A stretch of DNA of 64,000 bases from Mytilisepta virgata (lineage: Eukaryota > Mollusca > Bivalvia > Mytilida > Mytilidae): contig CM051519.1 of NCBI GenBank assembly GCA_028015205.1, positions 42,451,979-42,515,978 of the forward strand, written 5' to 3'. Position 1 is the stretch's first letter. Every line of letters starts with the position of its first letter. Under the pieces are notes generated by a model. The model saw only the letters and a program-made list of their open reading frames with translations. It ran no database searches and was not told the DNA's origin. Below, piece after piece: positions 1 through 64,000 of this stretch. A program made the translations under genes and the position numbers.

Positions 1-1317
1 CGTCGTCAGGAAATGCTGAAAGTCAACCATCTGCTCTTCACCATACAATATAATTGACGGTATATGGTGTTTAGTGTGTTCCACCTTTTGTACAAACGGG
101 TGATCCTTTACCATTTCTAATACATGTAACATCTCGTCAGCTATGTTAGTGGCGGTTGATTTATCTTTGTTTTTTGCACGGTTTCTACACTTAAGATCAC
201 GGAGTTGCTGGAAGTCTTTCGGTGCGTCAAAGGAGTTTTCGAAAACCATTTCTCGGTACACCTGTCTTGGTTTCTTGTTTTGTAACTCAATGGCGGCCTT
301 TTCCATGGTGTTAGGGTTTGTACGGCGATAAGGCTCGAATCTATGCTTAGCATTGCCGTGAAAGTCGTCATAATCTTTTAAAATGCCATTGTATTCTACA
401 AGAGCTACATTTGAAAGTTCTTGTTTCGCATCACAACTGAACCAGTAAGTTCTTTTCTTAAAGTCTGTTTGTCGTTTTAATACAGTGTAATACCTATGCA
501 TGGTTACAACGTCAGATGGGTCAGGCTGTGGTTCTAATGGAACGAAAGTTTTTTGCTTTTTAACCACTTGTGATGCACAATACAGATTTTGTTTCATAAA
601 TACACATTTAAAACCTTGGCTTATAACATAGTACGATTTTGTGGTAGTTCCTTTGCTTGAATCCCACACACCAAGATCGTCATGAAAGGTAGCACGCTGT
701 TTATTTTTATGCCGCTGTGTATTACGTATGTTGTCTACTAATAAAAATTTGTTGTCTTTTGGACCATTTGGAATGTCTGTAAAAAATGGATTACCACTGG
801 TTATTTGTGTATAAATGTTAAAAGCTGAAAGACCGCCTTTCGGAACTTGTTGTAATAAGCAGTTAGTAGCTTCAATGCACGGATCTGATTGGTTGCAGTC
901 ATCTTTTGAACATGGTAATGGTGAAATATAGGTATTGTCAAGATTTGAAGAAGTGTCACTTTGAACATCAACCCCTATTGGTGAAGAAAATGAGACAGGA
1001 ACTGGAATGTCTTTCACTGGTGAAGACTGAAACGACGACGATAGGATAGAACAGTCGTCGGTGCATAGTGAAGGTAAAGTATTAGAAGTGTCCATTTGTG
1101 TTTGCAAGATACCGCTTGGTTGTAACGGGGATGATAGCAATTGGTCGGACAGATTTGTTGTTGAGTTTGGTATGGCGTTCGGCATAGATGGATAGTCATA
1201 CGGACCGGTAGTACGAGGTCTTTTACTCAGTGGGGTACACTGGCTAGGTGACAATGGTGGAAAGTCGTCTAAACTATCAATGCATGGAAGAGTGTTGTGT
1301 ACATTATTTTTACTTCT
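1..1317 (-). CDS. N-terminal part of a MULE-like, mobile-element-derived protein (partial)
   Basis: The minus strand is open for 439 codons from a TAA at 1320-1318 to the window edge, where the protein continues; the first in-frame ATG is 1185-1183 and the true start or splice acceptor is not resolved. The N-terminal third is Ser/Pro-rich with a basic patch (SKRPR). Later come YYTVLKRQTDFKKRTYW, HGNAKHRFEPYRRTNP, KPRQVYREMVFENS and HPFVQKVEH then IPSIILYGEEQM. From memory of the family, such segments precede the transposase-like core in a group of cnidarian and mollusc proteins annotated as MULE-like; that core (expected to start around IGVDRTFNLG) would lie left of the window. No frameshift or stop is seen, so this is a young element or a domesticated gene. 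The open frame is certain; the family name is inference. Confidence 0.65.
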
Positions 1318-1847
1318 TTAGTATTGTCTAAACACAAGCCAATTCATTGCGTTTGATTTCCGTCCTCAGTTTCTTTGATCCATTTTGTACAGGGAGAACA
1401 TGTTTTTCTTAAAAAATTCACAAAACATACCTCTGTTTTGACTAGCAAGTAACACAAAAAAATAATTACTTTCAATTAAAAAAAGGAAACGATTGTTTGT
1501 AAATATGTAGTTGTAAGTAATTAGATGAATGATAGACGAGCGTCAATTACAAAATTATTAAAGCAATTATTAACCTTTGATCTTTCGGTGTGGTTGTATA
1601 TAAATAAATTTTAAATATTTATTAAAAATTTAAATCCTAAAGGATATTTTTTCCCCCGAAATTTCCAATAATTTTATAAAATTATAAAATCAGAAGATCT
1701 TAATATTCAATGTCATCTTACTGAGTTATCGTTCTTGCACGGGATAGTGAAAATACAAATATACTGGGCAAATATAATGATTTCTACCTGTTTGATTAAA
1801 AAAAAACAAATAAAAACTTATATAGAAAATAAATCTTTTTCTACTTT
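1318..1847. other. AT-rich non-coding stretch
   Basis: No coding exon is supported here. A consensus-like donor (GAG/GTATGT, minus strand, near 1423-1431) lies upstream of the 1-1317 frame and could belong to an earlier exon of that gene, but the piece bounded by a plausible acceptor would be only about 11 nt, so I do not call it. Confidence 0.4.
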
Positions 1848-2442
1848 GTCATAACGAAATAAATATCGTTCATGCGAGCAAAGAGATTTAATAATATAAT
1901 ATATCAAATGTTTACTATCTAAAAATGGTAAAAAAATTTTAATTTAAAACAAATTAAAATGTTACTTATCTGACACATTTGAAATCTCTGCATTGAAATT
2001 TGGGACCACCTTATACACACCTTTTTATTCAAATGCTGCATTAATTATTTTAAAATGTGGCATTTTAAAAATTTGGAACCCCGCTGATTTTGTCAGCAAA
2101 ACGGTTTACCTGTATACATACTCATGTATCTGTACCTTAAAGGTTGGAACAATAAACATCCGGACAATCAAGGGACAATATACATGTCCAAACATTAATT
2201 AGTTATAATTACATGAAACACACAACATGTTACGGATAATAAATTTCTTTACCTGTAAATTTATTTCAGATAAAAATCACACAAATTTAACAAACACGAT
2301 AATTATTTTTGGGTTAAAAAATGAAAAAAAAACTGCACCATAGCTCTATATTACATGTATGTACTTTTGCTGTTTTGTATAACTTGGTCATAAATTTAAT
2401 ATTATTAATTATTATCATAATTTCATATATTGAAATTATAAT

Positions 2443-3283
2443 GAGGGGGTGGAAAGGGGGGTACCTTTCTCCTTTCTCCCGCCCCTCTGCTTCCATCTCC
2501 CACCTTAACAACCGTCTTTTTTCAGATCAATCGATTTTAATACAAATTTGAATTAATATATGACCATATATAGGTGGCATAGGTCTTTATTAAAGCATAT
2601 ACTGATTTTACGAACAAGGCCTGCCTCCGACTCGTACGCAAATTAATACACAATGTTGGAATGTTGTCAATGGTGCATTGTGCATGCCCCAATGTCAAGA
2701 AACTCATTTTTGATATGTATGATCATGTATGAGGATCATGAAATTAGACATAGTTTTTTATTGTGTCATCTCTATTTTTCCCTGTCCTCGAGAACACCTT
2801 ACTTTGTATGGTCAAGTGGATAACGTAAATATTTTAAGGTGACCTGGAAAACGCGTTAAGTATATGTAATATTGTTTAGAGGAGGGAGTGCATCTCTCTG
2901 ACATTGTCAGCATCCCTTCTTTTTAAATTTGTAGAAGATCGCCAAATACTTAGAGGAAACAGATGGGGGCATTTTAAAAAGGAAAACGTAACGGAGAGAT
3001 AATTCCGTTTTGAAAGGATGATTTCTAGAAATGATCGGAAATGGCAAAAATGGTTTGGGAAATATAAATGTTGCCTTTTTTCAAAGATTTGTCCATTTAT
3101 TAGAACATTTAGTATCCAGTTTTTTCGTTTTTTTACCTCTTTATTTTTTTTTTCAACACTAAAGTTCGTCTCCCTTTGATAGTTCTCCCTCCTTTCTCCG
3201 GCCCTTTCTCCCCTTTCTCCCGTCCCTCTCTCCTTTCTCCCGCCCCCTTTCTCCCTGTCTCCCAATACCCTTTCAACCCCCTC
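2443..3283. mobile_element. DNA transposon or MITE with 6-bp target duplication, only in copy A
   Basis: The 841 bp element is bounded by imperfect terminal inverted repeats GAGGGGGTGGAAAGGG (left) and CCCTTTCAACCCCCTC (right). It is flanked by direct TATAAT at 2437-2442 and 3284-3289. Copy B has the empty site, one TATAAT followed by CGATGTG near 53140. Subterminal pyrimidine-rich repeats of the CTTTCTCCC type occur at both ends (about 2464-2490 and 3181-3264). No transposase frame is visible, so it is probably non-autonomous. The superfamily is not assigned. Confidence 0.85.
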
Positions 3284-3391
3284 TATAATCGATGTGAAAT
3301 GTTACTATATATTTAAATAAAAAATGTTTTTAAAAGTTTTGAAAAAGCGAAGACGAGGAGTACGTGCCATAATCAATACAGAGTTATCGGA

Positions 3392-3640
3392 CATGAAAAT
3401 GGACGGTTCTACCCTAGAACCTTTTTTGACAGTTCTATCATAGAACCATTCTGAATGGTTCTACCTAGAACCATTTTGACAGTTCTACACCAGAAAAATC
3501 ATGGGCGGTTCTACCCTAGAACTATTTATGACAGTTCTACCATGGAACAACTTATGACGGTTCTACCTGAGAACCATTTATGACATTTCTACCTTAGAAC
3601 CATTTATGACATGGTTGGTTCTACCCTAGAACCGCCCTGT
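3392..3640. repeat. Minisatellite of about 28 bp palindromic units
   Basis: Repeated units are variants of GGTTCTACCCTAGAACC plus ATTTATGACAGTTCTA. Each unit is itself an inverted repeat (GGTTCTA with TAGAACC). The same array is in copy B at 53250-53460, and a related shorter array is at about 52070-52215. Confidence 0.85.
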
Positions 3641-4404
3641 GAATGATAAATGGCGTAGCTTGCCTCTTTCTTAAGGTGAGGCAAAATATTCCTTTCGCCC
3701 TTTATAAAGGACACAGTTACAGATTTTTTGCTGAACTGGTAAAACGACAAAATATAAATGCAATTGAAAGTTATAAAAAAAATCAAAAACAACACAAAGA
3801 AAAAAACATCAAGGTATTCCGAGATTGGTATATAACCTGGGAAGGCTGAGTCCAGTCTTAAACCAAATCACTTTTACCGAATGGCCATATGACACACATT
3901 TTAACTGCATGTAAATAATACTGGAATTCGGAAATTATGGTTATTTCGATTCCGACTTTGCACACACGTAATTAGGATGAAATGAGGTTTGTAACCATTT
4001 AAAAAAAAGTTTAGGTACAATTCCCAGCCAAGCGTATCTGAACATGTCTTTTCTGTAAGCTTCTCCTGTGCGCAATGGGAGGGGAAAGGGGGGATTAATA
4101 TTTCTCACAATTTACAGCTGAGGCAACCGCCAGACTGATTGAATGGAAAAAATAATAAGTAATTTCTTAAATTGGACCGGGTATATCTGATTTGTATATT
4201 TTACGCTGAAATAAAAATGTATATTAAACATACCTTGTGGGATTTATAGACCTTCAACCATTTAAAATATATCTTATGTCAACACTGGTTGTCTCATTAA
4301 AACTTGCATTCTGGGATTTATATGTCTGAACAAACTGATCAACCAATACATTTTTATCTCCCGTCCTTGAATCATGTACATCTATTTTGACATATAGAAG
4401 GAAG

Positions 4405-4640
4405 ATATTCAGGTATAATCAATGTGTAAAGCCTAGATTGCGGAAGGTCGTGGGTTCGATCCCCTGTCGGGTCAAACCAGACATTAAATTCTCCACCAAG
4501 CACGCGGCATCTAGGAGCTAAGGAATGGTCGACTCAGAGTTAGTATAATTTGTCCCAGTTGGTGATATTTCTTCCTGCGGACAGTTACCTCTTGAGCTAG
4601 CACGTAAAAAATCCGGCACAGCGTGTCGGTCTAGAACAAA
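4405..4640 (+). repeat. tRNA-derived SINE (copy A)
   Basis: A good box B (GGGTTCGATCCCC, near 4450-4463) is followed by a tail ending in CCGGCACAGCGTGTCGGTC. Box A is poorly preserved. Copies of the same unit are at 54335-54565 (plus) and about 39670-39915 (minus). It is not a tRNA gene, because no cloverleaf with paired acceptor ends can be drawn. Confidence 0.6.
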
Positions 4641-5638
4641 GCAAGGATAATATTTATGTGTAAAGAACTTCCATATTTGTTTTATTTGTATATTCATAAC
4701 TGACTTGAAATTTTACTTTTGCATCAAAATGCTTCTGCTATCCTAAAACTCAGTTAAAAACTTCTTTAAAACATACATTTGTAGCTATGGTTTAGATAAT
4801 TTAAAAAATATCGAAAAAATAATAGCGAAGGAATAAGACAATAGACAAATTCTACAAAATGCAAATTCTTGAGAACATACATGTACACTAAAACAACCAA
4901 AACAAAGACACAACTGGCCAATAGAGTTCACCAAATAGAATCAGAACAAGACAGCACATAAACTAAAGCACTTGCAATGTAAACCCTTTGTCTTAATTGA
5001 TGTAGTAGACTTTGGTTTTGCGTTCAATGCAAATGATAGGTTTGGACTTGATCTAACGCTTTCAACTTAACAGGGAGGTCTTAAACAATTTTTATTTGAA
5101 AATAATGGATAAAATATGATAATTATACGTTTTATGGCACCATTGTATAAAAGTATTTACTCCATAGGTATATATTTTCATATTATAATGTTATCACTGA
5201 GTGATTACCGCTTCCTGCTGTGGACCCAGATCTCTTGCTATGTTCCCAGTACTAGCATGATAATTATTTCATCGATATATAAGTAGTAGCTTCATCATCC
5301 ATTGGAATGTTGTTGGTTTAACCTTTTGTACAATTTTTGAACCCACTAATCCAAATATGCGCATTGTAAGCAACATGTTTGTTACTTATTACACAAGTTC
5401 TGTACAAGAAAAAACGAAAGCACAATAGTCGGAATGAGAAATTAAATTACCGGTCGTGGTCAGTATCTGATTAGGAGCAGAGTCTAATGTCCAAGGGTAG
5501 AGGAATGAGACAAATTGCACGACTGAAGCAATTATTATGAAATACCCCTTCGTGACGCAGGGAATGTTTTGCACTATAAAAAACGTCCTAATATTGGCCC
5601 CAAAGGACTGAAAAGTGAATTAAACAAAAGTTTAATAA

Positions 5639-5644
5639 TTTATT
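5639..5644 (-). promoter_or_regulatory. Possible polyadenylation signal, gene A
   Basis: AATAAA on the minus strand, about 200 nt downstream of the stop codon of the copy A BRICHOS-like gene. Conserved in copy B (near 55575). Use not shown. Confidence 0.4.
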
Positions 5645-5839
5645 CAGAGAAAAAGCATTCAAATCAAATAAACAGTACTTTTTTATATTGTTCTGAAAAA
5701 GGTCACAATTAAGAAATATTTGAAACAAATAAACAATTTTACATAATATGTTTTTTTTCTGTACAAATCTATTGAAATAACTCTTAATAACTGTATTGAT
5801 AAAATCCAGATAAGGATCGATCAGTTTCAAGTTCAGTTT

Positions 5840-8800
5840 TTAGCAAATTAGAACCCAATAATAGTACAAGCAGAGAGTATCCATGGACGAATCGCAGTAA
5901 TCAATATAGTAAAAGAAGTAATACTCGCAGCTTCTTTTCTGTTTGCTTATTTGACCTAAAATGATGGAAGAATGATTTATTAAATGATGCTAAATATGAT
6001 AGTTTTGTTAAATACAATACTAATAAAAAGAAGTTAAGAGCTTATCACAGTTATTGCCTACAAATATTTTGCGTAATTATGTAAAAATTTTGACCCTCCT
6101 ACAGTCCAACCAAATTTTGCAGTTCAAGAAAGCGGCCGCCCTCGGTAATCATACTGTATGGCTTTTATACACCTTAGTGTCAGGATAGATAAGGTGGAGG
6201 TTTAGGTATCCATAAAATCGGTTTCGAGGCACGACTGTTCAGTGTCTGTACCAAGACAGACTACCCTAACTCTGTTGCGTTTATGTTTGCGTTTTGTGCT
6301 CTTTTATGTTATTTCTGTTTGGCGTTCTGAATGTCTTTCTTCCATTTGTTAAAGTACCAACACTTTCCATAATGCATCACAATTAATAATTTTTATCTCT
6401 TTTTTTTAATTTGTGAGATGATTAGAATTTGATTTGAGAAAATATCATTTGAAAAGCTCACTTGTAACATCTTTGCCTACACTCAAAAAGTATATATGGT
6501 TTACCTTTACATGAAGCAGGAGTGGTGTAAACAATCTCTGCTCCAGCACACTCGTCTTTAATGTCTTGTGGTACATCTGCTTCGGCAGGTTTGGTGCTAT
6601 TATAACAATCTGATTTCACCTAATAATGTTCAAAGTGTGTTTGTTTTAAGTTACTGATGGATGATAAATTCCTCCATTTTTATTAATATGAATAATTGCT
6701 GAATTTTACTAACATTCAAAGGAACACTACGCTTATCTTCTATTTGCCATTCATTTTATATCCGAAATACCAAAGCCTGGGCTGGAAAATGCAAGTTACA
6801 TTTTTTAACATTTCGTTCATTCTGCAATACAAGATTATCAACAGAGTGTCTGGGTCTGCTGTGAATGTTGATAACATTGCCAAGGAAGGTACAGAAATTT
6901 ATAAAATATTTTTTCCCCATTCTTGGTGCTTTTTCACACTTCTCAGTCCAGTGGTTAAAAAGTATTTAATTTCCACGGGGGTAAAAAGTCTCGTGCAATT
7001 TCCGCAATGCTATTCAAGGATTTTACGGTTATCGGAACTATAAACCTGAGAAGTTCCGAAACTACGTTCATGAAAATTGCGCAGCAACGGCATTTTATTG
7101 AGGGTTTTGAGAAACAGATTTTTTCAATTTACTCGTGAGTTTAAGAATTTTTCCACGATCGATAATTAAATTTTAGATTTTCACAAGCTCGCTAAAGCTC
7201 GCGTGTTTAATATAAAAAATTTAACTATTTCGTACCTGAAGGAGAATCTTTAACAATTGAAATATATAGAGTATTCTATTACTTACAAGATCTATTTCGT
7301 TTGAATCTTATTTTTTTGGAAAGTGAGGAAATATTGAATACTTCATCTATTTGAGCGTATTAATTTAACACTTACTGATGGTTGGAATCGCACTATACAC
7401 TTATCATCTTTCTTAATAATGACATAATCCTGAAATTTAACAATAAGGATATTAGCAAATCGTACTAATGTTATATGGTAATGAAATTACATTCATATAT
7501 TATAAATCAAGGATAGCTTTTGCAAAGAAACAGATCAGTTCTGTTCCACGACTGCTATTTAGAACAGCTCTGGTCAAGAATACGTAAATTTCGATATGCT
7601 GTGTAGTGATTATTTTCTTTTTTTATACTTTAAATGTGGAAGTTTTATCTTTGATGTGTCGTTCGTTTGTTAAGGACACATGAAAGTACCCCAATCACGC
7701 GTCACGAACATAACCACCCCTCGCACCCCCCCCAAGAAAAAATAAATAAAAATGCAAAAATTACAACTTGATCGTCGGCTTCATTTCAGTGTGGTATTTA
7801 TATTCATAGTGTTACAAAAAAACTTTAATTGAAATTTTAGGTTGGGATTTCTTATTTATTCTAAATCGTGACTGTTACCAGAACTGTTCTAGACTATGCC
7901 TGGTTGTAGAACTATTCAAGACCATGACAGGTTAGAGCTGTTCTAGACCATGACAGCTTAGAGTTGTTCTTGACCATGACAACTTAGAGCAGTCATGATT
8001 CTATTCTACGTAATAGCTTTTCTAAAGCAGTTGGCACAACTGTTCTAAGTTAACTTGGTGAGAGGTTATGTCTGCACCCAACTGTATCGGCCCAACCTTG
8101 ACCATAACGTTGGTTTTATTTTGTTAGCATCATAAATTCTTTTAATGAAAGAGCAAATATTAGTACATGATTAATAAATCGCTATCTAGTAAACTTCATC
8201 AAGAAAGGAATTCTCTATTTCAGGAGATTGGTTGGCCCTTGGTGTACTAAACTGCAATTCAGCCCTGGCGAAATTTTAAAAATCTAGGAAAAAGGGCGCC
8301 AATTTAACCCATAGCAAGATATCGTTGAATACCTGGGTCCAGTTGTTCAAACATTAACCACAATTTTCAGTTTCAGATTTTCGCTTCCTTGATTATGCCT
8401 AAGGAGTGAATATTTTCTGATGGGTTAATCCAGTGACTTTGTGTCCATGCAAAATTCTGTAAAGGAGTATTACTTATCAATCGAAATAATTGAAAGTGAA
8501 AAAGTGATTAACTTTTGAACAACTGAGTTCAGGGCTGTCAAAATTCTTTACTGTATTTCACGTGTTACCATATATTTTTCTGAATATTTTTTGGTAAACA
8601 CATTCGAAAGAAATGATTATTTTCTAGGTTATTACAAAACATAAATAAATCAATACTAAAGAAAATATTCTAAAAAAATATTTTTTTAACATGTGTTTAA
8701 TATCATTTTATTTATTTGTTTGTATATGTATGTTTGTTTATTTATCATAATTAAGTACTTGAAAAATAAATATTTCTTTTGGAAAATAAAAACTTAAATT

Positions 8801-10163
8801 AAGAGGAAAAATAAAAAAACATTACTGTACTCGCGACTAATGAAAAAAAATCCGTGATCATATTGCAGTTCACAACTACGTAGTTTTCTAGAATTATGTT
8901 TCTTAAACATTGCTCAATGAATAAAATATAAATATACAACGATGAATAGAAGTGTATATAACAAACATGAAATATTGATATATAAATTATAAATCAAGAA
9001 TCGGCTATGAATTCAGTTCAATAGTTTAATAGGCATCTTAATCCTATTATAAAAGCTTTCTAGAGTTAAACGATAGCTACCTATTGTTCAACGCGCTGAA
9101 AGCTTTTGACGTTCAAACAATCTGACAAGCGTTCAAAATGGGCTGTCCATTTGAACTGTAGCTTGGTATCATTGCCAGCAATTTGAACACTAGCTAGCTA
9201 TTGTCGACCGCCTTTTGCTAGCCTCGCGTTGAACTTTAGCAAGGCTGAGACTGAACTAACAGTCAACAGCTTGCAAAAAACTCGCGGGTCGAAACGACTT
9301 GTTCGGGAACTTTTCGGTTCCAGTCTTAATTTAACGAAGATCGCCAGTTCTTCTGTTTTTTTCTGGAAATTCGATTTCTTCTATCAATAGCACATGTTAT
9401 TATACATGCAATTGTGCTGAACGTAGCGTTAAAGTCAATTAGCATAAATTTAAACAGGATGTTTGGTATCCATCTTCAAAAGTGCAGGTTTAAATAGTTG
9501 TTTTTTTTAAATTATGTTGTTTTTGATTTTTGTAAAATTCAGATTATTTTTAACCGTATTTAATATAAATTTTGTTTCAAACTTCTGAGGTTATTGCATA
9601 TCAATTTTAATTACCTTGCCTGCTGGAATAACTTCCTGTTCTATGTTATTTCCATTTTGTTGTAGTAAATATATTCTTGATCCTTGGAAATCCACTTCCG
9701 TTACATTAAACTGTTCTCCTCCTGGTGAGGATATGTCTGTTGTTTTCATCTGAAGATATAAAATAAAAATTTAATGCAAATCACAAATTTAAAAACGTAC
9801 ACAGTTACATGTATACCAGAGAATCAGGAGGCGAAAACTATGGATTAATTATGTTATCAAAGTCACAGATCGGTATTCGATTTCTGTGAAAACCATTTGT
9901 TTAAGATATATAAAATAAAACATGCCTTTAAAGACTTTCCTCATTAAAACCAATTTATAGACTAATCCTCAATACCATTTTTGGAAAAATAAAATTTGTA
10001 AATTCCGGTGTAAAATATAAAAATGCATGTGTCAATGCAAATTAAATAGTTTTCGGAAAAAAATTAATAACACAGCAGAATTTCAATAACGTTTACTTAC
10101 ATTCAAAGCACTAACGCAAACAAGAAGACATGCGATTCCCCCAATTAGCTTCAGTGCATTCAT
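5840..10163 (-). CDS. BRICHOS-like secreted precursor with C-terminal four-cysteine aromatic peptide (copy A)
   Basis: Five coding exons on the minus strand join in phase: 10163-10101, 9749-9615, 7429-7376, 6619-6505 and 5955-5840, each with GT/AG borders, giving 160 residues. Exon 1 encodes only a signal peptide (MNALKLIGG, then a hydrophobic stretch ending VSALN). Exons 2-4 encode a pro-region containing VDFQGSRIYLL, AGKDYVIIKKDDKCIVRF and DECAGAEIVYTTPASC. This resembles a BRICHOS domain (Asp-Tyr strand, Lys-Cys strand, then a second conserved Cys), but the match is by eye. Exon 5 has SKQKR and then a 30-residue peptide. In known BRICHOS precursors the domain acts as a chaperone for a beta-prone C-terminal segment released by proprotein convertases; that role is inferred here. 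A 5' untranslated exon and TATA box lie near 11349-11443. The exon structure is very well supported; the domain name less so. Confidence 0.85.
5843..5932 (-). other. Predicted mature C-terminal peptide, copy A
   Basis: Thirty codons after KQKR. Cysteines are at positions 2, 13, 21 and 30 (C-x10-C-x7-C-x8-C). Nearly half of the residues are aromatic. Acidic residues are one Glu and three Asp, with no Lys or Arg, so the net charge is about -4. The arrangement allows two disulfides in a hairpin. KQKR lacks Arg at P4, so it is a convertase-type rather than an ideal furin site. Confidence 0.7.
7870..8060. repeat. Short minisatellite related to the GTTCTA repeats
   Basis: Units of about 27 bp built on GACCATGACAGGTTAGAGCTGTTCTA, degenerate, within the intron between coding exons 2 and 3. 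Copy B has it at about 57985-58200 with one more unit. Confidence 0.7.
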
Positions 10164-10704
10164 CTGCAAAATAAAGCAGAAAATTCGGATAACAAATTCT
10201 TTGCGAACAGTAAGCCACGCAGTATTAACCTATAACAGGTTCGGTTGTGTCTAAAACTTTGGATAGCCAAAAATATTGTGTGCCAAAGAATCAATCGTGC
10301 TTAAACATAGTAGCAATTTTAAAATTGATATTATATTTACGAATATGAAAATAACTTGTAGTATATTCATTTTATGTATCATCGCGCCTTGTATATCTTA
10401 TTTTATTATGTTTTTCGTAACCTGGTACGCTTATTTTTGTGTAAGAATCAGAAACTGAAAAGTGGACGACCAAAAGAAATATAGGATAGAGTCGTAGAAC
10501 ATGAGATTCAAGAGTTAGAAAAGGCTCGAAAATTAACAAAAGCACAAGATAGGCAGTTCTGTCTCTAAATTGAGGATATGTTAGATGTAGTTATAAAAAT
10601 TGTATGATTTTAAATTTGATGCATTAATATGGATATTTAAACAAATCACTTTTCATCAGCGATTCTCAAGGTTAAAATGTATATGCAATGATACAAAATT
10701 GTAT

Positions 10705-11130
10705 GCACAAGATGTGCACATTTTGTCGATTTACTACTCATTGGTTGTCCTCTAGCCCAAAAAGTTGAAATCCAAAATAATAACCCCGAGAGAACTTCAA
10801 ATTAAAAAAAAAAACGACCAAAATAGTAAAGCCAAAACCATCAAGGACAAAGCCATGCACGAAATCTAACATCCATATAGCTGTTAATTTTAAAGTATAA
10901 TTTAACTCAAGTATTGAAGTACTAGCAATTGAACTGGTGATATAATCGAAGACTAGTTGTGCACCAAGGGAGCTATCCACTCGGTGATTATAATACATAT
11001 TCTATGATTCTAATTTTTTTGGTGCAAGATTCATTGATTTATCACTTATCATTTGTGCTCAAAGCCAAACATTGAAAGTCAAAACAACAACCGAAAACGT
11101 TGAAGCCAAAAGTGCGGAAAGCCGAAACCG
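10705..11130 (+). repeat. Dispersed repeat (GTGCACATTTTGTCGATTTAC family)
   Basis: The start TGTGCACATTTYGTC followed by AAAGCC/AAAAC-rich blocks recurs at about 36440-36840 and in copy B at about 60865-61300. A reverse-oriented relative is at 19315-19640. Open frames across it are not conserved between copies, so it is not treated as coding. Confidence 0.55.
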
Positions 11131-11348
11131 TCAGATAAAATGTTGAAGAACAGAGTAAATTCCAAAATTACATAAAAAGGATTGCCCATCAACATTAAAA
11201 TAATATATAATAGTAGGAATTAAACAGCCCTATCCCCACAACAAAGAGCTTGACACTATAAAAATTAGCATTACCTATGTATAGCTTTTAACTTATATAC
11301 TATGCCATTTATCATATTATAAGTAAAAAGAGTAGTTTTAATGATTAC

Positions 11349-11412
11349 CTTGATCTGCTTTTGCCTTTAAGGTCTCCTTTTTTCAAACGAGTAAATCTGT
11401 TTAAGGATTGTT
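11349..11412 (-). other. 5' untranslated exon of BRICHOS-like gene, copy A
   Basis: A donor AAG/GTAATC ends this stretch at 11349. The coding exon begins right after an acceptor (TTTTGCAG at about 10171-10164), so at least one non-coding exon is needed. The upstream edge is set about 30 nt below the TATA box and is approximate. Confidence 0.6.
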
Positions 11413-11434
11413 ACGATTACAGTGGATTGCACCC

Positions 11435-11443
11435 CTATTTATA
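11435..11443 (-). promoter_or_regulatory. TATA box of BRICHOS-like gene, copy A
   Basis: TATAAATAG on the minus strand, the right distance above the predicted untranslated exon. About 60 nt further upstream (11503-11514) lies GGGTACTTTCCC, one base longer than a kappaB site, and TTTGCATAT (near 11480-11490) is close to an octamer. All three are kept in copy B. Confidence 0.65.
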
Positions 11444-12119
11444 CAGACTGAACTTCCTTGTGATAACCGGGAAGGGCTAGTTTGCATATGATTAGCGTTT
11501 TTGGGTACTTTCCCGATGTGTTATTGAAAATTTACCAATATTTACCTAGAAACCGCACTAAGTTATTGAAGAAATTTAAATTTAAAGATTTAATTGGAAT
11601 TTTTTGTATTAAAAAAGTATTAAAAAGAATATTGATAAGTTATTTTTGTAAGCAGCAAAGCTTTGAATATTTTTGCAATAGTAGAAGAAGAAAGAATACT
11701 TTGAAGTTTCTTGACCATGAGACTTCCATTTCTATGCAATTCACCCTACAAGAAAGAAATTGAACCCTAATATGTGTAAAACGTGAAAATTTAAGCTTTT
11801 CAATTTAATACTTTCTGAAGCATGTAAAAGAAAGTAGGACTAATACAGTAGTTAGTATTACATATTAGGGATCGAAAAGTCAAATAAATAAACACAAACA
11901 AGACAGATGACTGCATATAACCCGAAAGATGGTACAATTTTTGATTTCTCAGTTTTGAAACTTTCAGCAATAGTAAAAAAAATGTACAATGGGATCACTA
12001 GGGGTGTGTTTAAAAATTTATTAGAAAATACGCAGTTTTCCTTACACATTCAAAGTATACTTTCAATAACTGAATAAGAACATGTGTCAGGATGAAACTA
12101 ATGTCCCGCCTTCGAAGTG

Positions 12120-12620
12120 ATAACCACGAAAAAGCATAGATAGTTCATATCATGATGTACATGTGCACCAATTTTCATCATGATGTGACCCAATCTTCAT
12201 AGACAAAAGCTTAAACGCAAACCTTAACATGAGGATTCATCATCAAATATCCCAACCGTTAAATTTAGGTCAAGACCTTAAAACAGCCTATATTTTAGAA
12301 AGTTCATATCATGACTTACATGTGTAACAAGTTTCATAAAAATGGGACCCCATCTTTATAGAAAAAAGCTTCAACGCAAACCTTAACCTGAGGATTCACT
12401 ATCACATTTCTCATGTTCACTGAACCGTGAAATTTAGGTCAAGACCTTATAACAGCATATATTTTGGAAAGTTCATATCATGACTTACAGTGTAGATGTG
12501 TACCAAGTCTCTTGATGATGTGAAAAAGATTTCAACCCAAACCTTAACCTAGGAACGAATGAACGAACGGACGGACGCACAAACCGAAAGTCTATATGTC
12601 CCCAACTATTGGTGCTGGGA
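12120..12620 (+). repeat. Tandem repeat element, about 175-180 bp unit, 2.5-3 copies
   Basis: Units begin GTTCATATCATGA and contain CAAACCTTAACMTGAGGATTC and TTTAGGTCAAGACCTT. The array ends in GAACGGACGGACGCAC and GGGACATAAAA. Present in copy B at 62282-62790. Resembles the core of non-autonomous Helentron-like elements, by analogy only. Confidence 0.65.
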
Positions 12621-13072
12621 CATAAAACTATACATCATGGAGGGTTGATAAACAGCCTTGGTTCTTGTAAACATTCCAGTATTCCTCTGGCATTGTCTTA
12701 ATCGGAATGCACCATTGTTTATTCTCGGTCAAAGTAGCTTTCACTTTCAAATATTTGCCATCTTATCCCCGTTACCCGTTGTTGTGCTGGAGAGAGAATA
12801 TGTTTTCCCCTATAGCCTGCACCATTCTTTCAGACATAACATTTTGTTATCTGACCGCGGCGCTTCGTGTTGTTAAAATCAAACTACATGTACATGTAGT
12901 AGTATATCCACAAATGATAGACACGAAATTTGGGTTTATAAACAACAGAATTAAGTAAACAATGAACTGATTTGGATTTCAAAAAAGTAAAAATACATTT
13001 ACATATTTTGGGTTTTAAAACATTTAGTCCTTGAGTCGAAAATGGACAAAATATACACATTTGTTCCTTGTT

Positions 13073-14135
13073 ATCCCCGCACTTCGAATGAAGTTCGGGG
13101 ATATTTGTAATCGGTCTGTCTGACCGTCCGTCTATCCATCCGTTAGATAATCTTGTCTCCAGATCTCCTCGTTCATTTTTAACTTCATGCATTTAATTTC
13201 TATACAGTATTGTGACAAACTGTATGTAGATGTGCAATATGGTTTTTGAATTTTGATTTTTAAAAATTGGGGTCCACATGGGTCGAATTTCAAAAATTGG
13301 AAGGTTAAGCTTGTGACCTAGACTACTCATACATATTTCATGTTATGCTTTAATTTCTATACAGTATTGTCACATACTGTATGTAGATGTGCAATAAGGT
13401 TTTAGAATTTTGATTTACATAAAATGGGGCCCACAGCGGTCGGATTTTGAAAATTGGAATTTAAGCTTGTGACCTAAACTCCTTATTCATTTTTCACGTC
13501 ATGCATTTAACTTCTATACAATAGTGTCCCATACTATATGTTAATGCGCAATAAGGTTTTAGAATTTTGAATTTCAAAAATTGGAGCCCACATGCGTCGA
13601 ATTTCGAAAACTGGAAATTTAAACCAAACTCCTTTCTCATTTTATGCTTTTAATTTCTATACAATATTGTCACATACTGTATGTAAATGCGCAATAAGGT
13701 TTTATAATTTTAATTTTGAAAACTTGAGGCCCACAGGGAATCAGGGATTGTATTTCGGAAATAGTGAATTTAAGCTTGTGCCTTAAACTCCTCTTTCATT
13801 TTTCATTTAGATTTAGCAAGTTTATTTGTATATAATATTGTTCTTTATTTTCTGTAGATGTGCAAAAAAGTTTTTAATTTTGAAATCTATTTTAAAGGGT
13901 TCAAATTTTGGGACCGAAAATGGTGAAATTGCTAATTTTGCCTTGTCTCTGGAAATACTCATTCACTTTTTGTTTCAGTGGTTTCATTTGTTGATAATAT
14001 TGTTCTTCGCTATGTGTAGATGTGCAATAAGATTTTCAATTTTGAAATTTGAATCAGGGTTCCAATTTTTAGACTGAAATTGTGAAATTGGTAATTTTTC
14101 ACTGTTAATTGTTTTTTGCGGGGATGGACATCGTT
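13073..14135 (+). repeat. Tandem repeat element headed by a hairpin, unit about 145-160 bp
   Basis: It starts with an inverted repeat (13073-13102, arms ATCCCCGCACTT and AAGTTCGGGGAT) and then TCCGTCTATCCATCC. About six units follow, each starting TAATTTCTATACAGTATTGT and containing GATGTGCAATAAGGTTTT. It closes with TTTTTTGCGGGGATGG near 14117, which echoes the head. The frames inside are repeat shadows. Copy B has the same element from 63235 to the window end. Confidence 0.75.
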
Positions 14136-14139
14136 TCTG

Positions 14140-15770
14140 ATGGCACCAACTTATAGTTTAATTTGGTTTACCAAATTCATTAATATCGTGTATTTTCCCT
14201 AATCTGGAATGTTCTTTATATTATCCTAGACAGGTGCAGTGATAAATGTTCAAATATATCCCACCCACAAATTAAAAAAAGTATATACGTGCAATATATA
14301 GTTTACTCTTTGAAGTTAAGTGCATGGATCTTTTGATTATGCAATTACATGTATGAAGTATGTTAATGCACGCAGGTTAAATTTATTAATGTTTTTAAAA
14401 AAAACATTATTTTAATGATTTAGGTCATTTCCCTAAAGTATCTTTTATGGTGTTTCGAAATCATCTATAACTGCGTAGAAATGATACGAGAAACAGGTTA
14501 ATGTATTCACAAGACTAATTCATAACATAGTAAAATTTTAATACGGAAAACAGCACTGGTATTTATTTTATGAAGTTTATCGTTAATCATTTTTTGGCAA
14601 CATACGAACGATTAAAACATATAAGGATTAGACCACGCCTTCTTTCATCTAATTGACCGGACTGCTTTTTTAACAAAAACAGACTTGTCGCGGTACCTTT
14701 GGGTTCCAACGATGCATCATTACTGGAGCATCCAACATTCTAAATTCGGACCAATGTTTCCAACCTGATCTCAACAGTTTTCTACGGGGCAAATTTTAAG
14801 ACAATGATAGTGCTATGACTTCTCAGAATATACATGTACGAATTCGGCTCGTATCGCTATACAATATATGTACATTGTCGGAAAATATACAATGTATTTG
14901 TACGAGCCTTAAAAACAGGTAGAAATGCGAGGTTTGTCCAGTATATCACACCTGTTCCGCGGCGAATGCTAATAAATTGTACATTTCCCGACAATGCACA
15001 GAGCCCGAGATAATTTTTTCTAGTTAAATCAGGGAGTAAATACCTCCAAGGTTTTAAGAGAGATGAGTATTTAACCTCCGAACAGCAGGATCGAAGGGGT
15101 AAAATGAAAAATTAAGGGGTAAAATGCATCTTACGTTTTACCAAATTGAATCATAAGCGCTGCTTTTTTCACCCATATTAATACTGTTGATGAACACTCA
15201 ATTACATTCCTATGTCTTGCCAATGCCGACATGTTTTTTTAAAATACCGTAGACTATAAGGGCAGAGGCAGGCACTATTTTATGAAGAGAAAAACTCTCA
15301 AGCCTTATGAAATATTTATTATGTCAATAATCACTGTAGCTTAGAGGTAAATAAATGTGAGCAATGACGCTTTGTTTTCCGAAACCTGTGCGTAGTTATT
15401 TTTGACTAAGCATAACTTTAAAGGCCAGAAAATATTTTACAAGCATATCTGTCATTTTTTAATACGTAAATGACGCTGATACGCACGTTATCTGGGGCTC
15501 TCATGCCTGCAATTATAAATTATTATCTTTTAATAAGAAAAGTCACATTTTTACCGTGTAATCTAGGGATAACATGACGTCATAAACACTGTGAACCAGC
15601 ACACAAAACTAAATTTAATTGCAAGTGGAGACAAGGGTGCCTACTAGACGAATATCTAAAAAAAGAAACCTTTTATTTTTCTACTAGAAAAAGTTGCAAG
15701 ATAAAAGAAAATACTTGGTACATCCTCGAATTTTTCTCCGATTCTGGGTCTCATGGTTCTTGAATTCAAT
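14140..15770. other. Non-coding stretch between copy A and array 1
   Basis: AT-rich sequence; I see no exon, RNA gene or clear element. A weak inverted repeat around GGCTCGTA and TACGAGCC lies near 14847-14906. Confidence 0.4.
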
Positions 15771-15774
15771 TCTT

Positions 15775-17475
15775 GAATAATATTCCCCTCTGGCAGCCAT
15801 CTTCAATGGTAGACAGGGTCATCGGAAACACTTCTGAAAAAGGACCAACTAATGACCATTGCTGCCAAGTTTTGTTCCAATTGGCCCAGTGGTTTCAGAC
15901 AAGAAGATATTTAAGTAAATTTCCCTTAAGTTCCAATCTTAAAAAAAGGACAAATATACCTAAGGAGCAATCAAAACAAACGTAATCCACTGGACAGACA
16001 AACCCGGGAAGACAAATGAACAACCACAAGCACAACAAATAAACACAGAAAACTAAAAAATAATGAACAACACAAACTCCTATAAAAACCAGGAGTGAAC
16101 CCAGGTGCTCCGGAAGGGTAAGCAGTTCCTGCTCCGTATACGGCACCCGTCGTGAAGTTCAACAAAGTCAATCCGGTGGAAGTCACAAATCGGTGGAGGC
16201 ACATGAAAGGTTACGACAGTGGAAACAGGTCTGACATCATCTTAGATATTGGAACACTGTAATGGTCAATCAATTCGTGATGACGACCGTAAAATTTCCT
16301 AAGTGATGACATCAACTTTTCCCTGATAAAACCCTGGTTAAGAAGCTTTTGTGACAGCAGAAATCGTCTTTGTCGAAAGTCAGGGTAACTCACGCATGTC
16401 CTTGAAAATCGAATAAGCTGAGAAACGTAGACGCCATCATCACGTTTGTCATAAAGTTTTGTCTTCAAACGTCCCTCATAGTCTATTTCAAGAAACAAAT
16501 CCAAATATGAAGCGGACTTTGGTGTATCTGTAGTATCCTTAATTTCAAGCTCACTGGGGTAGATAAGATGTAGACAGTCTTGGAATTTGTCGTTATTTAA
16601 ACTATGTTCGGCTCTTGCGGCCATCTTGGGTGGCGGGCGGAGTCATCGGATACAATTATGAACGAGGATTACCCAAGGACCATTACTGCCAAGTTTTGTT
16701 GCAATTGTGGTTTCAGACAAGAAGATTTTAAGTAATTTCCCCAAAAGGTCCTATTTTAAACTATGTTCGGCTCTTACGGCTATCTTGGATGGCGGGCGGG
16801 GTAATCGGTTATAATTCTGATAGATGACCACCCAAGGATCATTTCTGTCAAGTTTTGTTCCAATTGGCTTGGTGGTTTCAGACAAGATCTTTAACTAAAT
16901 TTCCCTTAGGGGTCCTATGTTAAACTATATTCGGTTCTGGTGTCCATCCTGGATGATGGGCCGGGTCATCGGATAACACTTCTGAAAAAAGAACACCCAA
17001 GGACCATTGCTGCTAAATTTTGTTCCAATAGGACAAGTGGTTTCAGACGAGAAGATCTTTTAGTAAATTTCCCATAGGGTCATTTGTTAAACTATGTTCG
17101 GCTTTGGTTGCCATCTTAGATAGCAGGCGAGGTCATCGGATATAATTGTGAAAGAGGACCACCCAAGGACCATTGCTGCCAAGTTTTGTTCTAATTGGCA
17201 GAGTGATTTCAGACAAGATCTATAAGTAAATATCCCATAGGGCCTATGTTACACTATGTTCGGCTCTGGCGGCCATCTTGGATGGCGGGCTGGGTCATCG
17301 AAAATAATTCTAAAAGAGGACCATCTAAGAACCATTACTGTCAAGTTTTGTTGTAATTGGACCTGTGGTTTGAGAGGAGAAGGTCTTAAATAAAGTTTAC
17401 GACGACGACGGACAACGCACGACGGACTCAAAGTGATGGTAATAGCTCACGTGACCCTTTGGGTCAGGTGAGCCA
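15775..17475 (-). mobile_element. Helentron-like tandem-repeat element 1 (minus), hosting an RT fragment
   Basis: Read on the minus strand, it starts near 17475 with GGCTCACCTGACCC and a hairpin partner GGGTCACGTGAGC, then GTCGTCGTCGTAAAC. Degenerate units of about 165 bp follow, with recurring GGCGGCCATCTTGGATGGC, AGGACCATTGCTGCCAAG and CTATGTTCGGCTCTGG (16619-17300, and again 15785-15950). The array is split by a reverse-transcriptase fragment at about 15970-16600. The 3' terminal hairpin is missing. Similar arrays in bivalves (pearl-type) have been linked to Helentrons; that assignment is inference. Confidence 0.65.
16211..16600 (-). pseudogene. Retroelement reverse-transcriptase C-terminal fragment
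   Basis: The minus frame contains LHLIYPSELEIKDTTDTPKS, ASYLDLFLEIDYEGRLKTKL, YDKRDDGVYVSQLIRFSRTC and LRKFYGRHHELID. These are recognisable C-terminal reverse-transcriptase motifs of a family common in bivalves. About 20 residues normally between KRDD and GVY appear to be missing, which suggests an in-frame deletion. The catalytic core is absent. The first nine residues of the longest frame come from the surrounding tandem repeat, so the fragment landed inside that array. Its 3' tail continues to about 15970. The retroelement clade is not settled. Confidence 0.7.
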
Positions 17476-18400
17476 GGAAAAGAGGAGTGTAGGTCAGAAA
17501 AAATTTCAACGGACGGACGGGCAGTCAAACGCTAGCGGTAACATTAGCCCAAAACTTTCTTTAAAAAAAAACAGTTTCAGATAGCAATGCTTTGGCAAAA
17601 TAGAAAATAAATTTATTAAAAAGTACACACACACAAACGCAAGCCACCACAGTCTATAAAGTACAAATGCACATGGAACAATTGTAACAGTAAACATTCG
17701 GTGTACATGCATACATATTTCATATACTTTGATAAACAATTATTAGGTTTCTTACCTAGTTTTCTTATCAGACTTATCCGAATTTTCCAGGAAGCTTTCA
17801 GAACTATTATCTTTTTTTAAAAAAAAAAAGAAAAAAAAAGAACTCATGCCGATCAACTACATTTCGATCAGGAGAACAGAATTAAATTTAAACATGTTAA
17901 AGTTTGGATAAATACTTTTGAAATCATGTCTTTATGAATTGTTTAGAACATAAAGGCCATCATCTCCTAGAATGTTGCGTAGTTATTTCTTATTTATTGA
18001 ATCAGGAGACCTTGGACCTAATTCACAAAGCACCAATTAATTAATTTTAAACGTGGCAAAAATGTGTTGGAACTTGTGATACCGATGCACCGTCAAGATC
18101 AATCTGCCTTATATGAATTGATGTCTTGTTCATCATAATCCTGTAACCTTTATGATAAACACGCTAATATTGTATGAGGTGATAAATGGAATATTTTTCA
18201 ATGAATAAGAGTAAAACTGAGAGTGTAAGATTTCTTTCATATACATCTCACTATGGCTTTTATTTTTTCTATACTTATATACCAATTTAATTTTCAGCTT
18301 TTAAAAAATAAGGTGGTCTTTTCAAAAAAGAGATCGTTTCAGCAAACGTTGTATATTCTATGATGACTTAGAACGTAGAAACATTCATTTCTTATATTTC
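17476..18400. other. AT-rich non-coding stretch
   Basis: No exon or RNA gene seen; contains homopolymer runs (17815-17840). Confidence 0.4.
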
Positions 18401-18413
18401 CACGTATATTATA

Positions 18414-18533
18414 GGGTTATTGCATGAATATTGGTGAATATAGTTCCGAGCAGTATATCATATTGCACGAGTGTGCGAGTGCAATATGATATACTGCGAG
18501 GAACTATATTCACCAATATTCATGCAATAACCC
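18414..18533. repeat. Near-perfect 120-bp palindrome
   Basis: Arms of 55 bp start GGGTTATTGCATGAATATTG and end in CAATATTCATGCAATAACCC, around a 10-nt loop GAGTGTGCGA. The only mismatch is a 4-nt block (CGAG on both strands of the figure instead of a complement). It abuts a second inverted repeat at 18535-18652. Confidence 0.95.
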
Positions 18534-18534
18534 T

Positions 18535-18652
18535 TTTATTATATAGTAATAAATAGTGATATTTTATCTTGTTTAGGAGTAAAATACAAGAATATACTGC
18601 ACAATTTTTTTTAATGGATTAAATAGGGAAATATTTATTACTATATAATAAA
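18535..18652. mobile_element. Small inverted-repeat element (MITE-like), 118 bp
   Basis: Perfect 21-bp terminal inverted repeats: TTTATTATATAGTAATAAAT plus A at 18535-18555, and its complement at 18632-18652. No target duplication identified. Confidence 0.7.
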
Positions 18653-18659
18653 GATGTTT

Positions 18660-19310
18660 ATTATACAACAGCTCTAAAAATTTATTAAAAACACTAATTT
18701 TATAGTATCCAGGTAGGACATGATATTGATCTTGATAATTTCGTAATATAAAAATTCTTTCATAATACATTTACAAGAAGTGCAATATGGAATTCTTTGT
18801 ATGATATAATAAATTCACAAAAACATGTAATCAACACGATCAAAGTAATTATGATAATATAAGGATTTACATTAATTATTACAACAAAAACAATAACAGC
18901 AGCAACAGACTCTTTGTTTAAGTATGCATCCTTAAAACCATTAACATATTAAAAACAGATAAAATTATCATTTTTTATAATCTAAGAAGGACTATTGTAC
19001 TCCATTAAACGTGTAAAATGTACTATTTAATGGTGTATGATGAAATGGTGCATCGTGCATCGTGCATAACGTATCGTTAATGAGGTAATTAAAAATAACG
19101 ACACGAAACACGGAAAACCAGAATAATTAACTGATTAAACGAGCAAAACGTTGCTAAATATAATAATTAAGATTTTAAATTTTAAAACATGAAAGTTAAT
19201 AAAAATCCAAATACAACTGTCTTAGCCAAACACGTGTAAATGAAATGATATTAATTCATAAAGTGCTAAAGTTAAAATTTTACCTTTTTTTTTACCTCAT
19301 ATCTCTTTTA
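18660..19310. other. AT-rich non-coding stretch
   Basis: Nothing supported beyond a short ATGGTGCATCGTGCATCGTG direct repeat near 19044-19070. Confidence 0.35.
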
Positions 19311-19314
19311 AAGT

Positions 19315-19640
19315 AAATCGTAAATCGAAGAAATTTGCACATCTTGTGCATTAAAATTGATATCAAAGAATTCATTTTTAACCGCTGCTGGTGGACTCCA
19401 AGGTATTCCCAGCTCAGCTGCTAGTATTTCGATACTAGCCCGGAATTGATACTTTAAATTTACAGATACAAAAAATGTAAAATTTGCAAAAACTAAGGAG
19501 TATCTCCATCGTGCATAGCTAGATGTCCTTTTGGATCATTGTTATGGTTTCCAGCATTTCAGGCTATGAGCACAACTGACGAGTCGTAAATCGACGAAAT
19601 GTGCACATCTTGTGCATCAAAATTGGTATCAAAGAATTTA
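19315..19640 (-). repeat. Dispersed repeat, two partial reverse copies
   Basis: GTAAATCGAAGAAATTTGCACATCTTGTGC at 19319-19350 recurs near 19585-19620 with small changes. It is the reverse of the repeat at 10705 and 36440. Confidence 0.45.
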
Positions 19641-19689
19641 GTCTTATTTTGATGTTCAAATTCATAAACTACCAAAAGTTATTTTTTGA

Positions 19690-21640
19690 ATAGATGTCAG
19701 CTATTTTCGTCCCTCACGATCGACCGTGGTCGTCGTAAACTTTTCTTGGGTGGCCCTCTTCCAAAATAGTGTGCAACCATATGGCTTCTTCTACTAAAAA
19801 TAAGGGATAGAATTCTTCGTTTGTGAAACTACGGAAAACAGATGGAACCAAACTTTGCGGAAATGGTCTATGTGAGGTCAATAGTCAAAAATGTATCCGA
19901 TTACCTGGACAAGATGGCGATCTGAGTCAAACGTAGTTGATCATAAGACCCTGTGGGAAAAGTCATTTCAATATCATATTTTTTGAAACCACTTGATTAA
20001 ATGGAACAAGACTTGGCAGCAATGGTTCTTAGATGGTTCCCATTCAGATTTGTGCCTGATGACCCTGACTGTCAACCAATACGGCCGCCACTATGGGAAA
20101 ATTCTTTAAAAATAAAATGTATCACAAAATACCTAAATAAATTTTATGCACCGTATGGCCATTTCGTTGACTAAAACAACTTGGTTAATTGAAGGCAATT
20201 TCGATCAAGATAGCGGCAACAGCCGAACTTAGTTTAACATAGGGCCATAAAGGGAAATTCATTGAAAATTATTAGTCTGAAACCACTGAGCCAAGTAGAA
20301 CCAAACTTGACAGCAATGGTCCTAAAGTGTCTCCATTCAGAATTGTTTCTAATGACCTGGTATGTCATCCAAGATATCCACCTCAGCCGAACTTACTTTA
20401 ACATATGTTACTGGGAAAATTCACTCATTCTTCCTGTCTGAAACTACTAAGTCAAACAGAAGTAAACGTGGCAGGATGTTTTAGGTTGGCCACTTTCAAT
20501 TATAATCTTGTATCCAGTGACCTAGAATGTCAACAAAGATTACCACCAAGCCATAGTTAGTATAACAGTTTCACCGACGAATCCCGGTTTACTGGGAATC
20601 ATGATTCAACTCCCTGACGATGAGCCCCGTTTAACCGCGATTGTCACATACGTTTTATATTTCCCGCTCTTGGAGCGAAAATCAAGAGTTATCTTTCTTA
20701 TATTTCATTCCCGGATATAGAAAAAAGGGGCGGATAATTTACAAAAAACCAAAATTTGAGGATTTTATATATTCTATAGTTAGGAAAATTAATTTTAGAA
20801 ATTGTTTGGCCAGATTGGATGCCAGGAGAGTATGTATTTCGTATCGACTTTAAATAAAATTTACTTACTTACTTCTTACTATCAAACGTGCCGATTTTGT
20901 CCAAAAATGACATTGACATTGATGGTTGGAACTTTATTTCTTATTTTTAATTTTTAATGAAAAAAGCCCATATTAATAGCGATTTTAAATATATATTTGA
21001 AGAATTCCAACATATCCAACCGCGTAAACCCCTGTTTGCTGCCGAATCTTCGCGTTTTCATTCAAAAACGACAAAGATCGCTAAGAGAACATATCTTAAT
21101 AACACTTGTATTCAAATAAAGAATGAATGGCCTGAAATTAATGTTCTTAAACATTAACGAAGAAGTAGCCAATAAAGTCTGCCATCTTGTCAGGGAAGCC
21201 ATCGTGCATGGGTTACTCCCTGTGGGGGGTCCATCGATGAAAGGGTTAACATAGGTTCTTATTAGAAAATTAATTTAAAAATCTTGAATTCTGTCTGATG
21301 ATATTAAATGCTACCAAGATGGCCACCACAGCAGATCTTCAACTGCAAAACAAGATCCATTTTCATAATTGTGTCCCACACCTGAACTTACTAAAACACA
21401 GACTCCTTGTAGACAATTCATGACCCTTGTAGACAATTCACTTAAAAATGTTCCCTGAAACTACTGAGCAAAAGTGAACCGAACTTGGTAGCGATGATAT
21501 TTATCCTGTGACTAAGACTGTTAACTAAGATTGCCAACAATAACTAACTTTACCAGATGTGAAAATTCGCCTCATAAAGTCTTCATGTGTGAAACTTGAT
21601 ACATTTTAAACAAATTTTTACAGCAATGGTATTTACAGCT
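19690..21640 (+). mobile_element. Helentron-like tandem-repeat element 2 (plus), degenerate
   Basis: Starts with a decayed GACCGTGGTCGTCGTAAAC and has units with GGCAGCAATGGTTCTTAGAT, AAGATGGCCACC and GCCGAACTTAGTTTAACATA. The array is interrupted by about 600 bp of other sequence at 20560-21170. Ends are worn, and no terminal hairpin was found. Two short frames in the interruption show no family features. Confidence 0.6.
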
Positions 21641-21649
21641 AGATGATCC

Positions 21650-22950
21650 AATATAAAAAATATCGAAAATTGTTTCTGCAACAAAGCATTTGGAAATAAC
21701 AAACGTTTTGGACAACTTTATTGTATAATTTAAAGTGAGTACATGGAAATGAAATATAAGAAAATAAGTAACACTGAGAAAAATTGCTTTAAATCTTTAA
21801 AGTTTTCAAAAGTATTCTTTATATAGGTACAAAGTACACGCAGACTCAATCTATGAGACTTAGGTGGTCATGTGGTTTTTCTTTATTGTAACCGACGTTC
21901 TTGGTCTTCTACTGGGCACATGCAATGTAGAAAATACTTACCAGGCTGATTCACCCTTTCTTCTCTCTGTAGTTCTTGAGATTTTGATATATTTACCGCT
22001 GTATTTCAGAATATAATGTCCTAAAATTTTGTCGTGTTTGTCTGTCTGTCCACCAGGCTTTGATTCTCACTGGAATCCTTTTGCGTTTATGGATTTGGAT
22101 TTTAAATCATTTCTAAAATTGCTGTATGTTGTGTTAAGAGTGAAAATATGCATTTTAAATTTTGATGATGGTTCGATTGTAAACAGGGAACATTCTTATA
22201 TTATGCACGTGGATTAAAATCCATCTGCGAACATGCGTTTATAATTTATATAATTTAAAGTTTAATTGTTACATGTATATATAATGAGAAAGTTCAAAAT
22301 AAGCTTTTTAATTTTTAAATTTTTTTTCTGGGGGATCAGACAAGAAGCTAAAAAAAATTCCCCCCCCCAATTTTTTTAATATATTTGAATTTATTTTACA
22401 TTTTATTTGCATTTGGAAATGTTGTTGTGGATTTAGTAATGCCTGTGTTCTTTTCAGCACTGGGATGCGAAAATAATGTTAAGTTTGATAAACAATAATT
22501 ACAGAGATATTCATTAAGGATATAGTTGACCAAAGTACTTGTAATTAATACAGGTTATATTTCAATATTTTGAAGAATTTATATTGGCTATAAATAACAG
22601 CTTTCAGTGGAATAATTTTATAGAATCCGGTTTGCTATGTGGTACGTTAATTTCAAGATATTCTAAAAATGTTGGACAGGAAGTATTAAAAATAAGACGA
22701 AGTTTAAAATTTAAAAGTACATGATTAACACTTTTCATGCAGTGACAGAATTTGTAGTTCACAAATAAAAACAAATATTTAAAATCAAGTAAATTCTAAA
22801 AATACCGTGAAAGTACAAAAGACAATTTGAAAAGTTTACAACTTCATAATGCATTACAAGTTTCATTTTAAAAAGTTTACTTCGCTTCAAAAGTTAGAAA
22901 ATATTTGTTTATTCCAACGCATATTTAAACAGAAAACTATTCAGTTCAAC
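21650..22950. other. Non-coding stretch
   Basis: No exon or element supported. G- and C-runs at 22329-22370 are low complexity. Confidence 0.35.
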
Positions 22951-22952
22951 AA

Positions 22953-23208
22953 TGTTTGTTTATTTGTTTAGTTAGGGTTTTCCGCCGTTTTCAGTACAAT
23001 TGGTTATTTCGCGACGGCCAGTTTTTATTGGTGGAGGAAGCCGGAGTACCCGGAGAGAATCACCGACCTTCGGCAGGAAAATTGGCAATCGTTGTCAATT
23101 AAGATCGGAGTTGAACACACCCCACCACAGGTGGGATTCGAAATCACAACCTCAGTGTTGTTAGGCTAGTGATCATTAGTAGTCACGACACTCGGCCACC
23201 GAGGCCCC
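22953..23208 (-). repeat. tRNA-derived SINE, nearly full length
   Basis: Minus strand: tRNA-like head GGTGGCCGAGTG (box A) and GATTTCGAATCCCACC (box B), a conserved body with CTCCGGCTTCCTCCACC and AATAAAAACTGGCCG, and a 3' tail of AAACAAATAAACAAAC type. The same family is at 24164-24380. Confidence 0.8.
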
Positions 23209-23219
23209 TAGTTGAACAT

Positions 23220-24150
23220 GTTATTATAAGTAAAAGCAAATGTAAATATAGTCACAGATAAAAAAAAAACAACAAATTTTAGATGTACATGTACTTAATT
23301 ATTTCGAATGTAAAAATTTAAATATTGTTATTGCGCATTAACTCATAGTTGTTACCATCATAATATGGTCATTGTATTTACCGTCATTTTGTGGAAGGTT
23401 AGAAGTAAAGAAAAGCTGAATCCAATATCATTTTAGACTAAGGGACACATTTACAATTCTTCGAATTAAGGAGAGATAACAGCTGTTATAAAGGTCATAA
23501 TTTTTAGCAACGATATTCGTCTCTCATATATTCAGTAGTCTCTGTGAATTGAACATACTCCATTTGATGTCGGTATATTAATATTCAAGAAAACAAGATC
23601 GACGCCTTTAGGCTATCCTAAAGTTTTGTTTTCAAATGTCTTTCGTTGTCAATTTCGAGAAATTAATAAAAAGATATGACGTTGGCGTTAATATTTCCAA
23701 CATCTCAATAACTTCATGTTTATATGGACTTGTGGTTTCATGTTTCTGTCGTTATTCATAAAGTATGGAAAAAAATTCTACGAAAAATTAAAAAAATCAA
23801 AGGATTAGGCTATTTTCATTTTGATTACATGTTATTACATGTTACTAACTCCTGTTTCAAGAGTAAATGAACAGATCGAAAGCTAGATTGATACAAGTTG
23901 TACATGAAATTATTGGAATGACAAATCTTGGTCTCTTGAAAAACTCGACCAACAAATCTCTTTAAGAAAAATGTCAACTCTAGAGTTCTTTCTGACCGAA
24001 TCAGAATTGTACGTTAAAAAGCAATGCATTTTTTTACACTTGTACAAGTGGCCAAAGATTTGGATTTGAGGTACTTATAGTAGTAATTTATTAGAAAGTT
24101 AGGACAGTGTAACCATGACAGAACCCGATGTTTTACATTAATTCTCTGAT
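23220..24150. other. Non-coding stretch between two SINE copies
   Basis: No exon, RNA gene or element supported. Confidence 0.35.
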
Positions 24151-24163
24151 AATAGAGATAACT

Positions 24164-24380
24164 CAGTGACCGAGTGGTCTAGGTAGTTCGTCGTGACTAC
24201 TAATGATCACTGGCCTGTCAACACTGAGGCTGTGAATCTCACCTGTGGCGTGGTAAGCTTAATTGACAAGGATTGCCGGACAAGTTCTCCGGCTTCCTCC
24301 ACCAATAAAAACTGGCCGCAGCGAAATAGCCAAATGTGCTGAAAACGGCGTAAAACCCCAAATAAACAAACAAACTAATA
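24164..24380 (+). repeat. tRNA-derived SINE
   Basis: Box A GTGACCGAGTGG, worn box B CTGTGAATCTCACC, body TCTCCGGCTTCCTCCACC and AATAAAAACTGGCCGCAGCG, tail CAAATAAACAAACAAAC. Same family as 22953-23208 in opposite orientation. Confidence 0.8.
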
Positions 24381-24451
24381 ATAGTCGAAAAATTGAATAT
24401 GTTTACAATTCATCTCAGTTTCATTGTGTTATATTTACCATTTTGTATACT

Positions 24452-24506
24452 GGAAATTTCAAAATGTATCTATAACAAGATATTATAGATACATTTTGAA
24501 ATTTCC
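24452..24506. repeat. Perfect 24-bp-arm hairpin
   Basis: GGAAATTTCAAAATGTATCT plus ATAA, loop CAAGATA, then the exact complement. Followed by an A-run. Confidence 0.85.
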
Positions 24507-25098
24507 AAAAAAAAAAAAAACAATTGTATACAAGCGATGCATTTGCCTTGTGCGTTATTCCTGGCGGTTTCGGATATTTCACCGTCTCTCGAATAATACT
24601 TTCGCAAATAACCCTCCCGATAAAGATATATGTATTTTATTTATAATTCTACGTTTGGCTATTATGTACACTTTTGTTACTAACAATTCAGAGGGCGAAT
24701 GTGTCGCATTTAGGGGTTTTCTATAGGCGGGATTTGTTGGTGAGTCCTCATTATTGACCTGAACTTATATAAGCACCGAAAGTCAACTGTTTCCGTTTTA
24801 TATCACACCCCTAATCCGTAATCGTGTTATAAATCAGTCGTTTCCTTAATCGATTCTAAACTTACTAGCACATAGAAACACGGCAGACGATAGCGGGACG
24901 AAACTGTGGATTATATTACTTCGCTCAAAAATGTTAATACAGACAGAAAAACTTTAAATGACAAAACATTTTGACTAAATAGATGAGGGACAATGACGAT
25001 TTGCAGCGCCTTGGGGATATTCGATAATACGGCAATGAAACTGAAATCATTGAGATAAGAATTTTCATGGAGACCAATGTTGAAGTATATGATAAAAA

Positions 25099-25239
25099 TA
25101 TCATAACATGTCATTATTCATATCAGACCCATTATCAGCCCAGTGTCAAAATCATCACTCGAGCCTGGCAGCTCTCGGGCTGTTATCTTGACCTAAGGCT
25201 GATAATAGGTGTGATATGAAAAATGCCATGTTATAATCT
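25099..25239. repeat. Imperfect hairpin, about 40-bp arms
   Basis: ATAACATGTCATTATTCATA with CAGACCCATTATCAGCC pairs with GGCTGATAATAGGTGTG and AAAAATGCCATGTTAT. Likely a small foldback element. Confidence 0.7.
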
Positions 25240-26035
25240 ATATGTACCAAACCTAGACATTAGTTATGCAATCCACAACTTATATCTATTGGTCACGGTA
25301 CCTTGTAGCAATGGATGAGTAAAATTTTGTCGCACGGAGTTCTCGCGAGGGTAAAACTTGTATGTCCAGGGTAAAAAGGTATATACCGGATATAAATACA
25401 ATATATATCAGTTTTTATATACTGCGGCAATGATACAAAATCGTATCTTTTCCTCAAATATGGGGAAAATAAATTAAATTCGGTTAAAATGTAGAGAAAG
25501 TATAAGGAATCATGAGCAATCATCTATTCAAAATCCAGGATCATTATATTTGACAAAATATGAATATTTTTTCATAGAAACAATAATATTTGAAATTTCA
25601 TTCATTCCGCTGAATGCAATGGCAGGCATACGTTTTCTGGACAAAATATGGTTTATCGTAATCGGAACGACATCTATATTATTGTTTGCAAGTATTTTCA
25701 AGACTGAAGTATAATGTTACTGATTAGCTGTTGCAATACTAGCATAGTATGAGCAAACGTCAAGTTGTGTTGAATTACGTTGAATTACGTCATTAACAGA
25801 ACGTCACACTGAGAAAATGGGTAAACGTCGTTCAAATTTTGGTAAACAAAGAACCAGCAGAGACTTAACCTTAACGCCAATCGACAGACACTGTAATTAA
25901 TTAAACAACAAAACAGATATCAGTAAAGGCCGAAAATGACATATCAATCAAATAACACCATCTTAATGACAGAACTTCAGTAAAAAACAACATAAAAGAG
26001 CAAAAAAACACAAACATCGAAAAAATAGAAAGTCA
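25240..26035. other. Non-coding stretch
   Basis: No exon or element supported. Confidence 0.35.
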
Positions 26036-27034
26036 GGGTAGTATGATTGTGAGCTTTTGTCATCACTTGGCGTCCGTCGTCCGTCCGTCCGTCTGTTGAC
26101 TTTTCACATTTTAATCTTCTGCTCTGAAACTACTGGTCCAAATAGAATTAAACTTGGTAGGAAGCATCTATGTAAGGTTCTTTATACAGTTTGCTCATTT
26201 CGTCTCGATCGGACAACAAACATGACCGCCATTGTTGTTTCTAATTGGCTGAGTTTTCAAAAATCTTCTCCTCTGAAACTGCCAAGCCAAATGAAACAAA
26301 ACTTGACAGGAATCATATATGGGAGGTTGTTTATGACTTTTCCTCATTTCATTCCGATCGGACTACAAATATGGCCGTAATGGGCAGTTCTTGTTTCTGA
26401 TTGGCTGATATAAAAAAATCTTCTCCTCTGAAATCGCTTGGCCAAATTGAACGTAACTTGACATGAAGCATCTATGGGGGGTTGTTTACAAAGATTCCTC
26501 ATTTCGTCCAGATCGGACTACAAATATGGCAACCATGGACATTTCTTGTTTCTGATTGGCTGATATAAAAAACTCTTCTTCTCTGAAACTGCTTGGCCAA
26601 ATGATAGGAAGCATATATGGGAGGTCCTTTATAAATTTTCCTCATTTCGTTCCGATCAGACTACAAATATGACTAAAATATGACTACTACTAAAAACAGA
26701 CTGCCATGGGGCAGTTCTTGTTTCTGATTAGCCGTATAAAAATATTCTTCTCTGAAATCGCTGGGCAAAATGGAACGAAAGGTCCTTTACAAAATTTCCT
26801 CATTCCGTCCTGATAGGATAACAAACATGGCCGCCATAGAAAATTCTTGTTTCTCATTGATTCAAAAAATTCTGTGGAACTGCTTGGACAAATGGAATGT
26901 AACCTGAAGCATATGTGGGAGGTTTTAACAAAGTTTTCTCATTTTTTTCCAGATCATGCGACAAACATGGCCGCCATGGGCAATTCTTATTTGTGCTAGG
27001 TGAGCGATACAGGCTCAGCCCTCTGAGCCTCTAG
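26036..27034 (+). mobile_element. Helentron-like tandem-repeat element 3 (plus) with intact 3' end
   Basis: Begins in TTGGCGTCCGTCGTCCGTCC with the 5' hairpin lost. Units of about 150 bp carry TTGTTTCTGATTGGCTGATA, CTTCTCCTCTGAAA and CAAATATGGCCG. The 3' end reads AGGTGAGCGATACAGGCTCA then CCCTCTGAGCCTCTAG: a hairpin (AGGCTCA with TGAGCCT) closed by CTAG, as in Helitron-type 3' ends. Confidence 0.7.
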
Positions 27035-27530
27035 TTAAATAAGTCATCAGACACATAAATGTGTAACATGAGACATAATTACAATAGAAGTAATATTGTT
27101 ACAATACATCAACATAATTTACCAAACAAATTAAAACAATATAATTTTCATGTAGTTCTACATTAATTTGAATATCTTTTTTTATAAATTGAGAAATATT
27201 GGATAAAAGTTATTCATGGCAAAGGGAGAGCAGATCATTAATTTTAGATTGGGTTGGGTTTCATGAAAATAGGAGGGAACATGTAAATCTCTCAAAACCA
27301 AAACTTTAAAAAATACTTTCTGAGCATTAAAATCGAACCAGCCTAAACAGGATGCCCAAGTTAAAGATCATGTTTGCTTAAAGTAGAAACCCCAATTTTA
27401 ACATTACGTAAATTATATTTCTTTCCACCGGTTATCGATAAATATATTATTAGTTTCATTATGACATGGATTGAGCATGTTTTTGACGTATTAATCCGTC
27501 AAATTTGAACTCAGAATCCAACCGTTGAGT
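27035..27530. other. Non-coding stretch
   Basis: No exon or element supported. Confidence 0.35.
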
Positions 27531-27532
27531 AT

Positions 27533-27890
27533 ATGGGGTGCTTTTGTGACTGGCTCCTGACAGAAAGGTTACTCAGACAGGGGTATGTTGCTCCTAAGTT
27601 GCAGTCATCCTTATTAAAGTTTTACGGACGTCATCATGACTTGGTTGACAGGTATGAAAAAACCATTTCCCAAATGAAAATGGACCTGTTCCATTGATAT
27701 TGTCCCTTCCTCATACCAGATTTGACATAGGAATCTCCGGTAGCACCTGAGTCGACCTCCAGTTTTTTGGTGGGGTCCATGTTCATATGTTTTTAGTTTT
27801 TAAGTGTAGTTGTTGTATTGTTTTGGTCTTGTCTCCGTTGTTCTCCGGAATTTATCAGTTGCTTTCCATTTCCATCCTTCGGTATTTCTT
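27533..27890 (+). pseudogene. 3' end of a retroelement with RT C-terminal remnant
   Basis: An in-frame stretch ending at the TGA 27695-27697 reads LTERLLRQGYVAPKL, LKFYGRHHDLVDRY and MKMDLFH. This is the same family as the minus-strand fragment at 16211-16600 (RKFYGRHHELIDHY). It is 5'-truncated, as retroelement insertions often are. The following 3' tail shares CGGTAGCACCTGAGTCGACC-like sequence with that copy. Confidence 0.7.
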
Positions 27891-28284
27891 GACTTTACCA
27901 TCATAAAATATTACATAAAAAATTGAAGGCCGAATCTTTCCTAAAATTGTAATTAAACAAAACAATTAAGAAAAACGGACCTAAAGATGACATACAAAGG
28001 ACCTGAAATCCTGCTTTAAATTAAAATCTAAAATTTTCTGAGTTTCTTTATTGTGGTAAAAATTGGGGGGCAATGCGTAAAAAAAAATAGAATCACAAGA
28101 CCAACGTAAGGTTGAAATATTTTTTTTATAAATGTTACCAGGGGCAGCAAAATGTTAGTCGCAAATAGATCTTTAAAGGTGCCTAGTGTTTATATTATGA
28201 ACAACAGTTTTTCAAAATTCAAACATTTAGCATTGGCAGTTATATTTAAAACCTACAAGAAAGTAATCATATTGTCTCAACAGT

Positions 28285-28367
28285 GGGAGTTCGAGACCCG
28301 CCACGCGGACAAAAATTTGACAGTATTAAAATCTGATTTTAACAGTGTTGGGTTAGTATTTAGGCGT
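28285..28367 (+). repeat. SINE fragment (3' part)
   Basis: GGGAGTTCGAGACCCGCC (box B-like) followed by GCGGACAAAAATTTGACAG, shared with the better copy at 28655-28812. Confidence 0.55.
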
Positions 28368-28654
28368 ATATAGATATTTAGGACTACCCTGTATCTCCGA
28401 TAACGCTTCAGAAATCCACTGGATATATACATTATGTGGTTGTCACAATATTAAGACGATTAGTTAAATAATGTATTTATTGTGACCGTATGATAATAAA
28501 ACATTTTAGCATCCCTTGTAAAGTATAAAAAATAGCTAAATCAGATTGCTGCCAGATAAATGACAGAGAGGTAATACAATTCCATCGCCACACGCATATA
28601 CACATGTACCATGTTCATCCCAAGATTTACCTCGGTCACTGAAGTTATATTTTA

Positions 28655-28812
28655 TAGCGGATTTGGCCGAGTGGTCTAGGGCGCTGGACATGGTGCTAGG
28701 CGAACTGGTGTCATAGTGTATCAACGGTGTGATTTCGAAACCGGCTATAGGCGGACAAAAATTTGACAGTATTATAATCTGATTTTAAAATTGTTGGGTT
28801 AGTATCTTGAAA
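28655..28812 (+). repeat. tRNA-derived SINE, second family
   Basis: GCGGATTTGGCCGAGTGGTC at 28658 is a type II (Ser/Leu-like) tRNA head with a good box A. The box B (TGATTTCGAAACC) is worn, and the body GGCGGACAAAAATTTGACAG follows. It is not a functional tRNA gene because acceptor pairing and box B are lost. Confidence 0.65.
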
Positions 28813-28819
28813 TTCTGGA

Positions 28820-29790
28820 CAGTTCTATAGCAGAACACGTTCAAATGAATGAACATCACGCTTAACGTCTAGACAACAATGCCATCGCTAATTTTGATAC
28901 ACTCTACCATCTATTTTATGTCGGTGAATTTATAGGTGAAATGATGATACAAGTCTTCTAGAAACTCGATGTAATTTAAGCTATATAACATTAATATTTA
29001 GACATAAGTAACAATGCAATATGTCAGTTGAGAGAGAGAGAGAGGAAAAAAATTTAAAACTGTATTTTTACATTTTCACCACGATATGTTTTCTGTAAAA
29101 AGGGGTATAACTCAGATTAATCTGTTAAAAGTTAACAAAATTTACGATCTTAAAATGAAAAAAAAAATATATTACTGTTTTCACATTGCATGTTATTCGT
29201 GTTAAGTTCAGACTTTAGTTAATAAATGTTAACCAAAATAAGGTAATACCACTGTCCTTTTTTAATAATTTTGATAATTGTCAACACTTTCTATGGTATT
29301 GTTCCATTAATTAATATAAAATGTTTATATTACTTATTATGACATTTGATTGTTTGTTCCATGTTCTTTATGTCAATTTATGAATATATGTATGTCATTG
29401 TTATATAATGTATTGTACTGTATGCCATGGCTGTAATAGTCTTGAGTTGCATTAATAAACAATAATAAAATTATATCTACATTTGTACTCTGGTGCTGAC
29501 CGGTTCTTTAATCACTTAATGCTAAATTTAATATAAAATATCATGACAAGAAAATGACAAAACAATACAGCTATATCTTTTATTTAAAAACTTCAATAGC
29601 AAATTAAAAAATAAATTAAATAAAAATGTATATGTATATCACATGTATCTTTAAATAAATGCAAATTCAATAATTATAAAATGGATTGCTTTACTTTTAT
29701 TAAATTAATACAAATGCTTTTCCCAGTTTCAAATTGAAAATAAAAACACGTGCATTTATATAGAAATTACTTATACATGTAAAAATAAAT
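28820..29790. other. AT-rich non-coding stretch with a short GA microsatellite
   Basis: (GA)n at about 29029-29043; otherwise nothing supported. Confidence 0.4.
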
Positions 29791-29796
29791 TAAAAC

Positions 29797-30477
29797 CAGG
29801 GGCCAGGTTTTCGAAGATGTCTTATGACTACGACATATCGTAAGATGGTCTTACGACGTGTCACAGTAATAAAATGTGTTCGAAAGGGTCGCAACTTGTG
29901 ACATGTCACAAAATTTGTCACAAAGTTACGACAAGAAAGAAGGTGTCGTAAGATGGTCTTATAATGATCGTATATGTATAGAAGCACGAATAATTCGTTA
30001 AGCGGGAATTTGAATGTTCGAACCTTAGGTATTTCTTATTCATATTAAAATAGAGTAGACCGACAAACTTTTACAATGGTTTTATTGATTCGAGTTAATA
30101 GATTGTGACATTCCATAATTGAATTACATGTACATGCATGTTACATATGTACAGTAAACGTATATGCATTAATCATTTTAAAAGGCTATAAAATTAAAAT
30201 TAATTAAACGTTCTTTTTTATTTATTTTATCTTCTTTTAGTTACATGTACTTTTTTTAATAGTTAAACTGCATACTTTGTTAAATCATTTAAAATTTCAT
30301 TATTTGTCATTACTGCCTTGCGATGGTCATACGATCGTCGTAACTATGATTGTCTTAGGATACCTTTGTTTTACATCATATGATAGGTCGTAAGACCATC
30401 ATAACTTAGTCGCAAGTAATGTCATAAGATATGTCTTACGATCAATCTTACGATACTTTCGAAAACCTAACCCCGGA
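29797..30477. mobile_element. DNA transposon/MITE with imperfect terminal inverted repeats
   Basis: The left end CAGGGGCCAGGTTTTCGAAG pairs with the right end CTTTCGAAAACCTAACCCCG. Subterminal TCGTAAGA and TCTTACGA motifs recur many times in both orientations in the outer 150 bp of each side. No transposase frame inside. Confidence 0.7.
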
Positions 30478-31020
30478 TCTTTTATGTTTCATTTGAAAAT
30501 AAAGTTCATGTAACAAAATTTTATTAATAATTTCTTCCATATAACGGTGTAAGTCAGGTATCTTTTCAAAAGAAAATGTGAGGATATCTATGATATGAAT
30601 ACATCAACTTTCTGTTGAAATTGTTCAATATATTAATAAAAAATAACTTGTATCATACGTGTTAGTAACATGTGTCTAAGTATATAAATTATCTTCTTTT
30701 TAGCTAAACAAATACGAACGACTAGGAAATACCAAACCAAAATAAATTAGCCCATAACAAAAATAAAAAACGAACATTATTTCCAAGGTAAACTATTCTA
30801 AATATCTTTAAAGAATTACATACCCATATTCTAATATGACCTGCCTCAAACGCGTTCAGTCTACATATTTTGATTTTGATTTGGCAACTTTTTTTTTATA
30901 AAGTTTTCCCTCAAGTTTTAAGGACGTCATAGTATAACTTGCGTTGTGTAATGGTGTCTTCGTGTCTGAATACCTATGTTGTGGCGTTTCATAATGTTAT
31001 AGAAACTGCCTATTAGAATA

Positions 31021-31174
31021 CAAATAATTCACGGTGGCTTAAACATATTATGATTTTACCACGGGGTAGGGCTTTTATGCCTATATTTTAACATTTCGCA
31101 AAATATTTGGCATAAAGGACGTACCCGTGGTAAAATCGGGATATTCTAAAGCCACCGTGAACTATTTCTCACTT
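31021..31174. repeat. Foldback element, about 50-60 bp arms
   Basis: TTCACGGTGGCTTAAACATA and GATTTTACCACGGGGTA pair with TACCCGTGGTAAAATC and AAGCCACCGTGAA. Confidence 0.75.
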
Positions 31175-31747
31175 TTACCTTTGTTCCATTTAAAAACTTA
31201 TGGGGATCTTCGTAGTAGCTTTAGTTCATAACAAGTACAAAATAAACTCGAAAAAAGTATTCTAAACATTTTAAAAATATTACAAACATTACTAAAATAT
31301 TAAAAAATAATATACTCAAAAGACCAGACATAGCCACTAACAGATTCAGTACGCTTCAGACACACACACAGAGACTGACACAAGTTTGTGCGGTCTGTAC
31401 TTTTGAGTAAGTGTCAACAGACAATTACAATGTATTGTTATATCTTCTCCAATGTAAAATTATCATTAAGTCTCTTTTTATTTCAAAACGATAAAAAAGC
31501 ATGGAATTCACGAACTGTCTATCGTCGAGTTTCGAACCTTTGACAGGGCCCAAACTATTGGCCGCTTTTCCATTTTCCATTGGTTACCTATAGATATCTG
31601 AACTATAATGTCATGTATTGCCACCACCTGTGTAAATTAATGCGATATAACAGTTTGCCCATCCTCCAAAAACACGAAAGCAAAGGAAAGTCGTTAAACC
31701 AATTATGCAATTCACATGCCATGTGATTAGACGAGAATTGCAATAAT

Positions 31748-32526
31748 AAGGTAGGAGGTACCTTAATCCACTAAATTACAGATTTTCATGAAATTTTACG
31801 TGTAGCTAGAATATTCCAAACTGCATCTAAATATCCAAAAAAAATTTAGATTTTATATTTCTTCAGTAAAGTTGATTTAAAATCCTTACTGTAGATTTCA
31901 CATAAAAACTGCCGAAAAAAAAAATAATCATTTGACTTTAAATCGTCATTTCTCAAAACACCCATCCCTAGAATTTTCTATAAAGACGATATGTTATTGC
32001 TGTCAATTTTTTCGTTTCAATGATTCCAAATAAACATAGAATCAACAGCTTCGTTTTCGTTTTGGAAATCATTCAACTATACGACCTGTCTGTAAAAACA
32101 CTAAAAATCTACATTTTCATCGCGAATTCGAGACGACGTTAGGCCTTTTTCGGCCTTTTGACGCTTACTTTCACTCTTCATATAGCAATAAATCTAAAAA
32201 AAAAAGGAATCTGGTGACCCATAATACATTTTATATCAATAAAAGAATTTAGATGGCAATAATATATCATTTTAAAAAAAAGTATAGGGACTGGATTTTG
32301 AGAAATAATAATGTAAAGTCTTCACATTTGACTTCTTGCAGCGACATCTACGTGCATTGTATGTATTTACACATCTGTTTGCCAAAACCTGAAACACCAT
32401 ATTTCGAAAAGTATTAAAGGGAGATACATTATGTTTTTGATATTCAGATGCAGTTCAGCGTACCCTAGTTGCATGCTAAATTTTATGAAAATGTGAAATA
32501 TAGCCCAATTAGGTACCTCCTACCTT
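31748..32526. mobile_element. TIR element (AAGGTAGGAGGTACCT family)
   Basis: Perfect 16-bp terminal inverted repeats AAGGTAGGAGGTACCT and AGGTACCTCCTACCTT; next to them are TAA-type bases that may be a 3-bp target duplication. A shorter relative lies in the inverted duplication at about 41030-41356 and again at 51345-51590. No transposase frame. Confidence 0.75.
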
Positions 32527-32529
32527 AAG

Positions 32530-34065
32530 AAGAAATTTTTTCCTGCAATGATTATATTTATAAAAAAACAAATGACTAGATCTATTCGGTACATTAATAC
32601 ACCGACTGAAAATTTTGATTTAAAAAAATACATTGTACATATCTTATCTGATAATTTACAAATACATTGGTAATCTACCTAAGATATAGGACATGAAAAA
32701 TGCCGGCCAAGAACAACACATTTGGTCGTGAAAAGACAATGAAATTGGATATTTGACAATAAACACACTTCTTCTTCTAAAAGTGAGGAGATATAACGAA
32801 ACATTTATAGACTGGATCCTCGAACAGAAGCTGTTCTGTTAGACACTTTAAACGAACGTTAACTTTGCACTTAGTCTTGGACTTCGGACAACAATTTAGA
32901 TCTTGTGTCAAACAGAACAACTTTCGTCTTCATACACAGTCAATAACTATATTCTTTACAAGAACAATTCATCAGTATTCAAAAATACAGTATACAACAA
33001 GATTTACTGTGGGTCATTGCCCCCGCGATAAGGTCGAAAAATAAACGAAGTCGTCAAACAGGGAGTTGCTCTGTCCCCTTAGTCCGAGAACGTATCCAAC
33101 GATATGGCTTACCTATAGAACCACATAATACTATTCGTCTGAAATTAAACTGATCTATAATCTTAAAATATTTTTTTTTAATTATAAACATATTTAAGAT
33201 TATTTAACATTACCTTATTATTGTCAACTGGCACTACATAAATAAATATAGATATAAAACTGTTGTGTATAAATTTCAATTTCAAACAAGTTTCCAATTC
33301 AATTCACAAAAAATAATTAAATGAAATACTTTTCAATGTTTTTATCCTCATTTCATCGGGAAATAGAAAAAAAGTATTATTTTAACGATGTTTATATATG
33401 AATTCTATTTCAATGAAAACTTATAAAATATATTGGCAAAATTTGTTTAAATTTTAGTCTGATAGAAGTGCTACTATTGTTCTACTCAATATTTCAATTC
33501 AGAATTTTGTCTATTTTGTGATTCCAAAACACACTGGCACACTGAAAATAAACTTCCAATATAATATAAATAACGTTCAATAATTTTTTTTTCAACACAT
33601 CATTTTTTAAAGGTTCAAAATACATTTTCATGCTTGTCCAACACATTTTTTTGACGTTTTCATTTACAATTATCACATTTGGATTAAGATTTGGATAATT
33701 CAACATGAGAAAATTAGTCAGTCAATTGAAGATCTATTTATTTATTGGAGTTTCAGTGCATTTAAGTGTTATTTGAATTTTTTGAGATTTGCTTAGTCTT
33801 TTTCAGTTTAATTTACAGAAGTATGTGAACATTTTAAAAACTCATTCACGAAATGCAAATCAATCTACAAAATACCCGAAATGAACCCTCGTGTATCAAC
33901 AACTTTTCTATGGACAATTATATTAGTCTCTAAAATAGATTCTTTCTTACTACATTAAGGTTCAAAAATTAGTATATAATTATATGTTTTATAATCTCAC
34001 AAATGTTACAGTCTGTATTATAATCAAAATACAATAATTTCACTACAAAATGTAATTAAGAATTG
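32530..34065. other. AT-rich non-coding stretch
   Basis: No exon supported. Confidence 0.35.
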
Positions 34066-34071
34066 TATAGT

Positions 34072-35544
34072 TTATCTTCTATATGACTGCAAATCGGATT
34101 GGTCTTCATCAGAATCTAGTTGCCTTCCAGATCTTTGAAACAGTATCTCAGATTCATTTTCATAAAACTCTGGTTGCCTTTCAGGTTTTGGGTAAGATCT
34201 TCTTGAGGTAACTTTTTCGAATCCATCTTCATCAAATTCTCGTTTCCTGACAGGTTTTGGATATGGTAGAGGAAAATCTTTCCCATCAAAAACACATCCT
34301 TTACTGGCGTACAATTTGATCAATTCTCTCCAAACGTAGTCTCATTGGAGTAAATTCTTTATTCCCTGTAATTGAGAACATTGACAATTCAAGAAATGTA
34401 ACTACTAGATTCAAAAGCAAAGAAGTATGGAAGACAGAGAAAATGTCCTAAAAAATAAAGACATGCAATATATCTTATAGAATAGAGAATGGAAACGGGG
34501 AATGTGTCAAAGAGACAACAACCCGACTAAAGAGCAGAAAACAGCTCAAGGCTACCAATGGGTCTTCAACGCAGTGAGAAAATCCCGCACCCAGAGGCGT
34601 GCTTCTGCTGGCTCCTAAACAATAATGTATACTAATTCAGCAAAATGGACGGCACACTAAACTCCGAAACATAAAAATGAACCAAAATTAAAAACATACA
34701 CAAAACTAACAAAGGTTTGGGACAGGCGCAAAAATGCGGTTTAACATGTTTTGTGAGATATCAACCCTCTTCCTATACCTCTAGCCAATGTGGAAAAAAC
34801 AAACACACACAATACACACAATAAAACTCAGTTCAAAAGATGTCCGAGTCCGATGTTAAAAAAGGTAACAGAAGTAACTAAGCAAAATGAAAATAATCAA
34901 TAATAATAACAGACGACTACTAGTAGTTACTGACATGCGAGCTCCAGACCTCAATTAAACTGATCGAAAGTTTATAGAAAATCAGAGCCACAATCCCTCC
35001 TGTTAGGGGTTTAGTATCATGCCATCATAAATTATACGAGAACAACATATCCCGTATCATGCCAACAACTGGTTTTTAGAATAAATGGGTTTATTTCCGA
35101 TGCAAAGACCCTATGAGTGAATCAATATTAATTCCAAAAAACAAAATCCATCTTTAATAACTTGACAACAATATCGTAACTATATCCCTTGCGGAAGAGT
35201 CTGTTTAAAGATTTGATTAGCTTTTCAGGTGAATGACAACATTTTGATGCTTTATATAGAATATTACCATAAAAGATGGGATGTGAAATTCCTGAACATA
35301 TACATCCTTAGCATGTATATGGGAAGAAATAACTATTGGTTTCTCAACTGGTTTACAAGACACACATATTACTCACCGATAATGAACAAGCATTTTTTTG
35401 CTCTAGTTAGCGCAACATTGATCTGATGTTCGTCAGTGATAAATCCCAGGTTTTCTTTACACCACCCAAGTGTAGGATTTGGTTCTATTCGGAACTCTGG
35501 TAAGGATCTGACGGGACTAAATATAACATAGTCCCACTGTCCTC
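34072..35544 (-). pseudogene. Decayed C-terminal exons of a UPF1-like SF1 helicase
   Basis: Exon 35544-35377 (minus) encodes GGQWDYVIFSPVRSLPEF, NPTLGWCKENLGFITDEH and QINVALTRAKKCLFIIG. These are the late helicase motifs V and VI (VALTRAKK) of the UPF1/HELZ2/ZNFX1-type superfamily 1, ending in a clean ATCG/GTGAGT donor. The next exon (acceptor TTACAG at about 34366) should read GNK-NLLQCDYVWRELI, but has one extra base after GNK and TGA where a Cys codon would be. It then reopens as RELIKLYASKGCVFDGKDFP to a stop at 34072-34074. Upstream exons are not in view. A retroelement fragment (34480-35302) sits in the intron. Confidence 0.75.
34480..35302 (-). pseudogene. 3' end of retroelement with RT C-terminal tail, inside helicase intron
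   Basis: Read on the minus strand from 35302: SGISHPIFYGNILYKASKC, then GYSYDIVVKLLKMDF, followed by a 3' untranslated tail with CGGGTTGTTGTCTCTTTGAC and CCCCGTTTCCATTCTCTATT. It is 5'-truncated. The same element is on the plus strand at 46063-47092. Confidence 0.75.
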
Positions 35545-35559
35545 CTTTTAAAAAATGCA

Positions 35560-36155
35560 TATTAATATTTAGATTAAGTAGCAGTAACGTTACATGCTCT
35601 ACAATTTTCAAATTTTTTTGTTACAGAAAAGTTGACGTTTGAAACGACTTTGGAACAATTAAAATGCCCCCAATCCATGCTCTTACATATTTCTTTGTAT
35701 ACGAGTTGCTATATTTTATACTCCTTTAGTTGTCTCTTTGTCTCATTAATTTATCTTTTCTTTGGATTCGATATTACAGACTTTTCTTACCGTTTTTTTT
35801 TGCTTCGGCATTCTTTTGATAGTTAACATTAAAATGCGGTAACTTTCTTTTTGTGTTATGTTCCTGTGGTCATTATCTCATTAAAATTAAATTAAACTTT
35901 TTAACAATTGCTAGTTTAAACTTATTTAATTATAGTGGATTAGGAAACAGGTAATACCAAATTATTCTAATCTCTCTCTCATTTGTCGAGTGATAGAGTG
36001 GGATCTGTAACGGCATTTTAGCCTATTCCTTTTCGATACCTATAGGGAAGTCTTTAAGGGTGTTCCTCTCCCTTAAAACGGGACAGCCATTTTTCGTCTT
36101 TTACTTAGACCATCATAGCAAATGTGTCGATAGGACGTCGCAAATTTCATCTCTG
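35560..36155. other. Non-coding stretch upstream of the helicase exons
   Basis: Possible earlier helicase intron sequence on the minus strand; no exon recognised. Confidence 0.35.
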
Positions 36156-36159
36156 AAAT

Positions 36160-36236
36160 GTTCATTCCTACAAAATTACGGGAATCTAACCAGGAAATGG
36201 TATCGTAGTCCAATGCTCTAACCACCGCGTTCTAAC
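36160..36236 (-). repeat. tRNA-like SINE head
   Basis: On the minus strand, GGTGGTTAGAGCATTGGACT (box A region) and GGTTAGATTCCCG (box B) are spaced as in a tRNA, but the acceptor arms do not pair. A SINE or tRNA relic is likely. Confidence 0.45.
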
Positions 36237-36439
36237 AATTTTTGTATATAAATCTATGTAATTTATATTTCATGTAACCAATTTTGACGCAGCGAATGTG
36301 AATATCTGCACAAACGGAGTATTTCAAACAAACACAGGGGACTGTGAGACGACCTTTTCTGACAATAGTACATGTAGGGCTATTCTATTAAGAGCACGTT
36401 GTCATTGTATCTGTGTTACTGTTCTAATGAAATTATTTG

Positions 36440-36840
36440 ATACAAATTGTGCACATTTCGTCCATTTACGACTCACCAGTTACGCTCAAGAATTGAAATG
36501 TTTAAAACTAAAACAACAATCCATAATGATTTAGAGGAATAAAAAAAATTCAAAAAATGACCAAAAGTGCTAAAGCTAAAACCTATCTAAGGACAGAGCT
36601 ATGCAGGACGGAGATATTCGTGGTATTTAAATACTAGCAACTGAGCTGGGGATAACCTTGGCGACGTGTAGTCCACAAGCAGCGACATCGATTCGGAGGT
36701 AAAAATAAAATTGGTACCAATTTTGATGAATTCGCCTTGTCTGTAGCTTTTGATCTCATATGCTTCACCCACTGTCTTATCGTTTCGGTATTCTGGTTCA
36801 TAAATACATATATTCATAGTTAGTCCATTTACGATTCACA
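36440..36840 (+). repeat. Dispersed repeat, same family as 10705-11130
   Basis: TGTGCACATTTCGTCCATTT start, AAAGCTAAAACC blocks and GGTTATCCCCAGCTCAGTTG-like sequence on the reverse strand. The frames across it are not treated as genes. Confidence 0.5.
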
Positions 36841-37306
36841 AACTGTGCTCGAGGTATAAATCTAGATCATATTTAAATTATGTTTATATAGCCGATATCA
36901 CAAAGTGCCACACGGATAGCTGAACATTGAGCATTATACTGTGACATTATGTTGATCGCATATGTCCTCTTCGTTTTATCCTTTTTGTCTCCCAAGATCT
37001 TTTCCTTCTCCACAAGACGTCTGAATAGTTTAAAGGAGACATGACAAGGTCAGTCCCAAAAATCCACTTTATTTGGATTTTAAATGCATTCCATGCATAA
37101 AACCGTGCTATGAAACTTTTATCGACAATTAACTTACTGATGCGTAAATATGACATATTTTCACCGTTATTTTTGTCACCTGTTAAATATTCATATTTTC
37201 ATTCCGAAAACGAGGCTCATGTTTGAAAATTGCAATGTGACGTCATAAGATCTTTTGGCTGCCGAGTACAACAGATTTGCATATTAAATCGAACAATTAG
37301 CGTGCT

Positions 37307-37313
37307 TATAAAA
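37307..37313 (+). promoter_or_regulatory. Possible TATA box of THAP gene
   Basis: TATAAAA, 39-45 bp upstream of the ATG at 37352. Confidence 0.45.
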
Positions 37314-37351
37314 CACAGAAAAGCATCAATATTGAATGAAAATACGTGACC

Positions 37352-37585
37352 ATGGTACATTGTGCAGCGTCTGGTTGTAAAAACAAATCGCAGAAGGGAG
37401 GAAACATCAGTTTTTTTATCTTTCCAAAGGATGCACACCGGAGGAAATCCTGGATACACTACTGCAAAAGATTGGAATTCGTACCTGGACCTGGCAACAG
37501 ATTGTGTTCAGCGCATTTTTCATCTGAATGCTACGAGAGAAATGTTTCCAAATATCCAGAACTATGTCTAGAATTTTTAGTTTAA
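37352..37585 (+). CDS. THAP-domain (C2CH zinc finger) protein, short or first exon
   Basis: The ATG has an ideal context (ACCATGG). The 77-residue frame begins MVHCAASGCKNKSQKGGN and continues FFIFPKDAHRRKSWIHYC and GNRLCSAHFSSECYERN. This is the THAP pattern: Cys-x4-Cys near the start, a basic RRKSW segment and Cys-x2-His (CSAH). THAP domains bind DNA and are shared by host factors and P-element-type transposases. The frame stops just after the finger, where most THAP proteins continue, so either this is the first exon of a spliced gene (no strong donor seen) or the copy is truncated. The usual AVPTIF box is not visible. Confidence 0.7.
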   Translation: MVHCAASGCKNKSQKGGNISFFIFPKDAHRRKSWIHYCKRLEFVPGPGNRLCSAHFSSECYERNVSKYPELCLEFLV

Positions 37586-38084
37586 TCTTATCTTTTTGAA
37601 ACAGATTTGCATTTAATCATGTACACCTGTCGTGTTGGTACACTTTTATGACACTTTTACACCTTCACACTAGGAGGGAAGGCTGTTTATTAAAAATTTT
37701 GTTAAATATACTGCCCTCATGTCAAGGTATAATATTTTTTAGCCTTTGAGTGCCCTCATAATACGAAATTTACCATGCCTTCACAAATTTCTGGGGAAAG
37801 CACTAAGTAATATATTTTGTAACGTTACTATTTCCTTTTATTTTTTTTTTTAAATATATCGTACGTACGGTATCTACAGCCAAATGGGTAAGTCCAAAAT
37901 ATGATTGTAGATATACATGGTATAATTTCATCACGTATTTATTATCAGCGAACGTAAAAATGATAAATATATTTTTCCAGCATATTTTATTAAAAAATAT
38001 TAAACTTTTTATCACAAAATATGTGTTTATTACTTGCAAAACTAAAAAAAATATACATACTACAAACCAAGCGGTATCGAAAAG

Positions 38085-38242
38085 TCTCTCCTCAGGTTGG
38101 GATAATTCTTCGATGCCCGACTCATCTGTGCTTGAATTTTCTGTTCAAAATGATTATTGACAGCACATAAAGGCTCATACTGGTAGGGTTGGATATGTAG
38201 AGTTGTGTTAACATCTGGGATATCACTGTCAACCATTTCCAT
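38085..38242 (-). pseudogene. Fragment resembling the P2X7-type C-terminal domain family
   Basis: From the ATG at 38242 the minus strand reads MEMVDSDIPDVNTTLHIQPY then QYEP. After a shift of frame it reads STDESGIEELSQPEE then RLFDTAW. The order 'QPYxxEP ... ESG/E ... RLxxTxW' is typical of invertebrate proteins annotated as P2X7-like (THAP genes and such genes are often neighbours). The cysteine-rich part is not found. Weak call; the frame change suggests a relic. Confidence 0.3.
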
Positions 38243-38249
38243 GAAATAA

Positions 38250-38979
38250 TAAATTACGAATTTCAACAAAACAAATCACTTTTATTTTAAAAATATTTTC
38301 TTATTGAAGGATTTCTTAGTTCTTGGGCTTTCATCACACATTGTCACAAGTTTAGTTTAAACAAGGAACCTAACACCACAGAAATGTTATCTCGGTCAAG
38401 ACAGAACAGACTTAATGGACTTGTTAGAATTTGTTTAACACAAACATGAACAAGTATCACGTTTTGTTTTAAAAATTTTCTAATTAAGAATTTATTGGGG
38501 TCATGTATTACTTGGAAGATTAATAGATTTACTAAAATGTACTGTTTATTCTTGAAGCCAGATTTAATTTTTTTCCATGAAGTAATAACTTTGAAAAGAT
38601 GCTGTGGATGAATAAGTTGGGCATGTTGCGTGAGTGAGTGACCACTTCTTATCAAGATCATCAGTGATATCTTTGTTTGTTTACATATGTATTTTAAAAC
38701 AGCCGACGTTTTATCATTTTATTTAGTATAATGATATATCTTTCAAGAAAGATCTGGTTGTCTAATTTAAGGCTCGAATTTTCTTATATGCGTTTTACAC
38801 AATAGTAATAAATTTATTATTTCCTCTTGTCATTGTAGGGTCAATGAATTGACAACAACTTAAAACACATGAATATCACATGATAAACTAGCCTCTGCTC
38901 CAAAATTATCCACGAACACTATCATTATATGATTTTGTATGGATTTTAGAATCTCCCCTACTTTATAGTATGTCCGAAA
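38250..38979. other. Non-coding stretch
   Basis: No exon or element supported. Confidence 0.35.
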
Positions 38980-39067
38980 CCTTCAAATTATGAAAATATA
39001 TACTCTATACCATGATGCCAAAAAACGTAACAATATATTTTATCACTTATTTGAAAATAAAAATTTT

Positions 39068-39319
39068 GTAAGACATCCGTGTTAAGTTGAAAGCATTAGA
39101 TCCAGTCCAAACCTATCATTTGCGTTGAACGCAGAACTACCTAGAACCAATGTAAGACCTCACTGTTAAGTTGAAAGCATTAGATCAAGTCCAAATCTAT
39201 CATGTGAATTGAACGTAGAGCTATTTAGAACCAATGTAAGACCCCCGTGTTTAGTTGAAAGCTTTAGATCAAGTCCAACCCTATCATTTGAGTTGAACGC
39301 AGAACTATCTAGAACCAAT
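39068..39319. repeat. Three tandem 84-bp units
   Basis: Units at 39068-39151, 39152-39235 and 39236-39319 are each exactly 84 bp. They start GTAAGACMYC and contain GTTGAAAGCATTAGATCAAG and end CTAGAACCAAT. Copies A and B have a single unit at the matching place (about 5005-5090 and 54930-55025). Confidence 0.9.
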
Positions 39320-39669
39320 GTCTATAACATCAATTAAGACTATGGGTTCACATTGCAAGTGTTTTAGTTTATGTGCTGCCTAGTTCCGATTCTATTTAGT
39401 AAACTCTATTGGTTTGTGTCTGTTTTTGTTGTGTTAGTCTTTGTTCTCACGAATTTGCATTTTGTAGAATGTGCCTATGGTCTTATTGCGCCGGTATTAT
39501 TTTTCCGATATTTATAAATTATCTAAACCATAGCTATGTTTTGAGTAAGTTTTTAACTGAATGTCAGAGAAGTAGAAGTATTTGATGCAAAAGTAAAATT
39601 TCAAGTCAGTTATGAATAGACAAATAAAACAAATATTGAAGTTCTTTACACATGAATATGATCCCTGCT

Positions 39670-39915
39670 AATAGACCGACACGCTGTGCCGTATGTTTTA
39701 CGTGCTAGCTCACGATGTAACTGTCCGCAGGAAGAAATATCACCCAACTCGGACACATTATACTGACTTTGAGCCGATCATTCCTTTGTTCTTACTCCTA
39801 GATGCCGCGTACTTGGCGGAGAATTTAATTCTTTGGTTTAACTCGACCGGTGATCGAACACATTACATTCCGCACTTTAGGCTTTACGCTTTGATTATAA
39901 CTGAATATTAACCTT
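39670..39915 (-). repeat. tRNA-derived SINE (copy C)
   Basis: Reverse-complement of the SINE at 4405-4640, with TGTGCCGGA replaced by TGTGCCGTA and a worn box B. Confidence 0.5.
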
Positions 39916-41029
39916 CTATAAAGGGTGAAGCAGATGTCAAAATAGATGTATATGATTCAAGGACAGGAGATAAAAATGTATTGGTTGATCAGTTTGTTCA
40001 GACATATAAATCCCAGAATGCAAGTTTTAATGAGACAACCAGTGTTGACAGAAGATATAGTCTGAATGGTTCAAGGTCAATAAATCCCACAAGGTATGTT
40101 TAATATACATTTTTATTTCAGCGCAAAATACATAATTCAGATATACGCGGTCCAATTGAAGAAAAACTTAATGTTATTTTCATCTTCTAAACCAGCCACT
40201 CCAGCCATCTGCCTGACTTGAGACAGTCTGGCGGTTGCCTCAGATAAAAAATTGCGAGAAATATTAAAATCCCCCTCCCCGTCCCCCTCTATTACGCACT
40301 GGAGAAACTTCCACAAAATACATGTTTGGATGAGGTAGGCTACGCTAAACATCCTAACATCCTAACAACGTCTGCTTATGACCATTCGGTGAAAGAAAGT
40401 GATTTAGTTTCAGACTGGACTCAGCCTTGCTATACCAATCTCGGATAACTTTGATTTTTTTGCTTTGTTTTTTTTTGTTTTTGTTTTTTTGTGTTTTTTT
40501 TTTACTTTTTATTGCATTTATATTTTGTCGTTTTACCAGTTCAGCAAAAAAAAAATCTGTAACTCTGTTCTTGCAAGATTGTGATTTAGTATTCACACAG
40601 TGCAACAATGACACATCACAATGAGTATTATAGTCTTGCACGATATATGTACTTATACTGCAAATTAATGTGTGGTCTGAATAAAAACAAAAAGGATAAA
40701 TTGTTCAATTTTATTTGGTATAGTGGTAATATAGCTTGTACTGTTGTTTTTAATGCATTGTTTCTGGTTAATTTTCCGGGTGATTTGTACATATGTACAT
40801 AATTCAAGGCTAACATGTTATCGTGTTTTGATTTTGACTGTAACACCTTAATTGAAAATTGATAACTCGAGGTTGAAATTTTGAAATAAAACCTATAAAA
40901 GACAGTTTGTAAGACCTTTAGTGTGTTTTTTTTTTCATTAAGTGTTGTGCATGTATGTGTCGTAGTCGCAACTGCTTCTATTATTTAAGCTAGAACATAC
41001 TTGAAAGTTGTACTAATAAAAAAAAAATC

Positions 41030-41356
41030 ATTTCTTTAATTCTAATATCTATTTATTTTCAATGAAACAGTAAAGTTGATACATGTAGCAATAACATATA
41101 ATTTTTATAGAAAACTCTTGGGATTTGTTTTTTTTTAGAAACGACGATTTAAAGCGAACTTGTTAATTTTTTTGGTGATTTTATATGAAATCTACAGTAA
41201 AAGACCTTTACTTTCAAGATTTCAATCCAACCTTATATAAAACTTAAATATAAAATATATATTTAGATATTTAGATGCAGCTTCGAATATTTTAGCTGCA
41301 ACTATAATCTCATAAATATCCGTAATTTAACGGATATAGGTACCTCCTAACTTAAG
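41030..41356 (-). repeat. Fragment of the AAGGTAGGAGGTACCT TIR element
   Basis: One end is kept (GGTACCTCCTAACTTAAG near 41340-41357). The interior matches about 31750-32100 in reverse. Confidence 0.5.
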
Positions 41357-41992
41357 CATGTTAAATAATATACTTTATAAAAGATTCATGATAGAAATTA
41401 ATATGACGATAAATATTAATTATTTCAACTCCTGTAACACGACGTGTCTGTTTTTCTACAATTGTCATGAAATATTTCCTGTTTCAACATATTAGGGAGC
41501 CAGTCTTGGAACAAAGACCCATCTTTGATTAATTTTGGGAGTCTTTTCCAGACATTGTGATTACAACACTGATATTTATGCATCAATATACACTTTTAAA
41601 AACGGAAGTAAATTCTAAACAATCGGTGTCAGAGTTGATTTTGTTTGATAGGTTTACTTTTTTTCTTTTAAACCAAAATTAGACCAAAGAAAATCTTTAC
41701 AAAAAGTCAAATCAAAGAAATTTTATAAAATAATCTTTCACTACCGCCTTTTTATGCGGCAAGAAAGGTTCGATATAAAATGATTTGTGTTTTCGTCAGG
41801 AAAAGTTTATCTTGCTCTGATTTTAGTTTCCCTGTTTCGTCTTGTTTCTTGCTAGAAAAATATTGATGACTAGGGCTTTCCAAAGTTGGATGCACGTTAA
41901 TCCATAAAAGCGCATTGCCTTCGTTAAACCCTAAAGGAATATAATATATTCCCGCATTTACATGAAATATTTTAACATTTGTTTTCTTTTAG

Positions 41993-43899
41993 TCTGAAAT
42001 TTTCCTTGGCGGTTTATTGTAATACCATGTATTATGGAGGTGACTGTTCCATCAAATGTGTACCGACGGATGGATGTAACGGGCATTATACATGTGATAA
42101 CGAGGGGAACAAACTCTGTATGTCAGGTTGGAGAGGAAATGATTGTACAGGGGAGATTCCAGGGAGTGATGTTGACTGCAGTGTTTATACAAGTAAGAAA
42201 TGATAAACATCAACCAAAAAAAGGAAAAATAAGCATTTTTTTTGGTTATTTTATTTATATGTATGTAAAGTCAGATTGAATATCTATTCTAACAAATGAC
42301 TAACATATTTTTAAAAATGAGAAGCTTTTATTTGATTTTTTAAGATAAGTAGAATCACATTCAAGAATTTTAGAATATGTACAAATACCTGTATATTTGA
42401 AGATAAAACAGAGTTTGTTCCAAGTGAATGGGAAGGGGGGTACTCATGTGATGGAGGTCAGACCAAATATCCATCATTCATGAACGTCACCAAGCGAAAA
42501 GACATTCTCAATATTATTGCTGATTTTTCATTTGGAAATGTTGGGACAAAGTTATCTGGAACTTACTCAGAATGGAATAAAACTCTAGCTCTACAGATTG
42601 ATAATACATCTATTTCCTACCAAAAAATCAATATAACTCGGATATCACTGGAGACCAAAGAAGTAAATTCAAACACATCGATTGGTCAGATAACATTATA
42701 TTCAAAGGGAGGAAATAAATTTATATGTAATGTTAATCCGTTTTCATTGAGAAAAGGTAAAATTCTTATGTGATATTGATCCGATTATTGTTATTAATAA
42801 TTTACAAGTAATGGTAATCTAATGTATATTTGAACTTCAGACAACGGAGTAATACGTCGAAGACGTCAAACATACAAAAACTGGGTCTCCCAACTCAAGT
42901 TACTCGTTAAATCTCAGATTAAACTTAATTATCTTATTGTGGATTATTAAAAATTTAAGACAAATTTTCATATTGGTGATGCAATTCATTCTTATATATA
43001 TACTTTATAAGGTGATATAAATAAATCATATTTATATAAATTCCTTGAATGATTAAAAATCAACAGCGGTCAATGATTGATTAAAAAACCCCTCCCTCAT
43101 TTCGAAAAATTGTTGTAGCAAACTGGAGTACTATCATTTAAGTAATATTGGTTTTTTGGGAATTTTTTTTATATTGTTTTTTTGTTTATTTATTTTTTAT
43201 TATTTTTGTTTTAGAAATGACATCTTTTGCATTATATTTGACTTCTGTGGTTAAAAAAAACCCGTGTCAAAATTTTAACTATCTTTTGATGGTCATGATT
43301 TTTTATGTAATTTGAAATTGTGCTAAAACTAGGGTTACTCTGAACTGTCTAGAGCAACGTTGAAATGACCAGGATTTGGTCACCTTGGTTAGGCCCGTTT
43401 ATTGTTATTCTTGACAATGTTTTGATGATTAATTTGCCTTTGAAAAGATTTCGTAATGAGCATATATGATGAAAGTTTAGCTAGAAATGTGCGTTGTATA
43501 TTAGAAAGTAGATATTTGAGTTTGATATAAAACAAAACGCGTTAGATGTTAAAAAAATTTCAAACATGTATTTCTAAGGTCGTAACCTTGAATGAACTCG
43601 TGTCGCATTTCTTAATAATCTTTATCGTAATATATGGATGGTCGAGACTTCAAAAAATATATTTCACATCTTCAATTATCTTTTTCCATGAATTTTCTGA
43701 CGTCTGTAACTATATTTTGTAGTATATCAGATATATTCCAACAGATATCTTTTCCAGCATAGTTTTAACGGATATGACTTAAAAGAAAGCTATATCAAAT
43801 TTTAACTATTTTTAGGATACTTGGATGGCTGTGATTTTAAAGGAATCTGTGTGAGATTTGGGAAAAGTAAACAGAATTATTACTGTTGTTGTAATGAAG
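41993..43899 (+). CDS. DSL-domain secreted protein, three internal exons (incomplete)
   Basis: Exons 41993-42192, 42403-42756 and 43816-43899 have consensus borders (TTTTCTTTTAG, ACAA/GTAAG, TTTGAAG, AAAAG/GTAAAA, TTTTTAG, GAAG/GTATGA) and join in phase 1 each time. Exon 1 encodes a DSL-type domain, the Notch-ligand signature: YCNTMYYGGDCSIKC, HYTCDNEGNKLCMSGW and RGNDCTGE. Exon 2 encodes a beta-rich segment starting SEWEGGYSCDGGQTKY with several N-glycosylation sites (NVT, NKT, NTS, NIT). Exon 3 is cysteine-rich (GCDFKGICVRFGK, YYCCCNEG), perhaps EGF-like. No start, signal peptide or stop is in view. The 5' exon lies on the edge of duplication C, so the gene may be a truncated copy. Family of the middle domain not known to me. 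Confidence 0.7.
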
Positions 43900-43909
43900 G
43901 TATGAACTT

Positions 43910-44990
43910 TTTAACTAGCAATTCTCTTGGTATCTTTCTCGAGGTAGAATTACAAGTTATCTGTGGTTCTCACCACAGAACGTGTTATAGGCAGATACAA
44001 TAACACAAAGTGCTGAACAATAGATTTAAACGCCAAATTGACATAAGGTAGGAAAAGAACCGTCAAAGCACACAACAAATACATGTAACAGAGAATATGA
44101 TATAATAAATCTAAGTCATCGATCGATATGATTGAGTCAATTTTGAATTACATTTACCACCAACCATATTATTCGTTTATTTAAAAGAACGTTTGTCTCT
44201 GCTGATTTCCAACACGGAAAAGTGAATTAAATGGAATATATAAATGAGTATTTAAAAATCAAATCACAGTAGAGTTAGAAAAATTTATTTTAAATGTCAC
44301 AATGTAGTAGTAACTTCAGATGTAATATTTATCTGCCAATTAATATGAATAAACCGTGGCCAATCAGGTATCATAAAATTTGTAATAATTTTTCAAATCT
44401 CGAAAGCCTAATTTTTGCTTTCTTTTTATTTTTTATTTATTAAGCTAAAATTTTCATTGATGGTTCATTCAAAAAAGGAATTAGAGATCTTTCGAACAGT
44501 TTGAAGGAAAGAAAAACAGAGCTAATCTATCGTCATTGAAAGTTTTATCGTCACTTTTATTATTATTATTTTAAAGAGAGGTGATCGTATGGGTATTTGA
44601 GCACATTCATATAGATATATTTTCTTATTGTAGTCAAGCTTAATTTTTATAAGATCTTTTCTTCAATATCTTTAAGTTACCAGTTAGGAACATCAAGTAG
44701 AAATGAAATTATGTTTAGCAAGTGTAGATTCACTTTTTGGTGTGCATATCAGTATCGATTTATATATTTTTTAATATATATTCAAAAGTGATACAGCGTA
44801 AATTAAAAAAAAAAACTTATACAGCTCTTTGAATATTGCAGGAACAATTGGCAATCTTGCAATTGATTAACAATATCAACGGAAAAGTCAACCATTAAAC
44901 GTATCTTAATGTCAAAACCTATCACGGTTTCTCCAACAAATACAAATGCTTACTTTATGAACAACAATATAATGTTAGTTATTTAAACTA
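43910..44990. other. Non-coding stretch between opposed gene fragments
   Basis: No further exon of the plus-strand DSL gene or of the minus-strand Notch-ligand-like exon was recognised. Confidence 0.35.
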
Positions 44991-44997
44991 AACTTAC

Positions 44998-45167
44998 TTA
45001 TCACTACTATCCAACAGACAAAATCTGAAGATATGGTTACAGGTACCAACAGGACATCCTGGAATATCAATTCCATTACAACAATGTCCGTCAGCATCAG
45101 TACCGGAAGGATTCTGATATTCCAATGACTTTATACTTATTTTGCCTTTACAATTAACGTCATTAAT
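44998..45167 (-). CDS. Exon with Notch-ligand N-terminal (MNNL-like) domain
   Basis: The minus-strand exon has acceptor TTTCACGTAG and donor GATAA/GTAAGT. It reads INDVNCKGKISIKSLEYQ, NPSGTDADGHCCNGIDIPGC and HIFRFCLLDSSD: the N-P-x-G...CC-x-G...C...FR-x-C-L pattern of the N-terminal domain of Delta/Jagged ligands. In those proteins it precedes the DSL domain, but the DSL exons nearby are on the other strand (41993) or upstream and broken (48848-48947). It is therefore a separate gene or a rearranged piece. Its first base is phase 0 and its last phase 2. No partner exons were found. Confidence 0.65.
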
Positions 45168-45174
45168 CTACGTG

Positions 45175-46055
45175 AAATAAAAATAAATAATTTTTGACAA
45201 TTACATGAAGGAATTTTAACAATAGAGACCAATACATATAAAATAATATGGATCTTGATATCTATATCTCTAAAGGGAAGCTTAATACTAAAATTTACGA
45301 TAAAAGAGATTATTTTTCATTTTCTGTTGTTAATTATCCGTTTTAAGATGGCGAATGTTCCCTTGGCACTATCGTAATGGTCTTTAGGTTAGACTCCACT
45401 AATTATCTTAGTTTCAGAGAAATGCACCCCAAGAATTTTATTAATTATTAGGGTTGGTAAAGTTTGACTACATGATAGATAAATAATAAATGTCTTAACC
45501 TCAAAATTGTAATATTGACTGAAAGAGGATAGATTTTATTTTTAAAAAATACGAAAACATTAACTGACTTTGCTTCTGACAAGTAATGGGAGGTAATAAA
45601 CTGGGACTTGTGAATTGACATGTTTTGTGTAAAACTTTGACAGTGATAATCGGCACTTGAACTGGTAAGTTAAATTGCGGAAAAAGAGCCGGAGAGGTAT
45701 ACTTTTTTTGTCCCACATATGTAATGAAATTTTATGCAGAATCTGAAAAATTAAGTCTCAGTTGGATTGAAACGCTGCATCAGACCTCAATTTTAAGCCG
45801 AAATGGAGTGAAATTTAACATTTTTAAAGCTTTTTCTATGAAAAATTTTAAAATGTTGCTATGCCAACTAGGTTTCCATGGATATTTTTTGTTTATTTTA
45901 TCATGATTGTGACAATGCTAACATAATGGCCTTTCAGAATATATATACATGTTTTTGGGTATTATTTACTCTGAAGATAGAACAAGACCATGACATTTGT
46001 AAGCTCACTTCACATAGGAAATGGTACTATTAATTTGTGGAGTGTAACCTTATAT
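45175..46055. other. Non-coding stretch
   Basis: No exon or element supported. Confidence 0.35.
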
Positions 46056-46062
46056 ATTTATA

Positions 46063-47092
46063 CTTGCTCGATTCGCTAGTGTATGTAACAGGGTATTTGA
46101 TTTTAACGAAAGAAATCTCTCTATTACTGAAAAATTATTACACCAGGGATTTCGATATCACAAACTTGTCAAAACTTTTACTAAATTTTATTATCTTTAC
46201 AAGGACACCATTCTTAAATATAAATCAACGTATAATTATTTTATATGTTCAGGTATTTCACATCCCATCTTTTATGGTAATATTCTATACAAATCTAAAA
46301 AATGTCGTCATTTACCCGAAAAGCTAACCAAACCTTTAAACAGACATCCACAAAGAATACAGTTATGATACTGTTGTCAAGACATTAAATATGGCATTTT
46401 TGGAATTAATATTGATTCAATCATAGGGTCTTTGCATCGGAAATAAACACATTTATTCAAAAACCAGTTGTTGGCATGATACGGGTTATGTTCTTCTCGA
46501 ATAATTGATGATGGCATGATACTAAACTCCTAACGAGAGGGATTGTGACTGATTTTCTATATGATAAAGACATAATCTTTCGATCAGATAATTTGAGGCC
46601 TGGATCTAGCATGTCAGTAACTGTTATTATTCATTTGTTAATATATATTAATCATTGCCATTTTGCTTATTTTCTTCTATAACTTTTTTTAACATCGGCA
46701 CGGACATCTTTTGAACTGAGTTTTACTGTGTGTATCGCTATGTGTTTGTGTATTCCACATTGGCTGGAGGTATGGGGGGGAATTGAGAGCTCACAAAACA
46801 TGTTTAACATAGCCGCATTTTTGCGCCTATCCTATTTCAGGAACTTCTAGCTGTTGTTAGTCTTGTGTGTTTTTTAAATTTTGGTTCATTTGTATGTTTC
46901 GGAGTTTAGTGTAACGTTCATTTCGCTGAACTAATATGCGTTATTGTTTAGGGGCCAGTTGAAACCAGCCTCCGGGTGCGGGATTTTCCCGCTGCGTTGA
47001 AGACCCTTTTGTAGTCTTGAGTTGTGTTCTGCTCTTTGGTCGGGTTGTCTCTTTGACAAATTCCCCGTTTCCATTCTCTATTCTATTAAAAC
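46063..47092 (+). pseudogene. 3' end of retroelement with RT C-terminal remnant
   Basis: The frame 46063-46368 reads LARFASVCNRVFDFNERN, ITEKLLHQGFRYHKLVKT and SGISHPIFYGNILYKSKKC. It then slips by one base (the expected YSYDTVVKTLNMAF is in the next frame). The tail ends in GGTCGGGTTGTCTCTTTGAC and CCCCGTTTCCATTCTC. Same element as 34480-35302, here longer at the 5' side. Confidence 0.75.
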
Positions 47093-47099
47093 TGAAAAA

Positions 47100-47985
47100 T
47101 CATCTCTGTTTGCATTTTCGTCACGTGGATGTGTTATATTTGTATGCACAATAATGTCAGCCAAAGAGTAAATCTAAGCCACTACATTCTAATCCAAGAA
47201 TCAACAATTATTAAAATTACTTTCTACTTTTTAACTTTCTTAAATTACAACCACTCACAGATGCTTACCAACTAATGTTACCAGGCTTAAATCTTTTTCA
47301 ACATTAAGCGTTCTTCAATAGAGCAAGGGCGGGTTTATTATACTTCAGGGGTTGGAATACTGATAATTTTATAAATTATTTTTATCAGTGTATGTTTCTG
47401 GCATGTCATAGATTCTTAATACGACATTTAAATGTTTTCAAATGATTTTCACTGAATTCCCGAACTAAAAAATTGTTATACCAAATGTTTATCATTTAAC
47501 GTGTATAGTTTTTTTGAATAAGTGGAATATTTTGGCAACAGTAGAAAATACGATCAAGGTGTCATTTACTTACTTTCAGCTTCACAAACTTTAACGATGA
47601 AAGTTTCACGTGGACATAGAAAAGGCATGTTGGTATAGTCCAAGGGAACGCAGGCGAACATTATCGACTTGGGTACATGGGTAAATATAAACCAAAAAAA
47701 AAGGCCATCAATTACGAATTGAACCGGCCAACGACTCGGGCACTATACCTCACCAGACAACACCATAAGAAAACTGTTCCTGTAGGAGAATTCCATAATA
47801 CATTTAGTACATAATATGTCCTTTTAGGTATAGTAGCTTATAGTATAGTTGTCTTGACAAAATAAAGAAACACATGCTATTATTATTAACAACAGAAAAT
47901 TGTAAAGATTTTGAAATCAATAATCACAAAACTTGAAAAACTTTTCATCGACTGGCTCAACCATTTTGTAGCAAACGATAAATAA
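47100..47985. other. Non-coding stretch with one possible exon
   Basis: On the minus strand near 47650-47575, a frame CVPLDYTNMPFLCPRETF is followed by a donor (GCTGAAA/GTAAGT). It could be an exon of a secreted protein but is too short to name. Confidence 0.25.
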
Positions 47986-47989
47986 TTGT

Positions 47990-48760
47990 TACGTTGGATG
48001 AAATTTTAAAAGCTGCCAGCATATTAAATCACCGGGAGAAGATGGTATAGTCAGTGAGTTTTATAAATCCTTTTGGTATTTGATTGGAGACGATTCTTTT
48101 CTTATATTACACTATGTTAGTCTCAATATCGGGGAGTAATTACTCTTTTGTTTAAATCAGGGGAGAGGGAAGATATTAAAATTTGGTGTCCAATAACATT
48201 GCTTAATACGGATTACAAAATTATTTCAAAAGTGCTAGCTAAAAGGTTAAAACGTGTATTACCAAATATTATTGAAAGCCTTTCAGAGTTGAATGGGGAT
48301 GGATAGATCTCTGTTTAAAAAAATTGGGTTTGGAGAAAAACTTAGGGGATGGGTGTATATGCTATTTAAAAATGCAAAGACAAGCATTCAAACGAATGGT
48401 TTTATTTCCAAGTATAAAGAGATATCCAGATAAATTCGTCAAGGATGTCCAATTGCTCCTATGCTACACTCTACAATCAGTACCCTTTGCGGCTTCAATT
48501 ATGGGCAATCCCAATATCAAGGGAATTGTACTCCCTTCGTGGACTGGTAATAGTCTAGAGCGAAATTAAATATATTGGCAGACGATACTCAGTTGTTGAA
48601 TAAAACAGAAAAATCTATAGAGAAAACATTTGAAATTCCTCAAATTTAAGAAAAAGCAAGTGGTGTCCGTATGAATATCAATAAAACGGTTGGCATGTAT
48701 TTGGGAAAATGGCGTAATAAAACCCCAAATTTAATAATATAAAATGGAACAAAAATCCCG
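47990..48760 (+). pseudogene. Non-LTR retrotransposon (L1/Tx1-like) RT fragment, frameshifted
   Basis: Successive RT motifs are visible in shifting frames: SPGEDGIVSEFYKSFW (motif 1), PITLLNTDYKIISKVLAK (motif 2), TSIQTNGFISKYKEI, RQGCPIAP (motif 4) and ILADDTQLL (catalytic ADD, near 48572-48600). Several stops and at least three frameshifts make it dead. PITLLNTDYKI suggests the L1/Tx1 group. The right end lies close to the start of copy B. Confidence 0.8.
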
Positions 48761-48847
48761 TTATAGCGCCGGGGGTGCAACACGGATACGGAGTAGATAT
48801 AGACAAAATTTGGTAAGAAAAAAAAATATTAAAAGCTGTATGGCAGA

Positions 48848-48947
48848 CAGAGTTTGTCCGTCACATCCACCTGTTGATACATATCTGATAGAACAGTCAC
48901 CTCCATAATACCCGGTATCACAATAAACCACCAACGAAAATTTCAAA
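48848..48947 (-). pseudogene. Broken DSL exon in duplication B
   Basis: Acceptor CTTTAG then LKFSLVVYCDTGYYGGDCSI, homologous to the exon at 41993. A 26-bp deletion (the stretch coding HYTCDNEG) shifts the frame, and homology ends at CAAACTCTGT. Not functional. Confidence 0.8.
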
Positions 48948-49370
48948 CTAAAGGAAAACAAATGTTAAAATATTTCACTTAAATGCGTTAATATATTATA
49001 TTCCTTTAACGAAGACAATGCGCTTTTATGGATTAACGTGCATCTGGTGACCCCCACATTGGAAAGCCAAAATCATCAATACTTTTCTAGCATGAATTAA
49101 ACGAGACGAAACAGGGAAGCTAAAATCAGGGAAAGATCAAATTTTCCTGACGAAAACACAGATAATTTTATATCGAACCTTTCGTGCCGAATAAAACGGC
49201 GGTAGTAAAAGGTTATTTTCCTACGACGTGTTTAATCAAATGACTTTGATTTTACTTTTTGTAAAGATTTACTTTGGTCTAAATTTGATTTGAAAAGAAA
49301 ATCGACTCCGATACCAATTGTTAGGAATCTACCTCTGATTTTAAACGTGTATATTGATGCATAAATATCA

Positions 49371-51149
49371 TTAGCTCACCTGACCTGAAAGGTCAAGTGA
49401 GCTTTTCTCATCACTTGGCGTCCGTCGTCTGTCGTCTGTCGTCGTCCTCGTCTGTTAACTTTTACAAAAATCTTCTCCTCCGAAACTACTGGGCCTAATT
49501 GAACCAAACTTCGAAGCATCCTTAGGGTATCTAGTTTAAAAAATATGTCCGATAACCCCGCCTGTCAACCAACATGGCCGACATGGCTAAAAATAGAACA
49601 TAGGGGTAAACTGCAGTTTTGTCTTATATCTCAAAAACTAAAGCAAAACTGACAGTGATCAAAATGTTCATCAGGTCAAGATCTACCTGCCATGAAATTT
49701 TCAGACGAATCGGTCAACCCTTTGTTGGGTTATTGGCCCTGAATTGTTAATTTTAAGGCAATTTTGCACTTTTAGGTTATTATCTTGAATATTATTATAG
49801 ATAAAGACAAACTGTAAACAGCAAAAATGTTCAACAAAGTAAGATCTACAAATAAGTCATATGACCAAAATCATTGATTGACCCCTTATAGGAGTTTTTG
49901 CCCTTTAAAGACGGCATCCAGCGTAAACTTTCGTTTAAAGATCTTTTCCTCTCAAACCATTGGGCCAATTGATACCAAACTTTGGTGGAATGGTCCTTGG
50001 GTGGCCCCCTTCCAAAATTATGTCTTGCATGCCCGACTTCCAACCGACATGACTGCTATTACTAAAAATAGAAAAAAGGGGGGTGAATTTAAAAAATCTT
50101 ATATGAAACTGCAAGGCCAGTTGGAACCAAAGTTGGCAGTAATGGTTCTTAGGAGGTTCTCTTTCAGAAATATGTCCAATGACCCGGACTGTTAACCAAG
50201 ATGACCGCCACAGCCGAACTTAGTTTAACATAGGGTCCTATGGGAAAATTCATTGAAAAATATTCTTGTCTTAAACCACTTGACCAATTGGAACCAGACT
50301 TGGCAGCAATGGTCCTTAGATGGTCCTCTTACAGAGGTGTGTCCGATGACCTGGACTGTCAACCAAGATGGCCGCCACAACTGAACTTAGTTTAACATAG
50401 GGCCCTATAGGAAAATTCATTGAAAAATCTTCTTGTCTGAAACCAGTTGACATATTGGAGCAGGACTTGGCAGCATTGGTCCTTAGGAGGTCCTTTTTCA
50501 AAAATGTGTCTGATTTCGTGGACTGTGAACCGAAATGGCCGCCACAGCAGAACCTAGTTTAACATAGGATCCTATGGGAAATTCACTCAAAAATCTTCTC
50601 GTCTGAAACCACTAAGCCAATTAGAATTCGACTTGGTAGCAATAGTCCTTAGATGGTCCTCTTTCAGAACTTTGTGCGATGACCCAGACTGTCAACCAAG
50701 ATGGCCGCCACACTCGAACTTAGTTTAACATAGAGCCCTATGGAAAAATTCATTGAAAAATTTTCTTGTCTGAAACCACTTGACATATTGGAGCCAGACT
50801 TGGCAGCATTGGTCCTTAGGAGGTCCTCTTTCAGAAATGTGCCCAATCACCAGGATTGTCAACCAAGATGGCTGCCACACCGAACTTTGTTAAATATTGG
50901 ACCCTATAGGAAAATTCATTTAAAAATCTTCTTGTCTGAAACTGCTTAGCCAGTTGGAAATGGTCCTCTTTTAGAAATGTATCCGTTGACCTGGACTGTC
51001 AACCAAGATTACTGCCACAGCTGAAATTAGTTTAACACAGAATCCTATAGAAAAACCAACCAAATTGACTGCAACACTTAAATTTTTAGGTCTGTTCAAG
51101 GTGAAAAGTTAAATCCAGGTGAGCGATACAGGCTCTTGAGAGCCTCTAG
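49371..51149 (+). mobile_element. Helentron-like tandem-repeat element 4, full length, inserted in copy B
   Basis: Starts TTAGCTCACCTGACC with a hairpin (CTCACCTGACC and GGTCAAGTGAG), then GTCCGTCGTC. About eight degenerate units of about 160 bp carry CCAAGATGGCCGCCAC, AACTTAGTTTAACATAGG and TTGGCAGCAATGGTCCTTAG. It ends in CCAGGTGAGCGATACAGG and the hairpin GGCTCTTGAGAGCC followed by CTAG. The inverted subterminal CGCTCACCTG near the 3' end mirrors the 5' end. Copy C has the empty site (ATATC/AGTGTTGTAATC reversed, near 41570). No target duplication is apparent. No Rep or helicase gene, so non-autonomous. Confidence 0.75.
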
Positions 51150-51344
51150 TTTTTGTAATCGAAATTTCTGTAAAAGACTCCCAAAAATTAATCAAAGATG
51201 TGTTTTTGTTCCAAGACTGGCGCCCACGTTTTGTTGAAATTTTGTTGACAGGAAATAATTCCTGACTATTGTAGAAAAAAGACACATCGTCGTACAGTAT
51301 TTAAAATAATCCTATTTCAATCATGAATCTTTTGAAAAGTATAA

Positions 51345-51590
51345 TTGTACCTTAATCCGCTAAATTACGAATATTTATTAGATTATACTTGCTGCTAAAA
51401 TATTCGAAGCTGCATCTAAATATCACAATTTTTTATATTTAACTTTTACATTTCTTCAATAAGGTTGATTTAATCAAAATCCTGAAAATAAATGTCTTTT
51501 ACTGTAGATTTCATATAAATCACCTTTAAAAATTAATACTTTCATTTTTATTGGTCATTTCTTAAAAAAAATCCCTAGAATTTTCATGAT
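51345..51590 (+). repeat. Fragment of the TIR element (copy B)
   Basis: GTACCTTAATCCGCTAAATT and the following interior match 31758-32000. Confidence 0.45.
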
Positions 51591-52069
51591 ATGTTATTGC
51601 TATCAACTTACCTGTTACATTGAAAATAAATAAATGTTAAAATAAAAAAAAAGAAATAAATTTTAATATTAGTAATTGGAAAACATTTTTCAAGTATGTT
51701 CTAGCTCAAATCATAAAGCAGTTGCGACTACAACACATACATGTACAAGACTGAGTGAAAAAAAAACACACGAAAAGTCTCACAAACTGTATTCTATATG
51801 ATTATATTTAAAAATTTCATCCTCGACTTGTCCATTTTCAATTAACGTGTTACAGTCAAAATCAAAACCCGATAAAATGTTAACCTTGAATTATATACAT
51901 ATGTACAAATCATCTCGAAAACTAATCAGAAATCAATGCTTTAAAGACAACAACACAAGCTATATTACCTCCAACCGAATAACAATCAACAATTTATTCT
52001 TTTTGTTTATAAAATCATTATTCAGGCCGCACAGTCATTTGCAGTACAAGTACATACAACCTCTCTTTA

Positions 52070-52215
52070 GAACTGTCCTAAACTGCCAGTAGAACTGTCA
52101 TCCTGACACCTTTATTAAAACCGTTTATGACAGGGTGTGTCCTGACCTAGAACCATTTATGACAGTTCTACCCTAAAACCATTCTGGACGGTTCTAATCT
52201 AGAACCATTTATGAC
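52070..52215. repeat. GTTCTA minisatellite, short array
   Basis: Five or so units of the AGAACCATTTATGACAGTTC type, at the point where homology to C is interrupted. Confidence 0.7.
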
Positions 52216-53249
52216 CCTGGCAATAGTTTATGAATTTTGAACATCAAAATTATAAGAAATAAAATAATTAATTTGTTGTCACCATTTTAAAATCAACTTT
52301 TATTATACCGAAATATATTGTAGAGTAAAAAAAGAAAAAAAATCATTCGGAATAAAGTTTTTTCTAAAACTAAATGATTTAAAAACTAGTCGGTGTTATT
52401 TGCTAGTACATAAAACATTCCTCTTCATATGTTTCGACAAGAGAACACTTTAAATCAAGATTTAATGTGTAAAATGTCCATATATGTACGTTATGTAATT
52501 TTTCGATAAATTGGTGAAATACACCTCTTATATCAAAATGGTGGTACTCATCCGAATCATTTTCTATCTTGTCATAACGAAATAAATATCGTTCATGCGA
52601 GCAAAGAGAATTAATAATATAATATATCAAATGTTTACTATCTAAAAATGGTAAAAAAATTTAATATAAAACAAATTAAAATATTACTTATCGGACACAT
52701 TTGAAATTTCTGCATTGAAATTTGGGACCACCTTATACACACCTCTTTATTCAAATGCTGCATTAATTATTTTAAAATGTGGCCTTTTAAAATTTGGAAC
52801 CCCGCTGATTTTGTCAGCAAAACTGTTTATCTGTATACATACTCATGTATCTGTGTACCTTAAAGGTTGGAAATATAAACATCCGGACAGTCAAGGGACA
52901 ATATACATGTCCAAACGTTAATTAGTTATAATTACATGAAACACACAACATGTTACGGATAACAAATTTCTTTACCTGTAAATTTATTTATTCACGATAA
53001 TTATTTTTGGGTTAAAAAATGAAAGAAAACAAACTGCACCATAGCTCTATATTACATGTATGTACTTTTGCTGTTTTGTATAAATTGGTCATAAATTTAA
53101 TATTATTAATTATTATCATAATTTCATATATTGAAATTATAATCGATGTGAAATGTTACTATATATTAAAAAAAAATGTTTTTAAAAGTTTTGAAAAAGC
53201 GAAGACGAGGAGTACGTGCCATAATCAATACAGAGTTATCGGACATGAA

Positions 53250-53460
53250 AATGGACGGTTCTACCCTAGAACCATATTGACAGTTCTACCCCAGAAAAAT
53301 CATGGACGGTTCTACCCTAGAACTATTTATGACAGTTCTACGCTAGAACCATTCCGGATTTATGACAGTTCTACCCTGGAACCACTTATGACGGTTCTAC
53401 CTGAGAACCATTTATGACAGTTCCACCCTAGAACCGCCCTAGAATGGTTCTAGAGCCGCC
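53250..53460. repeat. GTTCTA minisatellite (copy B)
   Basis: Counterpart of 3392-3640, with different unit number and an added tail TCTAGAGCCGCCCTCTCTG. Confidence 0.85.
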
Positions 53461-54334
53461 CTCTCTGATAGAATAGTTTAGAGGTTAGAACTGATCTCAA
53501 CTGTATATAATGCAAGACTATAATACTCATTGTGATGTGTCATTGTTGCACTGTGAATGATAAATGGCGTAGCTTGCCTCTTTCTTAAGGTGAGGCAAAA
53601 ATATTCCTTTTCCCCTTTATAAAAGACACAGTTACAGATTTGTTTGCTGAACTGGTAAAACGACAAAATATAAATGCAATTGTAAGTTATAAAAAAATAA
53701 AAAACAACACAAAGAAAAAACATAAAGGTTATCCGAGATTGGTATATAACCTGGGAAGGCTGAGTCCAGTCTTAAACCAAACCACGTTTACCGAATGGCC
53801 ATATGAGACACATTTTAACCGCATGTAAATAATACTGGAATTCGGAAATTATGGTTATTTCGATTCCCACTTTGCACACACGTAATTAGGATGAAATGAG
53901 GTTTGTAACCATTTAAAAAAAAGTTTAGGTACAATTCCCAGCCAAGCTTATCTGAACATGTCTTTTCTGGAAGCTTCTCCTGTGCGCAATGGGAGGGGAA
54001 CTGGAAGGGGGAGGGGTAATATTTCTCACAATTTACAGCTGAGGCAACCGCCAGACTGTTTGAATGGAAAAAATAATAATTTCTTAAATTGGACCGCGTA
54101 TATCTGATTTATATATTTTGCACTGAAATAAAAATGTATATTAAACATACTTTGTGGGATTTATTGAACTTTAACCATTTAAACTATATCTTATGTCAAC
54201 ACTGGTTGTCTCATTAAAACTTGCATTCTGGGATTTATATGTCCGAACAAACTGATCAACCAATACATTTTTATCTTATGTCCTTGAATCATATACATCT
54301 ATTTTGACATATAGAAGGAAGATATTCAGGTATA

Positions 54335-54565
54335 ATCAATGTGTAAAGCCTAGAATGCGGAAGGTCGAGGGTTCGATCCCCTGTCGGGTCAAACCAGACA
54401 TTAAATTCTCCACCAAGCACGCGACATCTAGGAGTAAGCGCAATCTAAGGAATGGTCGACTCAGAGTCAGTATAATTTTTCCGAGTTGGTGATATTTCTT
54501 ACTGCGGACAGTTACCTCTTGAGCTAGCACGGAAAAAATCCGGCACAGCGTGTCGGTCTAGAACA
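54335..54565 (+). repeat. tRNA-derived SINE (copy B)
   Basis: Counterpart of 4405-4640; box B GGGTTCGATCCCC kept. Confidence 0.6.
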
Positions 54566-55775
54566 AAGCAAGGATAATATTCATGTGTAAAGAACTTCCA
54601 TATTTGTTTTATTTGTATATTCATTACTGACTTGAAATTTTAATTTTGCATCAAAATGCTTCTGCTATCCTAAAACTCCGTTAATAACTTCTTTAAAACA
54701 TACATTTGTAGCTATGGTTTAGATAATTTAAAAATATCGGAAAATTAATACCGAAGCAATAAGACCATAGACAAATTCTACAAAATGCAAATTCTTGAGA
54801 ACATACATGTACATACATGTACACTAAAACAACAAAAACAAAGACACAACTGGCCAATACAGTTCACCAAATAGAATCAGAACAAGACAGCACATAAACT
54901 AAAGCACTTGCAATGTAAACCCTTAGTCTTAATTGATGTAGTAGACATTGGTTTTGCGTTCAATTCAAATGATAGGTTTGGACTTGATCTAATGCTTTCA
55001 ACTTAAAAGGGATGTCTTACAAAATTTTTATTTGAAAATAAGGGATAAAATATGATAAATATACGTTCTATGGCATCATTGTATAGAAGTATTTACTCCA
55101 TAGGTATATATTTTCATATTATAATGTTATCACTGAGTGATTGCCGCTTTCTGCTGTGGACCCAGGTCTTTTGCTATGTTCCCAGTACTAGCGTGATAAT
55201 TATTTCATCGACATATAAGTAGTAGCTTCATCATCCATTGGAATGTTGTTGGTTTAACCTTTTGTACAATTGTTGAACCCACTAATCCAAATTAGTATTG
55301 TAAGCAACCTGTTTATTACTTATTACACAAGTTCTGTACAAGAAAAAACGAAAGCACAATAGTCGGAATGAGAAATTAAATTACCGGTCGTGGTCAGAAT
55401 CTGATTAGGAGCAGAGTCTAATGTCCTAGGGTGGAGGAATGAGACAAATTGCACGACTGAAGCAATTATTATGAAGTACCCCTTCGTGACGCAGGGAATG
55501 TTTTGCACTATAAAAAAAACGTCCTAATATTGGCCCCCAATGGACTGAAAAGTGAATTAAGGAAAAGTTTAATAATTTATTCAGAGAAAAAGCATTCAAA
55601 TCAAATATACAGTACTTTTTTATATTGTTCTGAAAAAGGTCTCAATTAAGAAATATTTGAAACAAATAAACAATTTTACATAATATGATTTTTTCTGTAC
55701 AAATCTATTGAAATAACTCTTAATAACTGTATTGATAAAATCAAGATAAGGATCGATCAGTTTCAAGTTCAGTTT

Positions 55776-58700
55776 TTAGCAAATTAGAATCCAATAATAG
55801 TACAAGCAGAGAGTATTCATGGACGAATTGCAGTAATCAACATAGTAATAGTAGTAATACCAGCAGCTTCTTTTCTTTTTGCTTATTTGATCTAAAATGA
55901 TGGAAGAATGATTTATTAAATGATGCTAAAAATGATATATATTTGTTAAATACAATAAACAATAAAAACAAGTTAAGAGCTTATCACAGTTATTGCCTAC
56001 AAATATTTTGTGTAATTATGTAAAAATTGCCCTTTTCCCTTTGACTTAAAGACTTTAATTTCATACTGGACGTTCTGATACTATCGATTTCAGTTAAACT
56101 CTACGACGAGATAGCATCAAACCGATTATGGGAGCGTCATTTCTGACAATTTTGTTTAATAGATCACATTATTCGACCAGCAGCTATGAGAGCCTTATCT
56201 AGTATTACAACTAAAACGTGCACATTTTGACTCTCCTACAGTCCAACCAAATTTTGGAGTTCTAGCAAGCGGCCGCCCTTGGTAATAATACTGTATGGCT
56301 TTTATACACCTTAGTGTCAGGACAGATAAGGTGGAGGTTTAGGTATCCATAAAATCGGTTCGAGGCACGACTGTTCAATGTCTGTACCAAGACAGACTAC
56401 CCTAACACTGTTGTGTTTATGTTTGCGTTTTGTGCTCTTTTATGTTATTTCTGTTTGGCGTTCTGAATGTCTTACTTCCATTTGTTAAAGTACCAACACT
56501 TTCCATAATGCATCACAATTAATAATTTTTATCTTTTTTTTTTAATTTGTGAGGTGATTAGAATTTGATTTGAGAAAATATCATTTGAAAAGCTCATTTG
56601 TAACATCTTTGCCGACACTGAAAAAATATATATGGTATACCTTTACATGAAGTAGGAGTGGTATAAATAATCTCTGCTCCAGCACACTCGTCTTTAACGT
56701 CTTGTGGTACATCTGCTTCGGCAGGTTTGGTGCCATCATAACAATCTGATTTCACCTGATAATGTTCAAAGTGTGTTTGTTTTAAGTTACTGATGGATGA
56801 TAAATTCCTCCATTTTTATTAATATGAATAACTGCTGAATTTTACTAACATTCAAAGGAACACTACGCTTATCTTCTATTTGCCATTCATTTTATATCCG
56901 AAATACCAAAGCCTGGGCTAGAAAATGCAAGTTACATTCTGCAATACAAGATTATCAACAGAGTGTCTGGGTCTGCTGTGAATGTTGATAACATTGCCAA
57001 GGAAGGTAAAGAGATTTATAAAATATTTTTTCCCAATTCTTGGTGCTTTTTCACACTTCTCAGTCCAGTGGTTAAAAATTATTTAATTTCCACGGGGGTA
57101 AAAAGTCTCGTGCAATTTCCGCAATGCTATTCAAGGATTTTACGATTATCGGAACGATAAACTTGAGAAGTTCCGAAACTACGTTCATGAAAATTGCGCA
57201 GCAACGGCATTTTATTGAGGGTTTTGAGAAACACATTTCTTCAATTTACTCGTGAGTTTAAGAATTTTTCCCGTGTTTGATATAAAAAATTTAACTATTT
57301 CGGGTGGAGAAATTCCACAACTCACTCGTACCTGAAGGAGAATCTTTAACAACTGAAATATATAGAGTATTCTATTACTTACAAGATCTATTTCGTTTGA
57401 ATTTTTTTTTTTTGGAAAGTGAGGAAATATTGAATACTTCATCTATTTTGAGCGTATTAATTTAACACTTACTGATGGTTGGAATCGCACTATACACTTA
57501 TCATCTTTCTTAATAATGACATAATCCTGAAATTTAACAATAAGGATATTAGCAAATCGTACTAATGTTATGGTAATGAAGTAACATTCATATATTATAA
57601 ATCAAGGATAGCTTTTGCCAAGAATCAGATCAGTCCTGTTCCACGACTGCTACTTAGAACAGCTCTGGTCAAGAATTAGTAAATTTCGATATGCTGTGTC
57701 GTGATTATTTTCTTTTTTATTCTTGAAATGTGGAAGTTTGATCTTTGATGTGTTGTTCGTTTGTTAAGGACGCATAAAATACCCCAATCACGCGTCACGA
57801 ACATAACCATCCCCTGCACACACCCCCCCCCAAAAAAACCAAAAAAAATAATAAAAAAAAAAAAAAATAAATAAAAAAATAAAAATGCAAAATATTATAA
57901 CTTGATCATCGGCTTTATTTCAGTGTGGTATTTATATTCATAGTGTTACAAAAAGATTTTACTTGAAATTTTAAGTTATTCTAAATCGTGACTGTTACTA
58001 GAACTGTTCTGGACTATGCCTGGTTATAGAACTGTTCAAAACCATGACAGGTTAGAGCTGTTCTAGACCATGACAAGTTAGAGTCTTTCTAGACCATGAC
58101 AGCTTAGAGTTGTTCTTGACCATGACAACTTAGAGCAGTCAGGATTCTATTCTACGTAATAGCATTTCTAAAGCAGTTGGCAGAACTGTTCTAAGTTAAC
58201 TTGGTGAGAGGTTATGTCTGGACCTAACTGTATCGGCCCAACCTTGACCATAACGTTGGTTTAATTTTGTTAGCATCATAAATTCTTTTAATGAAAAAGC
58301 AAATATTAGTACATGATTAATAAATCGCTCTCTAGTAAACTTCATCAAGAAAGGAATTCTCTATTTCAGGAGATTGGTTGGCCTTGGTGTACTAAACTGC
58401 AATTCAACCCTGGCGAAATTTTAAAAAAGCTAGGAAAAAAGGCGCCAATTTAACTCATAGCAAGATATCGTTGAATACCTGGGTCCACTTGTTGAAACAT
58501 TAACCACAATTTTCAGTTTCAGATTTTCGCTTCCTTGATTATGCCTGAGGAGTGAAAATTTTCTGACGGGTTAATCCAGTGACTTTGTGTCCATGCAAAA
58601 TTCTGTAAAGGAGTATTACTTATCAATCGAAATAATTGAAAGTGAAAAAGTGATGAACTTTTGAACAACTGGGTTCACGGCTGTCGAAATTCTTTACTGT

Positions 58701-60320
58701 ATTGCACGTGTTACCATATATTTTTGTGAATATTTTTTGGTAAACACATTCGAAAGAAATGATTATTTTCTAGGTTATTACAAAACATAAATAAATCAAT
58801 ACTAAAGTAAATATTCTAAAAAATAATTTTTTTAAACACAAATAAAATATTTTTTTTATATCATTTTATTTATTTGTTTTATATGTATGTTTGTTTATTT
58901 ATCATAATTAAGTACTTGAAAAATAAATATTTCTTTTGGAAAATAAAAACTTAAATTAAGAAGAAAAATAAAAAACATTACTATACTCGCGACTAATGAA
59001 AAAAAAATCCGTGATTATATTGCAATTCACAACTATGTAGTTTTCTAGAATTATGTTTCTTAAACATTACTAAATGAATAAAATATAAATATACAACAAT
59101 GAATAGAAGTGTATATAACAAACATGACATATTAATATATAAATTATAAATCAAGAATCGGCTATGAATTCAGTTCAATAGTTTAATAGGCATCTTAATC
59201 CTATTACAAAAGCTTTCTAGAGTTAAACGATAGCTACCTATTGTTCAGCGCGCTGAAAGCTTTTAACGTTCAAACAATCTGTCAAGCGTTCAAAATGGGC
59301 TGCCCATTTGAACTGTAGCTTGGTATCATTGCCAGCAATTTGAACACTAGCTAGCTATTGTCGACCGCCTTTTGCTAGCCTCGCGTTGAACTTTAGCAAG
59401 GCTGAGACTGTACTAACAGTCAACAGCTTGCAAAAAACTCGCGGGTCGAAACGACTTGTTCGGGAACTTTTCGGTTCCAGTCTTAATTTAACGAAGATCG
59501 CCAGTTCTTCCGTTTTTTCTGGAAATTCGATTTCTTCTATCAATAGAACATGTTATTATACATGCAATTGTACTGAACGTAGCGTTAAAGTCAATTAACA
59601 TAAATTTAAACAGGATGTTTGGTATCCATCTTCAAAAGTGCAGGTTTAAATAGTTGTTTTTTTTTAAATTATGTTGTTTTTGACTTTTGTAAAATTCAGA
59701 TTATTTTTAACCGTATTTAATATAAATTTTGTTTCAAACTTCTGAGGTTATTGCATATCAATTTTAATTACCTTGCCTGCTGGAATAACTTCCTGTTCTA
59801 TGTTACTTCCATTTTGTTGTAGTAAATATATTATTGATCCTTGGAAATCCACTTCCGTTACTGTAAACTGTTCTCCTCCTGGTGAGGATATGTCTGTTGT
59901 TTTCATCTGAAGATATAAAATAAAAATTTAATGCAAATCACAAATTTAAAAACGTACACAGTTACATGTATACCAGAGAATCAGGAGGCGAAAACTATGG
60001 ATTAATTATGTTATCAAAGTCACAGATCGGTATTCGATTTCTGTGAAAACCATTTGTTTAAGATATATAAAATAAAACATGCCTTTAAAGACTTTCCTCA
60101 TTAAAACAAATTTATAGACTAATCCTCAATACCATTTTTGGAAAAATAAAATTTGTAAATTCCGGTGTAAAATATAAAAATGCATGTGTCAATGCAAATT
60201 AAATAGTTTTCGGAAAAAAATTAATAACACAGCAGAATTTCAATAACGTTTACTTACATTCAAAGCACTAACGCAAACAAGAAGACATGCGATTCCCCCA
60301 ATTAGCTTCAGTGCATTCAT
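55776..60320 (-). CDS. BRICHOS-like secreted precursor with C-terminal four-cysteine aromatic peptide (copy B)
   Basis: Coding exons 60320-60258, 59906-59772, 57526-57473, 56755-56641 and 55891-55776 have the same lengths (63, 135, 54, 115, 116) and phases as copy A and give 160 residues. Exons 1 (signal peptide) and 3 (DYVIIKKDDKCIVRFQPS) are identical to A. Exon 2 differs at three residues (N to T, R to I, N to S). Exon 4 differs at five, and exon 5 at nine, including the cleavage site (KKKR against KQKR). All splice sites are intact; the donor after exon 4 is GTATAC, not GTAAAC. The promoter, untranslated exon and polyadenylation signal are also kept, so both copies look functional. Confidence 0.85.
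55779..55868 (-). other. Predicted mature C-terminal peptide, copy B
   Basis: Thirty codons after KKKR; cysteines again at 2, 13, 21 and 30. The run CWYYYYYYVDYC replaces the copy A N-terminal half, and both Asp of the middle loop are Asn (CNSSMNTLC), creating an N-S-S sequon. Net charge is about -1. Twelve residues are Tyr or Trp. Confidence 0.7.
56036..56220. other. About 185 bp present in B and absent from A
   Basis: Located in the intron between coding exons 4 and 5. Copy A reads straight from GTAAAAATT to TTGACCCTCC. No terminal repeats were recognised, so it may be a deletion in A. Confidence 0.7.
57985..58200. repeat. GACCATGACA/GTTCTA minisatellite (copy B)
   Basis: Counterpart of 7870-8060 with one added unit (AGTCTTTCTAGACCATGACA). 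Confidence 0.7.
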
Positions 60321-60864
60321 CTGCAAAATAAAGCAGAAAATTCGGATAACAAATTCTTTGCGATCAGTAAGCCACGCAGTATTAACCTATAACAGGTTCA
60401 GTTGTGTCTAAAACTTTGGATAGCCAAAAATATTGTGTGCCAAAGAATCAATCGTGCTTAAACATAGTAGCAATTTTAAAATTGATATTATATTTACGAA
60501 TATGAAAATAACTTGTAGTATGTACATTTTATGTATCATCGCGCCTTGTATATCTTATTTTAACATGTTTTTCGTAACCTGGTTACGCTTATTTTTGTGC
60601 AAGAATCAGAAATTGAAAAGTGGACGACCAAAAGAAATATAGGATAGAGTCGTAGAACATGAGATTCAAGAGTTAGAAAAGGTCTAAAAATTAATAAAAG
60701 CACAAGATAGGCAGTTCTGTCTCTGAATTGAGGATAAGTTAGATGTAGTTATAAAAATTGTATGATTTTAAATTTAATGCATTAATATGGATATTTAAAC
60801 AAATCACTTTTCATCAGCGATTCTCAAGGTTAAAATGTATATGCAATGATACAAAATTGTATGC

Positions 60865-61300
60865 ACAAGATGTGCACATTTTGTCGATTTACTACTCATT
60901 GGTTGTCCTCTAGCCCAGAATGTTGAAATCCAAAATAATAACCCCGAGAGAACTTCAAATTAAAAAAAAACGACCAAAATAGTAAAGCCAAAACCATCAA
61001 GGACAGAGCCATGCACGAAATCTAACATTCATATAGCTGTTAATTTTAAAGTATAATTTAACTCAAGTATTGAAGTACTAGCAATTGAACTGGTGATATA
61101 CTCGAAGACTAGTTGTGCACCAAGGGAGCTATCCACTCGGTGATTATAATACATATTCTATGATTCTAATTTTTTTGGTGCAAGATTCATTGATTTATCA
61201 CTTATCATTTGTGCTCAAAGCCAAACATTGAAAGTCAAAACAACAACCGAAAACGTTGAAGCCAAAAGTGCGGAAAGCCGAAACCGTCAGATAAAATGTT
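60865..61300 (+). repeat. Dispersed repeat (copy B of 10705-11130)
   Basis: Nearly identical to the copy A version. Confidence 0.5.
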
Positions 61301-61504
61301 GAAGAACAGAGTAAATTCCAAAATTACATAAAAAGGATTGCCCATCAACATTAAAATAATATATAATAGTAGGAATTAAACAGCCCTATCCCCACAACAA
61401 AGAGCTTGACACTATAAAAATTAGCATTACCTATGTATAGCTTTTAACTTATATACTATGCCATTTATCATATTATAAGTAAAAAGAGTAGTTTTAATGA
61501 TTAC

Positions 61505-61568
61505 CTTGATCTGCTTTTGCCTTTAAGGTCTCCTTTTTTCAAACGAGTAAATCTGTTTAAGGATTGTT
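61505..61568 (-). other. 5' untranslated exon of BRICHOS-like gene, copy B
   Basis: Donor AAG/GTAATC at 61505; the upper edge is estimated from the TATA box. Confidence 0.6.
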
Positions 61569-61590
61569 ACGATTGCAGTGGATTGCACCC

Positions 61591-61599
61591 CTATTTATA
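61591..61599 (-). promoter_or_regulatory. TATA box of BRICHOS-like gene, copy B
   Basis: TATAAATAG, with GGGTACTTTCCC at 61659-61670 as in copy A. Confidence 0.65.
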
Positions 61600-62281
61600 C
61601 AGACTGAACTTCCTTGTGATAACCGGGAGGGGCTAGTTTGCATATGATTAGCGTTTTTGGGTACTTTCCCGATGTGTTATATAAAATTTGCAATATTTAC
61701 CTAGAAACCGCACTAAGTTATTGATGAAATTTAAATTTAAAGATTTATTGGGAATTTTTTGTATTAAAAAAGTATTAAAAAGAATATTGATAAGTTATTT
61801 TTGTAAGCAGCAAAGCTTTGAATATTTTGCAACAGTAGAAGAAGAAAGAATACTTTGAAGTTTCTTGACCATGAGACTTCCATTTCTATGCAATTCACCC
61901 TACAAGAAAGAAATTGAACCCTAATATGTGTAAAACGTGAAAATTTAAGCTTTTCAATTTAATACTTTCTGAAGCATTTAAAAGAAAGTAGGACTTTTCT
62001 TCAAATACAGTAGTTAGTATTACATATTAGGGATCGAAAAGTCAAATAAATAAACACAAACAAGACAGATGACTGCATATAACCCGAAAGATGGTACAAT
62101 TTTTGATTTCTCAGTTTTGAAACTTTCAGCAATAGTAAAAAAAATGTACAATGGGATCACTAGGGGTGTGTTTAAAAATTTATTAGAAAATACGCAGTTT
62201 TCCTTACACATTCAAAGTATACTTTCAATAACTGAATAAGAACATGTGTCAGGATGAAACTAATGTCCCGCCTTCGAAGTG

Positions 62282-62790
62282 ATAACCACGAAAAAGCATA
62301 GATAGTTCATATCATGATGTACATGTGCACCAATTTTCATCATGATGTGACCCAATCTTCATAGACAAAAGCTTAAACGCAAACCTTAACATGAGGATTC
62401 ATCATCAAATATCCCAACCGTTAAATTTAGGTCAAGACCTTAAAACAGCCTATATTTTAGAAAGTTCATATCATGACTTACATGTGTAACAAGTTTCATA
62501 AAAATGGGACCCCATCTTTATAGAAAAAAGCTTCAACGCAAACCTTAACCTGAGGATTCACTATCACATTTCTCATGTTCACTGAACCGTGAAATTTAGG
62601 TCAAGACCTTATAACAGCATATATTTTGGAAAGTTCATATCATGACTTACAATGTAGATGTGTACCAAGTCTCTTGATGATGTGAAAAAGATTTCAACCC
62701 AAACCTTAACCTAGGAACGAATGAACGAACGGACGGACGCACAAACCGAAAGTCTATATGTCCCCAACTATTGGTGCTGGGACATAAAAC
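62282..62790 (+). repeat. Tandem repeat element, about 175-180 bp unit (copy B)
   Basis: Counterpart of 12120-12620. Confidence 0.65.
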
Positions 62791-63234
62791 TATACATCAT
62801 GGAGGGTTGATAAACAGTCTTGGTTCTTGTAAACATTCGAGTATTCCTCTGGCATTGTCTTAATCGGAATGCACCATTGTTTATTCTCGGTCAAAGTAGC
62901 TTTCACTTTCAAATATTTGCCATCTTATCCCCGTTACCCGTTGTTGTGCTGGAGAGAGAATATGTTTTCCCCTATAGCCTGCACTATTCTTTCAGACATA
63001 ACATTTTGTTATCTGACCGCGGCGCTTCGTGTTGTTGAAATCAAACTATATGTACATGTAGTAGTATATCCACAAATGATAGACACGAAATTTGGGTTTA
63101 TAAACAACAGAATTAAGTAAACAATGAACTAATTTGGATTTCAAAAAAGTAAAAATACATTTACATATTTTGGGTTTTAAAACATTTAGTCCTAGAGTCG
63201 AAAATGGACAAAATATACACATTTGTTCCTTGTT

Positions 63235-64000
63235 ATCCCCGCACTTCGAATGAAGTTCGGGGATATTTGTAATCGGTCTGTCTGACCGTCCGTCTATCCA
63301 TCCGTTAGATAATCTTGTCTCCAGATCTCCTCGTTCATTTTTAACTTCATGCATTTAATTTCTATACAGTATTGTGACAAACTGTATGTAGATGTGCAAT
63401 ATGGTTTTTGAATTTTGATTTTTAAAAATTGGGGTCCACATGGGTCGAATTTCAAAAATTGGAAGGTTAAGCTTGTGACCTAGACTACTCATACATATTT
63501 CATGTTATGCTTTAATTTCTATACAGTATTGTCACATACTGTATGTAGATGTGCAATAAGGTTTTAGAATTTTGATTTACAAAAAGTGGGGCCCACAGCG
63601 GTCGGATTTTGAAAATTGGAATTTAAGCTTGTGACCTAAACTCCTTATTCATTTTTCACGTCATGCATTTAACTTCTATACAATAGTGTCACATACTATA
63701 TGTTAATGCGCAATAAGGTTTTAGAATTTTGAATTTCAAAAATTGGAGCCCACATGCGTCGAATTTCGAAAACTGGAAATTTAAACCCAACTCCTTTCTC
63801 ATTTTATGTTTTTAATTTCTATACAAAATTGTCACATACTGTGTATAAATGCGCAATAAGGTTTTATAATTTTAATTTTGACAACTTGAGGCCCACAGGG
63901 AATCAGGGATTGTATTTCGGAAATAGTGAATTTAAGCTTGTGTCTTAAACTCCTCTTTCATTTTTCATTTAGATTTAGCAAGTTTATTTGTATATAATAT
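63235..64000 (+). repeat. Hairpin-headed tandem repeat element (copy B, cut by window end)
   Basis: Counterpart of 13073-14135; hairpin at 63235-63264, and units as in copy A up to the last base. Confidence 0.75.

Follow-up and report, generated by a model that had tools for sequence, protein, structure and literature searches.

A split gene on the minus strand of the window (the whole 64-kb stretch of DNA analysed here) encodes a small precursor that looks built to release an aromatic peptide, predicted to be a disulfide-paired hairpin, that is acidic rather than cationic. This gene (gene A) and its tandem paralogue (paralogue B) are read here as an acidic, tyrosine-rich branch of a defence-peptide-like family, because the last exons of distant relatives in the same genome encode cationic, hairpin-like peptides. 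A preliminary description had proposed five in-phase exons, a KQKR site and a 30-residue peptide with the pattern C-x10-C-x7-C-x8-C, all of which are present between 10163 and 5840.

The five coding exons of gene A encode 160 codons and a stop, and are separated by introns of phases 0, 0, 0 and 1 with GT-AG borders throughout. Exon 1 (10101..10163, phase 0) specifies a signal-like peptide, MNALKLIGGIACLLVCVSALN, with a hydrophobic core and A19; by a simple rule rather than SignalP, its hydrophobic 8-mer has a Kyte-Doolittle value of 3.4, and one of three cleavage candidates is V-x-A at 19. The pro-region occupies exon 2 (9615..9749, phase 0), as judged by sequence and alignment, exon 3 (7376..7429, phase 0), which carries the first BRICHOS-type cysteine (C77), and exon 4 (6505..6619, phase 1), which carries C89, the second BRICHOS-type cysteine (C108) and C121. 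Exon 5 (5840..5955) holds the KQKR site, the mature peptide (5843..5932, assuming cleavage at that site) and the stop codon. Sequence matches place a TATA box, TATAAATA, at 11436..11443 and a polyadenylation signal, AATAAA, at 5639..5644. A probable 5'UTR exon (11349..11410), with its start set about 30 nt past the TATA box, ends at 11349 with the donor AAG/GTAATC, and an acceptor, TTTTGCAG, lies immediately 5' of the ATG at 10163, so that splicing between the two is suggested by sequence matches. A scan of the whole window against Rfam gave no matches, and four long open reading frames, among the 26 listed for the window, had no Pfam match at E <= 0.1. A prokaryotic promoter scan was set aside as not applicable to gene A.

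Gene A is not a chance reading frame: its cysteines, stop and splice sites are all preserved in an intact tandem paralogue, and 385 kb away there is a third copy (copy C). The shared exon phases and a six-frame scan of 264 kb also rule out chance, given that the scan found a basic site followed by the four-cysteine C-terminal pattern only twice, in gene A and in paralogue B. Paralogue B lies on the minus strand from 60320 to 55776, with coding exons at 60258..60320, 59772..59906, 57473..57526, 56641..56755 and 55776..55891, the last of which encodes a KKKR site, the peptide and the stop. The TATA box of gene A is kept in paralogue B, at 61592..61599, and an AATAAA signal is matched at 55576..55581. 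The 30-residue peptide, if cleaved as expected, is encoded at 55779..55868.

The two peptides are unusual in composition. The peptide of gene A was described as acidic to near neutral and extremely aromatic, and this is borne out by a count of 11 Phe, Trp or Tyr among its 30 residues, with four acidic residues and no basic ones. Both peptides are without Lys, Arg or His, with net charges of -4 in A and -1 in B, and aromatic residues, which number 12 of 30 in B, are found on both strands; tyrosine alone accounts for 8 and 10 of the 30 residues in A and B, respectively. In reduced form, the two 30-residue peptides have calculated average masses of 3849 and 3937 Da. In both precursors, the convertase site (KQKR in A, KKKR in B) is followed by a C-terminal peptide with cysteines at 2, 13, 21 and 30, which, together with predicted strands at 3-12 and 20-29, would be compatible with nested pairs. 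AlphaFold2 predicts a hairpin for peptide A, with pLDDT of 94.5, 92.8, 92.4, 65.9 and 60.6 over five models and a pTM of 0.45, and for peptide B, with pLDDT of 89.7, 89.4, 73.9, 63.6 and 61.7 and a pTM of 0.38; pLDDT falls below 75 in two of five models for A and three of five for B, and a model of a lone hairpin is little proof. A Foldseek comparison of the peptide A model with the PDB returned 18 matches, none at E <= 0.001.

Distant relatives were found by searches of the genome with gene A, which gave at least 20 matches among 22 scored candidates, and with one of the relatives, G38, which gave at least 19 matches among 19. Combined, the searches define at least eight loci: A, B, C, four relatives (G36, G37, G38 and G39) and one broken gene among the C11 relatives. 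The distant relatives are located on two contigs and have the intron phases of gene A, and their last exons encode a dibasic site followed by a cationic, hairpin-like peptide, with net charges of +8, +9, +6 and +5 and with 7, 8, 7 and 7 cysteines in G36 to G39, respectively. The same cysteine frame is found in the peptides of the relatives and of A and B, although A and B lack the middle pair of cysteines seen in the C11 relatives. Alignment of five precursors (A, B and G36 to G38) shows as invariant the four cysteines of the pro-region, KR and four cysteines of the peptide. The hairpin-like peptides of the relatives are probably of the antimicrobial kind, which suggests that A and B encode a defence peptide whose way of acting has changed. 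The tandem paralogue, third copy, 5'UTR exon and cationic relatives all go beyond the preliminary description, and the last of these suggest where the odd acidic peptide may have come from. As a separate observation, the genome carries an expansion of C1q genes (150 of 150 scored candidates match, from 526 candidates in all), which is typical of bivalves and fits a bivalve host.

The pro-region had been proposed to be kin to the BRICHOS-type precursors of antimicrobial peptides, a proposal that is partly supported: by the overall design, the intron pattern and a local profile match, but not by Pfam scans. With E values up to 10 allowed, no match to BRICHOS (PF04089) was found for the five members scanned (A, B, G36, G37 and G38), in scans where HMMER filters discard most matches above about E 0.1. 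Weak Pfam hits to S-layer, DUF4223, TNV_CP, TraI_2B, HH_signal and GFRP (E 0.017 to 0.21) were dismissed because they fall far under the cut-offs, where cut-offs were shown. No BRICHOS match was found in NCBIfam for the gene A precursor, and sequence searches of the PDB with A, the G38 pro-region and two- and five-member profiles gave no BRICHOS and nothing useful. A BRICHOS search of the genome returned no matches at E <= 0.001 and three places at E <= 10, none of them over the cut-off and none in the family of A, B and their relatives. A genuine BRICHOS gene is present in the same genome at C11:63257596-63259555 (Pfam E 3.1e-14); by likeness to the human sequence, we take it to be of the ITM2/Bri2 type. 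An exon upstream of its first cysteine exon was not found in the 2.5 kb searched.

Comparison with this gene provides supporting, rather than classical, evidence for kinship. Intron phases 0, 0 and 1 are common to both, and two of three intron positions are near-identical: the intron before the first cysteine lies at 10 codons in the family and 12 in the BRICHOS gene, and that after the second cysteine at 14-15 and 14 codons, whereas the middle intron differs in position. The pro-regions of the relatives carry a BRICHOS-like CG-x-x-x-IVYV end, and a local profile match to BRICHOS, whose score was attained in 0 of 150 and 1 of 150 shuffles of the columns, is limited to this end motif and carried mainly by the relatives. 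C77 and C108, candidates for the cysteines of strand 4 and helix 2 that pair in BRICHOS, are invariant in the five precursors, and the second cysteine is in register in the local match. Because the intron pattern is shared with the genuine BRICHOS gene and the local profile match was obtained, the pro-region is favoured, but not proven, to be a shortened and divergent relative of BRICHOS rather than a strict member. It is unlikely, but well within consideration, that it is instead an unrelated small pro-domain that resembles BRICHOS by convergence. Convergence would fit the lack of a Pfam match in the five members scanned, the short distance between cysteines (31-34 in the family versus 60 in the BRICHOS gene, or about half) and the absence of signal in global profile comparison, where 50 and 61 of 150 shuffles reach the score, but the three shared intron phases, two shared intron positions and in-register end motif speak against it. 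Three of four BRICHOS sequences taken singly gave P of 0.11 to 0.39. BRICHOS domains have a conserved Asp where strand 2 ends; the candidate for it, the Asp in QDK of G36 to G39, is by eye Gly in A and B (AGK), which have another Asp two residues further on.

Divergence between A and B bears on whether the acidic peptide is functional. Despite 20 coding substitutions, paralogue B retains the frame, splice sites, stop and eight of eight cysteines of pro-region and peptide. Only one of the 20 changes is synonymous (p 0.039), with one of 12 in the pre-pro part (p 0.21) and none of eight in the peptide part (p 0.12), all uncorrected; these selection tests are suggestive only. The 19 nonsynonymous changes, with no purifying selection visible, and the broken C11 relative could be taken to mean that the gene is spurious or decaying and that the acidic change marks loss of function in an unconstrained copy. 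The retained splice sites, stops and cysteines make this very improbable. Because exon 5 has diverged more than its flanks (10/116 versus 41/1045, one-sided p 0.025, uncorrected), the excess argues for diversification and against neutral change, although exons 4 and 5 together show no significant difference (p 0.15, uncorrected).

In the mechanism proposed for A and B, the signal peptide would direct the precursor into the secretory pathway, where the pro-region of about 105 residues would, by comparison with BRICHOS proteins, keep the tail, which is prone to aggregate, in solution during closure of its nested cysteine pairs. A furin-like convertase would then cleave past KQKR or KKKR to free the 30-residue, two-strand disulfide hairpin. 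The distant members would release multi-cysteine, hairpin-like peptides that bear Arg or Lys and may be antimicrobial; in A and B this architecture is retained, Lys and Arg are gone, and both strands are filled with Tyr, Phe, Trp and Leu. The likeliest role of the peptides is in host defence or surface protection, where they would self-associate on microbes or mucus through hydrophobic contacts that do not depend on charge, by a logic like that of human alpha-defensin 6 or of oyster big defensin's hydrophobic domain. This explanation as a whole, with its function argued by analogy, is judged to have an even chance of being correct.

A structural or adhesive role is unlikely, if still to be reckoned with. 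The peptide would in that case be a block for byssus, periostracum or mucus, cross-linkable via DOPA, dityrosine or disulfides and recruited from a defence-peptide family. The tyrosine content and the aromatic residues on both strands would suit such a block, and DOPA is used by mussel glue proteins, but the genes are three small, single-peptide genes, the peptide has no repeats and the relatives resemble antimicrobial peptides. The opposite net charges on one cysteine frame (-4 and -1 versus +5 to +9) would allow the acidic hairpin to co-assemble with its cationic counterparts in the relatives and tune or neutralise them, which is rather improbable given that B is nearly neutral. It is likewise improbable that A and B are conventional membrane-active antimicrobial peptides, acidic by happenstance: a hydrophobic, predicted disulfide hairpin and the likeness to BRICHOS-type antimicrobial precursors would fit, but both peptides lack Lys, Arg and His, whereas the C-terminal parts of BRICHOS-related proteins of H. 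filiformis are, in the portion of the source available, rich in positively charged residues (PMC10745061).

If self-association of a chaperoned hairpin is right, BRICHOS-type peptide precursors extend beyond polychaetes, and one genome provides a natural series of hairpins that runs from strongly cationic to acidic within one cysteine frame and gene plan. Such a series would test whether the chaperone domain persists for aggregation-prone cargo of any charge, and whether defence peptides can give up electrostatic killing for hydrophobic self-assembly in sea-water salt. A more specific version is tentative and a good deal less than evenly probable: that bivalves of one lineage possess a BRICHOS-type defence-peptide family of their own, in one branch of which an arginine-driven, multi-bridge hairpin gave way to a tyrosine-ladder hairpin that bears no positive charge. 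The latter would form salt-insensitive nets or coats of amyloid-like character, and the chaperone domain would have been co-opted for solubility until release. If true, an invertebrate would have arrived, from an unrelated scaffold, at a counterpart of alpha-defensin 6 in which the peptide that assembles diversifies rapidly.

Several known systems share parts of this plan. As in the precursors of arenicin, alvinellacin, capitellacin, nicomicin and HfBRI, so far as the available excerpts describe them, a signal peptide is followed by an acidic pro-region with conserved cysteines, a dibasic convertase site and a cysteine-containing C-terminal peptide, which in the polychaete precursors is often a disulfide hairpin. 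The preproalvinellacin gene, in the accessible part of its description, contains five introns, encodes its peptide in the final exon and occurs as tandem copies (PMC5431198); in the family of gene A, too, the gene is split, the final exon encodes the peptide and copies lie in tandem. A 2022 review, in the sections available, confines BRICHOS-type antimicrobial peptides to polychaetes (PMC9756803). Unlike the polychaete precursors, the family is found in a bivalve-like host, its pro-domain is shorter and below Pfam detection, and the peptides of A and B are acidic and without Lys or Arg. OAF, a relative of BRICHOS by fold comparison, has a signal peptide, a convertase site and a nested-cysteine C-terminal hairpin, according to the available part of its report (PMC9714404); the family has a similar plan, and Pfam scans of A, B, G36, G37 and G38 gave no match to OAF. 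For human alpha-defensin 6 and oyster big defensin, the available passages state that hydrophobic contacts contribute to assembly and that proHD6 does not assemble before its pro-region is cleaved away (PMC4827351, PMC6805989); these have other folds and derive from other genes, such that the likeness to A and B is an analogy of mechanism only. In Alvinella, the portion of the source available describes a nearly invariant peptide, with diversity in the BRICHOS part and introns (PMC5431198), whereas between A and B it is the peptide exon that diverges most.

The five in-phase coding exons that the preliminary description proposed for gene A are present in the window sequence, on the minus strand at 10163-10101, 9749-9615, 7429-7376, 6619-6505 and 5955-5840, with GT-AG borders throughout and phases 0,0,0,1. 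As judged from sequence, they would be spliced to encode a product of 160 residues. Because the ATG immediately follows the acceptor TTTTGCAG, and sequence matches to a TATA box (11443-11436, minus) and a splice donor (11349, minus) lie upstream, a non-coding first exon is likely, for a total of six exons and five introns. An AATAAA match is at 5644-5639 (minus).

A segmental duplication with a spacing of ~50.2 kb was first hinted at by tandem-repeat coordinates and then confirmed by blastn, which matched 3284-13838 to 53138-64000 in pieces. The second segment contains a complete paralogue, gene B (60320-55776), which matches A in the phases of its exons, in its GT-AG borders and in having a TATA box and a polyA signal. 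The coding regions differ by 20 substitutions, 19 nonsynonymous and one synonymous. NG86 dN/dS is 0.114/0 for the peptide and 0.035/0.018 for the pre-pro part, or 0.050/0.015 when the two are taken together. Differences are denser in exon 5 (10/116) than in intron 4 plus 500 bases downstream (41/1045; one-sided p 0.025). A wider test of exons 4 and 5 against introns 3 and 4 plus the downstream bases was not significant (p 0.15), nor was the peptide by itself, with 0/8 substitutions synonymous (p 0.12). Diversifying change between A and B is thus suggested by the substitutions rather than proven. Identity falls from 99.7% in intron 1 and 98.7% over 2.5 kb upstream to 93-96% in introns 2-4, as would be expected if the 5' end had recently undergone gene conversion. 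The gene-bearing duplication has three copies (3284-13838, 53138-64000 and C12:42837384 onward) with mosaic identity, A/C reaching 100% in places and A/B 86-97% by piece, which also suggests gene conversion. The window further holds 162-167 bp tandem-repeat arrays in opposite orientations at 16597-17394 and 50117-50942, and a 145-residue open frame at 42336-42773 that lacks a Pfam match (E <= 0.1); the contig also carries an inverted copy of the region around this frame (93%) and another copy of it (86%).

The source genome (1.03 Gb, 109 contigs) was searched in six frames with protein A, with 20 matches among 22 scored candidates, both counts being lower bounds. The matches comprise A, B, a third copy (C) and weak matches on C11 and elsewhere on C12. 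Copy C lies 385 kb away and is identical to A in all five coding exons. A simple haplotype repeat of the whole region is disfavoured by patchy identity at C's offset: window 200-700 matches at 100% and 15000-15500 at 97%, and 42300-42800 has no match there. Window 200-700 also has copies of 96-100% identity on C14, C10, C1 and beside copy C, and may be a young dispersed repeat or duplication. DNA around and downstream of the weak matches yielded four more genes with A-type phases: three on C11, each of five coding exons (G36, G37 and G38), and one on C12 (G39), for which coding exons 2-5 were located and exon 1 was not found in the surrounding DNA. A second search, with G38 (19 matches among 19 candidates, again lower bounds), returned loci already known plus one further C11 member that appears to be broken. 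This member, a fifth on C11 (C11:51728601-51729600), carries a stop in exon 4, has lost a cysteine there and shows no intact peptide exon. The genome therefore contains at least eight family loci, seven apparently intact over the exons located. Between G36 and G37, dN/dS is 0.036/0.184 in the pro-region and 0.22/0.485 in the peptide, a pattern of purifying selection on the pro-region and less so on the peptide. The same genome encodes at least 150 C1q domains (150/150 scored matched, among 526 candidates), and an expansion of this size is typical of bivalves. On C103 and C92, several C1q matches have equal-scoring partners on C2 and C6, which suggests that the assembly retains haplotype copies.

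The relatives suggest where the unusual A and B peptides came from. The preliminary description of an acidic to near-neutral, aromatic peptide holds: A has net charge -4 and 11/30 aromatic residues, B net -1 and 12/30, both without Lys or Arg. The last-exon peptides following the dibasic site are cationic in G38 (WICRFYCYWRVSCSCWLPLRCSLRRVCVIRCGW; net +6, 7 cysteines), G37 (WSCRYYRCCYWRVYCSCRSRRRCSLRPVCYYRCMW; net +9, 8 cysteines), G36 (RVCGYYRRCYWRVYCSCFRPRRCGLRSVCYHLCGDLPTALK; net +8, 7 cysteines) and G39 (FCRIRCYLRLTCSWLKCSLKLVCVLCCF; net +5, 7 cysteines). In a comparison of G36-G38, three cysteine pairs of G38 stand in exact cross-strand register about a seven-residue loop, and the inner two of these are retained by G36 and G37. 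A and B have the inner pair, with equal loop length, plus a terminal pair; where the middle pair would be, A has Phe/Val and B has Tyr/Ile. Since four of six distinct peptides are cationic, the simpler reading takes A and B as the branch that changed, although polarity would depend on an outgroup. The released peptides of G36 and G38 (C11:51694489-51707148) have seven cysteines, and this odd number means that they could form covalent dimers. For the contiguous 30-residue peptides, single-sequence AlphaFold2 predicted two-strand hairpins with strands 3-12 and 20-29, both for A (models 94.5, 92.8, 92.4, 65.9 and 60.6; pTM 0.45) and for B (89.7, 89.4, 73.9, 63.6 and 61.7; pTM 0.38). Foldseek of the A model against the PDB gave no match at E <= 0.001, as expected of a lone hairpin.

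The pro-region had been described as BRICHOS-like, and here the evidence divides. Pfam found no BRICHOS match in the five members scanned (A, B, G36, G37 and G38), and PDB profile searches with the family were empty. The genome's genuine BRICHOS gene (C11:63257596-63259555) scores 53 bits (E 3.1e-14) after two exons are joined; its two cysteines are 60 residues apart, compared with 31-34 in the family. A and B have Gly in place of the candidate Asp of the distant relatives. The BRICHOS gene and the family agree in their intron phases over the domain (0,0,1). An intron precedes the first Cys by 12 codons in the BRICHOS gene and 10 in the family, and another follows the second Cys by 14 codons, compared with 14 in A or 15 in G37-G39; the middle intron agrees in phase and differs in position, lying 24 codons after the first Cys in the BRICHOS gene and 7 in the family. 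When six pro-regions were set against four BRICHOS sequences, of which one was verified in the PDB, global profile alignment gave no signal. Local comparison, aligning the helix-2 Cys and the last strand, scored 16.9, reached by 0/150 column shuffles. The four relatives alone scored 19.4, reached by 1/150; against chondromodulin alone they gave P 6.5e-4, and against the remaining three single sequences P 0.11, 0.26 and 0.39. The intron phases, two of the intron positions and the local match support the earlier proposal, and Pfam, the PDB searches, cysteine spacing, the Asp and the global profile speak against it. Kinship to BRICHOS is quite likely on this evidence yet strict membership tests failed, so we call the pro-region a shortened, divergent BRICHOS relative.

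In the excerpted text of a 2022 review, BRICHOS antimicrobial peptides are confined to polychaetes (PMC9756803). Titles and abstract openings in the open-licence literature on BRICHOS and bivalves or molluscs contain no report of such a peptide family in a bivalve; the sole bivalve mention met there concerns up-regulated mussel digestive-gland transcripts, which include one for an unnamed BRICHOS-domain protein (PMC4203926). A 2026 review, likewise in excerpt, lists Mollusca among phyla with beta-hairpin antimicrobial peptides and attributes the BRICHOS-derived ones to marine worms (PMC13001179).

By analogy with the chaperoning described in excerpts on BRICHOS proteins (PMC9714404, PMC6265681, PMC10745061), the precursor would be secreted and its pro-region would prevent aggregation of the beta-prone tail until this is released by convertase cleavage. 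The cationic members look like antimicrobial peptides. For the acidic branch, hydrophobic self-association would be the natural alternative to positive charge, and is proposed because these peptides have no positive charge to act through and both predicted hairpin strands are aromatic; such assembly may likewise serve defence. Assembling defence peptides are known, as the available portions of two papers describe: alpha-defensin 6 is stored as an inactive propeptide and freed by proteolysis (PMC4827351), and oyster big defensin forms nets through a hydrophobic domain, which confers salt stability (PMC6805989).
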